Below, piece after piece: positions 1-57,929 of a stretch of DNA of 57,929 nt (position 1 is the first letter of the stretch; each line of letters opens with the position of its first letter). A model generated the notes under the pieces. It did no database searches. It had not been told where the DNA came from and worked only from the letters and a program-made list of their open reading frames with translations. The stretch comes from Capnocytophaga leadbetteri (lineage in GTDB: Bacteria > Bacteroidota > Bacteroidia > Flavobacteriales > Flavobacteriaceae): the NCBI RefSeq assembly GCF_003054025.1, contig NZ_QBKG01000013.1, positions 1-57,929 of the forward strand, in the 5' to 3' direction. A program made the position numbers and the translations under genes.

Positions 1-319
1 AAGTTATTGACTTCAGGTTTCACTCGATTCTTTAAATCTTATTTTGTGCTGTACAACATTATGTCAATGTACGTGTTGTTTCTTCTTGCAAGAGCACTTA
101 TCGTCTCATTTGCGGGTGCAAAGGTACGGCGTTTTTTTAATTCTGCAAATTTTTTAGCACTTTTTTTTCAAGTTTTTTTGAGGAGAATAGTTAAGTGGTT
201 GGAAATCAATGGTTAGGGAGATGAAGATTTTTTGGCAGATAGCGTGATTTATGCCCATTATAGCTTATTATCACTGTATGAGGCATACTAAAAAAGTGTA
301 TTTTGTAGGCTATAGCACA
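1..319. other. Intergenic left edge
   Basis: I see no convincing gene here; the short plus-strand open frame at 7-216 has no recognisable domain and runs through T-rich promoter DNA. The main content is a minus-strand promoter at 119-149, listed separately. Positions 150-319 are AT-rich with no clear structure. Confidence 0.6.
119..149 (-). promoter_or_regulatory. Strong promoter reading off the left edge
   Basis: On the minus strand TTTG (146-149) is followed after 19 bases by TACCTTTG (119-126), a perfect Bacteroidota TTTG/TAnnTTTG promoter. Transcription runs toward position 1, through more than 100 bases without a start I trust. The leader has a possible small hairpin near 59-76. A long untranslated leader after a strong promoter would suit a stable-RNA (rRNA) operon just outside the window, but that is inference. 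Confidence 0.7.
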
Positions 320-973
320 TTACTTTTCTAGCTCTTTAATAGTTTCAGTATTAAAAAGCGCGTGTCCTCTTTCTTCTAAGGTTGCAACAATACTGCGTAT
401 TTTCTTTTTTAACGCTAAGGGGAGTTTGTAATAAGAGCGATCTATTTGAGTATGTCGCCCATCATCTAAACTAGAATTTTGATGACGAATGGCTGTTTTT
501 TTTCCTAAGTAGTAAATAATGAATTTGAGTCGGTTTTCTTCGTACAGTTCTCCGTACTGAGATTCTGTACCATATAGTACAATAGGGTCTACATAGCCAT
601 CGTTATTCAGGTCGGTAAGGCTTATATAGCGCGTATAGAACCACATTGCTTTTTCAGTATCATTAATAGCATCTGTAATTGTCCAGAGCACTTGGGGCGG
701 TGTTTCTTCTTTTAGAAGCACGTTGAAAGCTTTTATAGAGGTTGCCTTATCAGGGTTGGTATTATTTTCAGAAATGATAAGATACTGCTTACCCAATCTA
801 TCTTTAAAAGCATACACTTTCCTGATAGGGAATGTTACCCCTATTTCTTTAAGCGTTTCGTAGGGGAAAAGCATTTGTACTTGTTTGTCTGTAAGAAGTG
901 TTGCTCCTGAAGGGTCTGTTTGTGCTTGTAGTGATAAGAAACCAAAAAGCAAAAGTAGATAAAGATTTTTCAT
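320..973 (-). CDS. Secreted hypothetical with EF-hand-like loop
   Basis: This is a 217-residue protein with a clear signal peptide (about residues 1-18, ending QAQ) and no lipobox, so it is probably periplasmic or exported. Residues 121-131 (DLNNDGYVDPI) resemble the calcium-binding D-x-N/D-x-D-G loop seen in FG-GAP/VCBS-like and EF-hand-like proteins. The surrounding pattern, an aromatic stretch followed by an acidic 'progress of the value' loop, resembles small secreted Bacteroidota proteins of unknown function. I do not recognise a named family with certainty. It lies downstream of gdhA on the same strand but behind a strong terminator (990-1026), so it is probably transcribed separately. 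Confidence 0.75.
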   Translation of the reverse strand: MKNLYLLLLFGFLSLQAQTDPSGATLLTDKQVQMLFPYETLKEIGVTFPIRKVYAFKDRLGKQYLIISENNTNPDKATSIKAFNVLLKEETPPQVLWTITDAINDTEKAMWFYTRYISLTDLNNDGYVDPIVLYGTESQYGELYEENRLKFIIYYLGKKTAIRHQNSSLDDGRHTQIDRSYYKLPLALKKKIRSIVATLEERGHALFNTETIKELEK

Positions 974-989
974 AAAAAGTAAACGAATT

Positions 990-1026
990 AAAAAAGCTGC
1001 TCCATTTTGCAGAAGCAGCTTTTTTT
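990..1026 (-). terminator. gdhA terminator
   Basis: The sequence AAAAAGCTGCT pairs with AGCAGCTTTTT around a 12-base loop and is flanked by A/T runs, so it can work in either direction. It lies just downstream of the gdhA stop on the minus strand and upstream of the next gene. Confidence 0.85.
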
Positions 1027-1045
1027 ATTTATTGTTTTTTTGTCA

Positions 1046-2386
1046 TTAAACCACTCCTTGGTCAAGCATAGCGTGCGCTACTTTCATAAAGCCTGCTATG
1101 TTAGCCCCTTTCACGTAGTTAATATAACCATCTTCTTGTCCGTATTTTAGACAAGCGTTGTGGATAGACTCCATAATATGGTGCAATTTAGCATCTACTT
1201 CTTCAGCTCTCCACGCAAGGTGTGCTGCATTTTGGGTCATTTCAAGACCTGAAGTAGCTACCCCTCCTGCATTCACCGCTTTACCTGGGGCAAATGGCAA
1301 TTTAGCATCTTGGAAAGCTTTGATAGCTTCTGGTGTACAACCCATATTCGATACTTCTGCTACCAATTTCACACCGTTAGCGATAAGCATCTTCGCATCT
1401 TCTTCGTTCAATTCGTTTTGGAAAGCACAAGGCAAAGCAATATCACAAGGGATTACCCACGCTTTTTTACCAGCGGTAAATTTACTTTCTTTTGCAAATT
1501 TCTCAGCAAAAGGAGCTACGATATTGCGGTTAGAAGCGCGAAGCTCTAATAAATAGTCTATCATTTCGTGAGTCATACCATTAGGCACTTCCACACAACC
1601 ATCAGGACCTGACAGACCAATCACTTTAGCCCCTAACTGAGTAGCTTTTTGCGATGCTCCCCAAGCTACGTTACCAAAGCCCGATACTACCACGCGTTGT
1701 CCTTTAAGGTCTTTACCAAGTTTTTTAAGCATATGGTCTACGAAGTAAAGCGCTCCATAACCAGTAGCTTCCGGACGGATAAGAGAGCCTCCCCAGTTAA
1801 TACCTTTCCCAGTAAGTACTCCTGTGTTGTACTCGCGAGCCAATTTTTTGTACATTCCGTACATATAGCCTATTTCGCGACCACCTACACCCACGTCTCC
1901 GGCAGGTACATCGGTATCAGGACCTATATGTTGCCATAGTTCAAGCATAAAGGCTTGGCAGAAACGCATAATTTCAGCGTCCGATTTACCGGTAGGGTCA
2001 AAGTCTGAACCTCCTTTAGCGCCCCCCATAGGTAGCGTAGTAAGAGCATTTTTGAAAGTTTGCTCAAAGCCGAGGAATTTAAGCATCGATAGGTTTACAG
2101 CTTTATGGAAGCGGATACCTCCTTTGTAAGGACCTATGGCAGCGTTAAATTGCACGCGGTAACCGAGGTTGCTTTGTACTTCGCCTTTGTCATCTACCCA
2201 ATCTACGCGGAAGGTAAAGATGCGGTCAGGCTCTACGATGCGTTCCACAATTTTAGCTTTAGCAAATTCAGGGTGCTGATTATACACCTCTTCTACCGAC
2301 TCAAGCACTTCGTGTACTGCCTGTAAGTACTCTTTTTCTCCTGGGTGTTTAGCCTCCAAAGAGGTCATAATTTTTTTTACATCCAT
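1046..2386 (-). CDS. gdhA: NADP-type glutamate dehydrogenase
   Basis: The 446-residue protein has the length of hexameric bacterial glutamate dehydrogenases, which interconvert 2-oxoglutarate plus ammonia and glutamate. The substrate-binding and catalytic lysine lies in PMGGAKGGSDFDP (K124), followed by the conserved DVPAGDVGVGGREIGYMYG segment. A Rossmann dinucleotide fold begins at VVVSGFGNVAWGASQ, about residue 233. Similarity is to the NADP-using biosynthetic class, inferred from family resemblance rather than a tested specificity. It is a single-gene unit with its own promoter (2437-2468) and terminator (990-1026). Confidence 0.97.
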   Translation of the reverse strand: MDVKKIMTSLEAKHPGEKEYLQAVHEVLESVEEVYNQHPEFAKAKIVERIVEPDRIFTFRVDWVDDKGEVQSNLGYRVQFNAAIGPYKGGIRFHKAVNLSMLKFLGFEQTFKNALTTLPMGGAKGGSDFDPTGKSDAEIMRFCQAFMLELWQHIGPDTDVPAGDVGVGGREIGYMYGMYKKLAREYNTGVLTGKGINWGGSLIRPEATGYGALYFVDHMLKKLGKDLKGQRVVVSGFGNVAWGASQKATQLGAKVIGLSGPDGCVEVPNGMTHEMIDYLLELRASNRNIVAPFAEKFAKESKFTAGKKAWVIPCDIALPCAFQNELNEEDAKMLIANGVKLVAEVSNMGCTPEAIKAFQDAKLPFAPGKAVNAGGVATSGLEMTQNAAHLAWRAEEVDAKLHHIMESIHNACLKYGQEDGYINYVKGANIAGFMKVAHAMLDQGVV

Positions 2387-2436
2387 AATATATTAATTCG
2401 TTATGTAATTATTTGGTTATTTATACTAATGAGCGA

Positions 2437-2468
2437 CAAAGGTAGTTAATATTATTGAACCGCGCAAA
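2437..2468 (-). promoter_or_regulatory. gdhA: gdhA promoter
   Basis: On the minus strand TTTG (2465-2468) precedes TACCTTTG (2437-2444) by 20 bases, matching the Bacteroidota housekeeping promoter. The expected transcript starts about 40-45 bases before the gdhA ATG. Confidence 0.75.
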
Positions 2469-2522
2469 GAAAACGAAAGAAATTTTTATAAAATATTTTT
2501 ATTTCAAAAGAAAATGAAGTTT

Positions 2523-4754
2523 TTACCTAACATACAAAAAACCATTTTGCCTTTCTATCTTGCCATTTTTGCTGTAACTAACTACATAGAAATAAGTGCC
2601 GTGCAACGCTTTATTATTATTTATAAAGTTTTTAATATTAGCATATCCTCTAAACCAATCACCATTTTTGCCATAATCCTTGTTCTCATATACTTTCAAG
2701 CCCATTTCATCAAAGATAAGAAGATGAATAGGCGTAGTAACATCTACCCCCTCTACTGCAAAATAGTTCTGAGGGTTAGCTGACGAAACTCCGTTATAGA
2801 TAACGACCCTCTTTTCTGGCTCTTGCGGAAGTGGATTAGGCTGGGGCTCTGGTTTAGGTTCTGGTTTAGGTTCTGGTTTAGGTTCGGGCTTAGGTTCGGG
2901 CTTGGGTTCTGGTTTAGGCTCTGGCAATTCTGCTTTCTTTTTAATTTTAAAACCACCATTAGGCACTAACTTCCCGTTAGATGTTTTATAAGGAGCCACA
3001 TTGGTAGTAGCAAAAGCTATATGGTCTATCACCTCTACCTTGATAACTCCTGCGGGAAGTTGTATCTTCTTTTGTTTGCCCCATTCTACAGTACCGACCT
3101 CTATATTAGGGAGGGTAATCTCGCAACTACCATCGTTTTCGGTGCTTTCCACCAAAGTATATTTAAAGGTTTTCCCAAAATCATCAGAAAGAAGAATGCG
3201 CACTTTGCTATTCGCATCAAAGAAATTAGGGTCTACTTGCCAGTTTAGCGTGAGGGAAGCGCCCCCTTCATACTCATCATTCATTCCATTAGTGATAGCG
3301 AAAGTCTTACCCTCTGCAATAATCACTTTTACAGTCACCATATCGTAATTCACAAAGTGCTGAGGCGCAGGATTCGAAGCCGCTAACCAAAAAAGGTGTT
3401 CACCTTTTGCATTTGTGCGTGTGTAGTTTATAAATCCACCCAAATCACTGTATTGGGTCTGAAAAGTAATAGGTTCTTTACCCGTTTTCCCTTTACGAGT
3501 GAGGAACTTAGGGTCATTTACGCCTGCCTTGCTGGTCAGTTGCGCTGTGTAATAAATCGGAATACCATTAGTATTAGTCGCATTGATATAGAATTGGAAG
3601 TAAGTATCCTTAGGAATTGTATAAGTTTCTTGCAACTTAGTGCGGTTTATCGTAGGGAAAGAACTTTCAGTTTTGATGCCGTAGGCGTAATTGAAGTTAC
3701 TCACATCATTCCCATTGCGGTTTACTAACTGAGTGCGTTCAGGGTCTTTAAAATAAGAGCGATTGACAATCCCACCGCGTATTTGATAAGCTGTAGGCAG
3801 CGAAAAGAAAGCCCCATCAGGAAAATTATTGCTATAGCCCATTAGCGATTGACCATAAGCGGGCTCTGTATAGAGAGAGTTACCCGAATAAGCATTCTTA
3901 AAAGTGTGGTCGGCGCCAAATAAGTGTCCTATTTCGTGGGCTATGGTAGCATTGTCAGCTATTGCCGAAGCCCCTCCTTTTCGTATAAGGCGGAACCCTC
4001 CAGAAAAGAAAGCAAGCCCCGATAAGGTGGAATCAGTTCCAGGCGCAATCACTATTCCCAAATCATATTGTTTATCGCCTATAAGTTCATTTATTTTTTC
4101 AGTAGAATTTTCAATAATATCTCTTCGCGAAGTTTGGTCGTATAGCTGCTTCGTAGCCTCCTGAATAATAAGCCGGTCATTAGCCACTATACTAAATTTT
4201 ACCCCAATATCACGTACATACACCTCATTGAGAAAAACTTCAAGGTTAAGTAAAAAATCTTTTACTTGTTTTATATCACTGCTGAAAGTATTAGCGAAGT
4301 CGTGATAATCAATAAGTACTGCCAACCGGTAGAGATACAAGATACCCTCAGGGTCGTTAGGCATTATAGAAGTAAGAGAGGTAATAGGACGAGCTGTGTG
4401 GCTGCTTTGAAGAGAGGTGCCACATTTATTATTAGGGTTGTGGTGAAAGCGTACCTTTGCCGATAGCTCACCTTGTGGAGTGCTTGTCAGTTGGTAAGTC
4501 GTGCCTTCCCATTGCAAACTGCCAGAAGCCTCCTTGTTAGGGTGTATTACCAAAGTGGCGACAAACTGATTTTGGTAGTAACCTACAAAGGTATGGATAC
4601 CTTTATTTTGCTGCGAGTTCTCCCGTTCTTGCCACTCCAAAGTAAGAGTTTCATCAGTAGGGAGAGCTATATTCCCACTTAGGGTCGATTGTGCATAAGT
4701 TGTCTGTAAGCTAAAAAATAGCCATAAAAACAAGAGGTGGATAATGTGTTTCAT
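2523..4754 (-). CDS. Secreted T9SS-type zinc metalloprotease
   Basis: The start is set at the ATG at 4754. A longer frame from a GTG at 4781 would begin inside the tsf terminator hairpin. The protein (about 743 residues) opens with a signal peptide ending TYAQ. A reprolysin/metzincin-like catalytic domain follows, with the zinc motif HEIGHLFGADH at about residues 273-283 (HExxHxxGxxH). Ig-like or fibronectin-like segments come next, then a Pro-Glu-Pro-Lys linker coded by 12-base repeats (about 2833-2927). The last 80 or so residues, ending NGFLYVR, look like the gliding-motility-associated (type B) C-terminal sorting domain. It is therefore probably exported by the type IX secretion system and released or anchored at the surface. 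The substrate is unknown. Confidence 0.9.
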   Translation of the reverse strand: MKHIIHLLFLWLFFSLQTTYAQSTLSGNIALPTDETLTLEWQERENSQQNKGIHTFVGYYQNQFVATLVIHPNKEASGSLQWEGTTYQLTSTPQGELSAKVRFHHNPNNKCGTSLQSSHTARPITSLTSIMPNDPEGILYLYRLAVLIDYHDFANTFSSDIKQVKDFLLNLEVFLNEVYVRDIGVKFSIVANDRLIIQEATKQLYDQTSRRDIIENSTEKINELIGDKQYDLGIVIAPGTDSTLSGLAFFSGGFRLIRKGGASAIADNATIAHEIGHLFGADHTFKNAYSGNSLYTEPAYGQSLMGYSNNFPDGAFFSLPTAYQIRGGIVNRSYFKDPERTQLVNRNGNDVSNFNYAYGIKTESSFPTINRTKLQETYTIPKDTYFQFYINATNTNGIPIYYTAQLTSKAGVNDPKFLTRKGKTGKEPITFQTQYSDLGGFINYTRTNAKGEHLFWLAASNPAPQHFVNYDMVTVKVIIAEGKTFAITNGMNDEYEGGASLTLNWQVDPNFFDANSKVRILLSDDFGKTFKYTLVESTENDGSCEITLPNIEVGTVEWGKQKKIQLPAGVIKVEVIDHIAFATTNVAPYKTSNGKLVPNGGFKIKKKAELPEPKPEPKPEPKPEPKPEPKPEPKPEPQPNPLPQEPEKRVVIYNGVSSANPQNYFAVEGVDVTTPIHLLIFDEMGLKVYENKDYGKNGDWFRGYANIKNFINNNKALHGTYFYVVSYSKNGKIERQNGFLYVR
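2833..2927 (-). repeat. 12-base coding repeats (PEPK linker)
   Basis: Near-identical 12-base units (GGTTCTGGTTTA-type on the plus strand) encode a repeated Pro-Glu-Pro-Lys spacer between the protease body and its sorting domain. Such repeats can change in copy number by slippage without breaking the frame. Confidence 0.9.
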
Positions 4755-4763
4755 TGCAAAAAA

Positions 4764-4796
4764 AAGCCTCCACACTTTCACGCGGAGGCTTAGTAT
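4764..4796 (-). terminator. tsf operon terminator
   Basis: On the minus strand AAGCCTCC pairs with GGAGGCTT (arms 4784-4791 and 4764-4771 on the plus strand) and is followed by eight U residues. It ends the rplM-rpsI-rpsB-tsf operon and sits directly in front of the metalloprotease start. Confidence 0.9.
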
Positions 4797-4832
4797 TAAC
4801 TTTAAAAATCTAATATTATGACCTTATTACGA

Positions 4833-5795
4833 TTACAAAGCTACACGTTTGAAGCCAGTAATTTCTACGTTTTTAGATTTTACAAAATCTGAAACTTTTT
4901 TGCTTTCGTCATAGATATACACTTGGTCAAGAAGAGCTTTCTCTTGGTCAAGGGTAGTGTTATCAGAGATAAAGCGTTGTATTTTACCAGGAAGGATTTT
5001 ATCCCATATTTGTTCAGGTTTACCTTCTGCTTTTAGTTCAGCTTTAGCATCAGCTTCAGCTTTAGCTAATACTTCAGCAGTAAGCTGAGCGTACGATACG
5101 TACTGAGGTACGTGTTTTAGCGGTTTGCCCAAACGGTGTAGTTCTTCGTTTTCTTTTTCAATAATAGCGATACGAGCTTCAGTTTCTTTAGCTATATACT
5201 CAGCGCTAAAGTCTTTGTATGAAAGAGTTTCAGCACCCATAGCAGCGATTTGCATCGCTAAGTTTTTACTTACTTCAGCAGCATCAGCGATAGCGCTTGA
5301 TAGACCTACGATAGCAGCAATCTTATTACCGTTGTGAATGTAAGAACCTACAAAAGGAGCTTCAACTTTTTCAAAAGCACCAAGTTCTATTTTCTCACCT
5401 ATCACACCAGTTTGCTCGATAAGTTTCTCAGCTACGGTGATACCTTTATAGTTAATAGCAAGAAGTTCTTCTTTGTTGTTTACGCCAAGAGCAAGTTCAG
5501 CCAAATCTTTAGCAAGAGCTACGAAATCAGCATTTTTAGCTACGAAGTCAGTTTCGCAGTTAAGCGAGATGATAGCACCTACTGTATGGTTTCCGTTTAC
5601 TTGAGCGATAACAGCACCTTCTTTAGAATCGCGGTCAGCGCGCTTAGCAGCTACTTTCTGACCTTTTTTGCGCAATACTTCTATTGCTTTATCAAAATCG
5701 CCTTCGGCTTCTATAAGGGCTGCTTTACAGTCCATCATACCAGCACCAGTGGCTTGTCTTAGTTTATTTACGTCTGCGGCGGTAATATTTGCCAT
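4833..5795 (-). CDS. tsf: Elongation factor Ts
   Basis: EF-Ts is the guanine-nucleotide exchange factor for EF-Tu in the cytoplasm. The N-terminal signature LRQATGAGMMDCKAAL (about 12-27) forms the UBA-like domain, and the core has NCETDFVAKN, the EF-Tu-contacting loop. The 320-residue length is somewhat longer than the roughly 280 residues of E. coli EF-Ts, as is common in Bacteroidota. It follows rpsB by 65 bases that contain a perfect 16-bp inverted repeat. Confidence 0.97.
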   Translation of the reverse strand: MANITAADVNKLRQATGAGMMDCKAALIEAEGDFDKAIEVLRKKGQKVAAKRADRDSKEGAVIAQVNGNHTVGAIISLNCETDFVAKNADFVALAKDLAELALGVNNKEELLAINYKGITVAEKLIEQTGVIGEKIELGAFEKVEAPFVGSYIHNGNKIAAIVGLSSAIADAAEVSKNLAMQIAAMGAETLSYKDFSAEYIAKETEARIAIIEKENEELHRLGKPLKHVPQYVSYAQLTAEVLAKAEADAKAELKAEGKPEQIWDKILPGKIQRFISDNTTLDQEKALLDQVYIYDESKKVSDFVKSKNVEITGFKRVAL

Positions 5796-5815
5796 TTTAT
5801 TAAAATTTTAATGTG

Positions 5816-5854
5816 AATGACAAATGACAAATTTATGGTTTGTCATTTGTCATT
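5816..5854. promoter_or_regulatory. Perfect 16-bp inverted repeat between rpsB and tsf
   Basis: The arm AATGACAAATGACAAA (5816-5831) is exactly complementary to TTTGTCATTTGTCATT (5839-5854) around a 7-base loop. Each arm is itself a doubled TGACAAA-type unit. There is no U-run, so it is not a standard terminator. It could be an mRNA processing or attenuation hairpin in the tsf leader, or a dispersed palindromic repeat. Confidence 0.85.
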
Positions 5855-5860
5855 AAGTAA

Positions 5861-6580
5861 TTATTCATTAGTTTCTTTTTCTGCTGTAGCGGTTCTATTA
5901 GCAAGACCTTCATTCACAGCTTCAGTGATGTATGAAAGTACTTTGTCGATAGATTTTGAAGCATCGTCATTAGCAGGGATAGCAAAATCTACCTCACGTG
6001 GGTCAGAGTTTGTATCTACCATTGCAAAAATAGGAATGTTTAATCTTTGAGCTTCTTTTACAGCAATGTGTTCGCGTAGGGTATCAACCACAAAGAGGGC
6101 ACCTGGTAAGCGCGACATATCGGCTATCGAACCTAAGTTCTTTTCTAGTTTTTCTCTCAAACGTTCTACGTGTAGTTTTTCACGTTTTGAAAGGGTATCA
6201 AAGGTACCGTCTTTTTTCATTTTGTCGATTGACGACATTTTTTTCACAGCCTTGCGGATAGTCACAAAGTTGGTAAGCATACCACCTGGCCAACGTTCTG
6301 TGATGTAAGGCATTTTCACTGATGTAGCTTTTTCTGCTACTACATCTTTAGCTTGTTTTTTTGTGGCTACGAAAAGTACTTTCTTGCCAGAAGCTACTAT
6401 CTTCTTAAGCGCTTCAGCAGCTTCTTCTATTTTAGCAGCGGTTTTGTAAAGGTTTATTACGTGTATACCGTTGCGTTCCATATAGATGTAGGGAGCCATA
6501 TTAGGGTTCCATTTACGCGTAAGGTGACCGAAATGTACGCCTGCATCTAATAATTCTTTAATTTCTATGTTATTTGCCAT
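5861..6580 (-). CDS. rpsB: 30S ribosomal protein S2
   Basis: S2 belongs to the small subunit and helps dock S1-type proteins and mRNA. The start MANNIEIKELLDAGVHFGHLT and the block RKWNPNMAPYIYMERNGIHV are characteristic, and the 239-residue length is normal. The order rplM, rpsI, rpsB, tsf is common in Bacteroidota. The 164-base gap before rpsB could form a leader structure (6620-6669) suited to autoregulation by S2, as known for rpsB in other bacteria. Confidence 0.97.
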   Translation of the reverse strand: MANNIEIKELLDAGVHFGHLTRKWNPNMAPYIYMERNGIHVINLYKTAAKIEEAAEALKKIVASGKKVLFVATKKQAKDVVAEKATSVKMPYITERWPGGMLTNFVTIRKAVKKMSSIDKMKKDGTFDTLSKREKLHVERLREKLEKNLGSIADMSRLPGALFVVDTLREHIAVKEAQRLNIPIFAMVDTNSDPREVDFAIPANDDASKSIDKVLSYITEAVNEGLANRTATAEKETNE

Positions 6581-6744
6581 TTTTGTTTTTTAAATAGTTT
6601 ACGTTCCTACAGCGTCAGCAATGGCTTGGAGAGGCTTTTCTTATCTGATAAACAACCGCCTGAGCCATTTGGATGCTAAACTAAGGAGCAAATTTAATTT
6701 TGAATTTTAAATTTTGAATTAAGAACTCAAAATTCATAATTATC
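6581..6744 (-). promoter_or_regulatory. Candidate rpsB leader RNA
   Basis: In the minus-strand transcript, AATGGCT (plus 6663-6669) can pair with AGCCATT (plus 6620-6626) to close a roughly 36-base domain rich in GGC/GCC pieces. The segment is unusually GC-rich and long for an intra-operon gap, and ends close to the rpsB start. Nearer rpsI (6698-6740) are AT-rich repeats of AATTTTGAATT. A ribosomal-protein autoregulatory leader is inferred from position only. Confidence 0.4.
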
Positions 6745-7131
6745 CTAACGTTTAGAGAATTGGAATCTCTTACGTGCTTTCTTCTGACCGAATTTCTTAC
6801 GTTCTACCATACGAGGGTCACGAGTTAACAGACCTTCTGGTTTTAGGGTAGCGCGGTTTTCAGCGTCTAATTGGCAAAGCGCACGTGCTATAGCCAAGCG
6901 AGTTGCTTCTGCTTGTCCAGTGATACCTCCTCCGTATACATTTACCTTCACATCATATGCGTCTTCAGCTCCAACTAAAGCAAGAGCTTGTTTCACTTTA
7001 TACTGAAGGGTAGGAGTAGTAAAATAATTGTTAAGTTCGCGTTTGTTTACGGTTATGGTACCGTTGCCTGCTTTTAGGTAGATACGCGCTACGGCGGTTT
7101 TTCTTCTACCGATAGTGTGAATTACATCCAT
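6745..7131 (-). CDS. rpsI: 30S ribosomal protein S9
   Basis: S9 is a small-subunit protein whose basic tail reaches the P-site tRNA. Visible marks are GRRKTAVARIYLK near the N-terminus, GLLTRDPRMVERKKFG in the second half and the C-terminal KKARKRFQFSKR ending in the conserved Lys-Arg. The length of 128 residues is normal. Its ATG shares one base with the rplM stop (TAATG), implying translational coupling. Confidence 0.98.
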   Translation of the reverse strand: MDVIHTIGRRKTAVARIYLKAGNGTITVNKRELNNYFTTPTLQYKVKQALALVGAEDAYDVKVNVYGGGITGQAEATRLAIARALCQLDAENRATLKPEGLLTRDPRMVERKKFGQKKARKRFQFSKR

Positions 7132-7586
7132 TATTTAAGATCGTTTAAGTTAATGGCAGTAGGCTGTTGTGCTTCGTGTTTGTGCTCAGTGCCTACATAC
7201 ACTTTTAGGTTACGTAATACAGCTGCACCCAATTTTGTTTTAGGCAACATACCTTTTACAGCTTTTTCAATGATACGTTCTGGGTGTTTAGCTAGTAGGT
7301 CTTTCACGCCTACTGTGCGTTGTCCGCCTGGATAGCCAGTGTGGCGAAGATATGTTTTATCTTCCCATTTGTTACCCGTAAGGTTGATTTTCTCAGCATT
7401 TACAACTATTACGTTGTCGCCGCAATCAACGTGAGGGGTGTATTCAGGTTTATACTTACCGCGAAGTAGCTTAGCCACTTTAGAGGCAAGTCGACCCAAA
7501 GTTTGTCCGTCAGCATCTACCAAAACCCACTGTTTGTTTACAGTAGCTTTATTGGCAGAGATGGTTTTGTAGCTTAATGTGTCCAC
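7131..7586 (-). CDS. rplM: 50S ribosomal protein L13
   Basis: L13 is an early-assembly large-subunit protein. The 151-residue product shows the family features: WVLVDADGQTLGRLASKVA near the start, GDNVIVVNAEKINLTGNKWEDK in the middle and the P-E-R/GMLPK region (VKGMLPKTKLG). It is the first gene of the rplM-rpsI-rpsB-tsf operon, with a strong promoter and a leader hairpin upstream. L13 and S9 genes are coupled in nearly all bacteria. Confidence 0.98.
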   Translation of the reverse strand: MDTLSYKTISANKATVNKQWVLVDADGQTLGRLASKVAKLLRGKYKPEYTPHVDCGDNVIVVNAEKINLTGNKWEDKTYLRHTGYPGGQRTVGVKDLLAKHPERIIEKAVKGMLPKTKLGAAVLRNLKVYVGTEHKHEAQQPTAINLNDLK

Positions 7587-7623
7587 TCTTTGTGATTTTT
7601 ATTATAAATTAAACATTCCTTTT

Positions 7624-7642
7624 AGTGCCAACAAAGGGCACT
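7624..7642 (-). promoter_or_regulatory. L13 leader hairpin
   Basis: AGTGCC (7624-7629) pairs perfectly with GGCACT (7637-7642) around a 7-base loop, in the untranslated leader between the promoter and the rplM start. Ribosomal-protein leaders in front of rplM are known in several bacterial groups, so L13 autoregulation is plausible. I cannot confirm membership of a named RNA family. Confidence 0.55.
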
Positions 7643-7657
7643 CCTATTTTTAGGGCG

Positions 7658-7688
7658 CAAAAGTACAACTTTTTTTTGAAACAGCAAA
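7658..7688 (-). promoter_or_regulatory. rplM operon promoter
   Basis: On the minus strand TTTG (7685-7688) and TACTTTTG (7658-7665) are 19 bases apart, an exact consensus promoter. It should start a leader of about 65 bases before rplM. Confidence 0.85.
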
Positions 7689-7701
7689 AAAAATTAATTA
7701 A

Positions 7702-7772
7702 CAAATTTCAAAATCGCCAAATTGGCAAATCGGCAAATCGACAAATTAGCAAATTAGCTAATTGGCAAATCA
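7702..7772. repeat. Octamer array 1
   Basis: About eight tandem copies of an 8-base unit resembling CAAATCGG or CAAATTAG. The array lies between the rplM promoter and the DUF4198 gene and covers that gene's TGA stop (7770-7772). Units vary only at the middle and last positions. Confidence 0.9.
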
Positions 7773-8492
7773 AAACTTATTTTGCTCTATAATTTCTTTG
7801 TTAGCGCATAAGTAAGTCAGCCAAATATAATCAAAAAGATGTTTTTTACCATTGTGCTTCCCTCTATTTTTCTTTTGCTTAGCAAGGTTCACTATATATT
7901 TATTAGGCATTTCTGGCTGAAAGGTCAAAACGCCTTCTTTGTTGGTAATACCAGTAATGCTTTTATCTACTGAAAAATCAAAGGTAACTTTCTCTTTCTT
8001 TAGTCCTCTTTTTTTGTAGAAGGCTCTATACTCCTGTGCGTCTCCTTTAGCGGGAGCCACCCCCAATCTAAAAAACGACTTATCACCCAAGACAACCGTT
8101 TCAGTCAGCGGTTTCGTACTCACAAAAGCAACGGACTGATACCTCAAGCGCATCCTTTTGTATACTTTAGCCACCAAATGATTAATATTCAATTTGTAAA
8201 CGCCCTCTTCTTCTACCTTAAAATGAGCGTAATAACACCATTCTGACTGCTTCTTTTCCAAAACAGTCTCTTTCCCCGAAGGGGAGATGAGTGAAAGTGA
8301 AAGCGTATTCAAGTCAGAATACCATTTAGCGGTAGGTGTAGGCTTATTGGTTTCATTCGGTTCACCGAAGAAAATGCGCACCTCGTGCCAATCGCCTATC
8401 TTTGCCTCTGTGTTGGTTTCAATCCAAATAGCGTGTCCCATAGCCTGCTGAGCCAGCAGAGCTAGCAATATCCATAAATACCTCATTTTCAT
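7770..8492 (-). CDS. DUF4198-type periplasmic protein
   Basis: The start is placed at the ATG at 8492, one base after the hmuY stop. The protein (about 240 residues) has a signal peptide (MKMRYLWILLALLAQQAMG) after which the mature chain would begin at or near a histidine (HAIWIET). That pattern, followed by beta-rich sequence, fits DUF4198 proteins, some of which are linked to metal or cofactor uptake. A second conserved stretch is KEGVLTFQPEMPNKYIVNLA, typical of the Ig-like fold. Its pairing with an HmuY-type gene suggests a role in iron or haem acquisition, which is inference. Its stop codon lies in octamer array 1. Confidence 0.8.
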   Translation of the reverse strand: MKMRYLWILLALLAQQAMGHAIWIETNTEAKIGDWHEVRIFFGEPNETNKPTPTAKWYSDLNTLSLSLISPSGKETVLEKKQSEWCYYAHFKVEEEGVYKLNINHLVAKVYKRMRLRYQSVAFVSTKPLTETVVLGDKSFFRLGVAPAKGDAQEYRAFYKKRGLKKEKVTFDFSVDKSITGITNKEGVLTFQPEMPNKYIVNLAKQKKNRGKHNGKKHLFDYIWLTYLCANKEIIEQNKF

Positions 8493-8493
8493 A

Positions 8494-9087
8494 TTAAAAA
8501 TTTTCATTATCACTTAATTTATATCTAAAACTAGGATAGCCTCCTTTTAGTCTTTCATTCACATAGTCATAAAACTGTATTTTCACAAACTTACCTTTAG
8601 CTGTTTTCAGCAAGTAAACCTCATTTCTATTTTTGTATTTCCCTCCACTGATGTAGGTTACATAAAGCGAAGCCTCTTGAGAGAAAGTACCTTCTTTTTT
8701 AGTTTCAACGTTTTTTACTACGTCCCAACCGTTTAGCGTTCCTATCGCATCTACTTTATAGCCTGTGGGAGGAGCTATAACCACCTTATCCCAATCTGTT
8801 TTTTTAGTGTTAATAGCACCCCCCTTTCCTTTGCCGGAGGTACCGCTATTGGTTTTCACATACCAGCGTTGGAAAGCTATATCCCACGTAAGGTCAGTTT
8901 CAGGCGAACTCACCTCTACAATAGCTCCTTTTTCAAGCGAGTAATACACCCATTTTTCATACGATGTCGCATTTAGCATCTTTACATCATTGGTAACAGA
9001 CAAGGGTTCTGCCTCATCTTTTTCTTTTTTACAAGCAATCAAACTCAGACTGCCCACTACTGATAAAATAAATACTTTGTAATTCAT
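8494..9087 (-). CDS. HmuY-family haem-binding lipoprotein
   Basis: HmuY proteins are surface lipoproteins that capture haem and pass it to a TonB-dependent receptor. The 197-residue product has a lipobox (LSLIAC, lipidated Cys19). It also has the family core WVYYSLEKGAIV, DLTWDIAFQRWYVKTNSGTSG and a glycine-rich stretch, plus a C-terminal YVTYISGGKYKNRNEVYLLKTAKGKFVKIQFYD-like beta region (described here in pieces). The methionine or histidine haem ligands cannot be assigned without a model. No receptor gene is adjacent; the only partner is the DUF4198 gene. A palindrome over the promoter suggests metal-responsive control. Confidence 0.88.
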   Translation of the reverse strand: MNYKVFILSVVGSLSLIACKKEKDEAEPLSVTNDVKMLNATSYEKWVYYSLEKGAIVEVSSPETDLTWDIAFQRWYVKTNSGTSGKGKGGAINTKKTDWDKVVIAPPTGYKVDAIGTLNGWDVVKNVETKKEGTFSQEASLYVTYISGGKYKNRNEVYLLKTAKGKFVKIQFYDYVNERLKGGYPSFRYKLSDNENF

Positions 9088-9107
9088 AGTTTTGTTATTT
9101 GAGTGGG

Positions 9108-9143
9108 CAAAGGTATAAAATATTTTTAGATAAACCTAAAAAT
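9108..9143 (-). promoter_or_regulatory. hmuY promoter with palindromic operator
   Basis: The -7 box TACCTTTG reads on the minus strand at 9108-9115. Where the -33 box should be, a perfect palindrome ATTTTTAG-6-CTAAAAAT occupies 9122-9143 and no good TTTG exists. An operator covering the -33 region fits repression, possibly by a Fur-type iron regulator given the haem-uptake gene. The regulator is inferred. Confidence 0.6.
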
Positions 9144-9368
9144 AAAGTTTTAATTTATATTAAATTATTTTTAACGATATTTAAATTATAGAGAATTCAA
9201 TATAAGATACATAGTCCATTATGATGTTCGTGTATAAGCTCCCCCTTTGAAGGAAGTCCGCGAGCTGGCGCAGCGGAGTATGTGTAAGGAGGGGGGTACA
9301 TATACACTTAATAATCAATATATTATAACAAAATCTTATATACAGAAGACTTCATCACTACTAACACA

Positions 9369-9419
9369 AAAAAACACTGTTTTATCAGCCTGCAACAGCC
9401 TCTTAAAACAGTGTTTTTT
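9369..9419 (-). terminator. Terminator of the SUKH cluster
   Basis: AAAAAACACTGTTTTA (9369-9384) pairs perfectly with TAAAACAGTGTTTTTT (9404-9419) around a 19-base loop. On the minus strand it ends in a U-run and lies downstream of the gene ending at 9632. Confidence 0.8.
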
Positions 9420-9440
9420 ATTCTTTTTTAATCTTCTCAT

Positions 9441-9484
9441 CGACAAATCGCCAAATCGACAAATTGGCAAATCGGCAAATCGCC
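9441..9484. repeat. Octamer array 2
   Basis: Five and a half exact-period octamers: CGACAAAT, CGCCAAAT, CGACAAAT, TGGCAAAT, CGGCAAAT, CGCC. The flank TCTTCTCATC just before it recurs almost unchanged in front of array 3, so the repeat has a shared context. Confidence 0.9.
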
Positions 9485-9631
9485 TTTTTTCTCCAACTGA
9501 CGGAGCTTTTTGATGTGTTTTGCTACTGCTTCGGTCATATTATTTGTCAATTTAATTAGTTGTGTAGATGCCCTTTTTATAATCCAAAAATAGCTAACTT
9601 GATGGCAATAAGCCTTTGGCTTTTAATTCAT

Positions 9632-10357
9632 TTATTCAGCTTCTGAGACTTCTTGAAAATCATCGTCATCATCATAGGAAGTGTAATCCCATTCTAAGCC
9701 AAAGTTTTCCATAGCGTCTAAAAGAGTATCAAATAACTTTTGTTGAGTGCTACCTGTAAAAATAGCAGTGGCTCGGTTTGAGTCTTGATGTATGGCAAGG
9801 GTAATGACTATTTGAAAATCGGTATCGGTAAAGGTGCGTTGTCCTTCCCAACTGAGAGAGGTGAGTTCGGTATATTGTTTTTCTATATGGGCAACTGCTC
9901 CTGTGGGTACTTCAAAGTCTTCCATTTTCCAACCGCCCATTGCATTAGCATTGTAACGCAAGCCTCCCATCACACCGTTGTAAATAGCTATGTACAGCCA
10001 AAAGTCCGAGAGACTTTGAGTTTCTTGTATCCAATTGGGGTCGGTTTCGGAGCCGTAATTACCCCAAACGGGTGGATTAGGGTTGGTTAAATCTTCTTTG
10101 CGGATAGCCCACATCACTACTCCTTGGTTTTCTTCACAAAAGCATAAGTAATCGCCTGCAAAATACAATTGCTGAGGTGTTGCCAACGAGTTATAGGATT
10201 GGTTTATACTTTTGGTTGCCCCTAACTGTAGGTAATACGCTCGGAACTCCTCAGGCAAGGTGATGCACAAGCGTTTTTCAGCTTTTAACAACTGTGCTTC
10301 CGAGAAGCCTTTGCAGTCCTTGGGTGTGAGATTGTATAGTTTTTTAATGTTTTCCAT
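9632..10357 (-). CDS. SMI1/KNR4 (SUKH) family protein
   Basis: The 241-residue protein begins with the SUKH pattern: FSEAQLLKAEKRLCITLPEEFRAYYLQLGA (in pieces: a helix ending LPEEFRAYYLQLGA), then a loop and FAGDYLCFCEENQGVVMWAI. SUKH proteins in bacteria are mostly immunity proteins that neutralise toxins of contact-dependent or polymorphic toxin systems, so that role is known for the family and inferred here. The C-terminus is very acidic (YDDDDDF). No toxin gene is visible nearby. It is the last gene of a three-gene minus-strand unit and is followed by a terminator. Confidence 0.85.
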   Translation of the reverse strand: MENIKKLYNLTPKDCKGFSEAQLLKAEKRLCITLPEEFRAYYLQLGATKSINQSYNSLATPQQLYFAGDYLCFCEENQGVVMWAIRKEDLTNPNPPVWGNYGSETDPNWIQETQSLSDFWLYIAIYNGVMGGLRYNANAMGGWKMEDFEVPTGAVAHIEKQYTELTSLSWEGQRTFTDTDFQIVITLAIHQDSNRATAIFTGSTQQKLFDTLLDAMENFGLEWDYTSYDDDDDFQEVSEAE

Positions 10358-10358
10358 A

Positions 10359-10610
10359 TTAATATTTCAATAAATAAAAGCCCCATATCATATTGCTAAA
10401 CTCTCCTGCTACAAAGCTGTGTGTCTCGCCGTTTATCACTACTTCATAAAGGGTAAAAGATTTTTCGGCGTGGTAGAGAGGGTCTGTTACTTTTACATAT
10501 TCTCCCGTTTCTTGCCATTTGTAGTCAAATATATTTACGCCAAAGAGTTTTACCTCGCCTTCTACTCCCGAGGTTTCAAACTGCCACGTTTTTTGCTTGA
10601 ATAATTTCAT
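10359..10610 (-). CDS. Small hypothetical in SUKH cluster
   Basis: This is an 83-residue protein rich in aromatic residues and predicted beta strands, without signal peptide or membrane segment. I do not recognise the family. It ends one base before the SUKH gene starts and overlaps the upstream gene by 4 bases, so the three are co-translated. The arrangement fits a string of immunity or anti-toxin accessory genes, but no direct evidence exists. Confidence 0.7.
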   Translation of the reverse strand: MKLFKQKTWQFETSGVEGEVKLFGVNIFDYKWQETGEYVKVTDPLYHAEKSFTLYEVVINGETHSFVAGEFSNMIWGFYLLKY

Positions 10611-11542
10611 TCTTTAATTATTTTTCTACCTATAAAATTCATTTGAAAGCTATCTTTTTCTTTAGTGAGTATAAGCTGTTGTTGCTCAAAGAACATTAAG
10701 AGTCTTTCGTTTTCTGGTAATGTGAATTTGCTTGCTATCTCATTGTTCTCTAATGAAAACTTACAAAAAGTATTTGTTTTTTCGTAACAATCCATTAAAA
10801 AGAGATATTTTTCATCTTTAGAAAGCTTAAAATCGTCAAATTTTATATTGAAAGGGCTTAAATCATAATCTTTATAAGTGCCATCGGGAGCCATTTTACG
10901 GATAATGGATAGAAGTTTTCTGTTGTTATCACATAAATTCATATAAATATTGCCTTTACTGTCTTTTACTACAGACCTATAAGGGGCAGTATTGAAAAGT
11001 ATCTCTATTTTATCTTTTACCAAATCGTAACGTTGTATTGCTGTAGGCGCATAGATAAGGAGGTGGTTATCATCTTCAAAATCAAGAGATAAACACCCCT
11101 CCACCTTGGTTACTTTTCTTTTTTTAGTGCCTTCAATACAATTGAAAGCAAAGAGATTTTTATCAGCTGAATTCATCAAGAAAAAAATAGGCTGATAATT
11201 AAAAGCCATACAGCTAGCGGTTTTAGGGAAATTCTTATCATATATATCGGTGATAAGCAGGTTTTCACGTTGTATTCTTAACAAATAGTCGTCAGATAGA
11301 ACTAATATGAATTGTGTATCGGGAGTAAAGTATATTTCCTTAATATTATTTTTTAAAGATACAGAAGCTTCTTCCTCACCTGTAGCAAACGACAAGCGGC
11401 GTAGATGTGTATATCTTCCATAATCATCTTCGGCTCCACCCCCTACATAAAAGCAATTAGGGTTAAAAGGGTCGGCTATAGGGGTAATATTAAAAGCGGA
11501 CGATTGTTTAAACTGTTTCTTCCAAATGATTTCTGTTTGCAT
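10607..11542 (-). CDS. Hypothetical, beta-propeller-like
   Basis: The 311-residue protein has no signal peptide. Repeated short units of the type 'I-x-F-T-P-D-x-x-x-I-L-V-L-S-D-D' (about residues 90-105) and 'L-S-K-D-E-K-Y-L-F-L-M-D' (about 245-260) look like blades of a WD40- or SMP30-like beta-propeller. I do not recognise a named family. It heads the cluster with the 83-residue gene and SUKH gene. It starts in AT-rich DNA with no clear promoter and is preceded by octamer array 3. Confidence 0.7.
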   Translation of the reverse strand: MQTEIIWKKQFKQSSAFNITPIADPFNPNCFYVGGGAEDDYGRYTHLRRLSFATGEEEASVSLKNNIKEIYFTPDTQFILVLSDDYLLRIQRENLLITDIYDKNFPKTASCMAFNYQPIFFLMNSADKNLFAFNCIEGTKKRKVTKVEGCLSLDFEDDNHLLIYAPTAIQRYDLVKDKIEILFNTAPYRSVVKDSKGNIYMNLCDNNRKLLSIIRKMAPDGTYKDYDLSPFNIKFDDFKLSKDEKYLFLMDCYEKTNTFCKFSLENNEIASKFTLPENERLLMFFEQQQLILTKEKDSFQMNFIGRKIIKE

Positions 11543-11614
11543 AGTAAAACTCTGATGAATATTTCCCTCTTCTCTTTATTTCTCCAATCTTCAAAAAACA
11601 TTTTTTCTCATCTT

Positions 11615-11678
11615 CAAATCGCCAAATCGCCAAATCGCCAAATTGGCAAATCACCTAATTGGCAAATCGACTAATTAC
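11615..11678. repeat. Octamer array 3 (covers purN 3' end)
   Basis: Eight consecutive units in exact register: three CAAATCGC, CAAATTGG, CAAATCAC, CTAATTGG, CAAATCGA, CTAATTAC. The purN stop codon (TAG on the minus strand, 11655-11657) is inside the CTAATTGG unit, and the last purN codons are made of repeat sequence. Confidence 0.93.
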
Positions 11679-12218
11679 TTCCGGAAAATGCTGATACTCT
11701 AATTGGTGTATTTTTTCAGCCAAAGTATCAGCAGTATCGGTGGGGAGTACCTCCGTTTTCGCTTGGAAGATAATATTCCCCTCATCGTAATGCTCATTTA
11801 CGTAGTGAATAGTGATGCCACTTTCCTTTTCGCCGTGGTCAATCACCGCTTGGTGCACATAGGCGCCATACATACCCTTACCGCCGTATTTAGGTAACAG
11901 CGAAGGGTGTATGTTAATAATCTTATCAGGGTAAGCCTCAGTCAGGTACGCAGGCACTTTCCAGAGGAAGCCCGCCAATACTATAAGGTCAGGCTGCAAA
12001 CTTCTAACGATGTTAAGCACTATATCCGAATGGTAAAACGCCTGCCTATCGAATACTATCGAGGGGATAGCCAGCCGTTTGGCACGCGCTAGCACACCCG
12101 CTTGCGGATTGTTAGATAGGATAGCCTGCACTTGTGCAGTACCTTTTTCAGCGAAATAAGTAGCGATACGTTCGGCGTTAGAGCCCGAACCAGACGCAAA
12201 AACAACTATTTTTAGCAT
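11655..12218 (-). CDS. purN: Phosphoribosylglycinamide formyltransferase
   Basis: PurN transfers a formyl group from 10-formyl-tetrahydrofolate to GAR in purine synthesis. The 187-residue product shows ASGSGSNAERI near the start and the catalytic block INIHPSLLPKYGGKGMYG with the conserved Asn-His. GITIHYVNEHYDEGNIIFQA holds the conserved Asp. The final residues ISRFAN and the stop codon lie inside octamer array 3, so the natural C-terminus has been replaced or extended by repeat DNA. The upstream region holds two hairpin boxes (12247-12322). Confidence 0.96.
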   Translation of the reverse strand: MLKIVVFASGSGSNAERIATYFAEKGTAQVQAILSNNPQAGVLARAKRLAIPSIVFDRQAFYHSDIVLNIVRSLQPDLIVLAGFLWKVPAYLTEAYPDKIINIHPSLLPKYGGKGMYGAYVHQAVIDHGEKESGITIHYVNEHYDEGNIIFQAKTEVLPTDTADTLAEKIHQLEYQHFPEVISRFAN

Positions 12219-12246
12219 TTTTTATAGGGGTTAGTTAGGGTTAGTG

Positions 12247-12322
12247 TCATTTATACAAAAGTGCTTTTTCGTATAAATGATAGAGTCCTCATTTATACAA
12301 AAGTGCCTTTTCGTATAAATGA
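12247..12322. repeat. Twin 34-bp palindromes upstream of purN
   Basis: Two copies of TCATTTATAC-14-GTATAAATGA (12247-12280 and 12289-12322) lie 42 bases apart and differ by one base in the spacer. The spacer itself (AAAAGTGC[CT]TTTTC) is partly palindromic. They fill the gap between the Fic stop and the purN start. No U-run follows either hairpin, so they look like protein-binding operators or mRNA hairpins rather than plain terminators. Confidence 0.9.
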
Positions 12323-12327
12323 CAACA

Positions 12328-13392
12328 CTATTTAAGAAATAAATTTAATAACGGTTCATTAATATAGTAACTAGTTTTCCACTTCTGAACTTTTGTCAGA
12401 TAACCTTCCTTTGTCAGTATTTCTAAGTACTTACGCGCTGTTTGATAACTTACATTCAAATCAGCCTCTAAAAACTCAATTTTAGTGTAAGGGTTTTTAA
12501 AAAGGTTATTAAGCAAATCCTGACTATATACTTTAGGCAAGTTAGTACGTAGGCGTTGTTTAGTTTGCTGCATCAGTACTTTGATGTTTTCTACCAAACT
12601 TATAGTTTCAATAGCCGTTACTTCTACTCCTTTTAACAAGTACAATATAAGCGTTTGCCAGTCACTGTCAGTTCTTACCCCTTGCAAAGCCTTGTAATAA
12701 TCGTCTTTGTGCTGAATAATGTATCTACTGAGGTATAGTACGGGTAAGTCTAAAAGACCCTCTAATACCAAGTACAAAATATTGATGATACGCCCTGTAC
12801 GCCCATTACCATCATAAAAAGGGTGAATACTCTCAAACTGGTAGTGAATAATAGCCATCTTAGTAAGTGGGTCAAGGTCTGAGAAATCTGGGTCGTTAAT
12901 AAATTTCTCTAAGTTTGCCATAAAATTTTGTATCTCATCTTTGTCTTGAGGTGGAATATAGACTACCTCATTCTTGCTGTTGATGAGTTTTGTACCAGCT
13001 TGTGTTCTAAAACCAGCTTTATTTTCTTCTAACTGCTCCTGAATAAGCAATATATGTTTATTGAGTAGTAATTTCTGATTGCGCACAATCTCAAAGCCCA
13101 TTTTCAAACCTTTGGCATAGTTTACTACCTCTTTGCTGGCAGGGTTTGTTTCTATCATAATATGCTCTTTATAGAGGTCATCGTGGGTAGTAACGATATT
13201 TTCTATCTCGCTACTACTCTTCGCCTCTTGCAGCGAAAGCGTATTAATAAGTATTTGCTCATTCGGAATAGTTTTAACAATCCCTTTGAGTTCTGCCAGA
13301 TGTCGGTGCGAAAGCGATAGCTGCTTAAGTACTTCGCGAGTTTCTATTTCAGAGGGTGGTGGCAGTAGTGCTAAAGTAAAGTTATTTATCAT
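12328..13392 (-). CDS. Fic-family AMP-transferase, self-inhibited
   Basis: Fic enzymes transfer AMP (or other nucleotides) to protein targets. The core motif is HPFYDGNGRTGR (about residues 195-206), with the catalytic His and the Asp/Gly-Asn-Gly-Arg anion loop intact. An N-terminal helix contains SSEIEN (S60 to N65), matching the inhibitory [ST]xxxE[GN] motif of self-inhibited (class II) Fic proteins. The last 90 or so residues form a winged-helix-like segment (YTKIEFLEADLNVSYQTARKYL), typical of this subfamily. It starts only 8 bases after rnpA on the same strand and probably shares its transcript. The target is unknown. Confidence 0.92.
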   Translation of the reverse strand: MINNFTLALLPPPSEIETREVLKQLSLSHRHLAELKGIVKTIPNEQILINTLSLQEAKSSSEIENIVTTHDDLYKEHIMIETNPASKEVVNYAKGLKMGFEIVRNQKLLLNKHILLIQEQLEENKAGFRTQAGTKLINSKNEVVYIPPQDKDEIQNFMANLEKFINDPDFSDLDPLTKMAIIHYQFESIHPFYDGNGRTGRIINILYLVLEGLLDLPVLYLSRYIIQHKDDYYKALQGVRTDSDWQTLILYLLKGVEVTAIETISLVENIKVLMQQTKQRLRTNLPKVYSQDLLNNLFKNPYTKIEFLEADLNVSYQTARKYLEILTKEGYLTKVQKWKTSYYINEPLLNLFLK

Positions 13393-13399
13393 ATATCAG

Positions 13400-13439
13400 C
13401 TAATTTTCTAATTGACAAATCGGCAAATCACCTAATCGT
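13400..13439. repeat. Octamer array 4 (rnpA 3' end)
   Basis: Five units in register: CTAATTTT, CTAATTGA, CAAATCGG, CAAATCAC, CTAATCGT. The rnpA stop (TAG on the minus strand, 13400-13402) and its last dozen codons are made of this repeat, as in purN. Confidence 0.9.
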
Positions 13440-13777
13440 CTCATTAGTTCTCCTACTCTCTCATAGATAGCCTGATAGGGCAGTTCTTCTTTACCTATAT
13501 ATATAAGAGCCAAAGCACAAGGCTGCTTAGGGGGCGGCAGCAAATGCTTTTGCAAGCGGTAACACTCCCGAATAAGGCGTTTAAGCCTATTCCTATGCAC
13601 TGCTCGCTTAAACTGACGCTTAGGCACACTTATCAGCAGCTGATAGGGCGCCTCCAAGGCAGGCATGGGCGCATAAAGCAACCGCAGCGGATAGCTACTT
13701 AAGCTATCCGCTTCGGCAAAAAGCTGCTGTATATGAGTGCGTTTGCAGAGTTTTTCTCTTTTAGGAAATGTATACAA
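13400..13777 (-). CDS. rnpA: Ribonuclease P protein component
   Basis: RnpA binds the catalytic RNA of RNase P and helps mature tRNA 5' ends. The 125-residue protein has the start FPKREKLCKRTHIQQLF, VPKRQFKRAVHRNRLKRLIRE with the RNR signature, and YRLQKHLL. The C-terminal residues GDLPICQLEN come from octamer array 4. It heads a two-gene unit with the Fic gene. rpmH, the usual partner, is not next to it. Its promoter contains octamer sequence (13801-13832). Confidence 0.96.
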   Translation of the reverse strand: MYTFPKREKLCKRTHIQQLFAEADSLSSYPLRLLYAPMPALEAPYQLLISVPKRQFKRAVHRNRLKRLIRECYRLQKHLLPPPKQPCALALIYIGKEELPYQAIYERVGELMRRLGDLPICQLEN

Positions 13778-13792
13778 AATAGAAAACTATTA

Positions 13793-13837
13793 ATAATCGG
13801 CAAATGTACTACATAATTAGCAATTTAGCAAATTAGA
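13793..13837. repeat. Octamer array 5
   Basis: Degenerate units CGGCAAAT, TAATTAG, CAATTTAG, CAAATTAG. Two pieces double as rnpA promoter boxes on the minus strand. Confidence 0.7.
13801..13832 (-). promoter_or_regulatory. rnpA: rnpA promoter inside octamer array
   Basis: On the minus strand TTTG (13829-13832) and TACATTTG (13801-13808) are 20 bases apart. Both boxes are octamer-derived sequence. The transcript would begin about 15-20 bases before the rnpA ATG at 13777. Confidence 0.7.
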
Positions 13838-13857
13838 AAAAATTTCTACCACCACCT

Positions 13858-13997
13858 ACCCTATACAAATGATATAGGAACGATATAGGAAGAGCGAACG
13901 ATAAGTGAAGGATAAGCGAAAGATGAGCGAACGATAAGCGAAGAATCGACGAAGTACAAACATCTACTAACCGACTAAAAAATAGAAAAATATACTT
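13858..13997 (+). repeat. Dispersed element copy A with 11-base array
   Basis: It opens with CTATACAAATGATATAGGAA, then 11-base units: GATATAGGAAC, GATATAGGAAG, GCGAACGATAA, GTGAAGGATAA, GCGAAAGATGA, GCGAACGATAA, GCGAAGAATCG. It closes with AAGTACAAACATCTACTAAC and AGAAAAATATACT. Copy B at 25148-25272 shares the opening and closing blocks in the same orientation. Together they flank the Sus operon. Confidence 0.88.
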
Positions 13998-14290
13998 CTA
14001 CCGCCTTTTTTAATTTTTGCTTATTAAATAGCTGTCTTTTTAGCCCCTGCTGAAATATATTCGTAACAAAAAAATATTTAATACTGATTATCAACACTTT
14101 AAAAATACAACTTTACATATAAAACTATCAAAAAATCATTTACATTTTTGACATATTAGCAACATTTTGCAGTATTATAACAGAAACACCATACCATTTT
14201 AACAATTTCATTACATTATCAGCAAAACCTCTTGTATAGGTTACTTTTGCTATAATATCATAGGCAGTATGAAAAAAAATTCTTTTTATA

Positions 14291-14322
14291 TTTGCATTGT
14301 AGATATTTTTTATTTAGTTTTG
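14291..14322 (+). promoter_or_regulatory. Sus operon promoter
   Basis: TTTG (14291-14294) and TAGTTTTG (14315-14322) are 20 bases apart, upstream of the SusC ATG at 14352. This fits the Bacteroidota consensus and should drive the whole uptake operon. Confidence 0.8.
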
Positions 14323-14351
14323 CCCCCGTTAATAAAATAATAGTAATAGCG

Positions 14352-17300
14352 ATGAGACAAAAACTGACGTATGTACTGCTATGGGTGCTATCGGCGGTAG
14401 GACTTTCCTATGCCCAAGAGCTCACCATCACAGGGGTAGTAAAAGACAGCGATGGCACTCCACTACCCAGTGCCTCTGTAGTTGTTAAAGGCACCTCTCA
14501 CGGGGTAGCTACCGACTTAGATGGTAAATATTCCATCAAAGTCCCTAATAACAAAACGGTGCTCGTTTTCTCTTCTTTAGGAGCTAAAACCGTTGAACGC
14601 ACTGTTGGTGCCAACAAAGTAATCAATGTTACCCTTCAAGACGAAGCGCAACAGCTCGAAGGGGTAGTGGTTACCGGCTACCAAGAGTTCGACCGTTCTA
14701 AATTTACCGGTAATGCCCAAACCCTCAAAGCCGACAATATCAAAATGGACGGCGTTGTAGACGTAGGGCGTATGATTGAAGGTCGTGCAGCCGGTGTAAA
14801 CGTACAGAACATTTCAGGTACTTTTGGTACTTCACCTAAAATCACCATTCGTGGGGGTTCATCTATCTTTGGCGATACCAAACCGCTATGGGTAGTCGAT
14901 GGGGCTGTACAAGAAGAGGTAGTACCGCTAACCTTCGAACAGCTCGCCTCTGGTGATGCTTCTACCTTAGTAAGCTCAGCTATCTCAGGTATCAATGCCA
15001 ACGACATCGAGAGCATCGAAATCCTTAAAGATGCTTCAGCGCTTTCACTCTATGGGGCACGTGCGCTCAACGGTGCAGTGATTATCACCACCAAAGGGGG
15101 CAAACGCAATATGAAAACCCAAGTGAATTACCAGTTAGAGGAATCAGTGCGTATGGTGCCTACCTATAGCCAGTACGACATTATGAACTCTCAAGAGACA
15201 ATGGACGTATACCAAGAGTTAGAGCGCAAAGGCTACTTCTCACTCTCTTCACACACCCAAGGCCGTTATGGTGGGGTATACAATATTATGTACCGCGCTA
15301 TCGATACTTACGACCCTGCTACAGGCAAGTTTTTACTCGAAAATTCCGATGCAGCGCGTGCAGCTTTCTTGCGCAAATACGAATACGCCAATACCGATTG
15401 GTTTAAAACCCTATTCCGCCCTTCACTTACCCAAAACCATACCGTGAGCCTTTCTGGTGGAGGCGAAAACGCTTCTATCTATGGTTCAATAGGTTTCTTT
15501 GCCGACCCAGGTTGGACAATAGCCGACCGCGTACACCGCGTTACAGGTAACTTAAAGACAAGTTATACCCTTTCTCCTAATGTGAAGATAGGAATCCTTA
15601 CCCAAGGTTCTATCCGTACTCAAAAAGCACCGGGTACTTTTGCTCGTTCAGAAAACACTGTTAGTGGGGGTTACGACCGCGATTTCGATATCAACCCTTT
15701 CAGTTATGCGCTCAACACCAGCCGCACTTTGCGTCCGTATGACGATAATGGCAACCTCGAGTACTACCGCTATAACTACGCTAAGATGAATATCCTTAAC
15801 GAGCTAGCTAATAACTACATCGACCTGAATGTTATCGAGTTAAAACTACAAGGCGATTTAGAGATAAAATTGGCTAAAGGATTAAAATATAACTTCTTAG
15901 GGTCTGTGCGCCACGTAAAGAGCAGCAGCGAACACTCTATCACCGAAGATTCTAACGTGTCAAATGCTTACCGTGCTGCCGAAACTACTATAGTAAGACA
16001 GCAAAACCCTTTCTTATTCACCGATCCTAACGACCCAGAAGCTATTGCCAAAGTAGTAATGCCTGAAGGAGGTATCTTTAAGCTAAGCGAAAACAACTTG
16101 CAAAGCTACTATTTCCGTAATGCATTAGAGTTCAAAAGACTACTCAAAGATGTACACGACATAAAGATATTCTTAGGGCAAGAGTATCGCCATACCGACC
16201 GCGATAATAATAACTTCACAGGTTATGGCTATCAGTTCAACCGCGGAGGCACCGTTTTCACCGATTACCGTGCCGTACAAAAGGCTATTGACGAAAGCAA
16301 CCCTTATTATGGCAAATCATACACCAAAGAGCGTGGTATAGCTTTCTTCTCTCAAGGTACTTACACTTACGACAACCGCTACGTATTGGCAGGTACACTC
16401 AATTACGAAGGTACTAACCAATTAGGCCGCAGTCGTTCAGCGCGTTGGTTACCTACGTGGAATATCAGTGGCCGTTGGAATGCTAGCAACGAGAAGTTCT
16501 TAGAAAACAATAGCACCATCTCTAACCTTGCTTTCAGAGCCAGCTACGGACTTATCGCAGGCTTAAGCCCTGCAAGTAATGCCTTGCCTATCTTCAGAAA
16601 TGCCGTAATGGAGCGTTACAGAAGTGGCGATAAAGAAAGTGCTATCCGAATCTCTTCTTTGCAAAACAGCGAGCTTACTTGGGAAAAAGTATATGAAAGC
16701 AACCTAGGGCTTGAATTAGGGCTATTCAAAAACCGCCTCAACCTTTCTGCCGACATATACCAAAAGAACTCTAAAGACCTGATTGACTATGTAAATACTT
16801 CTGGTATCGGGGGGCAACGCATTAAGTTAGCCAACAATGCCTCAATGGTAACCAAAGGTATAGAGTTGGCATTAGATACTAAAAACATCAAAACAGACAA
16901 CTTTAGCTGGAGTACCGGTATCAACTTTGCCTATTTCAATCAAGAAATTACCAAGCTTTCCGATGAGCCTAACGTTTACAACTTAGTACGCGATTTAGGA
17001 GGAAATGTATTAGGAGGCGCGCGCAATACCCTTTACTCATACGATTTTATCGGTCTTAGCGATAAGGGAATGCCGCTCTTCAACCTGTTAAACGGCAGTA
17101 CAGCTTACCAAGATATTAACTTCCAATCAATTACTAATATCTTAAGCTATCTGAAGAAAGAAGGAGCTGTAGAGCCTAACATCACCGGAGGTCTTTCTAA
17201 CACCTTCCGTTATAAAAACTGGGAACTCAGCGCCCTTATCACCGTACAAGCGGGTAATAAGATACGCAAAGCGCCTCAGTACAGTGTTGATTATAATGAC

Positions 17301-17696
17301 CTAAGCGTTTTCCCTAAAGAAATGCGCAACCGTTGGGTAGCTGCTGGCGATGAGCAAACCACTAACATCCCTGCTATTCCAAGCAAGAGAACCATTACCG
17401 AATTAGGCGAAAACACTCTCCGAAGAGTGTATAACGCTTACAACTATTCTTCTGCAAGAGTAGTAGATGGTTCGTTTGTTCGTATGAAGAGTATAAGCCT
17501 TTCTTATACTTTTGGAAAAGAGGTACTCGATGCTTTACGCGTTAGCAACTTTAGCTTACGTTTGCAAGCTACCAATCCTTTCTTAATATATGCTGATAAA
17601 GACCTCAACGGACAAGACCCTGAGTTTTTCCGCTCTGGTGGGGTTGCTTACCCTGTTACTTCTCAGTATACATTCACTATCAATCTCGGAATTTAA
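14352..17696 (+). CDS. SusC/RagA TonB-linked outer-membrane transporter
   Basis: SusC proteins are TonB-dependent channels that take up large nutrients across the outer membrane with a SusD lid. The start is the ATG at 14352: the in-frame ORF opens earlier, before or within the promoter region, and MRQKLTYVLLWVLSA gives a proper signal peptide ending YAQE. Residues about 25-100 form a carboxypeptidase-regulatory-like domain (ITGVVKDSDGTPLPSASVVV). A TonB-box-like EGVVVTGY and a plug with GGSSIFG and WVVDG follow, then a long beta-barrel. The mature length (1114 residues) is normal. It is the first gene of the uptake operon. Confidence 0.95.
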   Translation: MRQKLTYVLLWVLSAVGLSYAQELTITGVVKDSDGTPLPSASVVVKGTSHGVATDLDGKYSIKVPNNKTVLVFSSLGAKTVERTVGANKVINVTLQDEAQQLEGVVVTGYQEFDRSKFTGNAQTLKADNIKMDGVVDVGRMIEGRAAGVNVQNISGTFGTSPKITIRGGSSIFGDTKPLWVVDGAVQEEVVPLTFEQLASGDASTLVSSAISGINANDIESIEILKDASALSLYGARALNGAVIITTKGGKRNMKTQVNYQLEESVRMVPTYSQYDIMNSQETMDVYQELERKGYFSLSSHTQGRYGGVYNIMYRAIDTYDPATGKFLLENSDAARAAFLRKYEYANTDWFKTLFRPSLTQNHTVSLSGGGENASIYGSIGFFADPGWTIADRVHRVTGNLKTSYTLSPNVKIGILTQGSIRTQKAPGTFARSENTVSGGYDRDFDINPFSYALNTSRTLRPYDDNGNLEYYRYNYAKMNILNELANNYIDLNVIELKLQGDLEIKLAKGLKYNFLGSVRHVKSSSEHSITEDSNVSNAYRAAETTIVRQQNPFLFTDPNDPEAIAKVVMPEGGIFKLSENNLQSYYFRNALEFKRLLKDVHDIKIFLGQEYRHTDRDNNNFTGYGYQFNRGGTVFTDYRAVQKAIDESNPYYGKSYTKERGIAFFSQGTYTYDNRYVLAGTLNYEGTNQLGRSRSARWLPTWNISGRWNASNEKFLENNSTISNLAFRASYGLIAGLSPASNALPIFRNAVMERYRSGDKESAIRISSLQNSELTWEKVYESNLGLELGLFKNRLNLSADIYQKNSKDLIDYVNTSGIGGQRIKLANNASMVTKGIELALDTKNIKTDNFSWSTGINFAYFNQEITKLSDEPNVYNLVRDLGGNVLGGARNTLYSYDFIGLSDKGMPLFNLLNGSTAYQDINFQSITNILSYLKKEGAVEPNITGGLSNTFRYKNWELSALITVQAGNKIRKAPQYSVDYNDLSVFPKEMRNRWVAAGDEQTTNIPAIPSKRTITELGENTLRRVYNAYNYSSARVVDGSFVRMKSISLSYTFGKEVLDALRVSNFSLRLQATNPFLIYADKDLNGQDPEFFRSGGVAYPVTSQYTFTINLGI

Positions 17697-17708
17697 AAAA
17701 TGCTAACA

Positions 17709-19190
17709 ATGAAAAAGATATATATACCTTTAGTAAGTTTAAGCTTATTTGGCTTAAGTTCTTGCGATAAATTTTTAGATGAATTGCCTGACAACCGTAC
17801 TGAAATAGACACGGTCGAAGAGGTTCAAGAGCTGTTAGTAAGTGCTTACCCTAACGGACTATATATGGATATAGCCGAAACTATGAGCGATAACGCTAGC
17901 GATAAGGTTACCCTACCCGAATCAAGCCCCCTCAACACCGACTTGTATACTTGGAGAGGAAGCAACGAAACCACACGCGATACCCCAGTATTCTATTGGA
18001 CAGCCGCTTATAATGCCATCGCTTCTGCTAACCAAGCCTTAGCGTCACTCGAACAGATGAAAGGAGGCAACACTCAAAAATTTCTAAAAGGCGAAGCTTT
18101 AGTAGCGCGTGCTTATGCTCACTTTATGTTAGCATATTTGTGGTGCAAACCTTTCAATCCAGCTACAGCGGCTACCGATTTAGGCTTACCTTATGTTGAT
18201 AAGCCCGAAACTGTAGTGTTTGGCAAATACAAACGCATATCGCTCGAGGCTTTTTATAACGCTATCGAAAAAGACCTTAATGAGGGCTTACCTTTGATTG
18301 ACAATACTAAGTACAGCAAACCCAAATTCCACTTTACTAAAGAAGCGGCTCACGCTTTTGCCACTCGTTTCTACCTATACAAAGGTGATTGGGATAAAGT
18401 TATCGAGCACGCCGACGCGATTTTGGGCAGCAATCCTCAAAGCAAATTGCGCAATGAAAAGGTGCAACAAAAGTCCCTTACAGCTTTGCAAAAACGCGAA
18501 CAAAACAGCAGCAGTGCCGAAGTGTCTAACCTGTTGATAGCGGGCGTACTCTCTCAGTATCAATTCAGACAGACTTCTAACAAATACGGTATGACTTACG
18601 ACTTGATGAACAACCAAATTATCAATGCGCGTACTCACCCATTAAATTTAAGTTGGGCTTATACCGTATATGGTGCTACTGTCAATAACCAAAACCTGCT
18701 AAAATTCCAACCTTATTATACTGATATGAATGTATCAGCAGGAACAGGTGTCCCTCATACTATGGTTACCCTACTATCGTATGACGAAGTTATCCTAAAC
18801 CGTATGGAAGCCTACTTGATGAAAAACGAATACACTAAGTTCTTAGATGATCTAAAAGTATTCTTGCCTGTCAAAACAGAAGCTGACTTCAATAATAGCC
18901 GTCTTACCGAGAGTGTGATAGAAACCAAATACAACGGCAAAGGCACTGATCTCGACCCTGCCTATACTCTTAACTCTCGCCAACGTGTATGGTTAGCTTG
19001 CTTGTTAGATTTGCGCCGTGTACAATTCGCTTTCGAGGGGCTCCGTTGGTTCGATAACAAACGCCTCGGTATGAAGATTACCCACCTCAAAGATGGGGCT
19101 ACTATCGAGTTACCTAAAAACGACCCAAGACGCGAACTACAATTGCCCGACTACGCTATAAAGCAAGGGCTTACCGCTAACCCAAGATAA
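17709..19190 (+). CDS. SusD/RagB lipoprotein
   Basis: SusD-type lipoproteins cap the SusC barrel and bind the nutrient. Translation probably starts at the ATG at 17709 (MKKIYIPLVSLSLFGLSSC, lipidated Cys19), only 12 bases after the SusC stop; an ATG at 17700 is possible. The sequence has the typical DKFLDELP after the lipid site, TPR-like helices (NAIASANQALASLEQMKG; ARAYAHFMLAYLWCKPF) and a C-terminal RRVQFAFEGLRWFDNKRLG block. Its length of about 494 residues is usual. The bound nutrient cannot be read from the sequence. Confidence 0.95.
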   Translation: MKKIYIPLVSLSLFGLSSCDKFLDELPDNRTEIDTVEEVQELLVSAYPNGLYMDIAETMSDNASDKVTLPESSPLNTDLYTWRGSNETTRDTPVFYWTAAYNAIASANQALASLEQMKGGNTQKFLKGEALVARAYAHFMLAYLWCKPFNPATAATDLGLPYVDKPETVVFGKYKRISLEAFYNAIEKDLNEGLPLIDNTKYSKPKFHFTKEAAHAFATRFYLYKGDWDKVIEHADAILGSNPQSKLRNEKVQQKSLTALQKREQNSSSAEVSNLLIAGVLSQYQFRQTSNKYGMTYDLMNNQIINARTHPLNLSWAYTVYGATVNNQNLLKFQPYYTDMNVSAGTGVPHTMVTLLSYDEVILNRMEAYLMKNEYTKFLDDLKVFLPVKTEADFNNSRLTESVIETKYNGKGTDLDPAYTLNSRQRVWLACLLDLRRVQFAFEGLRWFDNKRLGMKITHLKDGATIELPKNDPRRELQLPDYAIKQGLTANPR

Positions 19191-19213
19191 CAAACTTATA
19201 AAATAGCAACTAT

Positions 19214-20065
19214 ATGAAAAAGATATATATATTAGCAATGACTGTAGCACTAACTACAGCTTGCCAAAAAGAAAAAGCACTCGATACCGAAAAGAGTGTA
19301 ATCGAAGAGCCAGCAGCTCATACCAAAAATAATATTGAGCAGTATATATATGATAGTATCCAAAAACCTTATAATGTAGGAGTACTTTATAAGTTTGTAG
19401 ATAATGATTTCAGCAACGAAAATCAAAAAAAGTATCTTTATCCCGCTACCGAAAGCAATGTTATACCCATACTCAAAAAGCTAAAAAGAATATGGATAGA
19501 CCCTTACAACAGAATAGCAGGCGAAGACTTTATCAAAGGCGCTGCTCCTCGGCAAATATCTCTTGTCGGTAGCTGGTTAGTAAATGAGGAGAATGGTACT
19601 ATCACCTTAGGTTTTGCCGATAGCGGTATGAAGATAGCCCTTTTTGGGGTAGATAAAATAGACCTAACCGACCGCGATAGAGTGCGCGAGTACTTCCATA
19701 CTGTGCACCACGAATATTGCCACATCATCAATCAGAAAAAGCCTTATAGTGATGAGTTCGCTAAGATTACCCCTACAGGCTACACGGCTGTGTGGAACAA
19801 CCATACTGATGCCGAAGCCTTAGAATTAGGGTTCATCAGCGCTTACGCTCGTGCTAATAACATCGAGGACTTTGCCGAGATGACCGCTCATATGCTTATA
19901 ATGGGCAAAACTGCTTGGGATACCAAAATAAACGCTATCACCAGTGCAACTGCAAAAGAATCTTTGCGCAAAAAAGAGGCATTCGTAGTGAATTATTTCA
20001 AAAGCGAATGGAATATCGATTTCTATGAACTACAAGCTGAAGTACAACGTAAAATACAACAGTAA
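19214..20065 (+). CDS. Putative zinc metallopeptidase lipoprotein (Mx1-like)
   Basis: The 283-residue protein is a lipoprotein (MKKIYILAMTVALTTAC, lipidated Cys17). It has the zinc motif HEYCH (about residues 162-166, in VHHEYCHIINQ) and a downstream EDFAEMTAHML helix whose Glu is the likely third ligand. This matches the putative zinc-binding metallopeptidase family found next to SusC/SusD and DUF4302 genes in Bacteroidota. It would act at the cell surface, perhaps on the protein part of the imported nutrient. Its stop overlaps the next start (TAATG). Confidence 0.88.
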   Translation: MKKIYILAMTVALTTACQKEKALDTEKSVIEEPAAHTKNNIEQYIYDSIQKPYNVGVLYKFVDNDFSNENQKKYLYPATESNVIPILKKLKRIWIDPYNRIAGEDFIKGAAPRQISLVGSWLVNEENGTITLGFADSGMKIALFGVDKIDLTDRDRVREYFHTVHHEYCHIINQKKPYSDEFAKITPTGYTAVWNNHTDAEALELGFISAYARANNIEDFAEMTAHMLIMGKTAWDTKINAITSATAKESLRKKEAFVVNYFKSEWNIDFYELQAEVQRKIQQ

Positions 20066-20070
20066 TGACT

Positions 20071-21396
20071 ATGAAAAAATTATTATTCCTTTCTATACTC
20101 GTTCTTTTAGTCAGTTGCCAAAAGAACGAACCTAACGATGTCTTTGGCAAAACGCCCTCTGAGCGTTTTGAGCAAAGCCAAAGCGAATTGCGCGCTGCCC
20201 TTACGGCACCTCAGCAAGGGTGGAAGTTAGCCTATGCCACCAATAAAGAGAAGTTCGGTACTTTCAATGTCCTAATGAAGTTCTCTGCCGAAGGCACCGT
20301 CACTATGACCTCTGATATAGGGGGTAGCTACACCCCTACCAATAGCCAGTACACCATACAAGAAGCACAAGGTACCCTATTGGTATTTTCAACCTATAAC
20401 CATATTCATAAGCTGGGCGACCCTCAAAACCCAAGCGATTTGAATGGTAAAGGCTTAGAGGGCGAATTCCAATTCATCTACTACGGCAAAGAAGGCGACA
20501 AACTCAAGTTCCGTACCCAGCGAAAAGATACCGAACAGTTTGTGTATTTCGAGCCTGCTACTGCCAATGATTGGGCTAATGTAGAAACGTGGGGCGAAAA
20601 TATCAACCTCATCGAAGACAATGCCGATAATTATTTCTTTACCGTTAGCAATACCGCTACCAGTACAGGCTATGAAATGAGCTTTGCACACCGCTTCCTA
20701 ACGTTAAAATCAATTACAGGGAATGAAACAGTAAAAGCCAATGTGGTGCCTACCGATAACGGAATCGCTTTTGAGCCGGCTCTTAGCCTTCTCGGCAAAA
20801 ACTTCACCGGTTTAGTCAGAGATAACAGCACAAACCCTCCTACCTATAAGGCTACTGTCGAGGGTACTACTGCCAAGCTAAGCTATTCATTAGTGCCACC
20901 TCAAGAGCTTATAAACGATGATTATAAGCATATTAACACCAGCATATCAGGTTTAGTGATAGTGCCAAACCCTATGGTAAACCATCCTTTGATGTCTGAT
21001 ACGTTCAAAGAACTTCTCGAGCTCGGAGGGGGTAAAACCTTCGCCATCTTTAGATTAGATTTCGAAGATGACGGCACTTGCTCTATACAAGTAGGATACA
21101 AGTTCGACGGCGATAGCAGAAACTCTTGGATTTACCTCGATTGTAACTATGAGCTTAACAACAAACGCTTGTATTTAAACAATCCTACCCCTCTAAACGT
21201 ACAAAACAGTTGGAGACGAACTCAAAATGCAGCTATTCTTGCCAAAGGTAGAGTTCTAATACAAAAAATATTAGACCTCGGGGCTGGAGGCTTCTATGTG
21301 AAGAGTAGTGGTACCTACTCAGGCTATAAACTCTACAGATTACAAAGTTTTAGCGCCCCTGAGTACATCGCACCATTCCTCGGTATAGATAAATAA
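20071..21396 (+). CDS. DUF4302-type lipoprotein 1
   Basis: This is a surface lipoprotein of about 441 residues (lipobox LLVSC). Translation may start at 20065 or 20071; the MKK start at 20071 gives a compact signal. The N-terminal half shows the DUF4302 pattern: GWKLAYAT, LMKFSAEGTVTMTSDIGG and FSTYNHIHKLGDP. The segment YTIQEAQGTLLVFSTYNHIH and the following stretch through YFEPATA are almost identical to the third paralogue, while the C-terminal halves differ strongly. Function is unknown; context suggests binding or processing of the SusC substrate. Confidence 0.85.
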   Translation: MKKLLFLSILVLLVSCQKNEPNDVFGKTPSERFEQSQSELRAALTAPQQGWKLAYATNKEKFGTFNVLMKFSAEGTVTMTSDIGGSYTPTNSQYTIQEAQGTLLVFSTYNHIHKLGDPQNPSDLNGKGLEGEFQFIYYGKEGDKLKFRTQRKDTEQFVYFEPATANDWANVETWGENINLIEDNADNYFFTVSNTATSTGYEMSFAHRFLTLKSITGNETVKANVVPTDNGIAFEPALSLLGKNFTGLVRDNSTNPPTYKATVEGTTAKLSYSLVPPQELINDDYKHINTSISGLVIVPNPMVNHPLMSDTFKELLELGGGKTFAIFRLDFEDDGTCSIQVGYKFDGDSRNSWIYLDCNYELNNKRLYLNNPTPLNVQNSWRRTQNAAILAKGRVLIQKILDLGAGGFYVKSSGTYSGYKLYRLQSFSAPEYIAPFLGIDK

Positions 21397-21426
21397 TAGC
21401 TTTTATAACCTTAAAAAATTATTGCT

Positions 21427-22752
21427 ATGAAAAAAATACTATTCTTAGCTGCACTTACCCTACTGGCAAGTTGCCAAAAAAACGATGACGACACCTCTCA
21501 AGATGAGGACAGAAAAGAGCAAAATAAAGCCTTACAAAACGAGCTTACTAGCAATAAAGACGGCTGGAAACTCACCTATATAGCCGAAGATGGTTCTACA
21601 GGGGGCTATCAGTTTTTGATGAAGTTTGGCGATGACGGTACCGTTACTATGACCTCCGACATCTCATCAACTACTACCCCTACAGCTACTAGCTACAGCA
21701 CCCAAGAAAAAAATGGGGCTCTTGTATTAAGCTTTATAGGGCAAAACTACCTCCACCAATTAGCCGATGCCATCAAAGGCAACGCCGCTAATGGTTTATC
21801 GGGCAAGGTATACCAATTTCAATACGCAGGCAAAGAGGGCAACAACCTCAAGTTTCTAAACCTATTGAAGAGCAGCAAACCTACCCTTGTTTTCGAGCCC
21901 GCTACCGCTAATGATTGGTCAAATATTGATACTTTCGTTGCTAACCTCAACCCTATAACAAAACTTACTGACTATTACTATCTAAAGGTAACAACGGCCA
22001 CACAGTCAGTTACCTATTACAATGTGAGTTTTGATAGCAGAGTCTTAGCCCTAAAGGATACTAACATCAAAGCCCCTGTAGCAGCTACTCAAGAAGGTAT
22101 CGCTTTCTTAAGCCCTCTTACTATCGAAGGCAAGAGCTTCACCTCGCTTACCCGCAGTGGGGGTACCGTTACTCCTACCTACAGTGCTACAGTCGATGGG
22201 GTTACCGCCAGCTTATTCTTTTCTTCAATAAGCCCAGAGTTCTTAAGTTCTAATGATTACAGAGATATCAATACAAGCATCGAAGGATTGTCTATAATGA
22301 CGCAACACTTCAAAAACAATAAGTTTATGTCTAAAACTTTCTATGAAGATGTTTTAAAGGTAAATAACAGCATCGACTTGTTTATGCTTAAAATCAACTT
22401 CGTAGATGCAGGAGAATGCGAAATACAAATAGGTCATATTTTCGCCGGAAGCGGTTTCTCTATCATTCAAGTAAATTGCGAATATGAGTTGAAAAACAAT
22501 CGTCTTTACCTCAAAAACTTAGATAGCCGATTAAGATCAAGCAATGCCACTGCTTGGAATGACGCAAAGAATGCTGCCGTTTTAGAGAAAGCAAAACGCG
22601 CGTTAGGGGCTGTATACAGCTTGGGCGTACAAGGCTACTATATCAAGAAAAAAGATATAGTTATCGAACCTCTTACCGACAACCCTGTATATTACCTACA
22701 AAGCCACGAGTATCCTTTGTATACCTTCCCTGCTTGGGGAGTACCTCTATAG
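21427..22752 (+). CDS. DUF4302-type lipoprotein 2
   Basis: The 441-residue lipoprotein (lipobox LLASC) resembles the flanking DUF4302 paralogues: GWKLTYIAEDGSTGGYQFLM, DDGTVTMTSDIS and a C-terminal Y-rich beta region. It is the most diverged of the three at the N-terminus, with an acidic D-D-D-x-S-x-D-E-D start after the lipid site. It is placed 30 bases after copy 1 and 12 bases before copy 3 in the same operon. The role is not known. Confidence 0.85.
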   Translation: MKKILFLAALTLLASCQKNDDDTSQDEDRKEQNKALQNELTSNKDGWKLTYIAEDGSTGGYQFLMKFGDDGTVTMTSDISSTTTPTATSYSTQEKNGALVLSFIGQNYLHQLADAIKGNAANGLSGKVYQFQYAGKEGNNLKFLNLLKSSKPTLVFEPATANDWSNIDTFVANLNPITKLTDYYYLKVTTATQSVTYYNVSFDSRVLALKDTNIKAPVAATQEGIAFLSPLTIEGKSFTSLTRSGGTVTPTYSATVDGVTASLFFSSISPEFLSSNDYRDINTSIEGLSIMTQHFKNNKFMSKTFYEDVLKVNNSIDLFMLKINFVDAGECEIQIGHIFAGSGFSIIQVNCEYELKNNRLYLKNLDSRLRSSNATAWNDAKNAAVLEKAKRALGAVYSLGVQGYYIKKKDIVIEPLTDNPVYYLQSHEYPLYTFPAWGVPL

Positions 22753-22764
22753 CATATTTACACT

Positions 22765-24099
22765 ATGAAGAAGATTTTATTTTTATTTTTTTTAGCAACC
22801 TTTGTTAGCTGCCAGAAGAACGAACCCGAAGACCTCTTTGGCAAAACACCTGCTGAACGTTTTGAGCAAAACAAAAACGAACTCCTTGCAGCCCTTACTG
22901 CCTCTGAGCAAGGGTGGAAGCTCTCCTATTTTACTAATAGCGAAACATTCGGGGGCTATACCTTACTGATGAAGTTCGACCGAAACGGAAGGGTCGAAAT
23001 GACCTCCGATATAGGCGAAGAGTTCACCTCTACCCAAAGTCAATATACTATACAAGAGGCGCAAGGCACCCTATTGGTATTCTCTACCTATAACCATATC
23101 CATAAGTTGGCTGACCCTCAAAACCCAAGCGATTTGAATGGTAAGGGTTTAGAAGGCGAATTTCAGTTCATCTACTACGGCAAAGAGGGCAATAAGCTCA
23201 AGTTCCGTACCCAGCGCAAAGATACCGAACAGTTCGTGTATTTCGAACCTGCTACCGCCCAAGAGTGGAGTACTATGCAAAACCTTTGGGGAAGCATAGA
23301 GGCTTTAGAGAGCGAACCCATTAGGCACTATTTCAAAGTAACCGCTAATGGCAATGTCGAGAATTACAGCCTATCACTATCGCATAGGTATCTAACCCTT
23401 ACCTCTACAAGCAATAGCGGCAAAGTGCTAAAAACAGGCGTACTCCCTACTACTGAAGGACTCAAATTCAATCCTCCATTAGAGATTGAAGGCAAGACTT
23501 TCACCGAATTGCCTTGGGACAATAATGCCTCACCTGCGCGCTATATTGCTACCGTCGAGAACGTTACTGCTGAGATAAGGTTCACCCGTAACCCTACCCC
23601 CGATCAGCTCAGCAACGACTATGCCGAGCTCAACAATATCAGCCAGTTAGTGCTGCTCAACAGCTATGTAAAAGAGGCGCCACAAACCTCTGACCTATTC
23701 TATAACACCGTGTTCAAAATCGATGATACTAAGTCTTTTAGCCGCATCGACATCATTTTCCAAAGGGGAATTTGCGGTATCTTTGTAGAATACAATTTTA
23801 ATGGTACAGCAGCAAGTCTTTATTCGGTATCTACCTTTTCCCTAAGAGACAAACGCCTCTTTATCGACACCCCGCTAAGAGACCTAAGCTCAAGCAATAT
23901 GGCTATTTGGCAAGCTGCCGAAAACAGTGCTATTTACGCCAAAGCTCAGCAAGCCATCTATGCTATCTTAGCCCTTAGCCGCAACGGACTGTATGTGAAG
24001 AACCTACAAACCAAATATGGTAACAGATTCGACACCTACCTATTCCAAAGTTATAGCTTACCTATCAAGTTCCCTGCTATTGCAGTTCCTAACAGATAA
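22765..24099 (+). CDS. DUF4302-type lipoprotein 3
   Basis: The 444-residue lipoprotein (FVSCQKNEPEDLFGKTPAERF after the signal) is close to copy 1 in its first 170 or so residues. A long stretch from YTIQEAQGTLL to YFEPATA is nearly unchanged, and codons also match at many sites. The C-terminal 270 residues are not obviously alike. This pattern points to duplication with later divergence of the C-terminal half, or to gene conversion of the N-terminal half. Function is unknown. Confidence 0.85.
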   Translation: MKKILFLFFLATFVSCQKNEPEDLFGKTPAERFEQNKNELLAALTASEQGWKLSYFTNSETFGGYTLLMKFDRNGRVEMTSDIGEEFTSTQSQYTIQEAQGTLLVFSTYNHIHKLADPQNPSDLNGKGLEGEFQFIYYGKEGNKLKFRTQRKDTEQFVYFEPATAQEWSTMQNLWGSIEALESEPIRHYFKVTANGNVENYSLSLSHRYLTLTSTSNSGKVLKTGVLPTTEGLKFNPPLEIEGKTFTELPWDNNASPARYIATVENVTAEIRFTRNPTPDQLSNDYAELNNISQLVLLNSYVKEAPQTSDLFYNTVFKIDDTKSFSRIDIIFQRGICGIFVEYNFNGTAASLYSVSTFSLRDKRLFIDTPLRDLSSSNMAIWQAAENSAIYAKAQQAIYAILALSRNGLYVKNLQTKYGNRFDTYLFQSYSLPIKFPAIAVPNR

Positions 24100-24119
24100 T
24101 CTTTTAAACCTTATTCAAA

Positions 24120-25031
24120 ATGAAGAAAATACTTACCTTTTTATGCGCTGCAGCCCTTGTAGCTTGCGGCAAAGACGATAAAGGAGGAGAGAACCCCACT
24201 CCTACCCCCCACTATGACAATCTAAGCGTGGCTACCAATACGGTTAGTTTCACTACCCTTAGCAGCACCCAGTCGGTAGGCATTACCGCAGGTTCAGGTA
24301 GCTATACCGCCACCACGGCACTACCTATCGTTAGTCTAGAGGTGGTAAGCAATACGCTACAGCTCACCAGCGTAGCCACCGGCACTACTACCGTAACCGT
24401 AGTCGATACCAAGAGCCAGCAAAAAGCTGAAATAACAGTAAGCGTAAAAGCACTCTATAGTGTTGAGAGTGAAACCATCACCCACTCCGATCGCCACAAT
24501 TTTGCTGACGACACCCATTTGGTGCTTACAGGTGTAAAAGCCGTAGGCGACAACGTGTTCAAAGGTTTTGGCGAGTTTATCTCTGTCACTACCAAAGGCG
24601 TAGAGACTTTTGGCAATAATGCTTTTCATAGCTGCCAACAGGTAGAGTACATCAACCTAGAGGGAGTAAAGAGTATCGGTATAGGAGCCTTTCAGTCTAA
24701 TGCTTCAGTCAAAACAGTTACTATCACAGGGGTAGAGGGCAGTCCGCTAAAGATAGGCAAAGAAGCCTTTGCTAATTGTGCCGAACTAAAGAGCGTTAGC
24801 CTACCTGTTCAAACTACTGAGATAGGAGCTAGTGCCTTTAACTTTTGTCGTCAGTTAGCAAGCCTACGTATCGCCGCTACAGAGCCTCCAAAAGTATTCC
24901 GCAACACCTTCCCTAGTAAAGTAGCAGGCGCTAACCGAGTGCTATACGTCCCTAAAGGAAGCAAAGCCAAATACGAAGCTGTAGCCTTTTGGAAAGACAA
25001 ATTCAGCAGCATCGAAGAAACCGATTTTTAA
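24120..25031 (+). CDS. BspA-type leucine-rich-repeat lipoprotein
   Basis: The 303-residue lipoprotein (MKKILTFLCAAALVAC, lipidated Cys16) starts with a low-complexity P-T-P-T-P stretch and an Ig-like (Big_2-type) segment. From about residue 140 there are repeats of the BspA/LRR_5 type, such as IGKEAFANCAELKSVSLP and IGASAFNFCRQLASLRIA. A YVPKGSKAKYEAVAFWKD end, typical of this family, closes the chain. Such proteins often act as adhesins or ligand-binding proteins. It is the last gene of the Sus operon, followed by a terminator at 25051. Confidence 0.88.
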   Translation: MKKILTFLCAAALVACGKDDKGGENPTPTPHYDNLSVATNTVSFTTLSSTQSVGITAGSGSYTATTALPIVSLEVVSNTLQLTSVATGTTTVTVVDTKSQQKAEITVSVKALYSVESETITHSDRHNFADDTHLVLTGVKAVGDNVFKGFGEFISVTTKGVETFGNNAFHSCQQVEYINLEGVKSIGIGAFQSNASVKTVTITGVEGSPLKIGKEAFANCAELKSVSLPVQTTEIGASAFNFCRQLASLRIAATEPPKVFRNTFPSKVAGANRVLYVPKGSKAKYEAVAFWKDKFSSIEETDF

Positions 25032-25050
25032 ATACAAAATCCAACAGACC

Positions 25051-25090
25051 AAAGACGAAGCCATACTTTTAGCTTCGTCTTTTTTTTGCC
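25051..25090 (+). terminator. Sus operon terminator
   Basis: AAAGACGAAGC (25051-25061) pairs with GCTTCGTCTTT (25072-25082) and is followed by a run of T residues, ending the SusC-to-BspA operon. Confidence 0.93.
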
Positions 25091-25320
25091 TCTCGCATTT
25101 CGTCTTTTGTCTTTAGTTTCTCGTCTTTAGAATATTTTTCTTTCACCCCTCCCCTATACAAACAATATAGGAAGGATATAGGAACGATACAGGAAGACTG
25201 AAGAATAACCGAAAAAACCACCCAAGTACAAACGTCTACTAATCCGCCTCAAAGCAGAAAAATATACTACGCACAGCATTTCACTTTCTCCCCTTTGATA
25301 ATTTTTTTATTGAATTATTA
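25091..25320. other. Intergenic region after the Sus operon
   Basis: No gene is seen. It holds imperfect repeats of CGTCTTT (25095-25130) and dispersed element copy B (25148-25272). Confidence 0.75.
25148..25272 (+). repeat. Dispersed element copy B
   Basis: It opens with CCCTATACAAACAATATAGG, continues with 11-base units GATATAGGAAC and GATACAGGAAG, then AAGTACAAACGTCTACTAAT and AGAAAAATATACT. These blocks align with copy A (13858-13997) in the same orientation; the internal GCGAACGATAA-type array is mostly lost or diverged. Confidence 0.85.
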
Positions 25321-25351
25321 TTTGCCAATTCATTTTTATTTTGTATCTTTG
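25321..25351 (+). promoter_or_regulatory. Promoter of ART-like/partner pair
   Basis: TTTG (25321-25324) and TATCTTTG (25344-25351) are separated by 19 bases, an exact consensus promoter 45 bases before the ATG at 25397. Confidence 0.85.
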
Positions 25352-25396
25352 TAGGGCAAAAAACAATTGCACCATTCTAATAACTAACAACCAATT

Positions 25397-25984
25397 ATGA
25401 ACGAAGTTTCTTTAATAGGCTATCACGGAACAGATTTTGCTAATACTCATACAATACTTAGTGACAATTACCAAATATCAGAAGGAGATACACACTGGTT
25501 GGGAGATGGCGTTTACTTTTTCGTAGAAAGTGTGCTTACTAATGCCGAAAAAGCCATTGAGCTCGCTGAAAAATGGGCTATTGCCCAGTCTTGGGATAAC
25601 GATACTAAAAAGTATAAGTATAACCAATATACCGTTATGGCCTCTAAAATAGAGGTAAAAGAAGAAAACTTTTTAGACTTAACCACTGCCGATGGCATAA
25701 AAACATTACTTTATTTAGCAGAGAATTTTCTGCATTTGATAAAGAATGTGCAAAGAAATAGAAAAAGGGGATTAAAATTCTATGACGGACTTTTACTAAA
25801 CTGGGCAAGAAAAGCTAACATCTTTTCTTTTGATGTAATAAAAGGTAATTTTTACATTAAATTTAAAAATGAAAGGGTTAATAAAATTGAACTTAGAACG
25901 TGCAACTGCACTATTTGTTCTGTTTACAACCCTCAAAAACACATTAAGTTCAACAAAATAATAAAAAAAGGAGCAATAGTATGA
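25397..25984 (+). CDS. Possible ADP-ribosyltransferase-like toxin
   Basis: The 195-residue protein is not in a family I can name. Its N-terminus has the features of the ART (PARP-like) fold: GYHGT at residues 8-12 and LGDGVYFF at 35-42, then AEKW (57-60), in the order His, Tyr, as in DUF3990-type proteins. The third catalytic residue, a Glu, may be E86 or E89 (SKIEVKEENFLDL), but this is uncertain. A CxCxxC cluster (C169, C171, C174) near the C-terminus could bind metal. It overlaps the next gene by 4 bases and has its own strong promoter. This resembles a toxin-antitoxin or defence pair; the catalytic role is inference. Confidence 0.6.
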   Translation: MNEVSLIGYHGTDFANTHTILSDNYQISEGDTHWLGDGVYFFVESVLTNAEKAIELAEKWAIAQSWDNDTKKYKYNQYTVMASKIEVKEENFLDLTTADGIKTLLYLAENFLHLIKNVQRNRKRGLKFYDGLLLNWARKANIFSFDVIKGNFYIKFKNERVNKIELRTCNCTICSVYNPQKHIKFNKIIKKGAIV

Positions 25985-26199
25985 AATTTTCAGAAGTAAA
26001 AGAAATAATAGATAGATACTTCAGTCAAGCAGACCCCGAAGAGCTTTATAATTTAGCTCTTTCTTGCGGGTTTGAAGAAGTCGATATAGAAGAAGGTGAT
26101 ATGGAGGAAGACGATGTTAATAGAAGAATTGACGAAGTTGGTGACCTCCCTTATTACCGCAAAATAAGCGAAGACCATAGCAAACTCTTAGCAAGCTAA
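25981..26199 (+). CDS. Small acidic partner of the ART-like protein
   Basis: This 72-residue protein is strongly acidic (EEVDIEEGDMEEDDVNRRIDE) and overlaps the ART-like gene by 4 bases (ATGA-type arrangement). Small acidic proteins coded directly after a toxin gene are often the antitoxin or immunity partner, so that role is plausible here. I do not recognise a family. The opposite order of translation (toxin first) is seen in several toxin-antitoxin types. Confidence 0.7.
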   Translation: MKFSEVKEIIDRYFSQADPEELYNLALSCGFEEVDIEEGDMEEDDVNRRIDEVGDLPYYRKISEDHSKLLAS

Positions 26200-26231
26200 T
26201 AACTAACGACTAATAACTAAAAAAAACTAAT

Positions 26232-26648
26232 ATGAAACAAAGAGTCCCCGTATCACAGATTATGAGCAAGGAGCTTATCACCCTTACTCCTACGCAATCG
26301 CTTTACGATGCCGAACGCCTTTTCAAGAAGCACAACATTCGCCACATTCCAGTAGTCGAAGGCGATAAAATAATAGGCATTGTTAGCTATTCCGACCTTT
26401 TGCGCATCAGTTTTGCTGATATGACTGACGGCGAAGACGAAGTAACCTCAGTAGTGTACGATATGTACACCATACCACAGATAATGGCTAAAACTCCTCT
26501 GACGGTAGCCGCCGATACCTCTATCAAAGAAGTAGCCGAAATCCTTGCCAAACAGAGCTTCCACTCTATACCCGTAGTCGAGAATGGAAAACTCGTAGGC
26601 TTAGTCACCACCACCGACCTTATCAAATATTTATTAGAACAATACTAA
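26232..26648 (+). CDS. CBS-domain-pair protein
   Basis: The 138-residue protein consists of two CBS repeats: IMSKELITLTPTQSLYDAE...IRHIPVVEGDKIIGIVSYSDL (about 9-58) and IMAKTPLTVAADTSIKEVAE...FHSIPVVENGKLVGLVTTTDL (about 80-130), quoted in pieces. CBS pairs bind adenine nucleotides and sense energy state. There is no attached enzyme domain. It is co-directional with phoH, 7 bases apart, and could be co-transcribed with it. Confidence 0.93.
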   Translation: MKQRVPVSQIMSKELITLTPTQSLYDAERLFKKHNIRHIPVVEGDKIIGIVSYSDLLRISFADMTDGEDEVTSVVYDMYTIPQIMAKTPLTVAADTSIKEVAEILAKQSFHSIPVVENGKLVGLVTTTDLIKYLLEQY

Positions 26649-26655
26649 AAAATTG

Positions 26656-27603
26656 ATGAACGAGCTTACCCTACACTTAGACGTCAACCCGCAGCTTTTT
26701 TATGGCGAAGACGATACCAATATCAACCATATACGTACCCTCTTCCCTAAACTCAAAATAGTAGCCCGAGGCACCAAACTTATCGCTTTTGGCGAAGAGC
26801 ACCTTTTAGCTGACTTTCAACAGCAACTCGAAAAACTCATAGCCTACACCACTAAGTACAATCGCCTCGACCACCGAGCTATTGATAGTATCCTATCGAC
26901 CACCGAGAGTGAAAATAGCGAAAAAGAAAGCGAAACCGACATTATTGTGCACGGAGTAAACGGCAAAGTAATACGCCCGCAAACCAAAAACCAAGTCAAA
27001 TTGGTCAGTCTAATGCACAAAAACGATATGGTTTTTGCCATAGGACCAGCCGGTACGGGCAAGACCTACGTAGGGGTAGCCTTGGCGGTAAAAGCGCTAA
27101 AAGAAAAACAAGTAAAACGGATTATCCTAACCCGTCCTGCAGTAGAGGCGGGCGAGAATTTAGGCTTCCTCCCTGGCGACCTAAAAGAAAAACTCGACCC
27201 CTATATGCAGCCCCTTTACGATGCTTTGCGCGATATGATACCTCACGAAAAGCTCAACGCCTTCATCGAAGCTGGCATTATCGAAATTGCGCCCCTTGCC
27301 TTTATGCGCGGACGTACGCTCGACAATGCTTTCGTAATACTCGATGAAGCGCAAAACACCACCCACGCCCAGATGAAAATGTTCCTTACCCGTATGGGGC
27401 GCAATGCCAAGTTTATGATTACGGGCGACCCTGGGCAGGTAGACTTACCGCGCAAAGTATCATCAGGTCTCAAAGAGGCAATGCTCATACTGCAAAATGT
27501 AAAAGGAATTGCCTTCCTACATTTAGACGATAAAGATGTGGTGCGTCACCCTTTAGTACGTAGTATCATCGATGCTTATAAAACAGCTGAAAACAATCAA
27601 TAA
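26656..27603 (+). CDS. phoH: PhoH-family ATPase
   Basis: The start is the ATG at 26656; an in-frame TTG lies 3 bases earlier. The N-terminal 100 residues form the KH-like part, followed by the PhoH P-loop ATPase: Walker A GPAGTGKTYVG (about residues 132-142), the R-finger-containing TRPAVEAGE, FVILDEAQNTTHAQ (Walker B) and TGDPGQVDLP. PhoH proteins are linked to RNA metabolism in many bacteria. The length of 315 residues is usual. It follows the CBS gene closely. Confidence 0.95.
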   Translation: MNELTLHLDVNPQLFYGEDDTNINHIRTLFPKLKIVARGTKLIAFGEEHLLADFQQQLEKLIAYTTKYNRLDHRAIDSILSTTESENSEKESETDIIVHGVNGKVIRPQTKNQVKLVSLMHKNDMVFAIGPAGTGKTYVGVALAVKALKEKQVKRIILTRPAVEAGENLGFLPGDLKEKLDPYMQPLYDALRDMIPHEKLNAFIEAGIIEIAPLAFMRGRTLDNAFVILDEAQNTTHAQMKMFLTRMGRNAKFMITGDPGQVDLPRKVSSGLKEAMLILQNVKGIAFLHLDDKDVVRHPLVRSIIDAYKTAENNQ

Positions 27604-27634
27604 TATTGATATAATAATTTTTTCTTTCGTTATG

Positions 27635-27665
27635 CTTGCTTTTTATAAAAAAAGCGCTATCTTTG
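27635..27665 (+). promoter_or_regulatory. Lactate permease promoter
   Basis: CTTG (27635-27638, one mismatch to TTTG) and TATCTTTG (27658-27665) are 19 bases apart, 35 bases before the ATG at 27700. Confidence 0.7.
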
Positions 27666-27699
27666 CGCTCGGAAAGAAAAATTAAAGAAAATCAATGTT

Positions 27700-29307
27700 A
27701 TGGATTTAATTCTAAGTGTACTACCTATTGTACTACTTATTTACCTAATGGTAAAGCGCAATGCTTTGCCCTCATACGTAGCCTTGCCACTAATTGCGGG
27801 CTTAGTATACATTATTCACCTTACTTATTTTGACGGCTCGTTTTTAGAATTAAATGCTAACTTTATATCAGCTATTATTTCGGTAATGACCCCTATTACC
27901 GTTATTTTTGGGGCGGTACTTTTCAATAGAATGATGGAAATGACAGGAGCAATGGACGTATTGCGCCGTTGGTTGGGTAATATCAGCCCAAATCCTGTAG
28001 CCCAACTGATGATTATAGGCTGGGCATTCGCCTTTATGATTGAAGGGGCAAGTGGTTTTGGTACACCTGCCGCTATTGCAGCCCCCCTATTAGTGGGCTT
28101 AGGTTTCAAACCGCTACAAGTAGCTATTTTGGCGCTTATTATGAACTCTGTGCCAGTATCATTTGGGGCAGTAGGTACCCCCACTTGGTTCGGCTTTGGC
28201 GAGCTTATTAACAAAGGGTATATAAACGACGGGCAGCTGTCAGAAATCGGGCAGATTACCTCAGTAGTGCATTTGTTCGCTTCGCTAATAATACCTATAT
28301 TAGCTTTGCGCGTTATCGTATCGTGGCAACAAATACGCCAGAACTTATTGTTTATCATCATCAGCATACTAGCTTGTACATTGCCTTATGTAGCCATCGC
28401 GTGGTTTAACTACGAGTTCCCTTCTTTAGTAGGAGGGGCTATAGGGCTATTCATCTCAGTAGGCGTAGCTAGCAAAGGCATTGGGCTATCAAAAGTAAAA
28501 GAAGAGAGCGAGGTACATCAAGAAAAAGTGAGTACTCCTCAGTTGCTAAAAGCCCTCTTCCCTACTGCCTCGCTTATTATTATTTTGGCTATCACGCGCA
28601 TTCAGCAATTGCCATTCAAAGCTATGCTCAATGATAGTTCAGAGCTTTTCAGCCTCCATTTAGGTTACCTTGGTAACTTCCACCTCAGCAAAGGACTTAT
28701 CTTCTCACTCACCGATATTTTCACCACCACACAAGCGGCAAGCTATAAGATGTTGTACGTACCAGCACTTATTCCTTTCGTTATCACGGTGCTTATTTCT
28801 ATCCCTATTTTCTCTCTGAAGTGGAAGAACACTCAGAGTCTATTCACAGCCAGCTTCAAGCAAGTACAAAAACCATTTTTAGCCTTAGTAGGGGCACTTA
28901 TTATGGTGAATGTGATGCTAATGGGGGGTGAGAACTCAATGGTGCAAATCATAGGTAGAGGGTTAGCCAGTGCTACAGGCGAGTATTGGACGATGTTTGC
29001 CTCTTACCTCGGAGCCATAGGGGCATTTTTCTCAGGTTCTAATACCGTATCCAACCTTACTTTCGGGGCAGTGCAGTACTCTGTAGCCAATGCTACAGGC
29101 ATATCAGTACCGCTTATTTTAGCCCTACAATCAGTAGGAGGAGCTATGGGTAATATGGTGTGTATCAATAATATCATAGCCGTTTGCTCAGTATTGGGCA
29201 TAGACAAGGCCGAAGGACGCATCATTAAAACCACGGCAGTACCGATGTTCATCTACGGGGTGATAGCCGCCCTAGTAGCCTACTTAGTCATTCCTCTATT
29301 ATTCTAA
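27700..29307 (+). CDS. lctP: L-lactate permease family transporter
   Basis: The 535-residue protein is strongly hydrophobic, with about 12 or more membrane segments, and matches the LctP/LldP family that moves lactate (and glycolate) with protons. Typical stretches are IEGASGFGTPAAIAAPLLVGLGF, quoted as GASGFGTPAAIAAP, then NSVPVSFGAVGTPTWFG and GAIGAFFSGSNTVSNLTFG near the C-terminus. It is a single-gene unit with its own promoter and terminator. Specificity for lactate over related acids cannot be read from sequence alone. Confidence 0.94.
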   Translation: MDLILSVLPIVLLIYLMVKRNALPSYVALPLIAGLVYIIHLTYFDGSFLELNANFISAIISVMTPITVIFGAVLFNRMMEMTGAMDVLRRWLGNISPNPVAQLMIIGWAFAFMIEGASGFGTPAAIAAPLLVGLGFKPLQVAILALIMNSVPVSFGAVGTPTWFGFGELINKGYINDGQLSEIGQITSVVHLFASLIIPILALRVIVSWQQIRQNLLFIIISILACTLPYVAIAWFNYEFPSLVGGAIGLFISVGVASKGIGLSKVKEESEVHQEKVSTPQLLKALFPTASLIIILAITRIQQLPFKAMLNDSSELFSLHLGYLGNFHLSKGLIFSLTDIFTTTQAASYKMLYVPALIPFVITVLISIPIFSLKWKNTQSLFTASFKQVQKPFLALVGALIMVNVMLMGGENSMVQIIGRGLASATGEYWTMFASYLGAIGAFFSGSNTVSNLTFGAVQYSVANATGISVPLILALQSVGGAMGNMVCINNIIAVCSVLGIDKAEGRIIKTTAVPMFIYGVIAALVAYLVIPLLF

Positions 29308-29327
29308 ATATTTTATTAACAACAAAG

Positions 29328-29363
29328 AAAGCGTTGCTCTGTGATAGAAGCAACGCTTTTATT
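29328..29363 (+). terminator. Lactate permease terminator
   Basis: AAAGCGTTGCT (29328-29338) pairs with AGCAACGCTTT (29349-29359), followed by T-rich sequence. Confidence 0.92.
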
Positions 29364-29368
29364 TTTAT

Positions 29369-29399
29369 TTTGTTATTTACTAAAAAAGTAGTACCTTTG
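29369..29399 (+). promoter_or_regulatory. Promoter of TonB-like gene
   Basis: TTTG (29369-29372) and TACCTTTG (29392-29399) are separated by 19 bases, a perfect consensus. The resulting leader before the ATG at 29563 is long, about 155 bases, and contains a reading frame described separately. Confidence 0.85.
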
Positions 29400-29562
29400 T
29401 CCTTTGTAAAAGGCAACATAATTTTGAAGTTTTTGGACAGAGTTATGTGAAATGTCATATTATCTCAGGAAATACAACAAGAGATATACTTCGGAAAATA
29501 GGATATATCAAGAGTCCTTATTTTGAAGAGATAAAGAAAAAAGTTATTAAGGCTATTTTTTA
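29400..29562 (+). other. Leader with possible gene remnant
   Basis: A frame open from about 29386 to the TAA at 29561-29563 has no ATG start but encodes a plausible protein tail ending GYIKSPYFEEIKKKVIKAIF. It may be the end of a lost gene, or chance. Nothing else is recognisable. Confidence 0.3.
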
Positions 29563-30003
29563 ATGAATATGGCAAAAACAAGATATTTTATCGTGATACT
29601 ATGGGTAGCTTTTTCTTTTGCAATGCGAGCCCAAACCAAAGTTATCGACCTGAAAAGCGATGAAGTAAAACAATTCCCTTTATGCGAAAATGCTAATCTT
29701 ACTTACGAAAAAGGAGAAGATAAACGCCTGTTTGCCAATTGTATTGATAGAAAAGTAATGCTTGCTTTCTCATACCCAAAAGAGGCTATAGAGAAAAACA
29801 TTCAAGGTAAGGTATTAGTCCATTACCTCATTGACAAGAATGGCAAGATTATTGTAGAAAAGGTAGAAGGAGAAGCTATCTTGGCAGCTGAAGGCAGACG
29901 CATCTTTGAATCCTTGCCAACATTTAGCCCTGCTAAAAATCATAACAACGAACCCATAGCCGTAAAGGGCATATACCCTATCAATTTTAAATTGCAACAA
30001 TAA
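29563..30003 (+). CDS. TonB C-terminal-domain secreted protein
   Basis: The 146-residue protein has a signal peptide or membrane anchor (about 5-23, FIVILWVAFSFAMRAQ). A TonB-type C-terminal domain follows: AIEKNIQGKVLVHYLIDKNGKI, VEGEAILAAEGRRIFESLPTFSPAKN and the final KGIYPINFKLQQ. Full energy transducers also have an N-terminal membrane helix and a proline-rich spacer; the spacer is missing, so this is more likely a periplasmic TonB-domain protein. Role uncertain. It precedes a toxin-antitoxin pair. Confidence 0.85.
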   Translation: MNMAKTRYFIVILWVAFSFAMRAQTKVIDLKSDEVKQFPLCENANLTYEKGEDKRLFANCIDRKVMLAFSYPKEAIEKNIQGKVLVHYLIDKNGKIIVEKVEGEAILAAEGRRIFESLPTFSPAKNHNNEPIAVKGIYPINFKLQQ

Positions 30004-30021
30004 TATTTAATTTGGTAAATT

Positions 30022-30258
30022 ATGAACGCAAATGCACAATATATTAAAGATGCTCAAGGGAATGATATCTTAGCCGTTATTCCCATAGAAGCCTATAATG
30101 AATGGCGTTTTGAAAAAGCCGATTTAAATAACACTCAAGAGATTACTGACTGGCAAAAAGAGATTTTAGATGAAAGTCTAAGAGAATTAGAACTTACTGA
30201 TGAAGCAGAAGATTGGGATGTATTGAAATTTAAAATCAAACAGAGATATGGCTTCTGA
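30022..30258 (+). CDS. Antitoxin of ParE-type pair
   Basis: This 78-residue acidic protein begins YIKDAQGNDILAVIPIEAYNE, the Phd/YefM-like pattern of antitoxins that bind DNA and the toxin. It overlaps the following RelE/ParE-type gene by 11 bases, as expected for a toxin-antitoxin operon. I base the call mainly on that pairing and size. Confidence 0.8.
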   Translation: MNANAQYIKDAQGNDILAVIPIEAYNEWRFEKADLNNTQEITDWQKEILDESLRELELTDEAEDWDVLKFKIKQRYGF

Positions 30259-30556
30259 TACATTCAAAATCAGTAAAAAAGCAGAGGAAAATCTGTTGAA
30301 AATATTAGATTATTATACTGATATTGATGAAACTCTTGCTAAACGTTTCTTTGAAGAAATTAGCAAGTGTTTTGAATATATAAGAGACAACCCTTATCTA
30401 TTTGCTAAGCGATATAAAGAAATTAGAGTTTGTTTTACTAAAGTATTCCCTTATGGCATCTTTTATATAGTAAGGATAACTCCTAAAAGAAAAATTACAG
30501 CGATTACAATAATAAACATTCTACATACAAGTAGAAGAGTGAGGTATAAAGAATAA
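30248..30556 (+). CDS. RelE/ParE-family toxin
   Basis: The 102-residue basic protein has the RelE/ParE shape: an N-terminal helical pair (KISKKAEENLLKILDYYTDI and AKRFFEEISKCFEYIRDNP), then RYKEIRVCFTKVFPYGIFYIV and a final beta strand with a basic tail. ParE types poison gyrase and RelE types cut mRNA on the ribosome; the sequence does not settle which. Overlaps its antitoxin. Confidence 0.88.
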   Translation: MASDTFKISKKAEENLLKILDYYTDIDETLAKRFFEEISKCFEYIRDNPYLFAKRYKEIRVCFTKVFPYGIFYIVRITPKRKITAITIINILHTSRRVRYKE

Positions 30557-30561
30557 AAACC

Positions 30562-31461
30562 GTGAGTAAAGAACATTTAAAACAATTAGAAGCTGAAAGT
30601 ATTTATATAATGCGCGAAGTAGCAGCGCAGTTCGAGCGTCCTGCCCTACTGTTTAGTGGCGGAAAAGACTCTATTACCCTTGTACACTTGGCTATCAAAG
30701 CCTTTGCCCCAATGAAAATACCTTTCCCTTTGGTGCATATCGATACAGGGCATAACTTCCCTGAAGCACTACAATACCGCGATGCTTTGGCCAAACGTAT
30801 AGGAGCCGAGCTTATTGTACGCCAAGTAGAAGACACTATTAAAGCTAAAGGACTGACAGAGCCCAAAGGCAAGTTTGCTTCGCGCAATTGGCTCCAAACC
30901 CATACATTATTAGATACCATCGAAGAATTTCACTTCGATGCCTGCATAGGGGGTGCCCGCCGCGATGAAGAAAAAGCACGTGCCAAAGAACGTTTCTTTT
31001 CCGTAAGAGACGAGTTCGGTCAGTGGGATCCTAAGCTACAACGCCCTGAGCTGTGGAACATCTACAACGGACGCATACAGAAAGGCGAAAACGTACGTGT
31101 ATTCCCTATCTCTAACTGGACAGAGTTGGACGTATGGAGCTATATCGAGCAGGAAAATATCGAACTTCCTTCTATCTATTTTGCCCACAACCGCGAGGTT
31201 ATTGAGCACGAAGGCAGACTAATAGCAGTATCCCCTTTTATACAAATAGATGAGAGTGATACTATCCTTACCAAGCGCGTACGCTACCGTACTGTAGGCG
31301 ATATGACTTGTACAGCGGCTGTAGAGAGCAATGCCGCTACCCTACAAGAGGTAGTTTCCGAAATCACAGCCTCTCGCATTTCAGAGCGTGGCGAAACCCG
31401 TATAGACGACAAAGTAACAGAAGCCGCTATGGAAGACCGCAAAAAAGGCGGATATTTTTAA
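30562..31461 (+). CDS. cysD: Sulfate adenylyltransferase subunit 2
   Basis: CysD makes adenosine phosphosulfate (APS) from sulfate and ATP, with the GTPase partner CysN. The 299-residue protein matches the family throughout: LEAESIYIMREVAAQFERP, the PP-loop SGGKDS (about 33-38), HIDTGHNFPEAL, GGARRDEEKARAKER and the conserved C-terminal DKVTEAAMEDRKKGGYF. The start codon is GTG. CysN and the other assimilation genes are absent from the window; the next gene is a META lipoprotein. It follows the ParE-type toxin by 5 bases. Confidence 0.94.
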   Translation: MSKEHLKQLEAESIYIMREVAAQFERPALLFSGGKDSITLVHLAIKAFAPMKIPFPLVHIDTGHNFPEALQYRDALAKRIGAELIVRQVEDTIKAKGLTEPKGKFASRNWLQTHTLLDTIEEFHFDACIGGARRDEEKARAKERFFSVRDEFGQWDPKLQRPELWNIYNGRIQKGENVRVFPISNWTELDVWSYIEQENIELPSIYFAHNREVIEHEGRLIAVSPFIQIDESDTILTKRVRYRTVGDMTCTAAVESNAATLQEVVSEITASRISERGETRIDDKVTEAAMEDRKKGGYF

Positions 31462-31493
31462 AGAGTATAGAAAACAAATAAAACGTTATACCA

Positions 31494-31898
31494 ATGAAAA
31501 AGATTAAACTATTATTGTGGAGCACCGTAGTAGTTACACTTAGCGCTTGCAGCAGTTCCTCTCCAGAAGCCTTAGAAGGCAGTTGGCAGCTAACCCATAT
31601 CGATGGCAAACCCGCTGCTACGGGTACCGTATTACAACTAAACCTAAAGGACAAAAAGGTAAATGGCAATGACGGCTGCAATACCTTTATGGGTATGATT
31701 GAAAAAGCTACGGACAAGGAGCTTATTTTAAGTGACTTGGCAACCTCTCTAATGTTATGCGAAAATATGGAGCAACCTGACTTATTTCACGCTGAAATAC
31801 AAAAGGTAAAAGCTTACCATATAACACAAAAACAATTAGTGCTCTTAGATGCACAAGGACAAGAGCTTTTAACATTTGAAAAAAGTACCCAAAGATAA
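31494..31898 (+). CDS. META-domain lipoprotein (HslJ-like)
   Basis: The 134-residue lipoprotein (LSAC, lipidated Cys19) is a single META domain: GSWQLTHIDGKPA, then the NGNDGCNTFMG signature and the SDLATSLMLCENM block. META-domain proteins include HslJ and heat-shock-linked secreted proteins of poorly known function. It is 32 bases downstream of cysD and may be co-transcribed, but a functional link is not implied. Confidence 0.9.
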   Translation: MKKIKLLLWSTVVVTLSACSSSSPEALEGSWQLTHIDGKPAATGTVLQLNLKDKKVNGNDGCNTFMGMIEKATDKELILSDLATSLMLCENMEQPDLFHAEIQKVKAYHITQKQLVLLDAQGQELLTFEKSTQR

Positions 31899-31944
31899 AG
31901 ATAATAATCTTAATCTTTGATAATGTTGAATTAGTAGTATGTAC

Positions 31945-32277
31945 TTAACTTAACGAAATACGGGTAATACCCGTATTTCGTTTACTATAAATATGGTTGA
32001 TAAGTAAATCTAACTGGAACTTATCTACTACTATCATCAGTTCGGGTTCTTCACAGTCGAGTTTGCACTCTTTCATTAAATAGTCACGGTAGTCTATAGC
32101 AGTGGTTTTGCTTGGGGGTACTAGTATGGCTTTGAAACCTTCGTTTTGTATCTGTAGCAGCTTTCTCAATAGGTAGATTACACTTGTAGCAGTAGTGGCA
32201 TAACTCGCACTATTTACCGCTAAAGCCAATAGCAGTTGCGAATATTGACAGCTCGCGTATGCCATCGTTGCCTGCAA
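31945..32277 (-). CDS. Hypothetical, small soluble protein
   Basis: A 110-residue product without signal peptide; the middle (FKAILVPPSKTTAIDYRDYL) looks like real protein. I do not recognise the family. The C-terminus is encoded by a 14-bp perfect inverted repeat. The gene is convergent to the META gene. The start is not well supported: the ATG at 32277 has no obvious promoter. Confidence 0.55.
   Translation of the reverse strand: MQATMAYASCQYSQLLLALAVNSASYATTATSVIYLLRKLLQIQNEGFKAILVPPSKTTAIDYRDYLMKECKLDCEEPELMIVVDKFQLDLLINHIYSKRNTGITRISLS
31952..31982. repeat. Perfect palindrome in a coding 3' end
   Basis: AACGAAATACGGGT (31952-31965) is complementary to ACCCGTATTTCGTT (31969-31982) with only 3 bases between. 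It codes for the C-terminus of the minus-strand hypothetical and sits between convergent genes. No U-run follows on either strand. Confidence 0.85.
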
Positions 32278-32313
32278 GGTGAGAGGGGTTAAGACCTAAA
32301 TTGAGGAAACTTT

Positions 32314-32336
32314 ATTGTTCACTCATCCTTCGCTTG
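32314..32336 (-). repeat. 11-base repeat remnant
   Basis: ATTGTTCACTCATCCTTCGC, continuing TTGAG, matches the reverse complement of the 11-base unit seen at 13894-13948 and 40231-40292. Only about two units remain. Confidence 0.6.
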
Positions 32337-32371
32337 AGCTATATAATTCTACACAGATATTTTCTTGTTTG

Positions 32372-32404
32372 TTTGGTTTAATTGACAAGATATCCTTATA
32401 TTTG
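32372..32404 (+). promoter_or_regulatory. Promoter of membrane-anchored hypothetical
   Basis: TTTG (32372-32375) and TATATTTG (32397-32404) are 21 bases apart, 20 bases before the ATG at 32425. Confidence 0.65.
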
Positions 32405-32424
32405 CTGCCGAAAAACACATACTT

Positions 32425-33342
32425 ATGAAGTATTTATATCTGTTTTTAGCTTTTTTATGCATATCACAAGGGCAAGCGCAGCTCAAAAGTTACCATTATC
32501 GTCAGGAGCTACAAGGGGTGCAACCCAACCATTGGCATCAGCTTTCCCTACCGAGTACCGTCTTTCAGCACTTAGAGAGCGGCTATGACGACCTGCGTAT
32601 TTATGGCGTATCGGCTACCGACACTATCGAGGTGCCCTATAGTATCGATAAGACTAACTATATCAATACTGAGTCGCGCACTTCATATACCGATAGTGTA
32701 GCCCAAAAGCTATCAGTGCCTTTCAATGTACAACAGCTCAAAAAAGAGAAGCAAACCCTTATCAGCATTGCGCTACCCCATACGTTGCGGCTCTCCAAAA
32801 TAGCTTTTACTATCAATGCCAACTACGATTATTTCAGAAAAGTAAAAGTGCTCAAACGCTATAGCTCTTCGCAAGAAAGTGACCCTTATTATGAGGACAG
32901 TACCTTGCTTTTCTCTGATGTGCTCAGCTCTAAAACGCCCAATGCGTTCTACTTCCGCACCCAACTCATTAAATATATACAGATAATTATTGATAATGCT
33001 GATAATCAGCCCCTACCTATAGATGAGATAGTAGTCAGTGCAGTGCCTTATACCCTCAAGGCGCGCTTTGGTAGTGCCGACTATACCTATTATTTGGCTT
33101 ATGGCAAAATGGGAGACTACGCTCCTGTGTACGACATCACCTATTTCCCTAAAGATATTCCTACCCACCCTACTAGTGTCACTTTTGGCAAAATCACCGA
33201 CCAGCAATCTCTTGCTACAGTCCCTCATACGGCTACCCCTACTACTCAAAAGACAGACAACAAACAGTTGCTTTGGTGGGTAATGGGCGGCATAGTAGTC
33301 CTTATTTTTATTTTTGCTACGAAAATGATAAAATCGCGTTAA
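32425..33342 (+). CDS. DUF3999-like membrane-anchored protein
   Basis: The 305-residue protein has a signal peptide (ending GQAQ), a long extracytoplasmic part and one C-terminal membrane segment (LLWWVMGGIVVLIFIFATKM), so it would be periplasm-facing. The N-terminal YHYRQELQGVQPNHWHQLSLP and YDDLRIYGVSATDTIEVPY fit DUF3999-type proteins; I give this match with caution. Function unknown. The downstream gene is a separately promoted phosphate transporter. Confidence 0.75.
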   Translation: MKYLYLFLAFLCISQGQAQLKSYHYRQELQGVQPNHWHQLSLPSTVFQHLESGYDDLRIYGVSATDTIEVPYSIDKTNYINTESRTSYTDSVAQKLSVPFNVQQLKKEKQTLISIALPHTLRLSKIAFTINANYDYFRKVKVLKRYSSSQESDPYYEDSTLLFSDVLSSKTPNAFYFRTQLIKYIQIIIDNADNQPLPIDEIVVSAVPYTLKARFGSADYTYYLAYGKMGDYAPVYDITYFPKDIPTHPTSVTFGKITDQQSLATVPHTATPTTQKTDNKQLLWWVMGGIVVLIFIFATKMIKSR

Positions 33343-33355
33343 TTATCAATTCTTA

Positions 33356-33386
33356 GTTGTTTATTGTCAATTTTTTTGTATTTTTG
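33356..33386 (+). promoter_or_regulatory. Pit transporter promoter
   Basis: GTTG (33356-33359) and TATTTTTG (33379-33386) are 19 bases apart, 35 bases upstream of the ATG at 33422. Confidence 0.6.
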
Positions 33387-33421
33387 CCGGACGTTTTTAC
33401 CAAGAACATTCATAAGAACAG

Positions 33422-34456
33422 ATGACTCCTATATATAATCAACTATTAATTCCTTTTATCACAGCGATGGCATTGGCTATCACTATGGGGGGGAGTGGTA
33501 CAGCACCTGCATTCTCGGCTGCTTACGGGGCTAATGTTATCCGCAAGTCGATTATCCCAGGGTTATTTGGTATAGTAGTGTTTGTAGGGGCGTTTTTGGC
33601 AGGCAAAAAGACAGCAGGCACTATGGGTAGTGGCATTTTGCCATCGGAGTATATGACCTTTATGGTCGTATCGATTGCCTTGTTTTCTATAGCTGTTACA
33701 ATGCTGATTTCTAATATATCAGGCATACCACAGTCTACCAGCCAAGCTGCCGTATTAGCTTTGGCAGCCCCTGCGGTATATTTCGGTAAGCTCGATACGC
33801 AAGTGCTTTTTGCTGAGATTATCCCTGCGTGGTTCATACTGCCTGTTATATCCTATTTTTTGAGTTATTTCTGCGGAAAATACATCTACCAGCCTATGCG
33901 GCGACGCGGACTTACCATACAGCGCGCTCAGAATGAGAACAGAAAGCATATTTGGGATATAGTGTTAGTGGTGATGGCTGTCTACGTATCATTTGCGATA
34001 GGGGCTAATAACGTAGCCAATGCGGCAGGCCCTCTCTACACGATGACTATCAACGAGCTCAACATACGCGAGAGCGACCATATAGTTATACTGATGCTTG
34101 CCACTCTTGTAGTAGCACCTTGTTTTGGTATAGGGGCATCGCTTTTCGGACATAAAATATTAAAGAACACTGGTAAAGAGATTATTCTTTTTGGTAAGTT
34201 CGAAGCGGTAATTATCGCTTTTATATCGGGTAGCTTACTGCTTCTGGCATCACTCATCAAAGGGATACCTACCTCTTTGGTACAGGTGAATGTAGCAGCT
34301 ATATTGGGGATAGGTGTTGCCAAAATGGGGCATAAAAATATATTCAGAAAAACGCAAGTGAAGCGCTTTTTCACTATGTGGATGATAGCCCCTATTATCT
34401 CTTTTTTCTTGTCGCTATTGCTCATTTTTTTGGCTGATATGCTCAAAATGCTCTAA
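33422..34456 (+). CDS. Inorganic phosphate transporter, Pit family
   Basis: This 344-residue membrane protein is a Pit-type phosphate transporter. It carries the two family repeats: an N-terminal MALAITMGGSGTAPAFSAAYGANV and the second copy FAIGANNVANAAGPL, in which the GANxVANA motif is diagnostic. Further segments TSLVQVNVAAILGIGVAKMG and the hydrophobic ends match. Pit carriers move phosphate with protons or sodium at low affinity. Single-gene unit. Confidence 0.93.
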   Translation: MTPIYNQLLIPFITAMALAITMGGSGTAPAFSAAYGANVIRKSIIPGLFGIVVFVGAFLAGKKTAGTMGSGILPSEYMTFMVVSIALFSIAVTMLISNISGIPQSTSQAAVLALAAPAVYFGKLDTQVLFAEIIPAWFILPVISYFLSYFCGKYIYQPMRRRGLTIQRAQNENRKHIWDIVLVVMAVYVSFAIGANNVANAAGPLYTMTINELNIRESDHIVILMLATLVVAPCFGIGASLFGHKILKNTGKEIILFGKFEAVIIAFISGSLLLLASLIKGIPTSLVQVNVAAILGIGVAKMGHKNIFRKTQVKRFFTMWMIAPIISFFLSLLLIFLADMLKML

Positions 34457-34679
34457 TAGAAGACTTAAAGAATTGTTAAAATGTAGCGTATTTTGCTTTA
34501 GTTACTCAAGAAAAATGCGAGGCAAAATATAATTGTATATAGCTGATTTACAGCCGTATAAAACAAAGTTTGTAAAAAAATAATATTAAATATAGCGTTA
34601 AAATAGTGAAAGGAAGATACTATATTAAAAAAAAGTAGTATCTTGCGCCCGAATTTTTATGCTAACAAGTGTTTTTACT
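34457..34679. other. Intergenic region before gldJ
   Basis: No gene is seen. There is an 8-bp inverted repeat of TATTTTGC and GCAAAATA (34492-34529) and a 7-bp pair GATACTA/TAGTATC (34616-34642) that overlaps the likely -7 region TATCTTGC of gldJ. Confidence 0.55.
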
Positions 34680-36335
34680 ATGAAAAGAAGTTTATTAAAA
34701 GTTCCTGTTTGCTTGGCTCTTACTGGCTTGCTATTAGTAGGCTGTGGAGGCAAGAGTAAAGGTGATAAGAACATCTCTAGTGCGACTGGTTGGAAAATCA
34801 ACGCCAAAGAGGGAGGGTTCCAGTATAATACTGACTTTAAAGACCAAGAAACAGGACCAGGACTTGTGTTGATAGAGGGAGGTACCTTTACAATGGGGCA
34901 AGTGCAAGACAACGTAATGCACGATTGGAACAACATTCCTACCCAACAACACGTACAGTCTTTCTATATGGACGAAACCGAAGTAACCAATAAGATGTAT
35001 ATGGAGTACCTCGATTGGTTAAAACGCGTTTTTCCTCCAGAAGAAGAGCAATATAAGAACATCTATAAAGGTGCTCTTCCTGATACATTGGTATGGAGAA
35101 GCCCTCTAAGTGCTAACGAAGCAATGGTGGCTAACTATTTGCGTCACCCTGCTTTTGCTGAATATCCTGTAGTAGGGGTAAATTGGGTACAAGCAGTGCA
35201 ATTTAGTGCTTGGCGTACTGACCGTGTGAACGAGGCTATCCTTTCACGCGATGGTTACCTTGCTAAAGATGCTCGCTACCAAGTAGATGCTACTAGTACT
35301 TTTAGCACAGATACTTACCTAAACACTCCTTCACAAACCTATGGTGGTAAAATACAAGGAGAAATGGGAGGTAAAAAAGCTAGTGGTAAAGACGGACAAA
35401 TGACTTATGCTAAGCAAACAAGTGGTATCTTACTACCTGAGTACCGACTTCCTACTGAAGCTGAGTGGGAATACGCAGCCAAGGCTCTAAATGGTATCCG
35501 CGAATACAACTCACTACAAGGTCGTAAAAAATATCCTTGGAATAGCCAATACACTCGCTCTACTCAACGTAGAACACGTGGTGAGCAAATGGCTAACTTC
35601 AAACAAGGTAAAGGTGACTACGGTGGATTAGCTGGTTGGTCTGATGATAAAGGTGATATAACAGTAGCTGTTAAAACTTATCCGCCCAATGACTTTGGTT
35701 TGTATGATATGGCTGGTAACGTAGCAGAATGGGTAGCTGACGTATATCGTCCTATCATAGATGATGAAATATCAGACTTCAACATCTATCGTGGTAACGT
35801 ATATATGAAACACGCTATAGGCGAAGATGGTAAGCAAGTAGTAGTTACCCCTGAGACTATTAAATACGATACTCTTAGCAACGGAAAGATAATAGCTCGT
35901 AACCTTCCTGGTAACTTAGCTACTGTACCAGTAGATTCAAACGAAACTTACCTACGTTATAACTTTACGCACTCTGATAACCGTAGCTATAACGATGGTG
36001 ATAAAGCCTCTACACGTAAGTTCCGCAACCAAAATGATTTAGGCTCTCCAGGTTCAGAGTATACTAACTCTATGTACAACGCTCCTAAACCTAAAAAACC
36101 AGGAACCGAGCTTAACGGTAAGGATTACGATACTTCTAACGACCGTACCTCACTTATTGATGATGAAGTACGTGTATTTAAAGGAGGTTCTTGGAGAGAC
36201 CGCGCTTTCTGGATTGACCCAGCACAACGCCGTTACTTACCTCAGTATATTGCGACAGACTATATCGGATTCCGCAATGCTATGAGTCGTGTAGGTTCAA
36301 AATCTAAGACAAATCATCGTACTCCTCGTGGATAA
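34680..36335 (+). CDS. gldJ: Gliding motility lipoprotein GldJ
   Basis: GldJ is an outer-membrane lipoprotein needed for gliding and for type IX secretion in Flavobacteriia. The start is the ATG at 34680, giving MKRSLLKVPVCLALTGLLLVGC with a lipidated Cys22. The body is an FGE-sulfatase-like fold: VLIEGGTFTMGQ, MDETEVTNKMYMEYLDW, YRLPTEAEWEYAAKAL, DMAGNVAEWVADVY and VFKGGSWRDR, all present. About 551 residues is normal. It supports a Bacteroidota host with T9SS and matches the T9SS-type cargo at 2523. Its terminator is merged with the murF promoter. Confidence 0.96.
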   Translation: MKRSLLKVPVCLALTGLLLVGCGGKSKGDKNISSATGWKINAKEGGFQYNTDFKDQETGPGLVLIEGGTFTMGQVQDNVMHDWNNIPTQQHVQSFYMDETEVTNKMYMEYLDWLKRVFPPEEEQYKNIYKGALPDTLVWRSPLSANEAMVANYLRHPAFAEYPVVGVNWVQAVQFSAWRTDRVNEAILSRDGYLAKDARYQVDATSTFSTDTYLNTPSQTYGGKIQGEMGGKKASGKDGQMTYAKQTSGILLPEYRLPTEAEWEYAAKALNGIREYNSLQGRKKYPWNSQYTRSTQRRTRGEQMANFKQGKGDYGGLAGWSDDKGDITVAVKTYPPNDFGLYDMAGNVAEWVADVYRPIIDDEISDFNIYRGNVYMKHAIGEDGKQVVVTPETIKYDTLSNGKIIARNLPGNLATVPVDSNETYLRYNFTHSDNRSYNDGDKASTRKFRNQNDLGSPGSEYTNSMYNAPKPKKPGTELNGKDYDTSNDRTSLIDDEVRVFKGGSWRDRAFWIDPAQRRYLPQYIATDYIGFRNAMSRVGSKSKTNHRTPRG

Positions 36336-36359
36336 CGAATAAAAAATTGATACATAAAA

Positions 36360-36400
36360 TTTGAAAACGCTGCAAAATGATTATATTTGCAGCGTTTTTT
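36360..36400 (+). promoter_or_regulatory. gldJ terminator fused with murF promoter
   Basis: The terminator hairpin AAAACGCTGCAAA (36364-36376) with TTTGCAGCGTTTT (36386-36398) lies exactly between a -33 TTTG (36360-36363) and a -7 TATATTTG (36382-36389), 18 bases apart. So one 40-base stretch can end gldJ transcription and start murF transcription on the same strand. Confidence 0.8.
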
Positions 36401-36420
36401 ATAAATATAAAACACGAGAA

Positions 36421-37770
36421 ATGAAAGAACTTTACCAGCGATTTATAGCTTCAGCAGGCGTTTGTACCGATACGCGCAAGATAGTTCCGAATAGTATTTA
36501 CTTTGCGCTGAAAGGGGCTTCTTTTGATGGCAATACCTTTGCGGCAGAAGCATTAAATAAGGGGGCTGCATTAGCTGTGATTGATGACCCTGCCTATCAG
36601 ATAGATGAGAGAACTCTATTAGTGCCCGATACGCTTTTAGCACTTCAAGAGTTGGCTAACTATCACCGTCGAACACTCAAAACCCTCATCATAGGTATAA
36701 CGGGTAGTAATGGCAAAACTACTACTAAAGAGCTCATTAAGTCAGTGTTGAGCGAGGCAATGCAGGTAGTGGCTACTGAAGGTAACCTTAATAATGCTAT
36801 AGGGGTACCGCTAACCTTGCTCTCTATCAAACCTGAAACCGATATAGCTATTGTGGAAATGGGCGCTAACCACCCACACGAGATAGCAGACCTTTGCCGT
36901 ATTGCTGAACCTGACTATGGGTATATCACTAGCATAGGCAAGGCACATTTAGAAGGCTTTGGCTCTTTTGAAGGTGTCATCAAAACAAAAGCAGAACTGT
37001 ACGACTACCTAAAGGCACACCAAAAGACTATCATTTATAATGCAGGCGACACCTTGCAGCAGTCATTAGTAGAGGGCTATGCCAATGTTTATAGTTTTGG
37101 CACAACCGATGAGGTGAATGTACCGGTAGCGTGCGTAGCAGTGCAGCCTGTGAGTATATGTTTTAGCGAGGGGGCAGTATTGCAAACGGAAGAACCAGCT
37201 ACTAAAGACCTCCCTTATATAGATACAACTATCAAAGGTTTTTCAGGGGCAACAACAGCTGTTTCGCATCTTATGGGCAGTTATAATTTCAACAATATAG
37301 CAGCGGCTGTAGCTTTTGGGCGTTATTTCAGACTGCCTGCAACTGCAATTAAACGAGGGGTAGAGAAGTATGTTCCTCATAATAATAGAAGTCAGTTAAT
37401 GGTGTGGGGTACTAATACGCTACTGCTCGATGCCTATAATGCTAACCCTAGCAGTATGGCAGCGGCTATACATAATGTACTGACGATGCCTAACTTCACT
37501 AAGAAAGTGCTTATTTTGGGCGATATGTTCGAATTAGGCGACTATGCTGCTGCTGAACACCAACAGATAGTAGATAGTATCACCCCTCACCAATGGGAAG
37601 GCGTTTATTTAGTAGGTCAGCATTTTGCACAAACTAAGAGTCCCTATGCGCAGTATGAAACTTTTGAGGCATTTCAAGAAGCATTTAAGCAACTCACTTT
37701 TACCGATAGCCTCATCCTCATCAAAGGCTCAAGAGGAATGGCTCTTGAACGGTTAATAACAAATGGTTAA
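36421..37770 (+). CDS. murF: UDP-MurNAc-tripeptide D-Ala-D-Ala ligase
   Basis: MurF adds D-Ala-D-Ala to the UDP-MurNAc tripeptide, the last cytoplasmic step of the peptidoglycan precursor. The start is the ATG at 36421 (MKELYQRFIASAGVCTDTRK); the longer frame begins in the terminator/promoter. The ATP motif is GITGSNGKTTTKE (about residues 94-106), followed by GNLNNAIGVPLTLL, VEMGANHPHEI and DAYNANPSSM, all conserved in Mur ligases. The length of 449 residues is normal. It is not in the usual dcw cluster. Confidence 0.95.
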   Translation: MKELYQRFIASAGVCTDTRKIVPNSIYFALKGASFDGNTFAAEALNKGAALAVIDDPAYQIDERTLLVPDTLLALQELANYHRRTLKTLIIGITGSNGKTTTKELIKSVLSEAMQVVATEGNLNNAIGVPLTLLSIKPETDIAIVEMGANHPHEIADLCRIAEPDYGYITSIGKAHLEGFGSFEGVIKTKAELYDYLKAHQKTIIYNAGDTLQQSLVEGYANVYSFGTTDEVNVPVACVAVQPVSICFSEGAVLQTEEPATKDLPYIDTTIKGFSGATTAVSHLMGSYNFNNIAAAVAFGRYFRLPATAIKRGVEKYVPHNNRSQLMVWGTNTLLLDAYNANPSSMAAAIHNVLTMPNFTKKVLILGDMFELGDYAAAEHQQIVDSITPHQWEGVYLVGQHFAQTKSPYAQYETFEAFQEAFKQLTFTDSLILIKGSRGMALERLITNG

Positions 37771-37781
37771 TTACAGATAAC

Positions 37782-37819
37782 AAAAAAAGGCTGTCCGAAG
37801 TTTTGGACAGCCTTTTTTT
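37782..37819. terminator. Bidirectional terminator
   Basis: AAAAAAAGGCTGTCC (37782-37796) and GGACAGCCTTTTTTT (37805-37819) form a 15-bp stem between convergent murF and the S9 peptidase gene, with A- and T-runs serving both directions. Confidence 0.95.
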
Positions 37820-37830
37820 ATTGATAAATT

Positions 37831-39957
37831 TTACTGATTGTGTTTCTTGATATAGTCGATGATTCTTTCAGTTAGGTTGATATGGTCGAGACCGCTTACT
37901 CCGTGAGCGTGCATAGGGTAGAAAAACATCTCGATAAAGTCATTCTTGCTAATCGATTCTTTAGTAAGGCTCATTAGGTGTTGAGGCACTACTATATCAT
38001 CTACACTACCGTGAATAAAAAGCAAAGGACGTTTAAGTCCGTCAAGGTATTTACCTACACGACTGTTTTCATACCCTTCTGGGTTTGTTTGAGGGGTATC
38101 CATATAGCGTTCGCCATACATTACTTCATAATATTTCCAGTCAGTAACGGCTCCCCCCGCCACAGCGGTGCGAAATACTTCAGGGTGACGAGTGAGTAGG
38201 CTCGAAGCCATAAACCCTCCAAAGCTCCAACCGTGTACTGCTATACGATTTGCATCGACATAAGGCAAGCTCTTCAGATAAGCTACTCCTGCCAACTGGT
38301 CTTTTATCTCATAATCTCCTAAATGGCGGTGTATAACGCTTTCAAAAGCAAAACCGCGATTTTCACTTCCTCTGTTGTCGAGAGTAAAGACAATATACTG
38401 GTCGTTTTGAGCAAAAGCTGATAACCATAGGTACGAACCTACTCCCCAAGAGTTTTTAACTTCCTGAGCGTGAGGGCCTCCATACACATATATAAGTACA
38501 GGGTATTTCTTCTGAGGGTCGAAGTTCTGAGGTTTGTGCATTTTGGCGTAGAGAGTAGTGCCATCGTCTGCTTTTAGGGTGAGTAGTTCAGGAGTGCCTA
38601 TAGCAAAACCTTCTAACGGATTAGGAGCCGTTAGCAATCGTTTGGCACTTCCTTTTTCAGTATTGATAAGGTCGATATTCTTAGGGATGCTTATGCTCGA
38701 ATAAGTGTCTAATAAGTATTTTCCGTCAGAGCTTAATTGCACTTTGTGTGTCCCAGCGGTAGTGGTGAGGGCTGTTATTTTCTTAGGATTTTTGAGGTTT
38801 ATTTTTAGGCATTGTTTCTCGCGAGGGTCTGCCCCTGTTCCTACGATAAAGAAGTTTTCGCCTTTGCTGTCGAAACCTAAAATATCTTGTACCACCCAGC
38901 GGAAATGAGTGAGCTGTTTTATCAGTTTTCCATTGGTGTTATAATGATATACATTCATAAACCCGTCGCGCTCGCTAAGCCATAAAAACTCATCGTTAGA
39001 GGTAGGCAAGAAGACAGCTGGATTTTCTGGTTCTACCCATTTTGGGTTGCTTTCTTCAAAAATAGTATTCACTTTTTTACCTGTAGTAGCATCATAGCGG
39101 TTTAGGGCAAAGTGATTTTGCTCGCGGTTTATTTCAGCTAAAAGGAGGTACTTTTCATCAGGACTCCACGCGAGGTTAGTCAAGAAATGTTCATCTTTAG
39201 TATCAATATCTAAATAGATAAGTTTCTTAGTTTGCAGATTATACACCCCTACTGCGGCCTGTTCGCTACCTTGTCCTGCCATAGGATATTTGATAGCCTT
39301 GAGGGCAGCAGGGGTAGTGGTAATATCTACCAAAGGATAGTCGGCAACGCGACTTTCATCTTTCTGATAAAAAGCTAACAAAGAGCCTTTAGGCGAGAAG
39401 AAAGTACCTTTTTGGATGCCAAATTCATTTCTATGGATAACCCCTCCAGCAACGATATTGGGGTCAGTAAAGGCAGTAATAGCTATTTTAGGGTTTGTTT
39501 CGTTAGCTATATACAGATTGTTTTTCAGAGTATAAGCTATAGATTTGCTTTTAGGATCGTAGTCATTGTTTGCAGCCCCTTCAGGCAGACTGATTTCAGC
39601 TATAGTCTGTTGGGTGTGATAGTTATATCGCTGGTATTTATTATCAACTGCTAACACAACTTCATCTTTATCAATATACTCAATAGAAGAGTAAGGTGCT
39701 GCCCCGAAAGAGGTTATTTTTTTACCCTGCACATCGAAGACTTCGTAAGCAGTATCGCTGGCATAGAGATAGTGCTGAGTGCCATTCACCCATTGTAGAT
39801 ATCTAAGGGTTTCGGGTAAAAGACTACGGTAACCCATTGGTTGGCTATCATCTCTGACAGCGTAATAGATAGCTTCAGCTACCGAAAGCGGGCGGTTTTG
39901 AGCCCAAAAGGGGAAAATAAGCAGCGAAAATAAGGCTGCCGACAGTAATTTTTTCAT
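37831..39957 (-). CDS. Secreted S9 peptidase, DPP IV-like
   Basis: This 708-residue protein has a signal peptide (ending WAQN), a beta-propeller of the DPP IV N-terminal type and an alpha/beta-hydrolase end. The catalytic Ser is in HGWSFGGFMAS, the Asp in GSVDDIVVP and the His in HAHGVSG. S9 enzymes of this group remove dipeptides (Xaa-Pro) or related units from peptides, a known trait of Capnocytophaga. It is probably periplasmic or surface-exposed. It has a strong promoter (39984-40014) and a palindrome in the leader. Confidence 0.93.
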   Translation of the reverse strand: MKKLLSAALFSLLIFPFWAQNRPLSVAEAIYYAVRDDSQPMGYRSLLPETLRYLQWVNGTQHYLYASDTAYEVFDVQGKKITSFGAAPYSSIEYIDKDEVVLAVDNKYQRYNYHTQQTIAEISLPEGAANNDYDPKSKSIAYTLKNNLYIANETNPKIAITAFTDPNIVAGGVIHRNEFGIQKGTFFSPKGSLLAFYQKDESRVADYPLVDITTTPAALKAIKYPMAGQGSEQAAVGVYNLQTKKLIYLDIDTKDEHFLTNLAWSPDEKYLLLAEINREQNHFALNRYDATTGKKVNTIFEESNPKWVEPENPAVFLPTSNDEFLWLSERDGFMNVYHYNTNGKLIKQLTHFRWVVQDILGFDSKGENFFIVGTGADPREKQCLKINLKNPKKITALTTTAGTHKVQLSSDGKYLLDTYSSISIPKNIDLINTEKGSAKRLLTAPNPLEGFAIGTPELLTLKADDGTTLYAKMHKPQNFDPQKKYPVLIYVYGGPHAQEVKNSWGVGSYLWLSAFAQNDQYIVFTLDNRGSENRGFAFESVIHRHLGDYEIKDQLAGVAYLKSLPYVDANRIAVHGWSFGGFMASSLLTRHPEVFRTAVAGGAVTDWKYYEVMYGERYMDTPQTNPEGYENSRVGKYLDGLKRPLLFIHGSVDDIVVPQHLMSLTKESISKNDFIEMFFYPMHAHGVSGLDHINLTERIIDYIKKHNQ

Positions 39958-39966
39958 AATGATAAA

Positions 39967-39980
39967 CTGTTAATTAACAG
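39967..39980. promoter_or_regulatory. Palindrome in S9 peptidase leader
   Basis: CTGTTAATTAACAG is a perfect 14-base palindrome directly upstream of the ATG, just downstream of the promoter. It may be an operator; low certainty because AT-rich palindromes arise easily. Confidence 0.4.
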
Positions 39981-39983
39981 AGG

Positions 39984-40014
39984 CAAAGGTACGTAAAAGA
40001 TATTATTATGCAAA
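39984..40014 (-). promoter_or_regulatory. S9 peptidase promoter
   Basis: On the minus strand TTTG (40011-40014) and TACCTTTG (39984-39991) are 19 bases apart, an exact consensus. Confidence 0.88.
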
Positions 40015-40030
40015 AAAAATATAAATAAAA

Positions 40031-40062
40031 TTTGCACATATCAAATATTAGTATTACTTTTG
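40031..40062 (+). promoter_or_regulatory. tRNA promoter
   Basis: TTTG (40031-40034) and TACTTTTG (40055-40062) are 20 bases apart, 24 bases upstream of the tRNA. Confidence 0.82.
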
Positions 40063-40086
40063 CGCCGTCTTAAAAGATAAAGACAG

Positions 40087-40163
40087 GGTCTCATAGCTCA
40101 GCTGGTTAGAGCATCTGACTCATAATCAGAGGGTCGTTGGTTCGAGCCCAACTGGGACCACCA
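40087..40163 (+). tRNA. tRNA with anticodon CAU (Met, or Ile2)
   Basis: The acceptor stem GGTCTCA pairs with TGGGACC, the anticodon stem TCTGA/TCAGA encloses CTCATAA, and the T-arm has GGTTCGAGCCC. The anticodon is CAT at 40121-40123. The 3' CCA is encoded (40161-40163). A CAU anticodon serves elongator Met or, when its C is changed to lysidine, Ile; I cannot decide, and give Met as the default. A terminator follows at 40176. Confidence 0.95.
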
Positions 40164-40175
40164 TAAGGGGTAAAG

Positions 40176-40209
40176 AAAAGGCTATCGCAAATATGCGATA
40201 GCCTTTTTT
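40176..40209 (+). terminator. tRNA terminator
   Basis: AAAAGGCTATCGCA (40176-40189) pairs with TGCGATAGCCTTTT (40194-40207), followed by T residues. Confidence 0.95.
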
Positions 40210-40230
40210 AATTAGTGTTTTGCCTACTTT

Positions 40231-40292
40231 TCTTCGTTCATTGTTCGCTTATTGTTCGCTTATTGTTCGCTCATCCTTCGCTTATCCTTCGG
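40231..40292 (-). repeat. 11-base repeat array (inverted)
   Basis: Units GTTCGCTTATT, GTTCGCTTATT, GTTCGCTCATC and CTTCGCTTATC are the reverse complement of the 11-base units at 13894-13948 (for example GCGAACGATAA). Like those, the array lies next to octamer sequence (array 6), and the octamers come first when read on the same strand sense. Confidence 0.88.
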
Positions 40293-40302
40293 TGAGGTAG
40301 TC

Positions 40303-40336
40303 AATTTACTGATTTGCTTATTTGCTAACTTCTAAC
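40303..40336 (-). repeat. Octamer array 6 (inverted)
   Basis: The reverse complement reads GCAAATAA, GCAAATCA, GTAAATTG, i.e. degenerate octamers. TTTG within one unit (40313-40316) forms the -33 box of the next gene. Confidence 0.65.
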
Positions 40337-40344
40337 TACATTTG
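40313..40344 (+). promoter_or_regulatory. Methyltransferase promoter in octamer array
   Basis: TTTG (40313-40316) inside octamer array 6 and TACATTTG (40337-40344) are 20 bases apart, 24 bases before the ATG at 40369. Confidence 0.7.
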
Positions 40345-40368
40345 CGGCACTTTTAAGAAACTTAAAAA

Positions 40369-41457
40369 ATGAACTTAACACCTGATTTAGAAAAACGATA
40401 TACCACCGAACAGCAGTCAGCCCTTGAGGCACAACGTTTGGCTCAGCAGATTGCGTTTGCTCCTATTGCGTTTCAAGTGTCGCGGTTAATGGTAAAACTC
40501 GGCGTTTTTAGTGTCTTATCAGAAACTTCTGAAGGGCTCACTCTCACCCAAATAGCTGAAGCTACTAAGTTGAGTGCTTATGCGGTGCAAATACTCTTAG
40601 AAGCCTCTTTATCAATAGGCACAGTGATAGTGCACAATGACCGCTTTTTGCTAACCAAAGCAGGTTGGTTTTTACTGCGCGACAAGACTACGCAGGTGAA
40701 TATGGACTTTGTGCAAGAGGTGTGCTACTTAGGGTTGAACCATTTAGAGGAGGCTCTTATAGAAGGCAAACCAGCAGGTCTAAAAGTCTTTGGTTCTTGG
40801 CCTACTATCTACGAAGGACTTTCAAAGTTGCCCGCTGAGGCACAACAGAAATGGTTTGCTTTTGACCATTATTATTCCGATTACTCTTTTGCCGATGCCC
40901 TAAATCTCATTTTCAAAGAGGAAGTGCATACCCTCTTAGATGTAGGTGGCAATACGGGACGCTTTGCGCTGTGCTGTGTTGATTTCAATCCTAAAGTGCA
41001 AGTGACCATTATGGATTTGCCCCAACAACTCAGCCTTATGCAAGAACATATAAAGGGCAAAAAAGGAGCAGACCGTATTTATGCTTACCCTGCTAATCTA
41101 CTAGACCCTGCAGTGCCTTTCCCTACAGGTTTTGATGTGATATGGATGAGTCAGTTTTTAGACTGTTTTTCGCCTGAAGAGGTAACAAGCATACTAAAGC
41201 GTGCGGCGGCGGCGATGACTGCTGATAGTAGCTTGTATATACTCGAAGCCTATTGGGATAGGCAGCAGCACGAAACAGGAGCTTATTGTCTAACTCAGAT
41301 AAGTGTGTACTTTACAGTTATGGCAAACGGCAATAGCAAGATGTACTACTCTCAAGATATGATAGATTGTGTAGAGAAAGCAGGATTAAAAGTAGAGGCT
41401 ATTTATGACCACCTTGGTAGTGGTAATAGTCATACACTTTTTAAAGTGAAACGATAA
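40369..41457 (+). CDS. SAM-dependent O-methyltransferase-like protein
   Basis: The 362-residue protein has an N-terminal winged-helix dimerisation segment (LTLTQIAEATKLSAYAVQILLEA) and a class I methyltransferase domain: LLDVGGNTGRFA (SAM motif I, about residues 191-202), DLPQQLSLM and DVIWMSQFLDCFSPEE. The layout matches plant-type O-methyltransferases (acetylserotonin methyltransferase-like), also found in aryl polyene and flexirubin pigment clusters. No pigment genes are adjacent, so the substrate is unknown. Single gene with its own promoter. Confidence 0.85.
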   Translation: MNLTPDLEKRYTTEQQSALEAQRLAQQIAFAPIAFQVSRLMVKLGVFSVLSETSEGLTLTQIAEATKLSAYAVQILLEASLSIGTVIVHNDRFLLTKAGWFLLRDKTTQVNMDFVQEVCYLGLNHLEEALIEGKPAGLKVFGSWPTIYEGLSKLPAEAQQKWFAFDHYYSDYSFADALNLIFKEEVHTLLDVGGNTGRFALCCVDFNPKVQVTIMDLPQQLSLMQEHIKGKKGADRIYAYPANLLDPAVPFPTGFDVIWMSQFLDCFSPEEVTSILKRAAAAMTADSSLYILEAYWDRQQHETGAYCLTQISVYFTVMANGNSKMYYSQDMIDCVEKAGLKVEAIYDHLGSGNSHTLFKVKR

Positions 41458-41563
41458 GAAGATATATACATCTATTATTCTGATTATTAGTTAGTTATAC
41501 ATATTGAATTGTTATTTTTTTACAAAAGTATTATTATAATTATGAAATATGCACTAAAGTATG

Positions 41564-41571
41564 TATCTTTG
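41564..41571 (+). promoter_or_regulatory. -7 box before polysaccharide operon
   Basis: TATCTTTG lies 28 bases before the ugd ATG at 41599. The -33 region has only TATG near 41541, so the match is weaker than for other promoters. Confidence 0.5.
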
Positions 41572-41598
41572 TCGCAAATTTTTTTATAATACCGATAA

Positions 41599-42918
41599 AT
41601 GAATATAGCAGTTATTGGTACAGGCTACGTAGGTTTAGTGTCAGGTACTTGTTTTGCTGAAATGGGTAATAAAGTAACTTGTGTGGATGTAAATACTCAG
41701 AAGATAGAGAAACTTAAACAAGGTGTTATTCCTATTTATGAACCTGGATTAGAAGAAATGGTACTGAGCAATATAGCTCGTAAAACGCTTTTCTTTACCA
41801 CTGATATTGCTGAAGCTATTAAAGAGGCTGAAGTAGCTTTTATAGCGGTAGGTACCCCTATGGGTGATGACGGTTCAGCCGACCTGCAATACGTGCTTTC
41901 GGTAGCCCAATCTATAGGCGAAACGATGCAAGGTGAACTTATAATAGTTGATAAATCAACCGTGCCAGTAGGAACTGCAGATAAAGTACGTGCTACTGTG
42001 CAAGCCGCTTTAGACAAACGCGGAGTGAATTATAAATTTCACGTGGTGTCAAATCCTGAGTTCTTGAAAGAAGGTAAGGCTATTGAAGATTTTATGAAGC
42101 CTGACCGCGTGGTTATAGGAGCGGATAGTGAATACGCTTTCAAGAAGATGAAAGAGCTTTACAATCCGTTTTATATGCAAAACGACCGAATGATTACAAT
42201 GGATATTCGTTCGGCTGAGATGACTAAATACGCTGCCAATACAATGTTGGCTACCAAAATATCGTTTATGAATGAGATAGCTAATATTTGTGAACGAGTG
42301 GGCGCAGATGTGAATAAGGTACGCATTGGTATAGGTTCTGATAGTCGTATAGGCTATAGTTTTATCTACCCAGGGTGTGGTTATGGGGGGTCTTGCTTCC
42401 CTAAAGATGTATTAGCTCTTAAGAAATTAGCAGAAGAAGTTGGCTATAAAGCAGAACTTATAGAGTCGGTAGACAATGTAAACAATCGTCAGAAGTACAT
42501 TATAGCTCAAAAGGTGATAAAGCGATATGGTGAAGACCTCACAGGCAAGACTTTTGCCGTTTGGGGTTTGTCATTCAAACCTGAGACTGATGATATGCGC
42601 GAAGCTCCTGCTATCTATATTATTAAGGAATTGGTAAAACGAGGAGCTACGATACGAGCCTATGACCCTAAAGCGGTACACGAGGCGAAGGTATGCTACC
42701 TAAAAGACGTACCTGTAACCTATGTAGATAGTAAATACGAAGCCCTAAAAGATGCCGATGCTTTACTACTATTGACTGAGTGGAAAGAGTTTCGTATGCC
42801 TGATTTTGGAGAGATAGCTAAGCTATTAAAAGAGAAGGTAATCTTTGATGGTCGCAACCAATACAATGCTTTTGACCTGCCGAGTAAGGGATTTGAATAT
42901 ATACAAATAGGTGTCTAA
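41599..42918 (+). CDS. ugd: UDP-glucose/GDP-mannose-type dehydrogenase
   Basis: The 439-residue protein oxidises a nucleotide sugar to its uronic acid (UDP-glucose to UDP-glucuronate is the most likely). The NAD site is IAVIGTGYVGLVSG, KSTVPVGTADKVRAT lies in the middle, and the catalytic cysteine is in CGYGGSCFPKDVLAL. The C-terminal domain has AVWGLSFKPETDDMREAPA. It is the first gene of the polysaccharide cluster, 11 bases ahead of an epimerase. Exact substrate is inferred from family resemblance. Confidence 0.94.
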   Translation: MNIAVIGTGYVGLVSGTCFAEMGNKVTCVDVNTQKIEKLKQGVIPIYEPGLEEMVLSNIARKTLFFTTDIAEAIKEAEVAFIAVGTPMGDDGSADLQYVLSVAQSIGETMQGELIIVDKSTVPVGTADKVRATVQAALDKRGVNYKFHVVSNPEFLKEGKAIEDFMKPDRVVIGADSEYAFKKMKELYNPFYMQNDRMITMDIRSAEMTKYAANTMLATKISFMNEIANICERVGADVNKVRIGIGSDSRIGYSFIYPGCGYGGSCFPKDVLALKKLAEEVGYKAELIESVDNVNNRQKYIIAQKVIKRYGEDLTGKTFAVWGLSFKPETDDMREAPAIYIIKELVKRGATIRAYDPKAVHEAKVCYLKDVPVTYVDSKYEALKDADALLLLTEWKEFRMPDFGEIAKLLKEKVIFDGRNQYNAFDLPSKGFEYIQIGV

Positions 42919-42929
42919 AAAGGAGTGAG

Positions 42930-43784
42930 ATGAAAATATTAGTAACAGGAGGAGCAGGCTTTGTAGGTTCGAACCTTTGTGAAGCTTTAGCTAAAGACCC
43001 TAATAATGAAGTCTATTCATTAGACAACTATTTTACAGGTAGTCGGGATAATCACGTAGAGGGCGTTACCTATATAGAAGGTAGTACCGAACATATTTTT
43101 GAATTGATTGACTTTGTACCTAACCTTGTATACCATTTAGGAGAATATTCGCGTGTAGAACAAAGTTTTGGTGATATAGATAAGGTGTTGCTATTCAATA
43201 AGATAGGCACCTTAAAAGTATTGGAGTTCTGTCGCAAACGCCATTGTAAGTTAGTATATGCTGGGAGCAGTACTAAGTTTGGTGATGGGGGATTAGGAAA
43301 AGACCAGAGTCCGTATGCGTGGAGCAAATCGTCTAATACTGAGCTTATAAAGAACTATGGCAATTGGTATGGATTAGAGTATGCTATTGTATATTTTTAT
43401 AATGTATATGGTAAGCGTGAGATACGTACAGGCAAATATGCCACTCTTATTGCGCTTTTCACCGAAAAAATGAAGAAAGGAGAACCCCTGACCGTAGTAA
43501 GCCCCGGTACGCAACAGCGCAATTTTACCCATATAGACGATATAGTTGATGGATTGCTATTAGTAGGACAAAAAGGCAAAGGTGATGGGTATGGCATTGG
43601 TAGTCCTGAGACTTATACGGTATTAGAAATTGCTCACTTATTTGGAGGTGAGATACAGATGCTACCAGAGCGAAAAGGCAACCGTATGACTGCTGAAGTA
43701 GTTACTAAAAAAACAGAAGCGCTTGGCTGGAAAGCTAAGAGACATATAAAAGAATTTATTGAAGAGGAAAAACATTGTCTATAA
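42930..43784 (+). CDS. NAD-dependent sugar epimerase/dehydratase
   Basis: The 284-residue protein is an extended SDR: GGAGFVGSNL (NAD motif) at the start, GSSTKFGDGG and the YAWSK (YxxxK) catalytic pair. It is similar to UDP-sugar 4-epimerases such as UDP-glucuronate epimerases, but short. Following ugd, UDP-glucuronate or UDP-galacturonate metabolism is plausible; the exact reaction is not known. Only 6 bases separate it from the ferredoxin-type reductase. Confidence 0.85.
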   Translation: MKILVTGGAGFVGSNLCEALAKDPNNEVYSLDNYFTGSRDNHVEGVTYIEGSTEHIFELIDFVPNLVYHLGEYSRVEQSFGDIDKVLLFNKIGTLKVLEFCRKRHCKLVYAGSSTKFGDGGLGKDQSPYAWSKSSNTELIKNYGNWYGLEYAIVYFYNVYGKREIRTGKYATLIALFTEKMKKGEPLTVVSPGTQQRNFTHIDDIVDGLLLVGQKGKGDGYGIGSPETYTVLEIAHLFGGEIQMLPERKGNRMTAEVVTKKTEALGWKAKRHIKEFIEEEKHCL

Positions 43785-43790
43785 TATATT

Positions 43791-44780
43791 TTGAACCAGT
43801 ATACTATATATTTAAAAAATAATAAATCTTATACTTGCGATGAGAATACCTCTTTGCTAAGAGCTGCTTTAGAAAATGATATTAGCTTAGAGTATTCGTG
43901 TTTTGAGGCTCGTTGTAGGAGTTGTAGAGTGAAAGTGCTTGAAGGAGAGGTAGAGAACCTACAAGATGAACAAGTACTTACCACTGAAGAGAAAGCCGCA
44001 GGCTATGTGCTGTCGTGCAATGTAATACCCCGCTCTGATATAAAATTAGCAGTAGAGGATTTAGGAGTAAAGCTGCCTAAACCCCAAGTGAGTCCTTGTA
44101 AAATAAGCAGTATTGCAACTGTTACCCCTAATATTGTAGAGGTAGTGTTGCGTTTGCCTCCTAAGGTAGATTTTCAGTTTTTAGCGGGGCAATATGTAGA
44201 TATTATCAGAAATGGACATAAGCGCAGCTATTCTATTAGTCATAGTCAGTGTGAAGGCAACCAACTAAAGCTCTTCATTCGCAATTATGAAGGGGGACTA
44301 TTTAGCAACTATTGGTTTAATGAGGCTAAGCCTAATGATTTGCTTAGAGTAGAGGGGCCTTTAGGCACTTTCTTTTACCGACATAATGAAGAGTGCACTG
44401 ATATAGTATTATTAGCTACAGGTACTGGTATTGCACCTATAAAAGCCATTTTAGAACAGCTGCAAGCCAGTCCGGAATTATTAGTTAATAAAAAAGTGTG
44501 GCTTTTGTGGGGAGGAAGAAAAAAAGAAGACTTATTTTGGAAGCCTGATTTTACCTTTGCTCATTTTGAATATATACCCGTATTGACTCGTGAGGACGAC
44601 TGGCAAGGAGCAAAAGGGTATGTGCAAGAGATAGCTTCAGCACAGGCTATCAGTTGGCCTACAGCACAAGTGTATGCTTGTGGTAGTGAGGCAATGATAC
44701 AAAGTGCTCAGGAACTTCTCACTAAACAAGGATTAAAAGAAGAAAATTTTTTCGCTGATGCATTTGTTGCAGGCAAATAA
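43791..44780 (+). CDS. CDP-6-deoxy-glucoseen reductase (DdhD/AscD-like)
   Basis: The 329-residue protein combines a plant-type [2Fe-2S] ferredoxin domain (C37, C42, C45, C76) with a ferredoxin-NADP reductase-like module. The latter has RSYSISHS (FAD) and LLATGTGIAPIKAILEQL (NAD). This is the structure of E3 (AscD/DdhD), which passes electrons to RfbH in making CDP-3,6-dideoxy-4-keto-hexoses. The start codon is TTG at 43791; no good ATG exists. The three partner genes follow directly. Confidence 0.92.
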   Translation: MNQYTIYLKNNKSYTCDENTSLLRAALENDISLEYSCFEARCRSCRVKVLEGEVENLQDEQVLTTEEKAAGYVLSCNVIPRSDIKLAVEDLGVKLPKPQVSPCKISSIATVTPNIVEVVLRLPPKVDFQFLAGQYVDIIRNGHKRSYSISHSQCEGNQLKLFIRNYEGGLFSNYWFNEAKPNDLLRVEGPLGTFFYRHNEECTDIVLLATGTGIAPIKAILEQLQASPELLVNKKVWLLWGGRKKEDLFWKPDFTFAHFEYIPVLTREDDWQGAKGYVQEIASAQAISWPTAQVYACGSEAMIQSAQELLTKQGLKEENFFADAFVAGK

Positions 44781-44816
44781 GTGATTAATTTTCAAGCAAT
44801 AAGTAGATTAATTTTT

Positions 44817-45590
44817 ATGAAAGCAGTAATTTTAGCAGGTGGTCTCGGCACACGATTGAGTGAGGAAACAGCCTTGAGACCTAAACCAATGGTAGAAATA
44901 GGAGGAATGCCTATCTTATGGCATATTCTCAAAATATATTCGCACTACGGCATCAATGAATTTATCATTTGTTGTGGTTATAAAGGCTATATCATCAAGG
45001 AATATTTTGCTAATTATTTTTTACATCAATCGGATATTACTTTTGATATGGCAAACAATGAGATGCACGTACACCAAAAACGCGCTGAACCTTGGAAAGT
45101 TACTCTTATTGATACAGGTGAGCACTCTATGACGGGGGGGCGCCTTAGAAGGGTATTGCCTTATATTGAAAATGAAGAAGCTTTTTGCTTTACTTATGGC
45201 GACGGAGTAGCTGATATTGATATTGCTAAATTAGTAGCTTTTCATAAAGCACACGGTAAGGAGGCAACCCTTACAGCAGTCTATCCCCCAGGTAGATTTG
45301 GAGCTTTGGATATAGTAAATAATCAGATTATGAAGTTCCAAGAAAAACCGAAAGGAGATGGAGCACTTATTAATGGAGGGTTCTTTGTACTATCACCTAA
45401 AGTAATAGAGCGCATAAAAGGAGATAGCACTATTTGGGAACAAGAACCGCTAAAAGGCTTAGCCACAGACGGACAGTTGATGTGTTATAAGCACGAAGGC
45501 TTTTGGCAACCAATGGATACACTCCGTGATAAAACGCTTTTGGAAGAATTATGGCAAAACAACAAAGCACCTTGGAAGGTATGGCAATAG
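44817..45590 (+). CDS. rfbF: Glucose-1-phosphate cytidylyltransferase
   Basis: RfbF (DdhA) makes CDP-glucose from CTP and glucose-1-phosphate. The start is the ATG at 44817, after an in-frame GTG upstream; it gives the normal [18 protein letters not shown] start. The nucleotidyltransferase signature LAGGLGTRL and [14 protein letters not shown] are present, followed by [10 protein letters not shown] and [12 protein letters not shown]. The length of 257 residues is standard. The 3' end overlaps rfbG by 10 bases. Confidence 0.95.
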
Positions 45591-46648
45591 GAAAAGTAGA
45601 TACTCATTTTTGGAAAGGTAAACGTGTATTTATCACAGGGCATACGGGCTTTAAAGGTTCGTGGCTATCGCTTTGGCTACAACAAATGGGTGCTGAAGTA
45701 AAGGGATTTTCGTTAACTCCACCAACAAATCCGTCTCTTTTTGTTGAGGCTAAAGTAGCACAGCAGATGCAGAGTGAGATAGGCGATATTCGCGATTTTA
45801 GCAAACTCTCGGAGAGCATACGTACTTTTAACCCCGATATATTGCTACACTTGGCAGCACAGCCTTTGGTAAGGCTTTCGTATAAAGAGCCTATCGAGAC
45901 TTATAGCACTAATGTGATGGGGACTGTGAATGTGCTCGAAGCTTCGCGCTATGCCTCGCACTTAAAAGCGATAGTAGTAATTACTACTGACAAATGTTAT
46001 GAAAACCGCGAATGGGAATGGGGCTATCGTGAAAACGAACCTATGGGCGGTCACGACCCTTATAGTAACAGTAAAGGTTGTGCCGAATTGGTAGTTTCGG
46101 CTTACCAACGGTCGTTTTTTCACACCCCTGATACAGCAGCTGTAGCCTCGGCACGTGCAGGTAATGTGATAGGTGGTGGAGACTGGGCTGAAGATAGATT
46201 GATACCCGATATTCTGCGCGCTTTTGAGAAACAGCAATCGGTAATTATTCGCAATCCGCTATCTACTCGTCCGTGGCAACACGTATTAGAACCTCTTTCA
46301 GGCTACTTAGTATTAGCACAACGTTTGTGGCAAGATGGGAAGGCTTTTGCTGAAGGTTGGAACTTTGGGCCTAAAGACGATGACTGCCAACCTGTGCAGT
46401 GGATACTTGATAAGATGGTACATTTCTGGGGAGATGGAGCGCACTATGAAATAGACAAAAGTGAACAACCCCACGAAGCTAACTTTCTGAAACTTGACTG
46501 TTCGAAAGCTGCAATGCGCCTAAAATGGCACCCAAAATGGCGATTAGAGCAAACCTTGGAGCAAATAGTTCATTGGCACCGAGCATGGCTAGAAGGAGCT
46601 GATATGCAGGTAAAATGCTTGCAAGAAATAGAGAAATACAATAATTAA
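45581..46648 (+). CDS. rfbG: CDP-glucose 4,6-dehydratase
   Basis: RfbG (DdhB) removes water from CDP-glucose to give CDP-4-keto-6-deoxy-glucose. The start is the ATG at 45581 ([23 protein letters not shown]); an earlier in-frame ATG lies within rfbF. The NAD motif is [13 protein letters not shown], with [19 protein letters not shown] and the YSNSK catalytic motif (HDPYSNSKG). About 355 residues is usual. Overlap with rfbF implies co-translation. Confidence 0.95.
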
Positions 46649-46677
46649 AACTAACAACAAAAAACACTATAATATAA

Positions 46678-47991
46678 ATGACTTTAGACACCATTAGGCA
46701 AGAAATAGCTCAATTAGTTGAAAAATATGCCCAAGAGGCTTACAAACCGAAACCTTTTGAGGGGGGTACTACTGTTATACCGCCTTCAGGTAAGGTATTG
46801 GGAGCCCAAGAACTAAAAAATATGGTGGATGCCTCGCTTGATGCTTGGCTTACCACAGGACGTTTTAACCGTGCTTTCGAAGAAAAATTGGCTGCCTTTT
46901 TAGGAGTAAAATACTGTATTACGGTAAATTCTGGTTCTTCGGCTAACTTAGTAGCCTTTAGTGCACTTACTTCTCCTAAATTAGGCGAACGTGCTATTAA
47001 AAAAGGTGATGAGGTAATAGGTGTAGCGGCAGGCTTCCCTACTACGGTGAACCCTATAATTCAGTTTGGGGCTATACCAGTATTTGTAGATGTAGACTTA
47101 CACACACATAATGTAAATGCTGACCTTATAGAACAGTCCATTACTCCTAAAACAAAGGCGATAATGCTCGCCCATACCTTAGGGAACCCTTTCAACTTAG
47201 AGAAAATAAAAGCCCTTTGTGAGAAATATAACCTTTGGCTTGTAGAAGATTGCTGCGATGCTTTGGGTGCTACCTATAACGGACAAAAAGTAGGTACTTT
47301 TGGTGATATTGCTACCCTAAGTTTCTATCCAGCTCACCATATCACAATGGGTGAAGGAGGAGCCGTATTTACTAACAATGCGGAGCTAAAAACTATAGCT
47401 GAGTCTTTCCGCGATTGGGGACGTGATTGCTATTGTGCACCAGGTTGTGACAATACTTGCAACTGCCGCTTTTCGCAACAACACGGCGATTTGCCTTTTG
47501 GTTACGACCATAAATATGTGTATTCGCACTTAGGTTACAACCTAAAAATCAGTGATATGCAAGCAGCCTGCGGCTTGGCTCAGTTAGACCGAGTAGAGGA
47601 GTTTATAGAAAAACGCCGTAAGAATTTTGCTTATCTAAAAAATAGATTGCAAACACTTACTGACTTTTTATATCTGCCAGAGGCAACCCCTAATAGTGAC
47701 CCTTCGTGGTTTGGTTTCCCTATCACCCTTAAAGAAGAATCAGGTACCGCACGGGTAGATTTGCTCCGTTTCTTAGACCAGCATAAGATAGGTACGCGAT
47801 TGTTGTTTGCGGGTAACCTTACTAAGCAGCCTTATTTTAAAGGAGTGGAATACCGTGTAGTGGGAGATCTTACTAATACTGATATTACAATGAACCAAAC
47901 CTTTTGGGTAGGTATTTATCCAGCTTTAGGAGAGGAACATTTAGAGTATATTGCTGAGAAATTAGAAGAATATTTTGGGGTGAATTTTTAG
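46678..47991 (+). CDS. rfbH: CDP-4-keto-6-deoxyglucose 3-dehydrase
   Basis: RfbH (DdhC, E1) uses a PMP cofactor and an iron-sulfur cluster to remove the 3-hydroxyl of CDP-4-keto-6-deoxy-glucose. The fold is aminotransferase-like but the usual PLP lysine is replaced: FYPAHHITMGEGG has H220, the same position as the known catalytic His of the 437-residue Yersinia enzyme. Cysteines C251, C253, C257, C261 and C263 lie in a cluster suitable for [2Fe-2S] binding. Length is 437 residues. It needs the AscD-type reductase found three genes upstream. Confidence 0.97.
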   Translation: MTLDTIRQEIAQLVEKYAQEAYKPKPFEGGTTVIPPSGKVLGAQELKNMVDASLDAWLTTGRFNRAFEEKLAAFLGVKYCITVNSGSSANLVAFSALTSPKLGERAIKKGDEVIGVAAGFPTTVNPIIQFGAIPVFVDVDLHTHNVNADLIEQSITPKTKAIMLAHTLGNPFNLEKIKALCEKYNLWLVEDCCDALGATYNGQKVGTFGDIATLSFYPAHHITMGEGGAVFTNNAELKTIAESFRDWGRDCYCAPGCDNTCNCRFSQQHGDLPFGYDHKYVYSHLGYNLKISDMQAACGLAQLDRVEEFIEKRRKNFAYLKNRLQTLTDFLYLPEATPNSDPSWFGFPITLKEESGTARVDLLRFLDQHKIGTRLLFAGNLTKQPYFKGVEYRVVGDLTNTDITMNQTFWVGIYPALGEEHLEYIAEKLEEYFGVNF

Positions 47992-48014
47992 CAGTTACGG
48001 CAGGTAAGCAGATT

Positions 48015-48920
48015 ATGAGAGTACTTTTAACAGGAGCGACAGGTTTTTTGGGGAGCCATTTGCTAAAAGCATTGGTAAGTAAGGGTTATGAAGTAGTAGT
48101 ACTCAAACGCTCTACCTCTGATATGTGGCGTTTAAAAGGTTTTGAAAACGCTTTTAAAAGCTATGATATAGATCGTGTGCCCTTGCAAACGGCTTTTGAA
48201 GAGCAGCCTATAGATATTGTTATTCATACGGCTTGGGCAGGAGTAGCTTCAACTGACAGAGGTAATTGGGAAATACAAATGGAAAACTTTTATTTCTCTA
48301 AAAAACTGATAGACTTATCTGTATTATTTAATATAAAGAAAATAATTTGTCTAGGTTCTCAAGCAGAATACGGAAATTATAATGAAAAGGTAAATGAAGA
48401 TTTTTTACCTACTCCGATAGGTGCCTATGCCTCTGTAAAACTATTTACATCTCATTATCTCAGAAATATAGCTCAGGAGCATCATATAAGCTGGTATTGG
48501 ATAAGGGTTTTTTCGATAATAGGTGAAAATGAGACCCAATCTTGGCTACTCTCTCAAGTGATAAAGAGTTTATTAGTAAACAATAGTATTGAACTTACAG
48601 AGGGAGAACAGTTTTATGATTATATGTATGTAGCTGATTTTGTTGCAGCAATAGAAAAGATACTTAATAAACATAGAGATGATTCAGGAGTTTATAATTT
48701 ATGTACAGGAATTCCAATAAAAATAAAAGATTTATTGTGTTTAATAGCTGATAAATTAGGGAAAGATAAACAATTATTGAAATTTGGAGCAATTGCTTAT
48801 AGACCAAATCAAAATATGTTTATGGTAGGGAATCCTCATAAATTTGAGAAAACTTTTGGAATTCATAATTTACAACCTTTGTCAATTATAATAGATAAAA
48901 TTATAAACTCATATATATGA
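48015..48920 (+). CDS. NAD-dependent sugar reductase/epimerase (YerF-like?)
   Basis: The 301-residue extended SDR has the NAD motif LTGATGFLGSHLL and the catalytic Tyr and Lys in GAYASVKLF. In CDP-3,6-dideoxyhexose clusters this place is filled by an abequose, paratose or tyvelose synthase, or by YerF in yersiniose clusters. Because a thiamine-diphosphate enzyme follows and overlaps by 4 bases, a YerF-type reductase of the branched sugar is the most likely role. Base composition turns AT-rich inside this gene, and this continues downstream. Confidence 0.75.
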   Translation: MRVLLTGATGFLGSHLLKALVSKGYEVVVLKRSTSDMWRLKGFENAFKSYDIDRVPLQTAFEEQPIDIVIHTAWAGVASTDRGNWEIQMENFYFSKKLIDLSVLFNIKKIICLGSQAEYGNYNEKVNEDFLPTPIGAYASVKLFTSHYLRNIAQEHHISWYWIRVFSIIGENETQSWLLSQVIKSLLVNNSIELTEGEQFYDYMYVADFVAAIEKILNKHRDDSGVYNLCTGIPIKIKDLLCLIADKLGKDKQLLKFGAIAYRPNQNMFMVGNPHKFEKTFGIHNLQPLSIIIDKIINSYI

Positions 48921-50611
48921 AAGTAACTCAGTATATAGCAAGATTTCTGAAAGATAAAGGTATTCATACTGTCTTTGAACTACAAGGAGGAATGATTACT
49001 CGCATTATAGATGCCCTTAATCAGGAAGGGGGTATAGACATAGTGAGTATGCATCACGAACAAGCTGCTGCAATGGCTGCAGACGCTTATGGCAGAATTA
49101 AAAATAAGCCAGGAGTAGCATTAGCTACAAGTGGTCCTGGAGCAACAAATCTTCTTACAGGGATTGGTAATTGTTTTTTTGACTCTGTGCCAGCTATTTT
49201 TATAACGGGGCAGGTAAATACAAATGAACAAAAAGGAGATAAATCTACTCGACAAATAGGATTCCAAGAAACGGACATAGTGGCAATGGCAGAAGCTATT
49301 ACAAAGAAGGCTTACGCTATAAAGACAAAAGATGAAATACCTAATGTTTTTGAAGAAGCTTATCAGATAGCTATGTCAGGCAGACCAGGCCCTGTGTTAA
49401 TTGATATCCCTATGAATATCCAAAATCAAGAAATAGAAGATGCTCTTGTAGAGAAACCTTTTCTTGAGAAAAATCTTACTACTTGTGATGATTTTATAAA
49501 TAAATATATAAATACATTAAAGGTCAGTAAAAAGCCTCTTTTATTAATAGGAAGAGGGATTCGTGCGGCACAAGCGTCAGAGCTTTTTAAAAAATTTATT
49601 GCTAAGTTTCAAATTCCTGTAGTAACATCATTACTAGGAGCAGATGTTTTACCTTATACTCACCCTCTTAGAGTTGGTTTTATAGGTACTTATGGAAACC
49701 GATGGGCTAATTATGCTTTAGGAAGTTCGGATGTATTATTAGTGCTTGGTAGTCGCATAGATTTAAGACAAACAGGAGCGGATATAGAAGCTTTTAAACA
49801 AGGGAAACAAATATTTCACGTAGATATAGATTCTGCTGAACTGAATAATAGGTTTACAGATACTATAACTCTTAACACTGATTTGGTAACTTTTTTTGAA
49901 GAAGTACAAAAAATAGATTATTCTTATTGTTTACCTATAGATTGGAATGCAGAAATCAAAGAAAAAAGAGAGGCATATGATGATATCTTAGAGTTGAAAA
50001 ATGTAAAGGGGATTAATCCTAATCGATTTATGCATCAACTTTCAAAGGGCTCTTTTAAAGCTAAGGGTTTCACTACTGATGTAGGTAATAACCAAATGTG
50101 GAGTGCACAATCATTAGAACTCAATGGAGACCAACTATTTCTTTCGTCAGGAGGAATGGGAGCAATGGGATATTCTTTACCAGCAGCAATAGGAGCCTCT
50201 ATAGCACTAAATAAGCAACCTATGGTATGTATTTCTGGCGATGGAGGTTTTCAAATAAATATTCAAGAATTAGAAACAGTAAAGCGGAATAATTTACCTA
50301 TTAAAATAGTTATATTGAACAATCATTGCTTAGGGATGATTAGACAATTTCAGGATAGTTATTTTGAAAGTCGTTACCAATCTACTGTTTGGGGATATAG
50401 TGCGCCCGATTTTACAGCCATAGCTCGCGCTTATGGCATAGATAGCTTTTCAATAGAAAAAGAAGAAGATATTAATATAGGATTAAATAGAATGTGGGAA
50501 GATGCCAATGCTCCGTTTTTGTTAAATGTAAATATTAATATACACACAAATGTATATCCTAAAATGTTGTTTGGAAATCCTTTAACTAAGATGGAACCTA
50601 CCATAGAATAG
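48917..50611 (+). CDS. ThDP-dependent YerE-like acetyl transferase
   Basis: This 564-residue protein has the acetolactate-synthase fold. The cofactor-activating Glu is in HHEQAAAMAADAYGR (E48), SGPGATNLLTGIGNCFFDSVP follows, and the ThDP/Mg motif is GDGGFQINIQELETVKRNN (about residues 441-459) ending NNHCLGM. In Yersinia, YerE is such an enzyme and adds a two-carbon unit from pyruvate to CDP-3,6-dideoxy-4-keto-glucose. The neighbours make exactly that sugar here, so a YerE-type role is favoured over amino-acid acetolactate synthesis. Biosynthetic AHAS would have its small subunit nearby, and none is seen. Confidence 0.82.
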   Translation: MKVTQYIARFLKDKGIHTVFELQGGMITRIIDALNQEGGIDIVSMHHEQAAAMAADAYGRIKNKPGVALATSGPGATNLLTGIGNCFFDSVPAIFITGQVNTNEQKGDKSTRQIGFQETDIVAMAEAITKKAYAIKTKDEIPNVFEEAYQIAMSGRPGPVLIDIPMNIQNQEIEDALVEKPFLEKNLTTCDDFINKYINTLKVSKKPLLLIGRGIRAAQASELFKKFIAKFQIPVVTSLLGADVLPYTHPLRVGFIGTYGNRWANYALGSSDVLLVLGSRIDLRQTGADIEAFKQGKQIFHVDIDSAELNNRFTDTITLNTDLVTFFEEVQKIDYSYCLPIDWNAEIKEKREAYDDILELKNVKGINPNRFMHQLSKGSFKAKGFTTDVGNNQMWSAQSLELNGDQLFLSSGGMGAMGYSLPAAIGASIALNKQPMVCISGDGGFQINIQELETVKRNNLPIKIVILNNHCLGMIRQFQDSYFESRYQSTVWGYSAPDFTAIARAYGIDSFSIEKEEDINIGLNRMWEDANAPFLLNVNINIHTNVYPKMLFGNPLTKMEPTIE

Positions 50612-51964
50612 ATGAGACTTATTAATAGACTTTTAAATACATTAGGAATAGATAGAGCAATACTCTATACTAGTTCTGCAAGAATTATTCAAGCAGGAGG
50701 AGGAATTATAACTCTTTTATTAATTGCAAAGTTTTTAACTAGTGAAGAGCAAGGTTATTATTATACTTTTGGAAGTATTTTATCTATGCAGATATTTTTT
50801 GAATTAGGATTTAATGGAATCCTTACTCAATATGTTGCTCATGAAAATGCAAACATCAAATCTTATATTAAATCTGATAATGATGATGAAAGAAGATTTC
50901 AATCAAGATTGTCTAGTTTATTGCATATCTATATAAAATGGTATTCTTTCTTATCAGTATTGGCTCTTATAGTACTATTAATATCTGGATTTTATTTTTT
51001 TAATAATTTTGACAATACAGATAAAATACAATGGCGATTTCCTTGGGTCGTTCTAACAATAAATGCTGTAATTACCTTTTTCTTTTTACCTTTGCTCTCA
51101 ATAATAGAGGGATTAGGGTTTGTAAAAGAAATTGCAAAATATAAACTTGTATATCAATTTATTAATATGTTCTTGCTTTGGGTATTTCTATCTGTAGGAG
51201 CTAAACTTTACTCTGCTTCTTTTGCAGGCATATGTTCATTTTTAGTTTTAATAATATTAGTTTGGAAAAAGTTTAGAACTACTCTTATACAAATATGGAA
51301 TCTTTTAGGTGAAGAAAAAATAAGCTATAAATTAGAAATATTCCCTTATCAATGGAAAATGGCACTAAGTGGAATAAGTGGTTTTTTCATTTTTCAATTA
51401 TTTAATCCTGTAGTTTTTGCTAATGAGGGAGCTGTTGTAGCGGGACAGATGGGAATGAGCCTAACACTTCTCAATGCTATTCAGAACCTATCTATGAGTT
51501 GGATAAACACTAAGGTATTTTGCTTTTCTGAATTAATAGCATTAAGAAGATATTTTGAGCTAGATAGAATATTTAATAAAGTATTAAAACAATCTGTTTT
51601 TATAAATGGATTTTTATTAGCCTTAGTATTTACAACTATTTTTATTTTTCGGGAAAGTAATATTTATATAAAAAACATTAACATTGCAGATCGTTTTTTA
51701 GACTATAGACCTATGTTTTTTCTAGCATTATCTTTATTCCTAAATCAATTTGTATTTTCTTGGGCAACTTATTTGCGCTGCCATAAAAGAGAACCCTATA
51801 TGTGGTTATCTATTATTACAGCCGTTCTATGTTTACTCTCAACTTTCTTATTGGGCAATATTTTTGGTGTTTTAGGAATTACATTTGGTTATTTTATAAT
51901 TACTGTTGGCACATTTGTAAGTGCATTTATTATATATTATAATAAAAAGAAGGATTGGCACTAA
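50612..51964 (+). CDS. Wzx-like polysaccharide flippase
   Basis: The 450-residue protein is strongly hydrophobic with about 12 predicted membrane segments, starting INRLLNTLGIDRAILYTSSAR and including FFLPLLSIIEGLGFVKEI. It fits Wzx-type flippases (MATE-like MOP superfamily) that move lipid-linked repeat units across the inner membrane. Sequences of this class diverge strongly, so assignment rests on topology and its place among glycosyltransferases. It starts right after the ThDP gene stop with no gap. Confidence 0.85.
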   Translation: MRLINRLLNTLGIDRAILYTSSARIIQAGGGIITLLLIAKFLTSEEQGYYYTFGSILSMQIFFELGFNGILTQYVAHENANIKSYIKSDNDDERRFQSRLSSLLHIYIKWYSFLSVLALIVLLISGFYFFNNFDNTDKIQWRFPWVVLTINAVITFFFLPLLSIIEGLGFVKEIAKYKLVYQFINMFLLWVFLSVGAKLYSASFAGICSFLVLIILVWKKFRTTLIQIWNLLGEEKISYKLEIFPYQWKMALSGISGFFIFQLFNPVVFANEGAVVAGQMGMSLTLLNAIQNLSMSWINTKVFCFSELIALRRYFELDRIFNKVLKQSVFINGFLLALVFTTIFIFRESNIYIKNINIADRFLDYRPMFFLALSLFLNQFVFSWATYLRCHKREPYMWLSIITAVLCLLSTFLLGNIFGVLGITFGYFIITVGTFVSAFIIYYNKKKDWH

Positions 51965-51974
51965 AATAAGTAAA

Positions 51975-52970
51975 ATGAATTATCAACAAATAACAAATAT
52001 TCCTTCTATTCCTATGAAAATAGGAAAGATAAAAGGAGCTAAAATAACAATAGCTATTCCTACTTATAAACGAGTTTCTTTATTAAAAGAAGCGATAGAT
52101 AGTTGTTTATCTCAGAGAACAGAAATCCCCTTTAATATTTTAATTGTAGATAATGACCCTCTACGAGATTCTGAAACAGAACAGCTAATAGATTCATTTA
52201 ATAATCAAAATATATCTTACTATAAAAATTCTGAAAATATAGGGGCTACGGGGAATTGGAATAAACTTTTTGAGTTGGCAGATACAGAATTTGTGACAAT
52301 GCTACATGATGATGACTTACTTGAAGAAGATTATATCGAAAAGATGACCTTAATTATAGAAAAGTATAAATCTAACATTGATGCTATTTATACAGAAACG
52401 CGTATTTTCTCTAAGAACTCTTCTCTCTCTCGGAAACAGCCAAACATATTAAGAATTATAGAAATACAGCCTTTTGATTTACAATTTTACAATATATGTT
52501 CTATAATAGGTGCTTGTTTTAAACGAGAAAAGATTATTGAATTGAATGGATTTGACAATCATTATTATCCCCCTATTGACTATCAGATGCATCTAAACTT
52601 ATCTAAACATAGTAATATAATTAAAATTATTAATTATCCTTTGACATTATATAGAATATTAGAAAATGATAGTATGAAAATGAGTACTATTTTTTCTATT
52701 AATGTAAAAGATCAAGAAATACAAAATTCTATTATTCAGAACTACCCTATTGTATATAAAAAGTTATTTCATATTTACCAGAAAAATAGAGAATTATTAC
52801 ATTATATAGGAACGAAAAGAGTTTTTGGAGTTAACAGTCCTGAGATAAATCAGAAAATAACAGAACTAAAAAACAAAATAACATTTATAGATAAATTAAT
52901 TTTCTTAGGCTGGCGTGTTTTTATAAAGTTACATTTTATCTTAAAGCCTAAAACAACTATAAAACTATGA
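51975..52970 (+). CDS. Family 2 glycosyltransferase A
   Basis: The start is the ATG at 51975 (MNYQQITNIPSIPMKIG); the longer frame would begin inside the flippase gene. The GT-A fold shows ITIAIPTYKRVSLLKEAIDS, ILIVDNDP and the metal-binding DxD-type HDDDLLEEDYI. GT2 enzymes are inverting; the sugar donor and acceptor are unknown. It overlaps the next gene by 4 bases. Confidence 0.92.
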   Translation: MNYQQITNIPSIPMKIGKIKGAKITIAIPTYKRVSLLKEAIDSCLSQRTEIPFNILIVDNDPLRDSETEQLIDSFNNQNISYYKNSENIGATGNWNKLFELADTEFVTMLHDDDLLEEDYIEKMTLIIEKYKSNIDAIYTETRIFSKNSSLSRKQPNILRIIEIQPFDLQFYNICSIIGACFKREKIIELNGFDNHYYPPIDYQMHLNLSKHSNIIKIINYPLTLYRILENDSMKMSTIFSINVKDQEIQNSIIQNYPIVYKKLFHIYQKNRELLHYIGTKRVFGVNSPEINQKITELKNKITFIDKLIFLGWRVFIKLHFILKPKTTIKL

Positions 52971-53791
52971 ATATAGGTATTTTATACATAGCTACAGGTA
53001 GATATATTACTTTTTGGGAGGATTTTTTTAAAAGTGCTGAAAAGTATTTTATAACAAGTTCCACTAAGTATTATTTTGTATTTACAGATACCCAAACACC
53101 TGTTTTGGGAGAGGACACAGGAAGAGTAACTCGTATCCATCAAGAAAAATTAGGCTGGCCGTACGACACCCTTATGCGATTCGATATTTTTCTAAAAGCT
53201 GAAAAGGAGCTTGAGCAGATGGACTATATCTTCTTTTTTAATGCTAATATGAAATTTATAGAAACAGTTGACACTTCTTTCTTACCTATTGATAAGAATC
53301 TCTTAGGAGTAAAACACCCCGGTTTTTATATGAAAAAACGCCATAGTTTTACTTATGACACTAATCCTTCATCATTAGCTTGTATGAAGCCTGATGAAGG
53401 TGAATATTATTTTATGGGAGGACTGAATGGAGGTAAGGCAAGACATTATTTACAGCTCATACATACATTAGCAGAACGAGTAAAAAAAGATATTGACAAC
53501 AATGTTATAGCATTATGGCATGACGAAAGTCATCTTAATCGCTACTTATTTGACCACAGAGAAGATGTGTTAGTACATCCTGAAGGGTACGGTGTACCAG
53601 AAGGAGACAGAAGAATCCCTAATGCTAAAATTATTATTCAGGACAAAAATCATTATCGCTTTGGCGGACATAAATGGCTAAGAGGGTTATCAGATACTAA
53701 AATAACTAAAACAGAATGGCAAATAGAAAATTTTAAGATAAGAAGTAAGAATATTGTTAAACAAATTATTTCCTTTTTTAGAAGAAAATGA
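52967..53791 (+). CDS. Family 6 (blood-group A/B-like) glycosyltransferase
   Basis: The 274-residue protein matches GT6: LYIATGRYITFWEDFFKSAE near the start, GWPYDTLMRFDIFL and FFNANMKF. N92-A93-N94 stands where animal enzymes have DxD, the NxN variant known for bacterial GT6. Further, GVKHPGFY, YFMGGLNGG, ALWHDESHLNRYL and the HPEGYG motif are family marks. GT6 enzymes attach alpha-1,3-linked galactose or GalNAc to a galactose acceptor, often one bearing alpha-1,2-fucose. Donor is not readable. It is next to a GT11 gene. Confidence 0.93.
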   Translation: MNIGILYIATGRYITFWEDFFKSAEKYFITSSTKYYFVFTDTQTPVLGEDTGRVTRIHQEKLGWPYDTLMRFDIFLKAEKELEQMDYIFFFNANMKFIETVDTSFLPIDKNLLGVKHPGFYMKKRHSFTYDTNPSSLACMKPDEGEYYFMGGLNGGKARHYLQLIHTLAERVKKDIDNNVIALWHDESHLNRYLFDHREDVLVHPEGYGVPEGDRRIPNAKIIIQDKNHYRFGGHKWLRGLSDTKITKTEWQIENFKIRSKNIVKQIISFFRRK

Positions 53792-54657
53792 AAGCAAATT
53801 ATGTATTATTTCAGGGGGGATTAGGCAATCAGCTCTATCAATTAGCCTATACTGATTTTCTTAAAAGAAATGGATATAGTAATGTAAAACTAATTACTCC
53901 TTCTAATAAAAATAAAGGAGATACAAAAGATAAAAACAAAAGACCTTTAATCACACAACTTCCTGAAAAAATAGGAATAGATTGTGTAGATTTTGGGCAT
54001 AAGTACTTTTACTCTTTTTTACAAAGACTGCCTAAGTTTCCACTTTATAAGAGCTTCCTGAGGAGATTAATAAATGTGGAAAAAGAGCCTCCTTATCAAT
54101 GGGCTATTTTTCACCCTATAACAAGAGAGAAATATCGACTAAATATTCATATTGGTTATTATCAATCGAATCTGTATATTTCGGATAGTTTTAAGCAACA
54201 AGTTGCTAAAGTTATAGAAAGTTTATCACCTAATATTAAATTTTCTATTACAAATAACGATGTGGCAATACATATTAGGCGAGGAGATTTTCTTATAGGA
54301 AATAATGCTTCAGTTTTCAATAAAATAGAGTTACCCCACTATCTGCAGGGATTAACAATACTTTCAGAAAGAATGAATATACAGAAGGTATACATATTTT
54401 CTGACGATTTTGAGGCTATAAAAGAGGATATAAAAACTATAGCAGAAAACTACGAAGTGGTTTTAGTAGAAGGACAAAGTGTTTTAGCTGATTTTGCATT
54501 ATTACAAAAATTCACAAACTTTGTGATTGGGAATAGTACATTTGCTTGGTGGGGAGCCATGCTTGCCAATGCCTCAAATGTAATAGTACCCAAAAAACCT
54601 TGGAAGATAGAGATGGAAAATATGAGTCCATATCCTGACAATTGGACAACAATATGA
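53788..54657 (+). CDS. Family 11 alpha-1,2-fucosyltransferase
   Basis: The 289-residue protein has the GT11 hallmarks: FQGGLGNQLYQLAYTDFLK near the start, AIHIRRGDFL with the GDP-fucose-binding HxRRGD motif, and FVIGNSTFAWWGAMLAN near the end. GT11 enzymes transfer L-fucose from GDP-fucose in alpha-1,2 linkage to galactose, making an H-type structure. It is coupled to GT6 by a 4-base overlap and to the polymerase gene by an ATGA overlap. GDP-fucose must be made elsewhere. Confidence 0.94.
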   Translation: MKANYVLFQGGLGNQLYQLAYTDFLKRNGYSNVKLITPSNKNKGDTKDKNKRPLITQLPEKIGIDCVDFGHKYFYSFLQRLPKFPLYKSFLRRLINVEKEPPYQWAIFHPITREKYRLNIHIGYYQSNLYISDSFKQQVAKVIESLSPNIKFSITNNDVAIHIRRGDFLIGNNASVFNKIELPHYLQGLTILSERMNIQKVYIFSDDFEAIKEDIKTIAENYEVVLVEGQSVLADFALLQKFTNFVIGNSTFAWWGAMLANASNVIVPKKPWKIEMENMSPYPDNWTTI

Positions 54658-55847
54658 GCAAACTAATAACAGAGAATATATGGGCTTTGGTAGTGTTGTT
54701 AATAGCACTACCTGTACTTTTTTTACCTTTTTCTCCTATTGTCTCTTTTATTTTTGCTTTCTCAATGCTAGTTCTATTTTCAAGCTATAATCAGCAAGTT
54801 TTACGGGTAATATTTAGTCTTATAGGTTTCTTCTCATTGACTGTTATATATGCTTCAAGAGCTTATAAAGAAGAATTAGCAATGGACTTGTCTATATATT
54901 ATGATACCTACAATCTGATATACAGAGGTTATTTTTTTGAAGCCTTATTACTATTTGGTAAGGGGGTAGAAGGGGGACTTATTGTTTTATATCGATTGTA
55001 TATAGCTATTTTTGATAAACTTACTCCCTTTGATCTAGCTTTTTTTAATATGAATCTATGCGGAATAGGTTGTATTAGTTGGTTAGAAATATATGGGCTT
55101 AAGTATGTTGAAAAAAAATATAGGGGCATTTGTATGGCTTTTTTTCTTCTTTTTTTCTCAGTGCAAATGTCAGGCTTTTTACAAAGACAAGCTTTAGCTA
55201 CTATTATTTTGCTATTTGCTATTTCACAGAAAAAAAGTAGAAATTTTTATTTACTTACGCTTTTGGCTACTTTTTTCCATATTACATCACTTGTTTTATG
55301 TGTTCTATTTAGGTATGTATTAAGAAAAGATTTTCATACAAATTCTTTCCTAAAAGTTTTTATAATAGTTCTTCTGTTTAGGGTTTCTTTTCCTTATATA
55401 GTACAACAGCTTATAGGTTTAGGGAGTATTATACCAGGAATGGAAAAACTATACCAATTTTCAGAAATCAGTTTTTCTATAGCCTCTGCAAGATATGCTA
55501 TTCTTGTAATACTTTTATTAATTATTAATGTGTTCTTTTATAAGAAGATAAATAGTTATTGGAAGAAATTTATTATTGTATCTTGTGTTTTTTACCTGAT
55601 TTTTTTAGGAATTCCTCTTTTTTCTGAAAGAATATTTTTTATTCTACTTTATTTGTATGGGTATTTCTTGTTCGTAAGTATGAAAGAACTTTCGATAAAA
55701 GTAGCGGTATTTTTCTCTTTTGTTTATTTATCTTTATTTGTAGTTGAAAAATTGAATGGATTACAAACACTATATGACCCCTTTTGGCAACGCTATCCTG
55801 TTTCTAGTATAGTTCCTTTTTATTATTTTAATCCGAAGTTATTATGA
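54654..55847 (+). CDS. EpsG/Wzy-like polysaccharide polymerase
   Basis: The start is the ATG at 54654, overlapping the GT11 stop (ATGA). The 397-residue protein has about 10 or more membrane segments and the EpsG/Wzy-type features: DLSIYYDTYNLIYRGYFFEALLLFGK (an extracytoplasmic loop) and SGFLQRQALATIILLFAIS, then FFHITSLVL. These polymerases join repeat units. Family placement is by topology and these motifs. Confidence 0.82.
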   Translation: MSKLITENIWALVVLLIALPVLFLPFSPIVSFIFAFSMLVLFSSYNQQVLRVIFSLIGFFSLTVIYASRAYKEELAMDLSIYYDTYNLIYRGYFFEALLLFGKGVEGGLIVLYRLYIAIFDKLTPFDLAFFNMNLCGIGCISWLEIYGLKYVEKKYRGICMAFFLLFFSVQMSGFLQRQALATIILLFAISQKKSRNFYLLTLLATFFHITSLVLCVLFRYVLRKDFHTNSFLKVFIIVLLFRVSFPYIVQQLIGLGSIIPGMEKLYQFSEISFSIASARYAILVILLLIINVFFYKKINSYWKKFIIVSCVFYLIFLGIPLFSERIFFILLYLYGYFLFVSMKELSIKVAVFFSFVYLSLFVVEKLNGLQTLYDPFWQRYPVSSIVPFYYFNPKLL

Positions 55848-56719
55848 TATCTGACATTCCTTTAGTAACGATTGGTATACCAGTCTATAATTCCGAAAAA
55901 TTTTTAGCACAAGCTATAAGCTCTGTGCTTAGGCAATCTTACTCTAATTTTGAACTCATTATTACCGATGATGGTAGTACAGATGCTTCAGTTTCTATTG
56001 CTCAGAGCTTTAAAGATGACCGCATCAAAGTAATTGTAGATGGTCAAAATAGAGGAATATCCTATAGGCTTAACCAACAAATAGAGTTAGCTAATGGATT
56101 TTTTTTCGCTCGAATGGATGCTGATGACATAATGCACCCTAAACGTATAGAAGAACAAGTACGTTTTATGATGGAGCACCCTCAGACAGATATAGTAGGC
56201 ACCGCTGTTTGTGTAATTGATGATAATAACGAAATTTTAGGTTATCGGAAAGCCTCTCATAAAAAGACACAAGCTGAGGCTCTACAAGGAGCAGTCTTTG
56301 TACACCCTTCTGTACTTGGCAGAACCAGTTGGTTTAAACAGCATCTTTATAAAGAAGAATTTATAGGTATGGAAGACTACGAATTATGGATTAGAACTAT
56401 AGAAAAGTCTTCTTTTGCTTATATAGACGATATACTATTATTCTATAGAGACCCTCTTAAGTTTAAACTTAAGACTTATTTGTTTAGGCAAAAACAATTA
56501 CGCAACTTTTTTAGAAATGAAGGAAAAAAATATGAGACATCTTACGTGTTAAATAAGTTAGTCTTAATTTCTTATTTAAAAAGTGTTATAGCAAGGTTAT
56601 CATCTATTTTAAATGTAGATAAATTAGTAATTAAAAAACGTAATATTCGTATTGAAACTTATGAAGTAGAAAAAAAATTACAACATATTTTATCCTTTTA
56701 TAAAAATATCAAATCATAA
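55844..56719 (+). CDS. Family 2 glycosyltransferase B
   Basis: The 291-residue GT2 enzyme shows VTIGIPVYNSEKFLAQAISSV, IITDDGSTDASVSIA and RMDADDIMHPKRIEEQ, with the second Asp cluster, and HPSVLGR. It has the N-terminal nucleotide site plus metal-binding DxD. Donor and acceptor unknown. It overlaps the polymerase gene by 4 bases. Confidence 0.93.
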   Translation: MISDIPLVTIGIPVYNSEKFLAQAISSVLRQSYSNFELIITDDGSTDASVSIAQSFKDDRIKVIVDGQNRGISYRLNQQIELANGFFFARMDADDIMHPKRIEEQVRFMMEHPQTDIVGTAVCVIDDNNEILGYRKASHKKTQAEALQGAVFVHPSVLGRTSWFKQHLYKEEFIGMEDYELWIRTIEKSSFAYIDDILLFYRDPLKFKLKTYLFRQKQLRNFFRNEGKKYETSYVLNKLVLISYLKSVIARLSSILNVDKLVIKKRNIRIETYEVEKKLQHILSFYKNIKS

Positions 56720-56725
56720 AGAATC

Positions 56726-57847
56726 ATGAAACACAAGATGTTTATTACAAGTACAGTACCTCAATTTTTTCTTTTTTTTAAAGGACAAATAAATGTTTTA
56801 AAAAATCTCTTTGATATTACATTAGTATCAAGTGCAGGAGAACAGTTAGATCAAATAGCTTCAATTCATAAAGTTGATAAATGTGCTATAGAAATAGAAA
56901 GAGAAATCTCTATTTTAAAAGATTTTAAAAGTCTATTTTCTCTTATCTCTTTCTTTTATAAACAGAAACCTTTTATTGTTTTAGCAAATTCTCCCAAAGC
57001 CAGTTTACTTTCTATTATAGCAGCTTATCTAACTAATGTTCCTCATAGAATATACTATGTACATGGGCTACGTTACCAAACAACTAAAGGTTTCAAAAGA
57101 AAGTTATTAATGTTTATGGAACGTATTACTTGTTTGCTTGCAACAGAAGTAATTGCTGTCAGTTATGGAATGAAGAAAATTCTCTTAGAAGATAAAATTA
57201 CCAGAAAAGATATCTCTATTATATGGAATGGCAGTGTAAATGGAGTAGATACAGATTTTTTTAATAGAGATAAAGTAGAAGATATTTATGTTAAAAATAT
57301 CTCTCCTAATGATTTTGTTTTTGGTTTTATAGGAAGAATTGTTAAAGATAAAGGTATTGAAGAATTAATAAATGTATTCAAAAAAATTAAAAATATCCAC
57401 AATAATATAAAACTCCTTATATTAGGAGAAATTGAACTTCATAATTCTATTTCAAAAAGCACACAAGAATATATTTTAACAGATAAAGATATTATCTATG
57501 TAGGAAGGCAATCAGATGTAAGACCTTTTATAAAAAAGATGAATATCTTAGTTTTACCTACCCATCGCGAAGGATTTGGGATGGTTGTTATTGAAGCTGG
57601 AGCTATGGAAGTTCCTGCTATTGTTACAAATATAGATGGTTGTAGCGAGACTATTGAAGATAATAAAACAGGACTTTTAATCAATCTAAAAGATGAAAGC
57701 GATTTATATAGTAAAATGCTTTCTGCTATAGAAAATAAAAATTTATGTACTACTTTAGGCAAAAATGCTAGAGAAAGAATTTCCAAAATGTATAATCAGA
57801 AACAATTGTGGGAAGAAGTCTATAAGTTTTACTCTGAAGCTGTTTAA
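56726..57847 (+). CDS. Family 4 glycosyltransferase
   Basis: The 373-residue GT4 (GT-B fold) has the C-terminal donor half with FGFIGRIVKDKGIEELINVF, LILGEIE and the E-x7-E block REGFGMVVIEAGAMEVPAIV. The N-terminal part shows RIYYVHGLRYQ and VIAVSYGMKKILL. Retaining transfer from a nucleotide sugar is typical. It is the last gene complete in the window. Sugar unknown. Confidence 0.92.
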   Translation: MKHKMFITSTVPQFFLFFKGQINVLKNLFDITLVSSAGEQLDQIASIHKVDKCAIEIEREISILKDFKSLFSLISFFYKQKPFIVLANSPKASLLSIIAAYLTNVPHRIYYVHGLRYQTTKGFKRKLLMFMERITCLLATEVIAVSYGMKKILLEDKITRKDISIIWNGSVNGVDTDFFNRDKVEDIYVKNISPNDFVFGFIGRIVKDKGIEELINVFKKIKNIHNNIKLLILGEIELHNSISKSTQEYILTDKDIIYVGRQSDVRPFIKKMNILVLPTHREGFGMVVIEAGAMEVPAIVTNIDGCSETIEDNKTGLLINLKDESDLYSKMLSAIENKNLCTTLGKNARERISKMYNQKQLWEEVYKFYSEAV

Positions 57848-57886
57848 ACTTTTTCCTATAATAAAATAAAAGTTCCCGAAAATTAG

Positions 57887-57894
57887 TAATTTTG
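57887..57894 (+). promoter_or_regulatory. Possible -7 box at the right edge
   Basis: TAATTTTG fits TAnnTTTG, but no -33 TTTG lies at the right distance. It may start a gene beyond the window. Confidence 0.3.
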
Positions 57895-57929
57895 TGTTTG
57901 AGAAAAAAAGAACACCAAAATTCAAGAAC

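Follow-up and report, generated by a model that had tools for sequence, protein, structure and literature searches.

A gene cluster in Capnocytophaga leadbetteri that probably directs the synthesis of a yersiniose-type branched dideoxysugar

Introduction

Chemically, the branched sugar yersiniose is known from a few genera of Gram-negative bacteria: Yersinia, Burkholderia, Budvicia and Pseudomonas, according to the available text of PMC4753412. In the parts of PMC12247030, PMC4753412 and PMC4509608 available to us, the chemistry begins with CDP-4-keto-3,6-dideoxyglucose, which is branched by a ThDP enzyme and then reduced. Yersinia pseudotuberculosis makes yersiniose A in this way with DdhA-D, YerE and YerF, and a homologous ddhA-D/yerE/yerF set is found in Pseudomonas WCS417. 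The YerE that has been characterised uses pyruvate as its source of activated acetaldehyde, which it passes on to CDP-3,6-dideoxy-4-keto-D-glucose (PMC12247030, available text). In the accessible part of a 2016 research paper on paulomycin, the reduction step of yersiniose is called not yet characterised (PMC4753412).

We describe here a locus in the window, the 57,929-nucleotide contig NZ_QBKG01000013.1 of Capnocytophaga leadbetteri, that encodes the enzymes of the Yersinia pathway, for the same succession of reactions, and likewise matches the Pseudomonas set. It differs in its host and in its gene order, ddhD-rfbF-rfbG-rfbH-SDR-ThDP. The likeness is one of enzyme sets, and the solved structure 5ahk served as the YerE-type reference in place of the Yersinia enzyme. 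With a probability of about 0.8, we propose that the product of this cluster is a CDP-linked yersiniose-type octose, a 3,6-dideoxyhexose whose C4 bears a branch of two carbons, and that it is destined for a capsular or LOS/LPS polysaccharide assembled by a Wzx/Wzy system.

Results

The gene cluster and its surroundings

The six genes lie on the + strand where the preliminary description had placed them (ORF list, Pfam and NCBIfam), and every ORF of the cluster is open. A DdhD/AscD-type NAD(P)H reductase (43791..44780) has an N-terminal 2Fe-2S ferredoxin domain followed by FAD and NAD domains (Pfam Fer2, FAD_binding_6 and NAD_binding_1), and its top solved-structure match is benzoate dioxygenase reductase, 1krh. 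It is assigned as the electron donor for RfbH. Adjacent to it are RfbF/DdhA, glucose-1-phosphate cytidylyltransferase (44817..45590; TIGR02623, 478.5 bits, cut-off 300.25), RfbG/DdhB, CDP-glucose 4,6-dehydratase (45581..46648; TIGR02622, 527.6 bits, cut-off 278.45), and RfbH/DdhC, CDP-4-keto-6-deoxyglucose 3-dehydrase (46678..47991; NF011936, 763.3 bits, cut-off 423). The claim of a complete CDP-3,6-dideoxyhexose pathway beside a ThDP enzyme is thus borne out, with all three Rfb proteins above their curated cut-offs. The longest ORFs for RfbF and RfbG start at 44781 and 45551; we adopted the internal ATGs at 44817 and 45581, with which the whole family matches are retained. Over almost its full length RfbH can be aligned with the DdhC structures 3bcx (754 bits) and 3bb8 (750 bits). 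Its residue 220 is His, as had been noted, in place of the PLP lysine; it aligns with the His of 3bcx, while 3bb8 has Lys.

An SDR, the candidate branch ketoreductase in the role of YerF (48015..48920; PF01370), is followed by the YerE-like ThDP enzyme, the candidate C4-branching carboligase (48917..50611; TPP_enzyme_N/M/C). Their genes share the 4 bases ATGA, the overlap that had been described. Two genes precede the core, one like UDP-glucose dehydrogenase and the other for an SDR sugar epimerase (41599..43784, + strand; TIGR03026, 479 bits, cut-off 189.8; PF01370). After the ThDP gene come a Wzx-like O-unit flippase (50612..51964, + strand), which has no Pfam match and scores 95.2 bits with NF041503 WZX_like, under the cut-off of 300, and a polysaccharide assembly region (51921..57847, + strand; Pfam and NCBIfam) with GT2, GT6, GT11, an EpsG-type Wzy candidate (54642-55847, + strand; Pfam), GT2 and Glycos_transf_1. 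The Gltr_6 model of NCBIfam is matched in this region at 287.3 bits against a cut-off of 250. Scans for promoters (60 vs 70.9 in shuffles) and terminators (11 vs 9.3) gave counts at about the level of shuffled sequence.

The ThDP enzyme

Among solved structures the ThDP protein matches 5ahk first (442 bits) and then a plant AHAS (319 bits). We take 5ahk to be the PpYerE of the review PMC12247030. The YerE-like JanthE (8rph, a code taken from the available part of PMC12188165) gives 273 bits, lower than many AHAS entries. With the AHAS large-subunit model TIGR00118 the protein scores 490.9 bits, under the cut-off of 538.35; the control, a genuine AHAS from the same genus, passes with 716.8 bits. 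It shares with AHAS (IlvB/IlvG/IlvI) the ThDP decarboxylase domains and the catalytic Glu48, whose column holds Glu in all 90 alignment rows counted. It shares with 5ahk six additional residues ahead of the FQE motif and Phe478, where Trp stands in 4 of the 5 AHAS shown. The window enzyme and 5ahk are only 42.6% identical.

In a quick 93-row tree, the window enzyme and 5ahk are on one side of a branch with SH-aLRT support of 100 that excludes AHAS. In a careful 32-row tree, the window enzyme is grouped with rfbH-linked enzymes and split from AHAS with 100/100 support. A single clade of the window enzyme and the AHAS of the genus is rejected by the AU test (p-AU 7e-6). A tree that joins the window enzyme and its counterpart in a second Capnocytophaga genome, G013, to all AHAS rows has a log-likelihood lower by 4.0 and is not rejected by this test (p 0.19), which we read as uncertainty about where the AHAS root lies among YerE-like branches. 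The phylogenetic comparison that had been suggested, run with 5ahk as a stand-in, thus places the enzyme with the rfbH-linked YerE-like group.

The window's own genome, G000, is 99.99% complete. It and G013 have no match at E 0.001 to PF10369 (IlvN small subunit) or PF00920 (IlvD), which are matched in 6 and 7 of 20 genomes of the genus, respectively. A small AHAS subunit, noted before as absent from the locus, is thus without a match in the genome as well. Two further TPP_enzyme_N proteins in G000 resemble a PoxB-type enzyme and MenD. Judged by its sequence, the window enzyme is YerE-like and not an AHAS.

The SDR

The SDR motifs TGxxGxxG and YxxxK are intact as TGATGFLG and YASVK. A branch that holds 55 ThDP-linked SDRs together, the window SDR among them, and apart from 7 CDP-paratose-synthase-type SDRs is recovered in 100% of 200 bootstrap trees, and these 7 are grouped in 98%; so clean a split is favoured by the way the sets were collected, by similarity to two query SDRs. 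The motifs HxAWxG and GSQxEYG, present in the window as HTAWAG and GSQAEYG, each occur in 52 of the 55 ThDP-linked SDRs and in 0 of 8 others. A CDP-tyvelose 2-epimerase homologue adjoins 4 of the 7 paratose-synthase-type SDRs (G009, L157, L160 and L161).

Relatives and their distribution

Relatives were located in 80 named loci, and 78 of them have a ThDP ORF in a named genome. RfbF, RfbG and RfbH are all in the same fetched stretch for 51 of these 78 (46 of the 58 with full flanks), so the grouping of the genes is not due to chance; none of the three is present in the fetched stretch for 14. The same kind of SDR is near 54 of the 78, and none is near the other 24. Bacteroidota account for 67 of the 80 loci, including 7 from Flavobacteriaceae, and the genera with the gene set include Flavobacterium, Pedobacter and Mucilaginibacter. 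At E 1e-110, a relative is found in 1 of 299 genomes of the family sample, which is the window's own, and in 5 of 395 genomes of the phylum sample, again including its own. The phylum sample contains two relatives with 55-57% identity in complete clusters (G589 and G431), one with 41% adjoining RfbF, RfbG and RfbH (G644), and one with 38% outside any rfbH cluster (G613). The gene set is thus thinly but widely scattered over Bacteroidota. For this reason the earlier expectation that such a sugar would be unusual in Flavobacteriia is half right: few genomes carry the genes, but the window is not unique.

Outside this phylum sample, a class-level sample of 369 genomes, built around one of Legionella, contained a single genome with a match at E 1e-105, which was that central one, and a DNA search with rfbH found no match in E. 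coli genomes. A plasmid search returned 5 records at E 1e-90, each annotated as acetolactate synthase. A phage search returned 16 records at E 1e-60; among the 15 matches listed, those with an annotation are acetolactate synthase and the others are unannotated. Viral contigs contain 6 relatives, one of which (L137) is in an rfbF-rfbG-rfbH-ThDP-SDR cluster; of the other five, only L138 was included in the tree.

End modules within Capnocytophaga

The ddhDABC core is common to four Capnocytophaga genomes, which together carry three end modules on this one platform: branching, tyvelose and, probably, ascarylose. The branching module, SDR plus ThDP, is in G000 and G013. Between these two genomes the core has 94.8% DNA identity and the SDR-ThDP pair 97.3%, with the ORFs open in G013 too, against 82% for ugd, so the pair seems to move together. 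C. ochracea (G009) has the core in the same locus position at 79-87% DNA identity, but its end module is a paratose-synthase-type SDR and a CDP-tyvelose 2-epimerase (RfbE; 9rl0, 547 bits). There is no ThDP gene in its fetched stretch and no window-type enzyme in its genome. In G018 the core has 83.6% DNA identity as far as the rfbH stop, but the end module is an RmlC-like epimerase (TIGR01221, 154.0 vs cut-off 155.75; best solved match 5buv, a putative epimerase) and a different SDR, a gene pair that suggests a probable ascarylose-type module.

Homology among these genomes breaks at the SDR gene or just inside it. The 5′ end of the window SDR (48015..48235, + strand) is common to C. ochracea; blastn gives 83% identity over 48007-48235 and then nothing until 50637. 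G+C content falls from 39.4% to 28.8% at about 48235, the apparent recombination breakpoint. The surface sugar looks swappable, since relatives combine this platform with different end modules. We regard as evenly balanced the broader proposal that recombination, at the SDR gene or slightly within it, exchanges end modules on a fixed ddhDABC core, and that the branched octose would be the first known from Bacteroidota.

Discussion

In the proposed pathway, RfbF, RfbG, RfbH and the reductase give CDP-4-keto-3,6-dideoxyglucose, a part of the pathway that the family assignments of these proteins show. The YerE-like enzyme would then decarboxylate pyruvate and add the acetyl unit to C4, as its kinship, synteny and alignment features suggest, and the reductase encoded by the overlapping SDR gene may convert the acetyl branch to 1-hydroxyethyl. 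The finished octose would enter a Wzx/Wzy-type polysaccharide. The SDR and ThDP genes would form one module, standing in place of the tyvelose- and ascarylose-type end modules of sister species. The product, the donor and the stereochemistry of the branched sugar are predicted on this basis.

A role of the ThDP protein as acetohydroxyacid synthase, in the formation of valine and leucine, would account for its top NCBIfam models (acetolactate synthase; TIGR00118, 491 bits), for the deposition of 5ahk as acetolactate synthase II and for the AU result of p 0.19. We set this role aside, as very improbable, because the score is under the cut-off, the partners IlvN and IlvD have no match in the genome and the trees place the enzyme elsewhere; the extra residues before FQE and Phe478 also speak against it. 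The earlier judgement that an amino-acid role is less likely is thereby strengthened. The SDR could instead act on the 4-keto group, as CDP-paratose and abequose synthases do; the product would then be an ordinary 3,6-dideoxyhexose, and the ThDP enzyme would have another role. The SDR belongs to the same superfamily as these synthases (PF01370), and about its first 74 codons are those shared with the paratose-synthase-type gene of C. ochracea, but the SDR tree and both motifs disfavour such an end product, and the gene overlaps the ThDP gene in a pair that G013 has as well; we consider this unlikely.

A less remote alternative, still improbable, shares most of its steps with the yersiniose-type pathway: the ThDP enzyme would use a longer or functionalised 2-keto acid, and the branch would exceed two carbons, as in erwiniose or caryophyllose. 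The branch could be longer because ErwE and MMAR_2332, both of the same YerE-like class, prefer longer hydroxy-keto acids (PMC12247030, available text), and the window enzyme is distant from 5ahk. On the other hand, no gene for a special keto acid was recognised among those annotated at 40369-57847, and a single SDR partner suits a two-step acetyl addition and reduction. That the cluster is intact yet silent or decaying, with no branched sugar made, is slightly less likely than the 4-ketoreductase role, given the open reading frames in both G000 and G013 and the close identity between them.

We found no report of a branched 3,6-dideoxyhexose from Bacteroidota in the open-access literature, as far as its text was available; this is weak evidence of absence, subscription chemistry journals being outside its scope. 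In the Zunongwangia paper PMC9470727 'dideoxyhexose' occurs solely in a reference title, and the word 'dideoxy' is absent from PMC8698959. In Tannerella forsythia the dideoxyhexose proves to be a digitoxose, and one 361-Da residue there is given without identity in the available text of PMC4030854. An in silico set of more than 200 YerE-like enzymes, cited in the part of PMC12247030 available, may include the present relatives.

The 80 located relatives enlarge a class of ThDP carboligases that attracts interest as a route to tertiary alcohols, and the defined SDR group is a candidate for the branch reduction. The presence of three end modules on one platform within one genus makes surface-sugar switching directly testable. 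If the proposal is true, a yersiniose-type sugar is predicted in Capnocytophaga, an oral commensal genus that includes opportunistic pathogens, and also in scattered members of many genera of Bacteroidota.

Results

The genes for a DdhD-like reductase, RfbF, RfbG, RfbH, an SDR, and a ThDP enzyme all lie on the forward strand at 43791–50611, where domain and family matches bear out the preliminary description. RfbF (478.5 bits, cut-off 300.25), RfbG (527.6 bits, cut-off 278.45), and RfbH (763.3 bits, cut-off 423) exceed the curated NCBIfam cut-offs by wide margins. The alignment of RfbH with the solved DdhC 3bcx (754 bits) spans almost the full length and confirms that residue 220, which is Lys in 3bb8, is His, as had been noticed earlier. 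The four-base overlap of the SDR stop with the ThDP start is also present and reads ATGA. Downstream of the ThDP gene is a Wzx-like protein (NF041503, 95 bits, under the cut-off of 300), followed by several glycosyltransferases together with a candidate Wzy of the EpsG type. At 52967–54657, a GT6 glycosyltransferase (Gltr_6, 287 bits, NCBIfam cut-off 250) adjoins a GT11 protein (PF01531, 77.9 bits). The ABO blood-group enzymes belong to GT6 and alpha-1,2-fucosyltransferases to GT11, and the pair could make a blood-group-like epitope within the same polysaccharide.

The ThDP enzyme scores 490.9 with the NCBIfam model of the AHAS large subunit, under the cut-off of 538.35. A true Capnocytophaga AHAS scores 716.8 with this model, and two YerE-like relatives score 502.6 and 482.1. 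An AHAS-like protein, with 35–36% identity to the window enzyme, was found in 7 of 20 Capnocytophaga genomes; the same seven have the dihydroxy-acid dehydratase IlvD (PF00920), and six of them have the AHAS small subunit IlvN (PF10369). The window type of enzyme occurs only in the window genome G000 (2.64 Mb, completeness 99.99%) and G013 among the 20, with 97% identity between the two. A genome-wide family search gave no IlvN or IlvD match in either, so the lack of a small subunit, first seen in the window, extends to the whole of G000. The remaining two TPP_enzyme_N proteins of G000 score as a PoxB-type pyruvate dehydrogenase (684 bits, under the cut-off of 792) and MenD (346 bits, cut-off 244).

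Phylogeny, which the preliminary description had proposed as a check, also places the enzyme outside AHAS. In a quick 93-row tree, it falls among 82 rows that include the solved enzyme 5ahk, and a branch with support 100* cuts this group off from AHAS, glyoxylate carboligase, and a PoxB-like protein. A careful 32-row tree supports the split from AHAS at 100/100. A single clade of the window and G013 enzymes with the genus' own AHAS is rejected, with a log-likelihood 168 lower and p-AU = 7e-6. Grouping the two enzymes with all nine AHAS rows lowers the log-likelihood by 4.0 and is not rejected (p = 0.19); however, this constraint can be satisfied by shifting the AHAS root onto the window stem, and thus we read the result as a rooting ambiguity rather than kinship with AHAS. 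The model score, the lack of IlvN and IlvD matches, and the phylogeny lead us to reject AHAS as the identity of the enzyme, and the amino-acid role that had been judged less likely at the outset loses ground accordingly. As a separate observation, 13 of the 20 genomes (G000–G019) have no IlvD match, so many Capnocytophaga species may not make their own valine and leucine.

Twelve alignment columns are invariant in nine AHAS, and at each of them no fewer than 90% of 81 YerE-like rows differ from the AHAS residue. Among the rows displayed, the YerE-like ones show six additional residues ahead of the FQE motif and Phe at window position 478, where four of the five AHAS have Trp. The best solved match is 5ahk, deposited as acetolactate synthase II, at 442 bits, with the runner-up at 319; we take it to be the YerE homologue of Pseudomonas protegens. 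Structures of PpYerE and JanthE are mentioned in a review (PMC12247030), which does not give the code 5ahk; the single open-access paper found under that code deals with strigolactones. The PDB code of JanthE is given as 8rph (PMC12188165). JanthE matches the window enzyme at 273 bits, lower than many AHAS, and thus the YerE-like class is diverse.

In a careful 64-row tree of SDRs, the branch that sets apart 55 ThDP-linked SDRs, including that of the window, has 100% support from 200 bootstrap trees, and the one that sets apart seven paratose-synthase-type SDRs has 98%. Gathering both sets by similarity to their own seeds makes this split sharper. The paratose-synthase-type SDRs of loci L157, L160, and L161 adjoin a CDP-tyvelose 2-epimerase homologue, as does that of C. 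ochracea (9rl0, 547 bits). HxAWxG and GSQxEYG are each found in 52 of the 55 ThDP-linked SDRs, and both in 51. The window and G013 SDRs have the two motifs, which occur in 0 of 8 other SDRs. The tree and motifs mark this SDR out as the obvious candidate for the branch ketoreductase. For yersiniose, the branch-reduction step was described in 2016 as not yet characterised (PMC4753412).

Named bacterial and archaeal genomes were scanned with a four-sequence profile by way of two short peptide patterns, so that the counts are lower bounds biased to the profile's own kind; 114 relatives were found and 80 kept. These comprise 67 Bacteroidota, 9 Pseudomonadota, 2 Acidobacteriota, 1 Verrucomicrobiota, and 1 Ignavibacteriota. 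For the 78 relatives with a ThDP ORF above 300 bits, the fetched stretch holds RfbF, RfbG, and RfbH together in 51 (46 of 58 where the flanks are complete) and none of them in 14, and the same kind of SDR is beside or near the ThDP gene in 54. The SDR is directly upstream in 52 of 80 when two viral contigs are counted as well, and 17 of these 52 have the same four-base overlap, taking longest-ORF starts. Per genome, the enzyme is uncommon (5/395 in a phylum sample, 1/299 in a family sample).

Several of these loci differ in composition. Legionellaceae provide 8 of the 9 Pseudomonadota among the 80 named relatives (loci including L076, L080, L081, L084, and L091); in several, RfbF and RfbG are near the ThDP gene, but the match to RfbH is weaker and the search of the neighbourhood gave no SDR of the matching kind. 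L137, a contig filed as viral, has the order rfbF-rfbG-rfbH-ThDP-SDR, with a ThDP enzyme 44% identical to that of the window; it may be a bacterial contig filed wrongly, or else a polysaccharide cluster that is mobile. The RfbH ORFs of two Bacteroidota MAGs (L060:5795–7390, L064:5207–6835) carry, in frame at the N-terminal end, a PemK/MazF-like domain that scores 24.3 and 24.7 bits against a cut-off of 23.1. This seems to be a toxin–antitoxin-type domain fused to a sugar dehydratase. In three Bacteroidales-type clusters examined, a short reductase of 224–231 aa, in which no Fer2 domain was detected, lies between rfbH and the SDR (L060:7394–8083, L061:7380–8054, L066:7391–8086) and apparently replaces the 2Fe-2S DdhD. 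The Flavobacterium reductase at L053:12081–13109 has its Fer2 domain at the C-terminal end.

RfbH is above the cut-off in 4 of the 20 Capnocytophaga genomes, G000, G009 (C. ochracea), G013, and G018. All four share ddhD-rfbF-rfbG-rfbH, with 80–99% protein identity to the window, and then diverge. G000 and G013 continue with the SDR and ThDP enzyme, G009 with a paratose-synthase-type SDR and CDP-tyvelose 2-epimerase, and G018 with an RmlC-like epimerase, for which 5buv, a putative epimerase, is the top solved match, and another SDR; we take this last pair to be an ascarylose-type module. A C. ochracea epimerase/dehydratase is listed in what appears to be a tree legend (PMC7851689). DNA homology between the window and G018 ends at the rfbH stop codon (47990), while that with G009 continues past the start of the SDR gene for about 221 bases, ending at 48235. 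There, the G+C content drops from 39.4% to 28.8%, an independent sign of a junction. Between the window and G013, the SDR and ThDP genes have 97.3% DNA identity over 2,588 bases, whereas ugd has 82% and the flippase has no DNA match. Thus, the SDR and ThDP genes seem to have been transferred together.

Discussion

RfbF forms CDP-glucose, RfbG converts it to the 4-keto-6-deoxy sugar, and RfbH takes off the 3-hydroxyl together with the DdhD-like reductase. These four proteins would supply a CDP-linked 4-keto-3,6-dideoxy sugar in this organism. Beyond the 4-keto sugar, we infer that the ThDP enzyme would attach the acetyl unit of pyruvate at C4, the SDR would reduce the acetyl branch, and a glycosyltransferase would transfer the branched sugar into a Wzx/Wzy-type polysaccharide. 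For the branching step, the proposed chemistry is the one that YerE is described as catalysing (PMC12247030).

Yersiniose or YerE-type pathways are reported in Yersinia, Pseudomonas, Burkholderia, and Budvicia (PMC4753412, PMC4509608), and an in silico catalogue lists more than 200 enzymes of the YerE-like class (PMC12247030), so this kind of pathway is already known. We found no report of a branched dideoxysugar in Bacteroidota in the open-access literature searched. C. canimorsus 5 is described as having a Wzx/Wzy-dependent capsule and an LOS with FucNAc, QuiNAc, and GalA-type sugars, and the word 'dideoxy' is absent from the main text of that paper (PMC5156936). The open-access Capnocytophaga literature searched likewise gave no report of the three-way exchange of end modules. 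As judged from the gene sequences, the shared core in Capnocytophaga reads as a platform with swappable ends.
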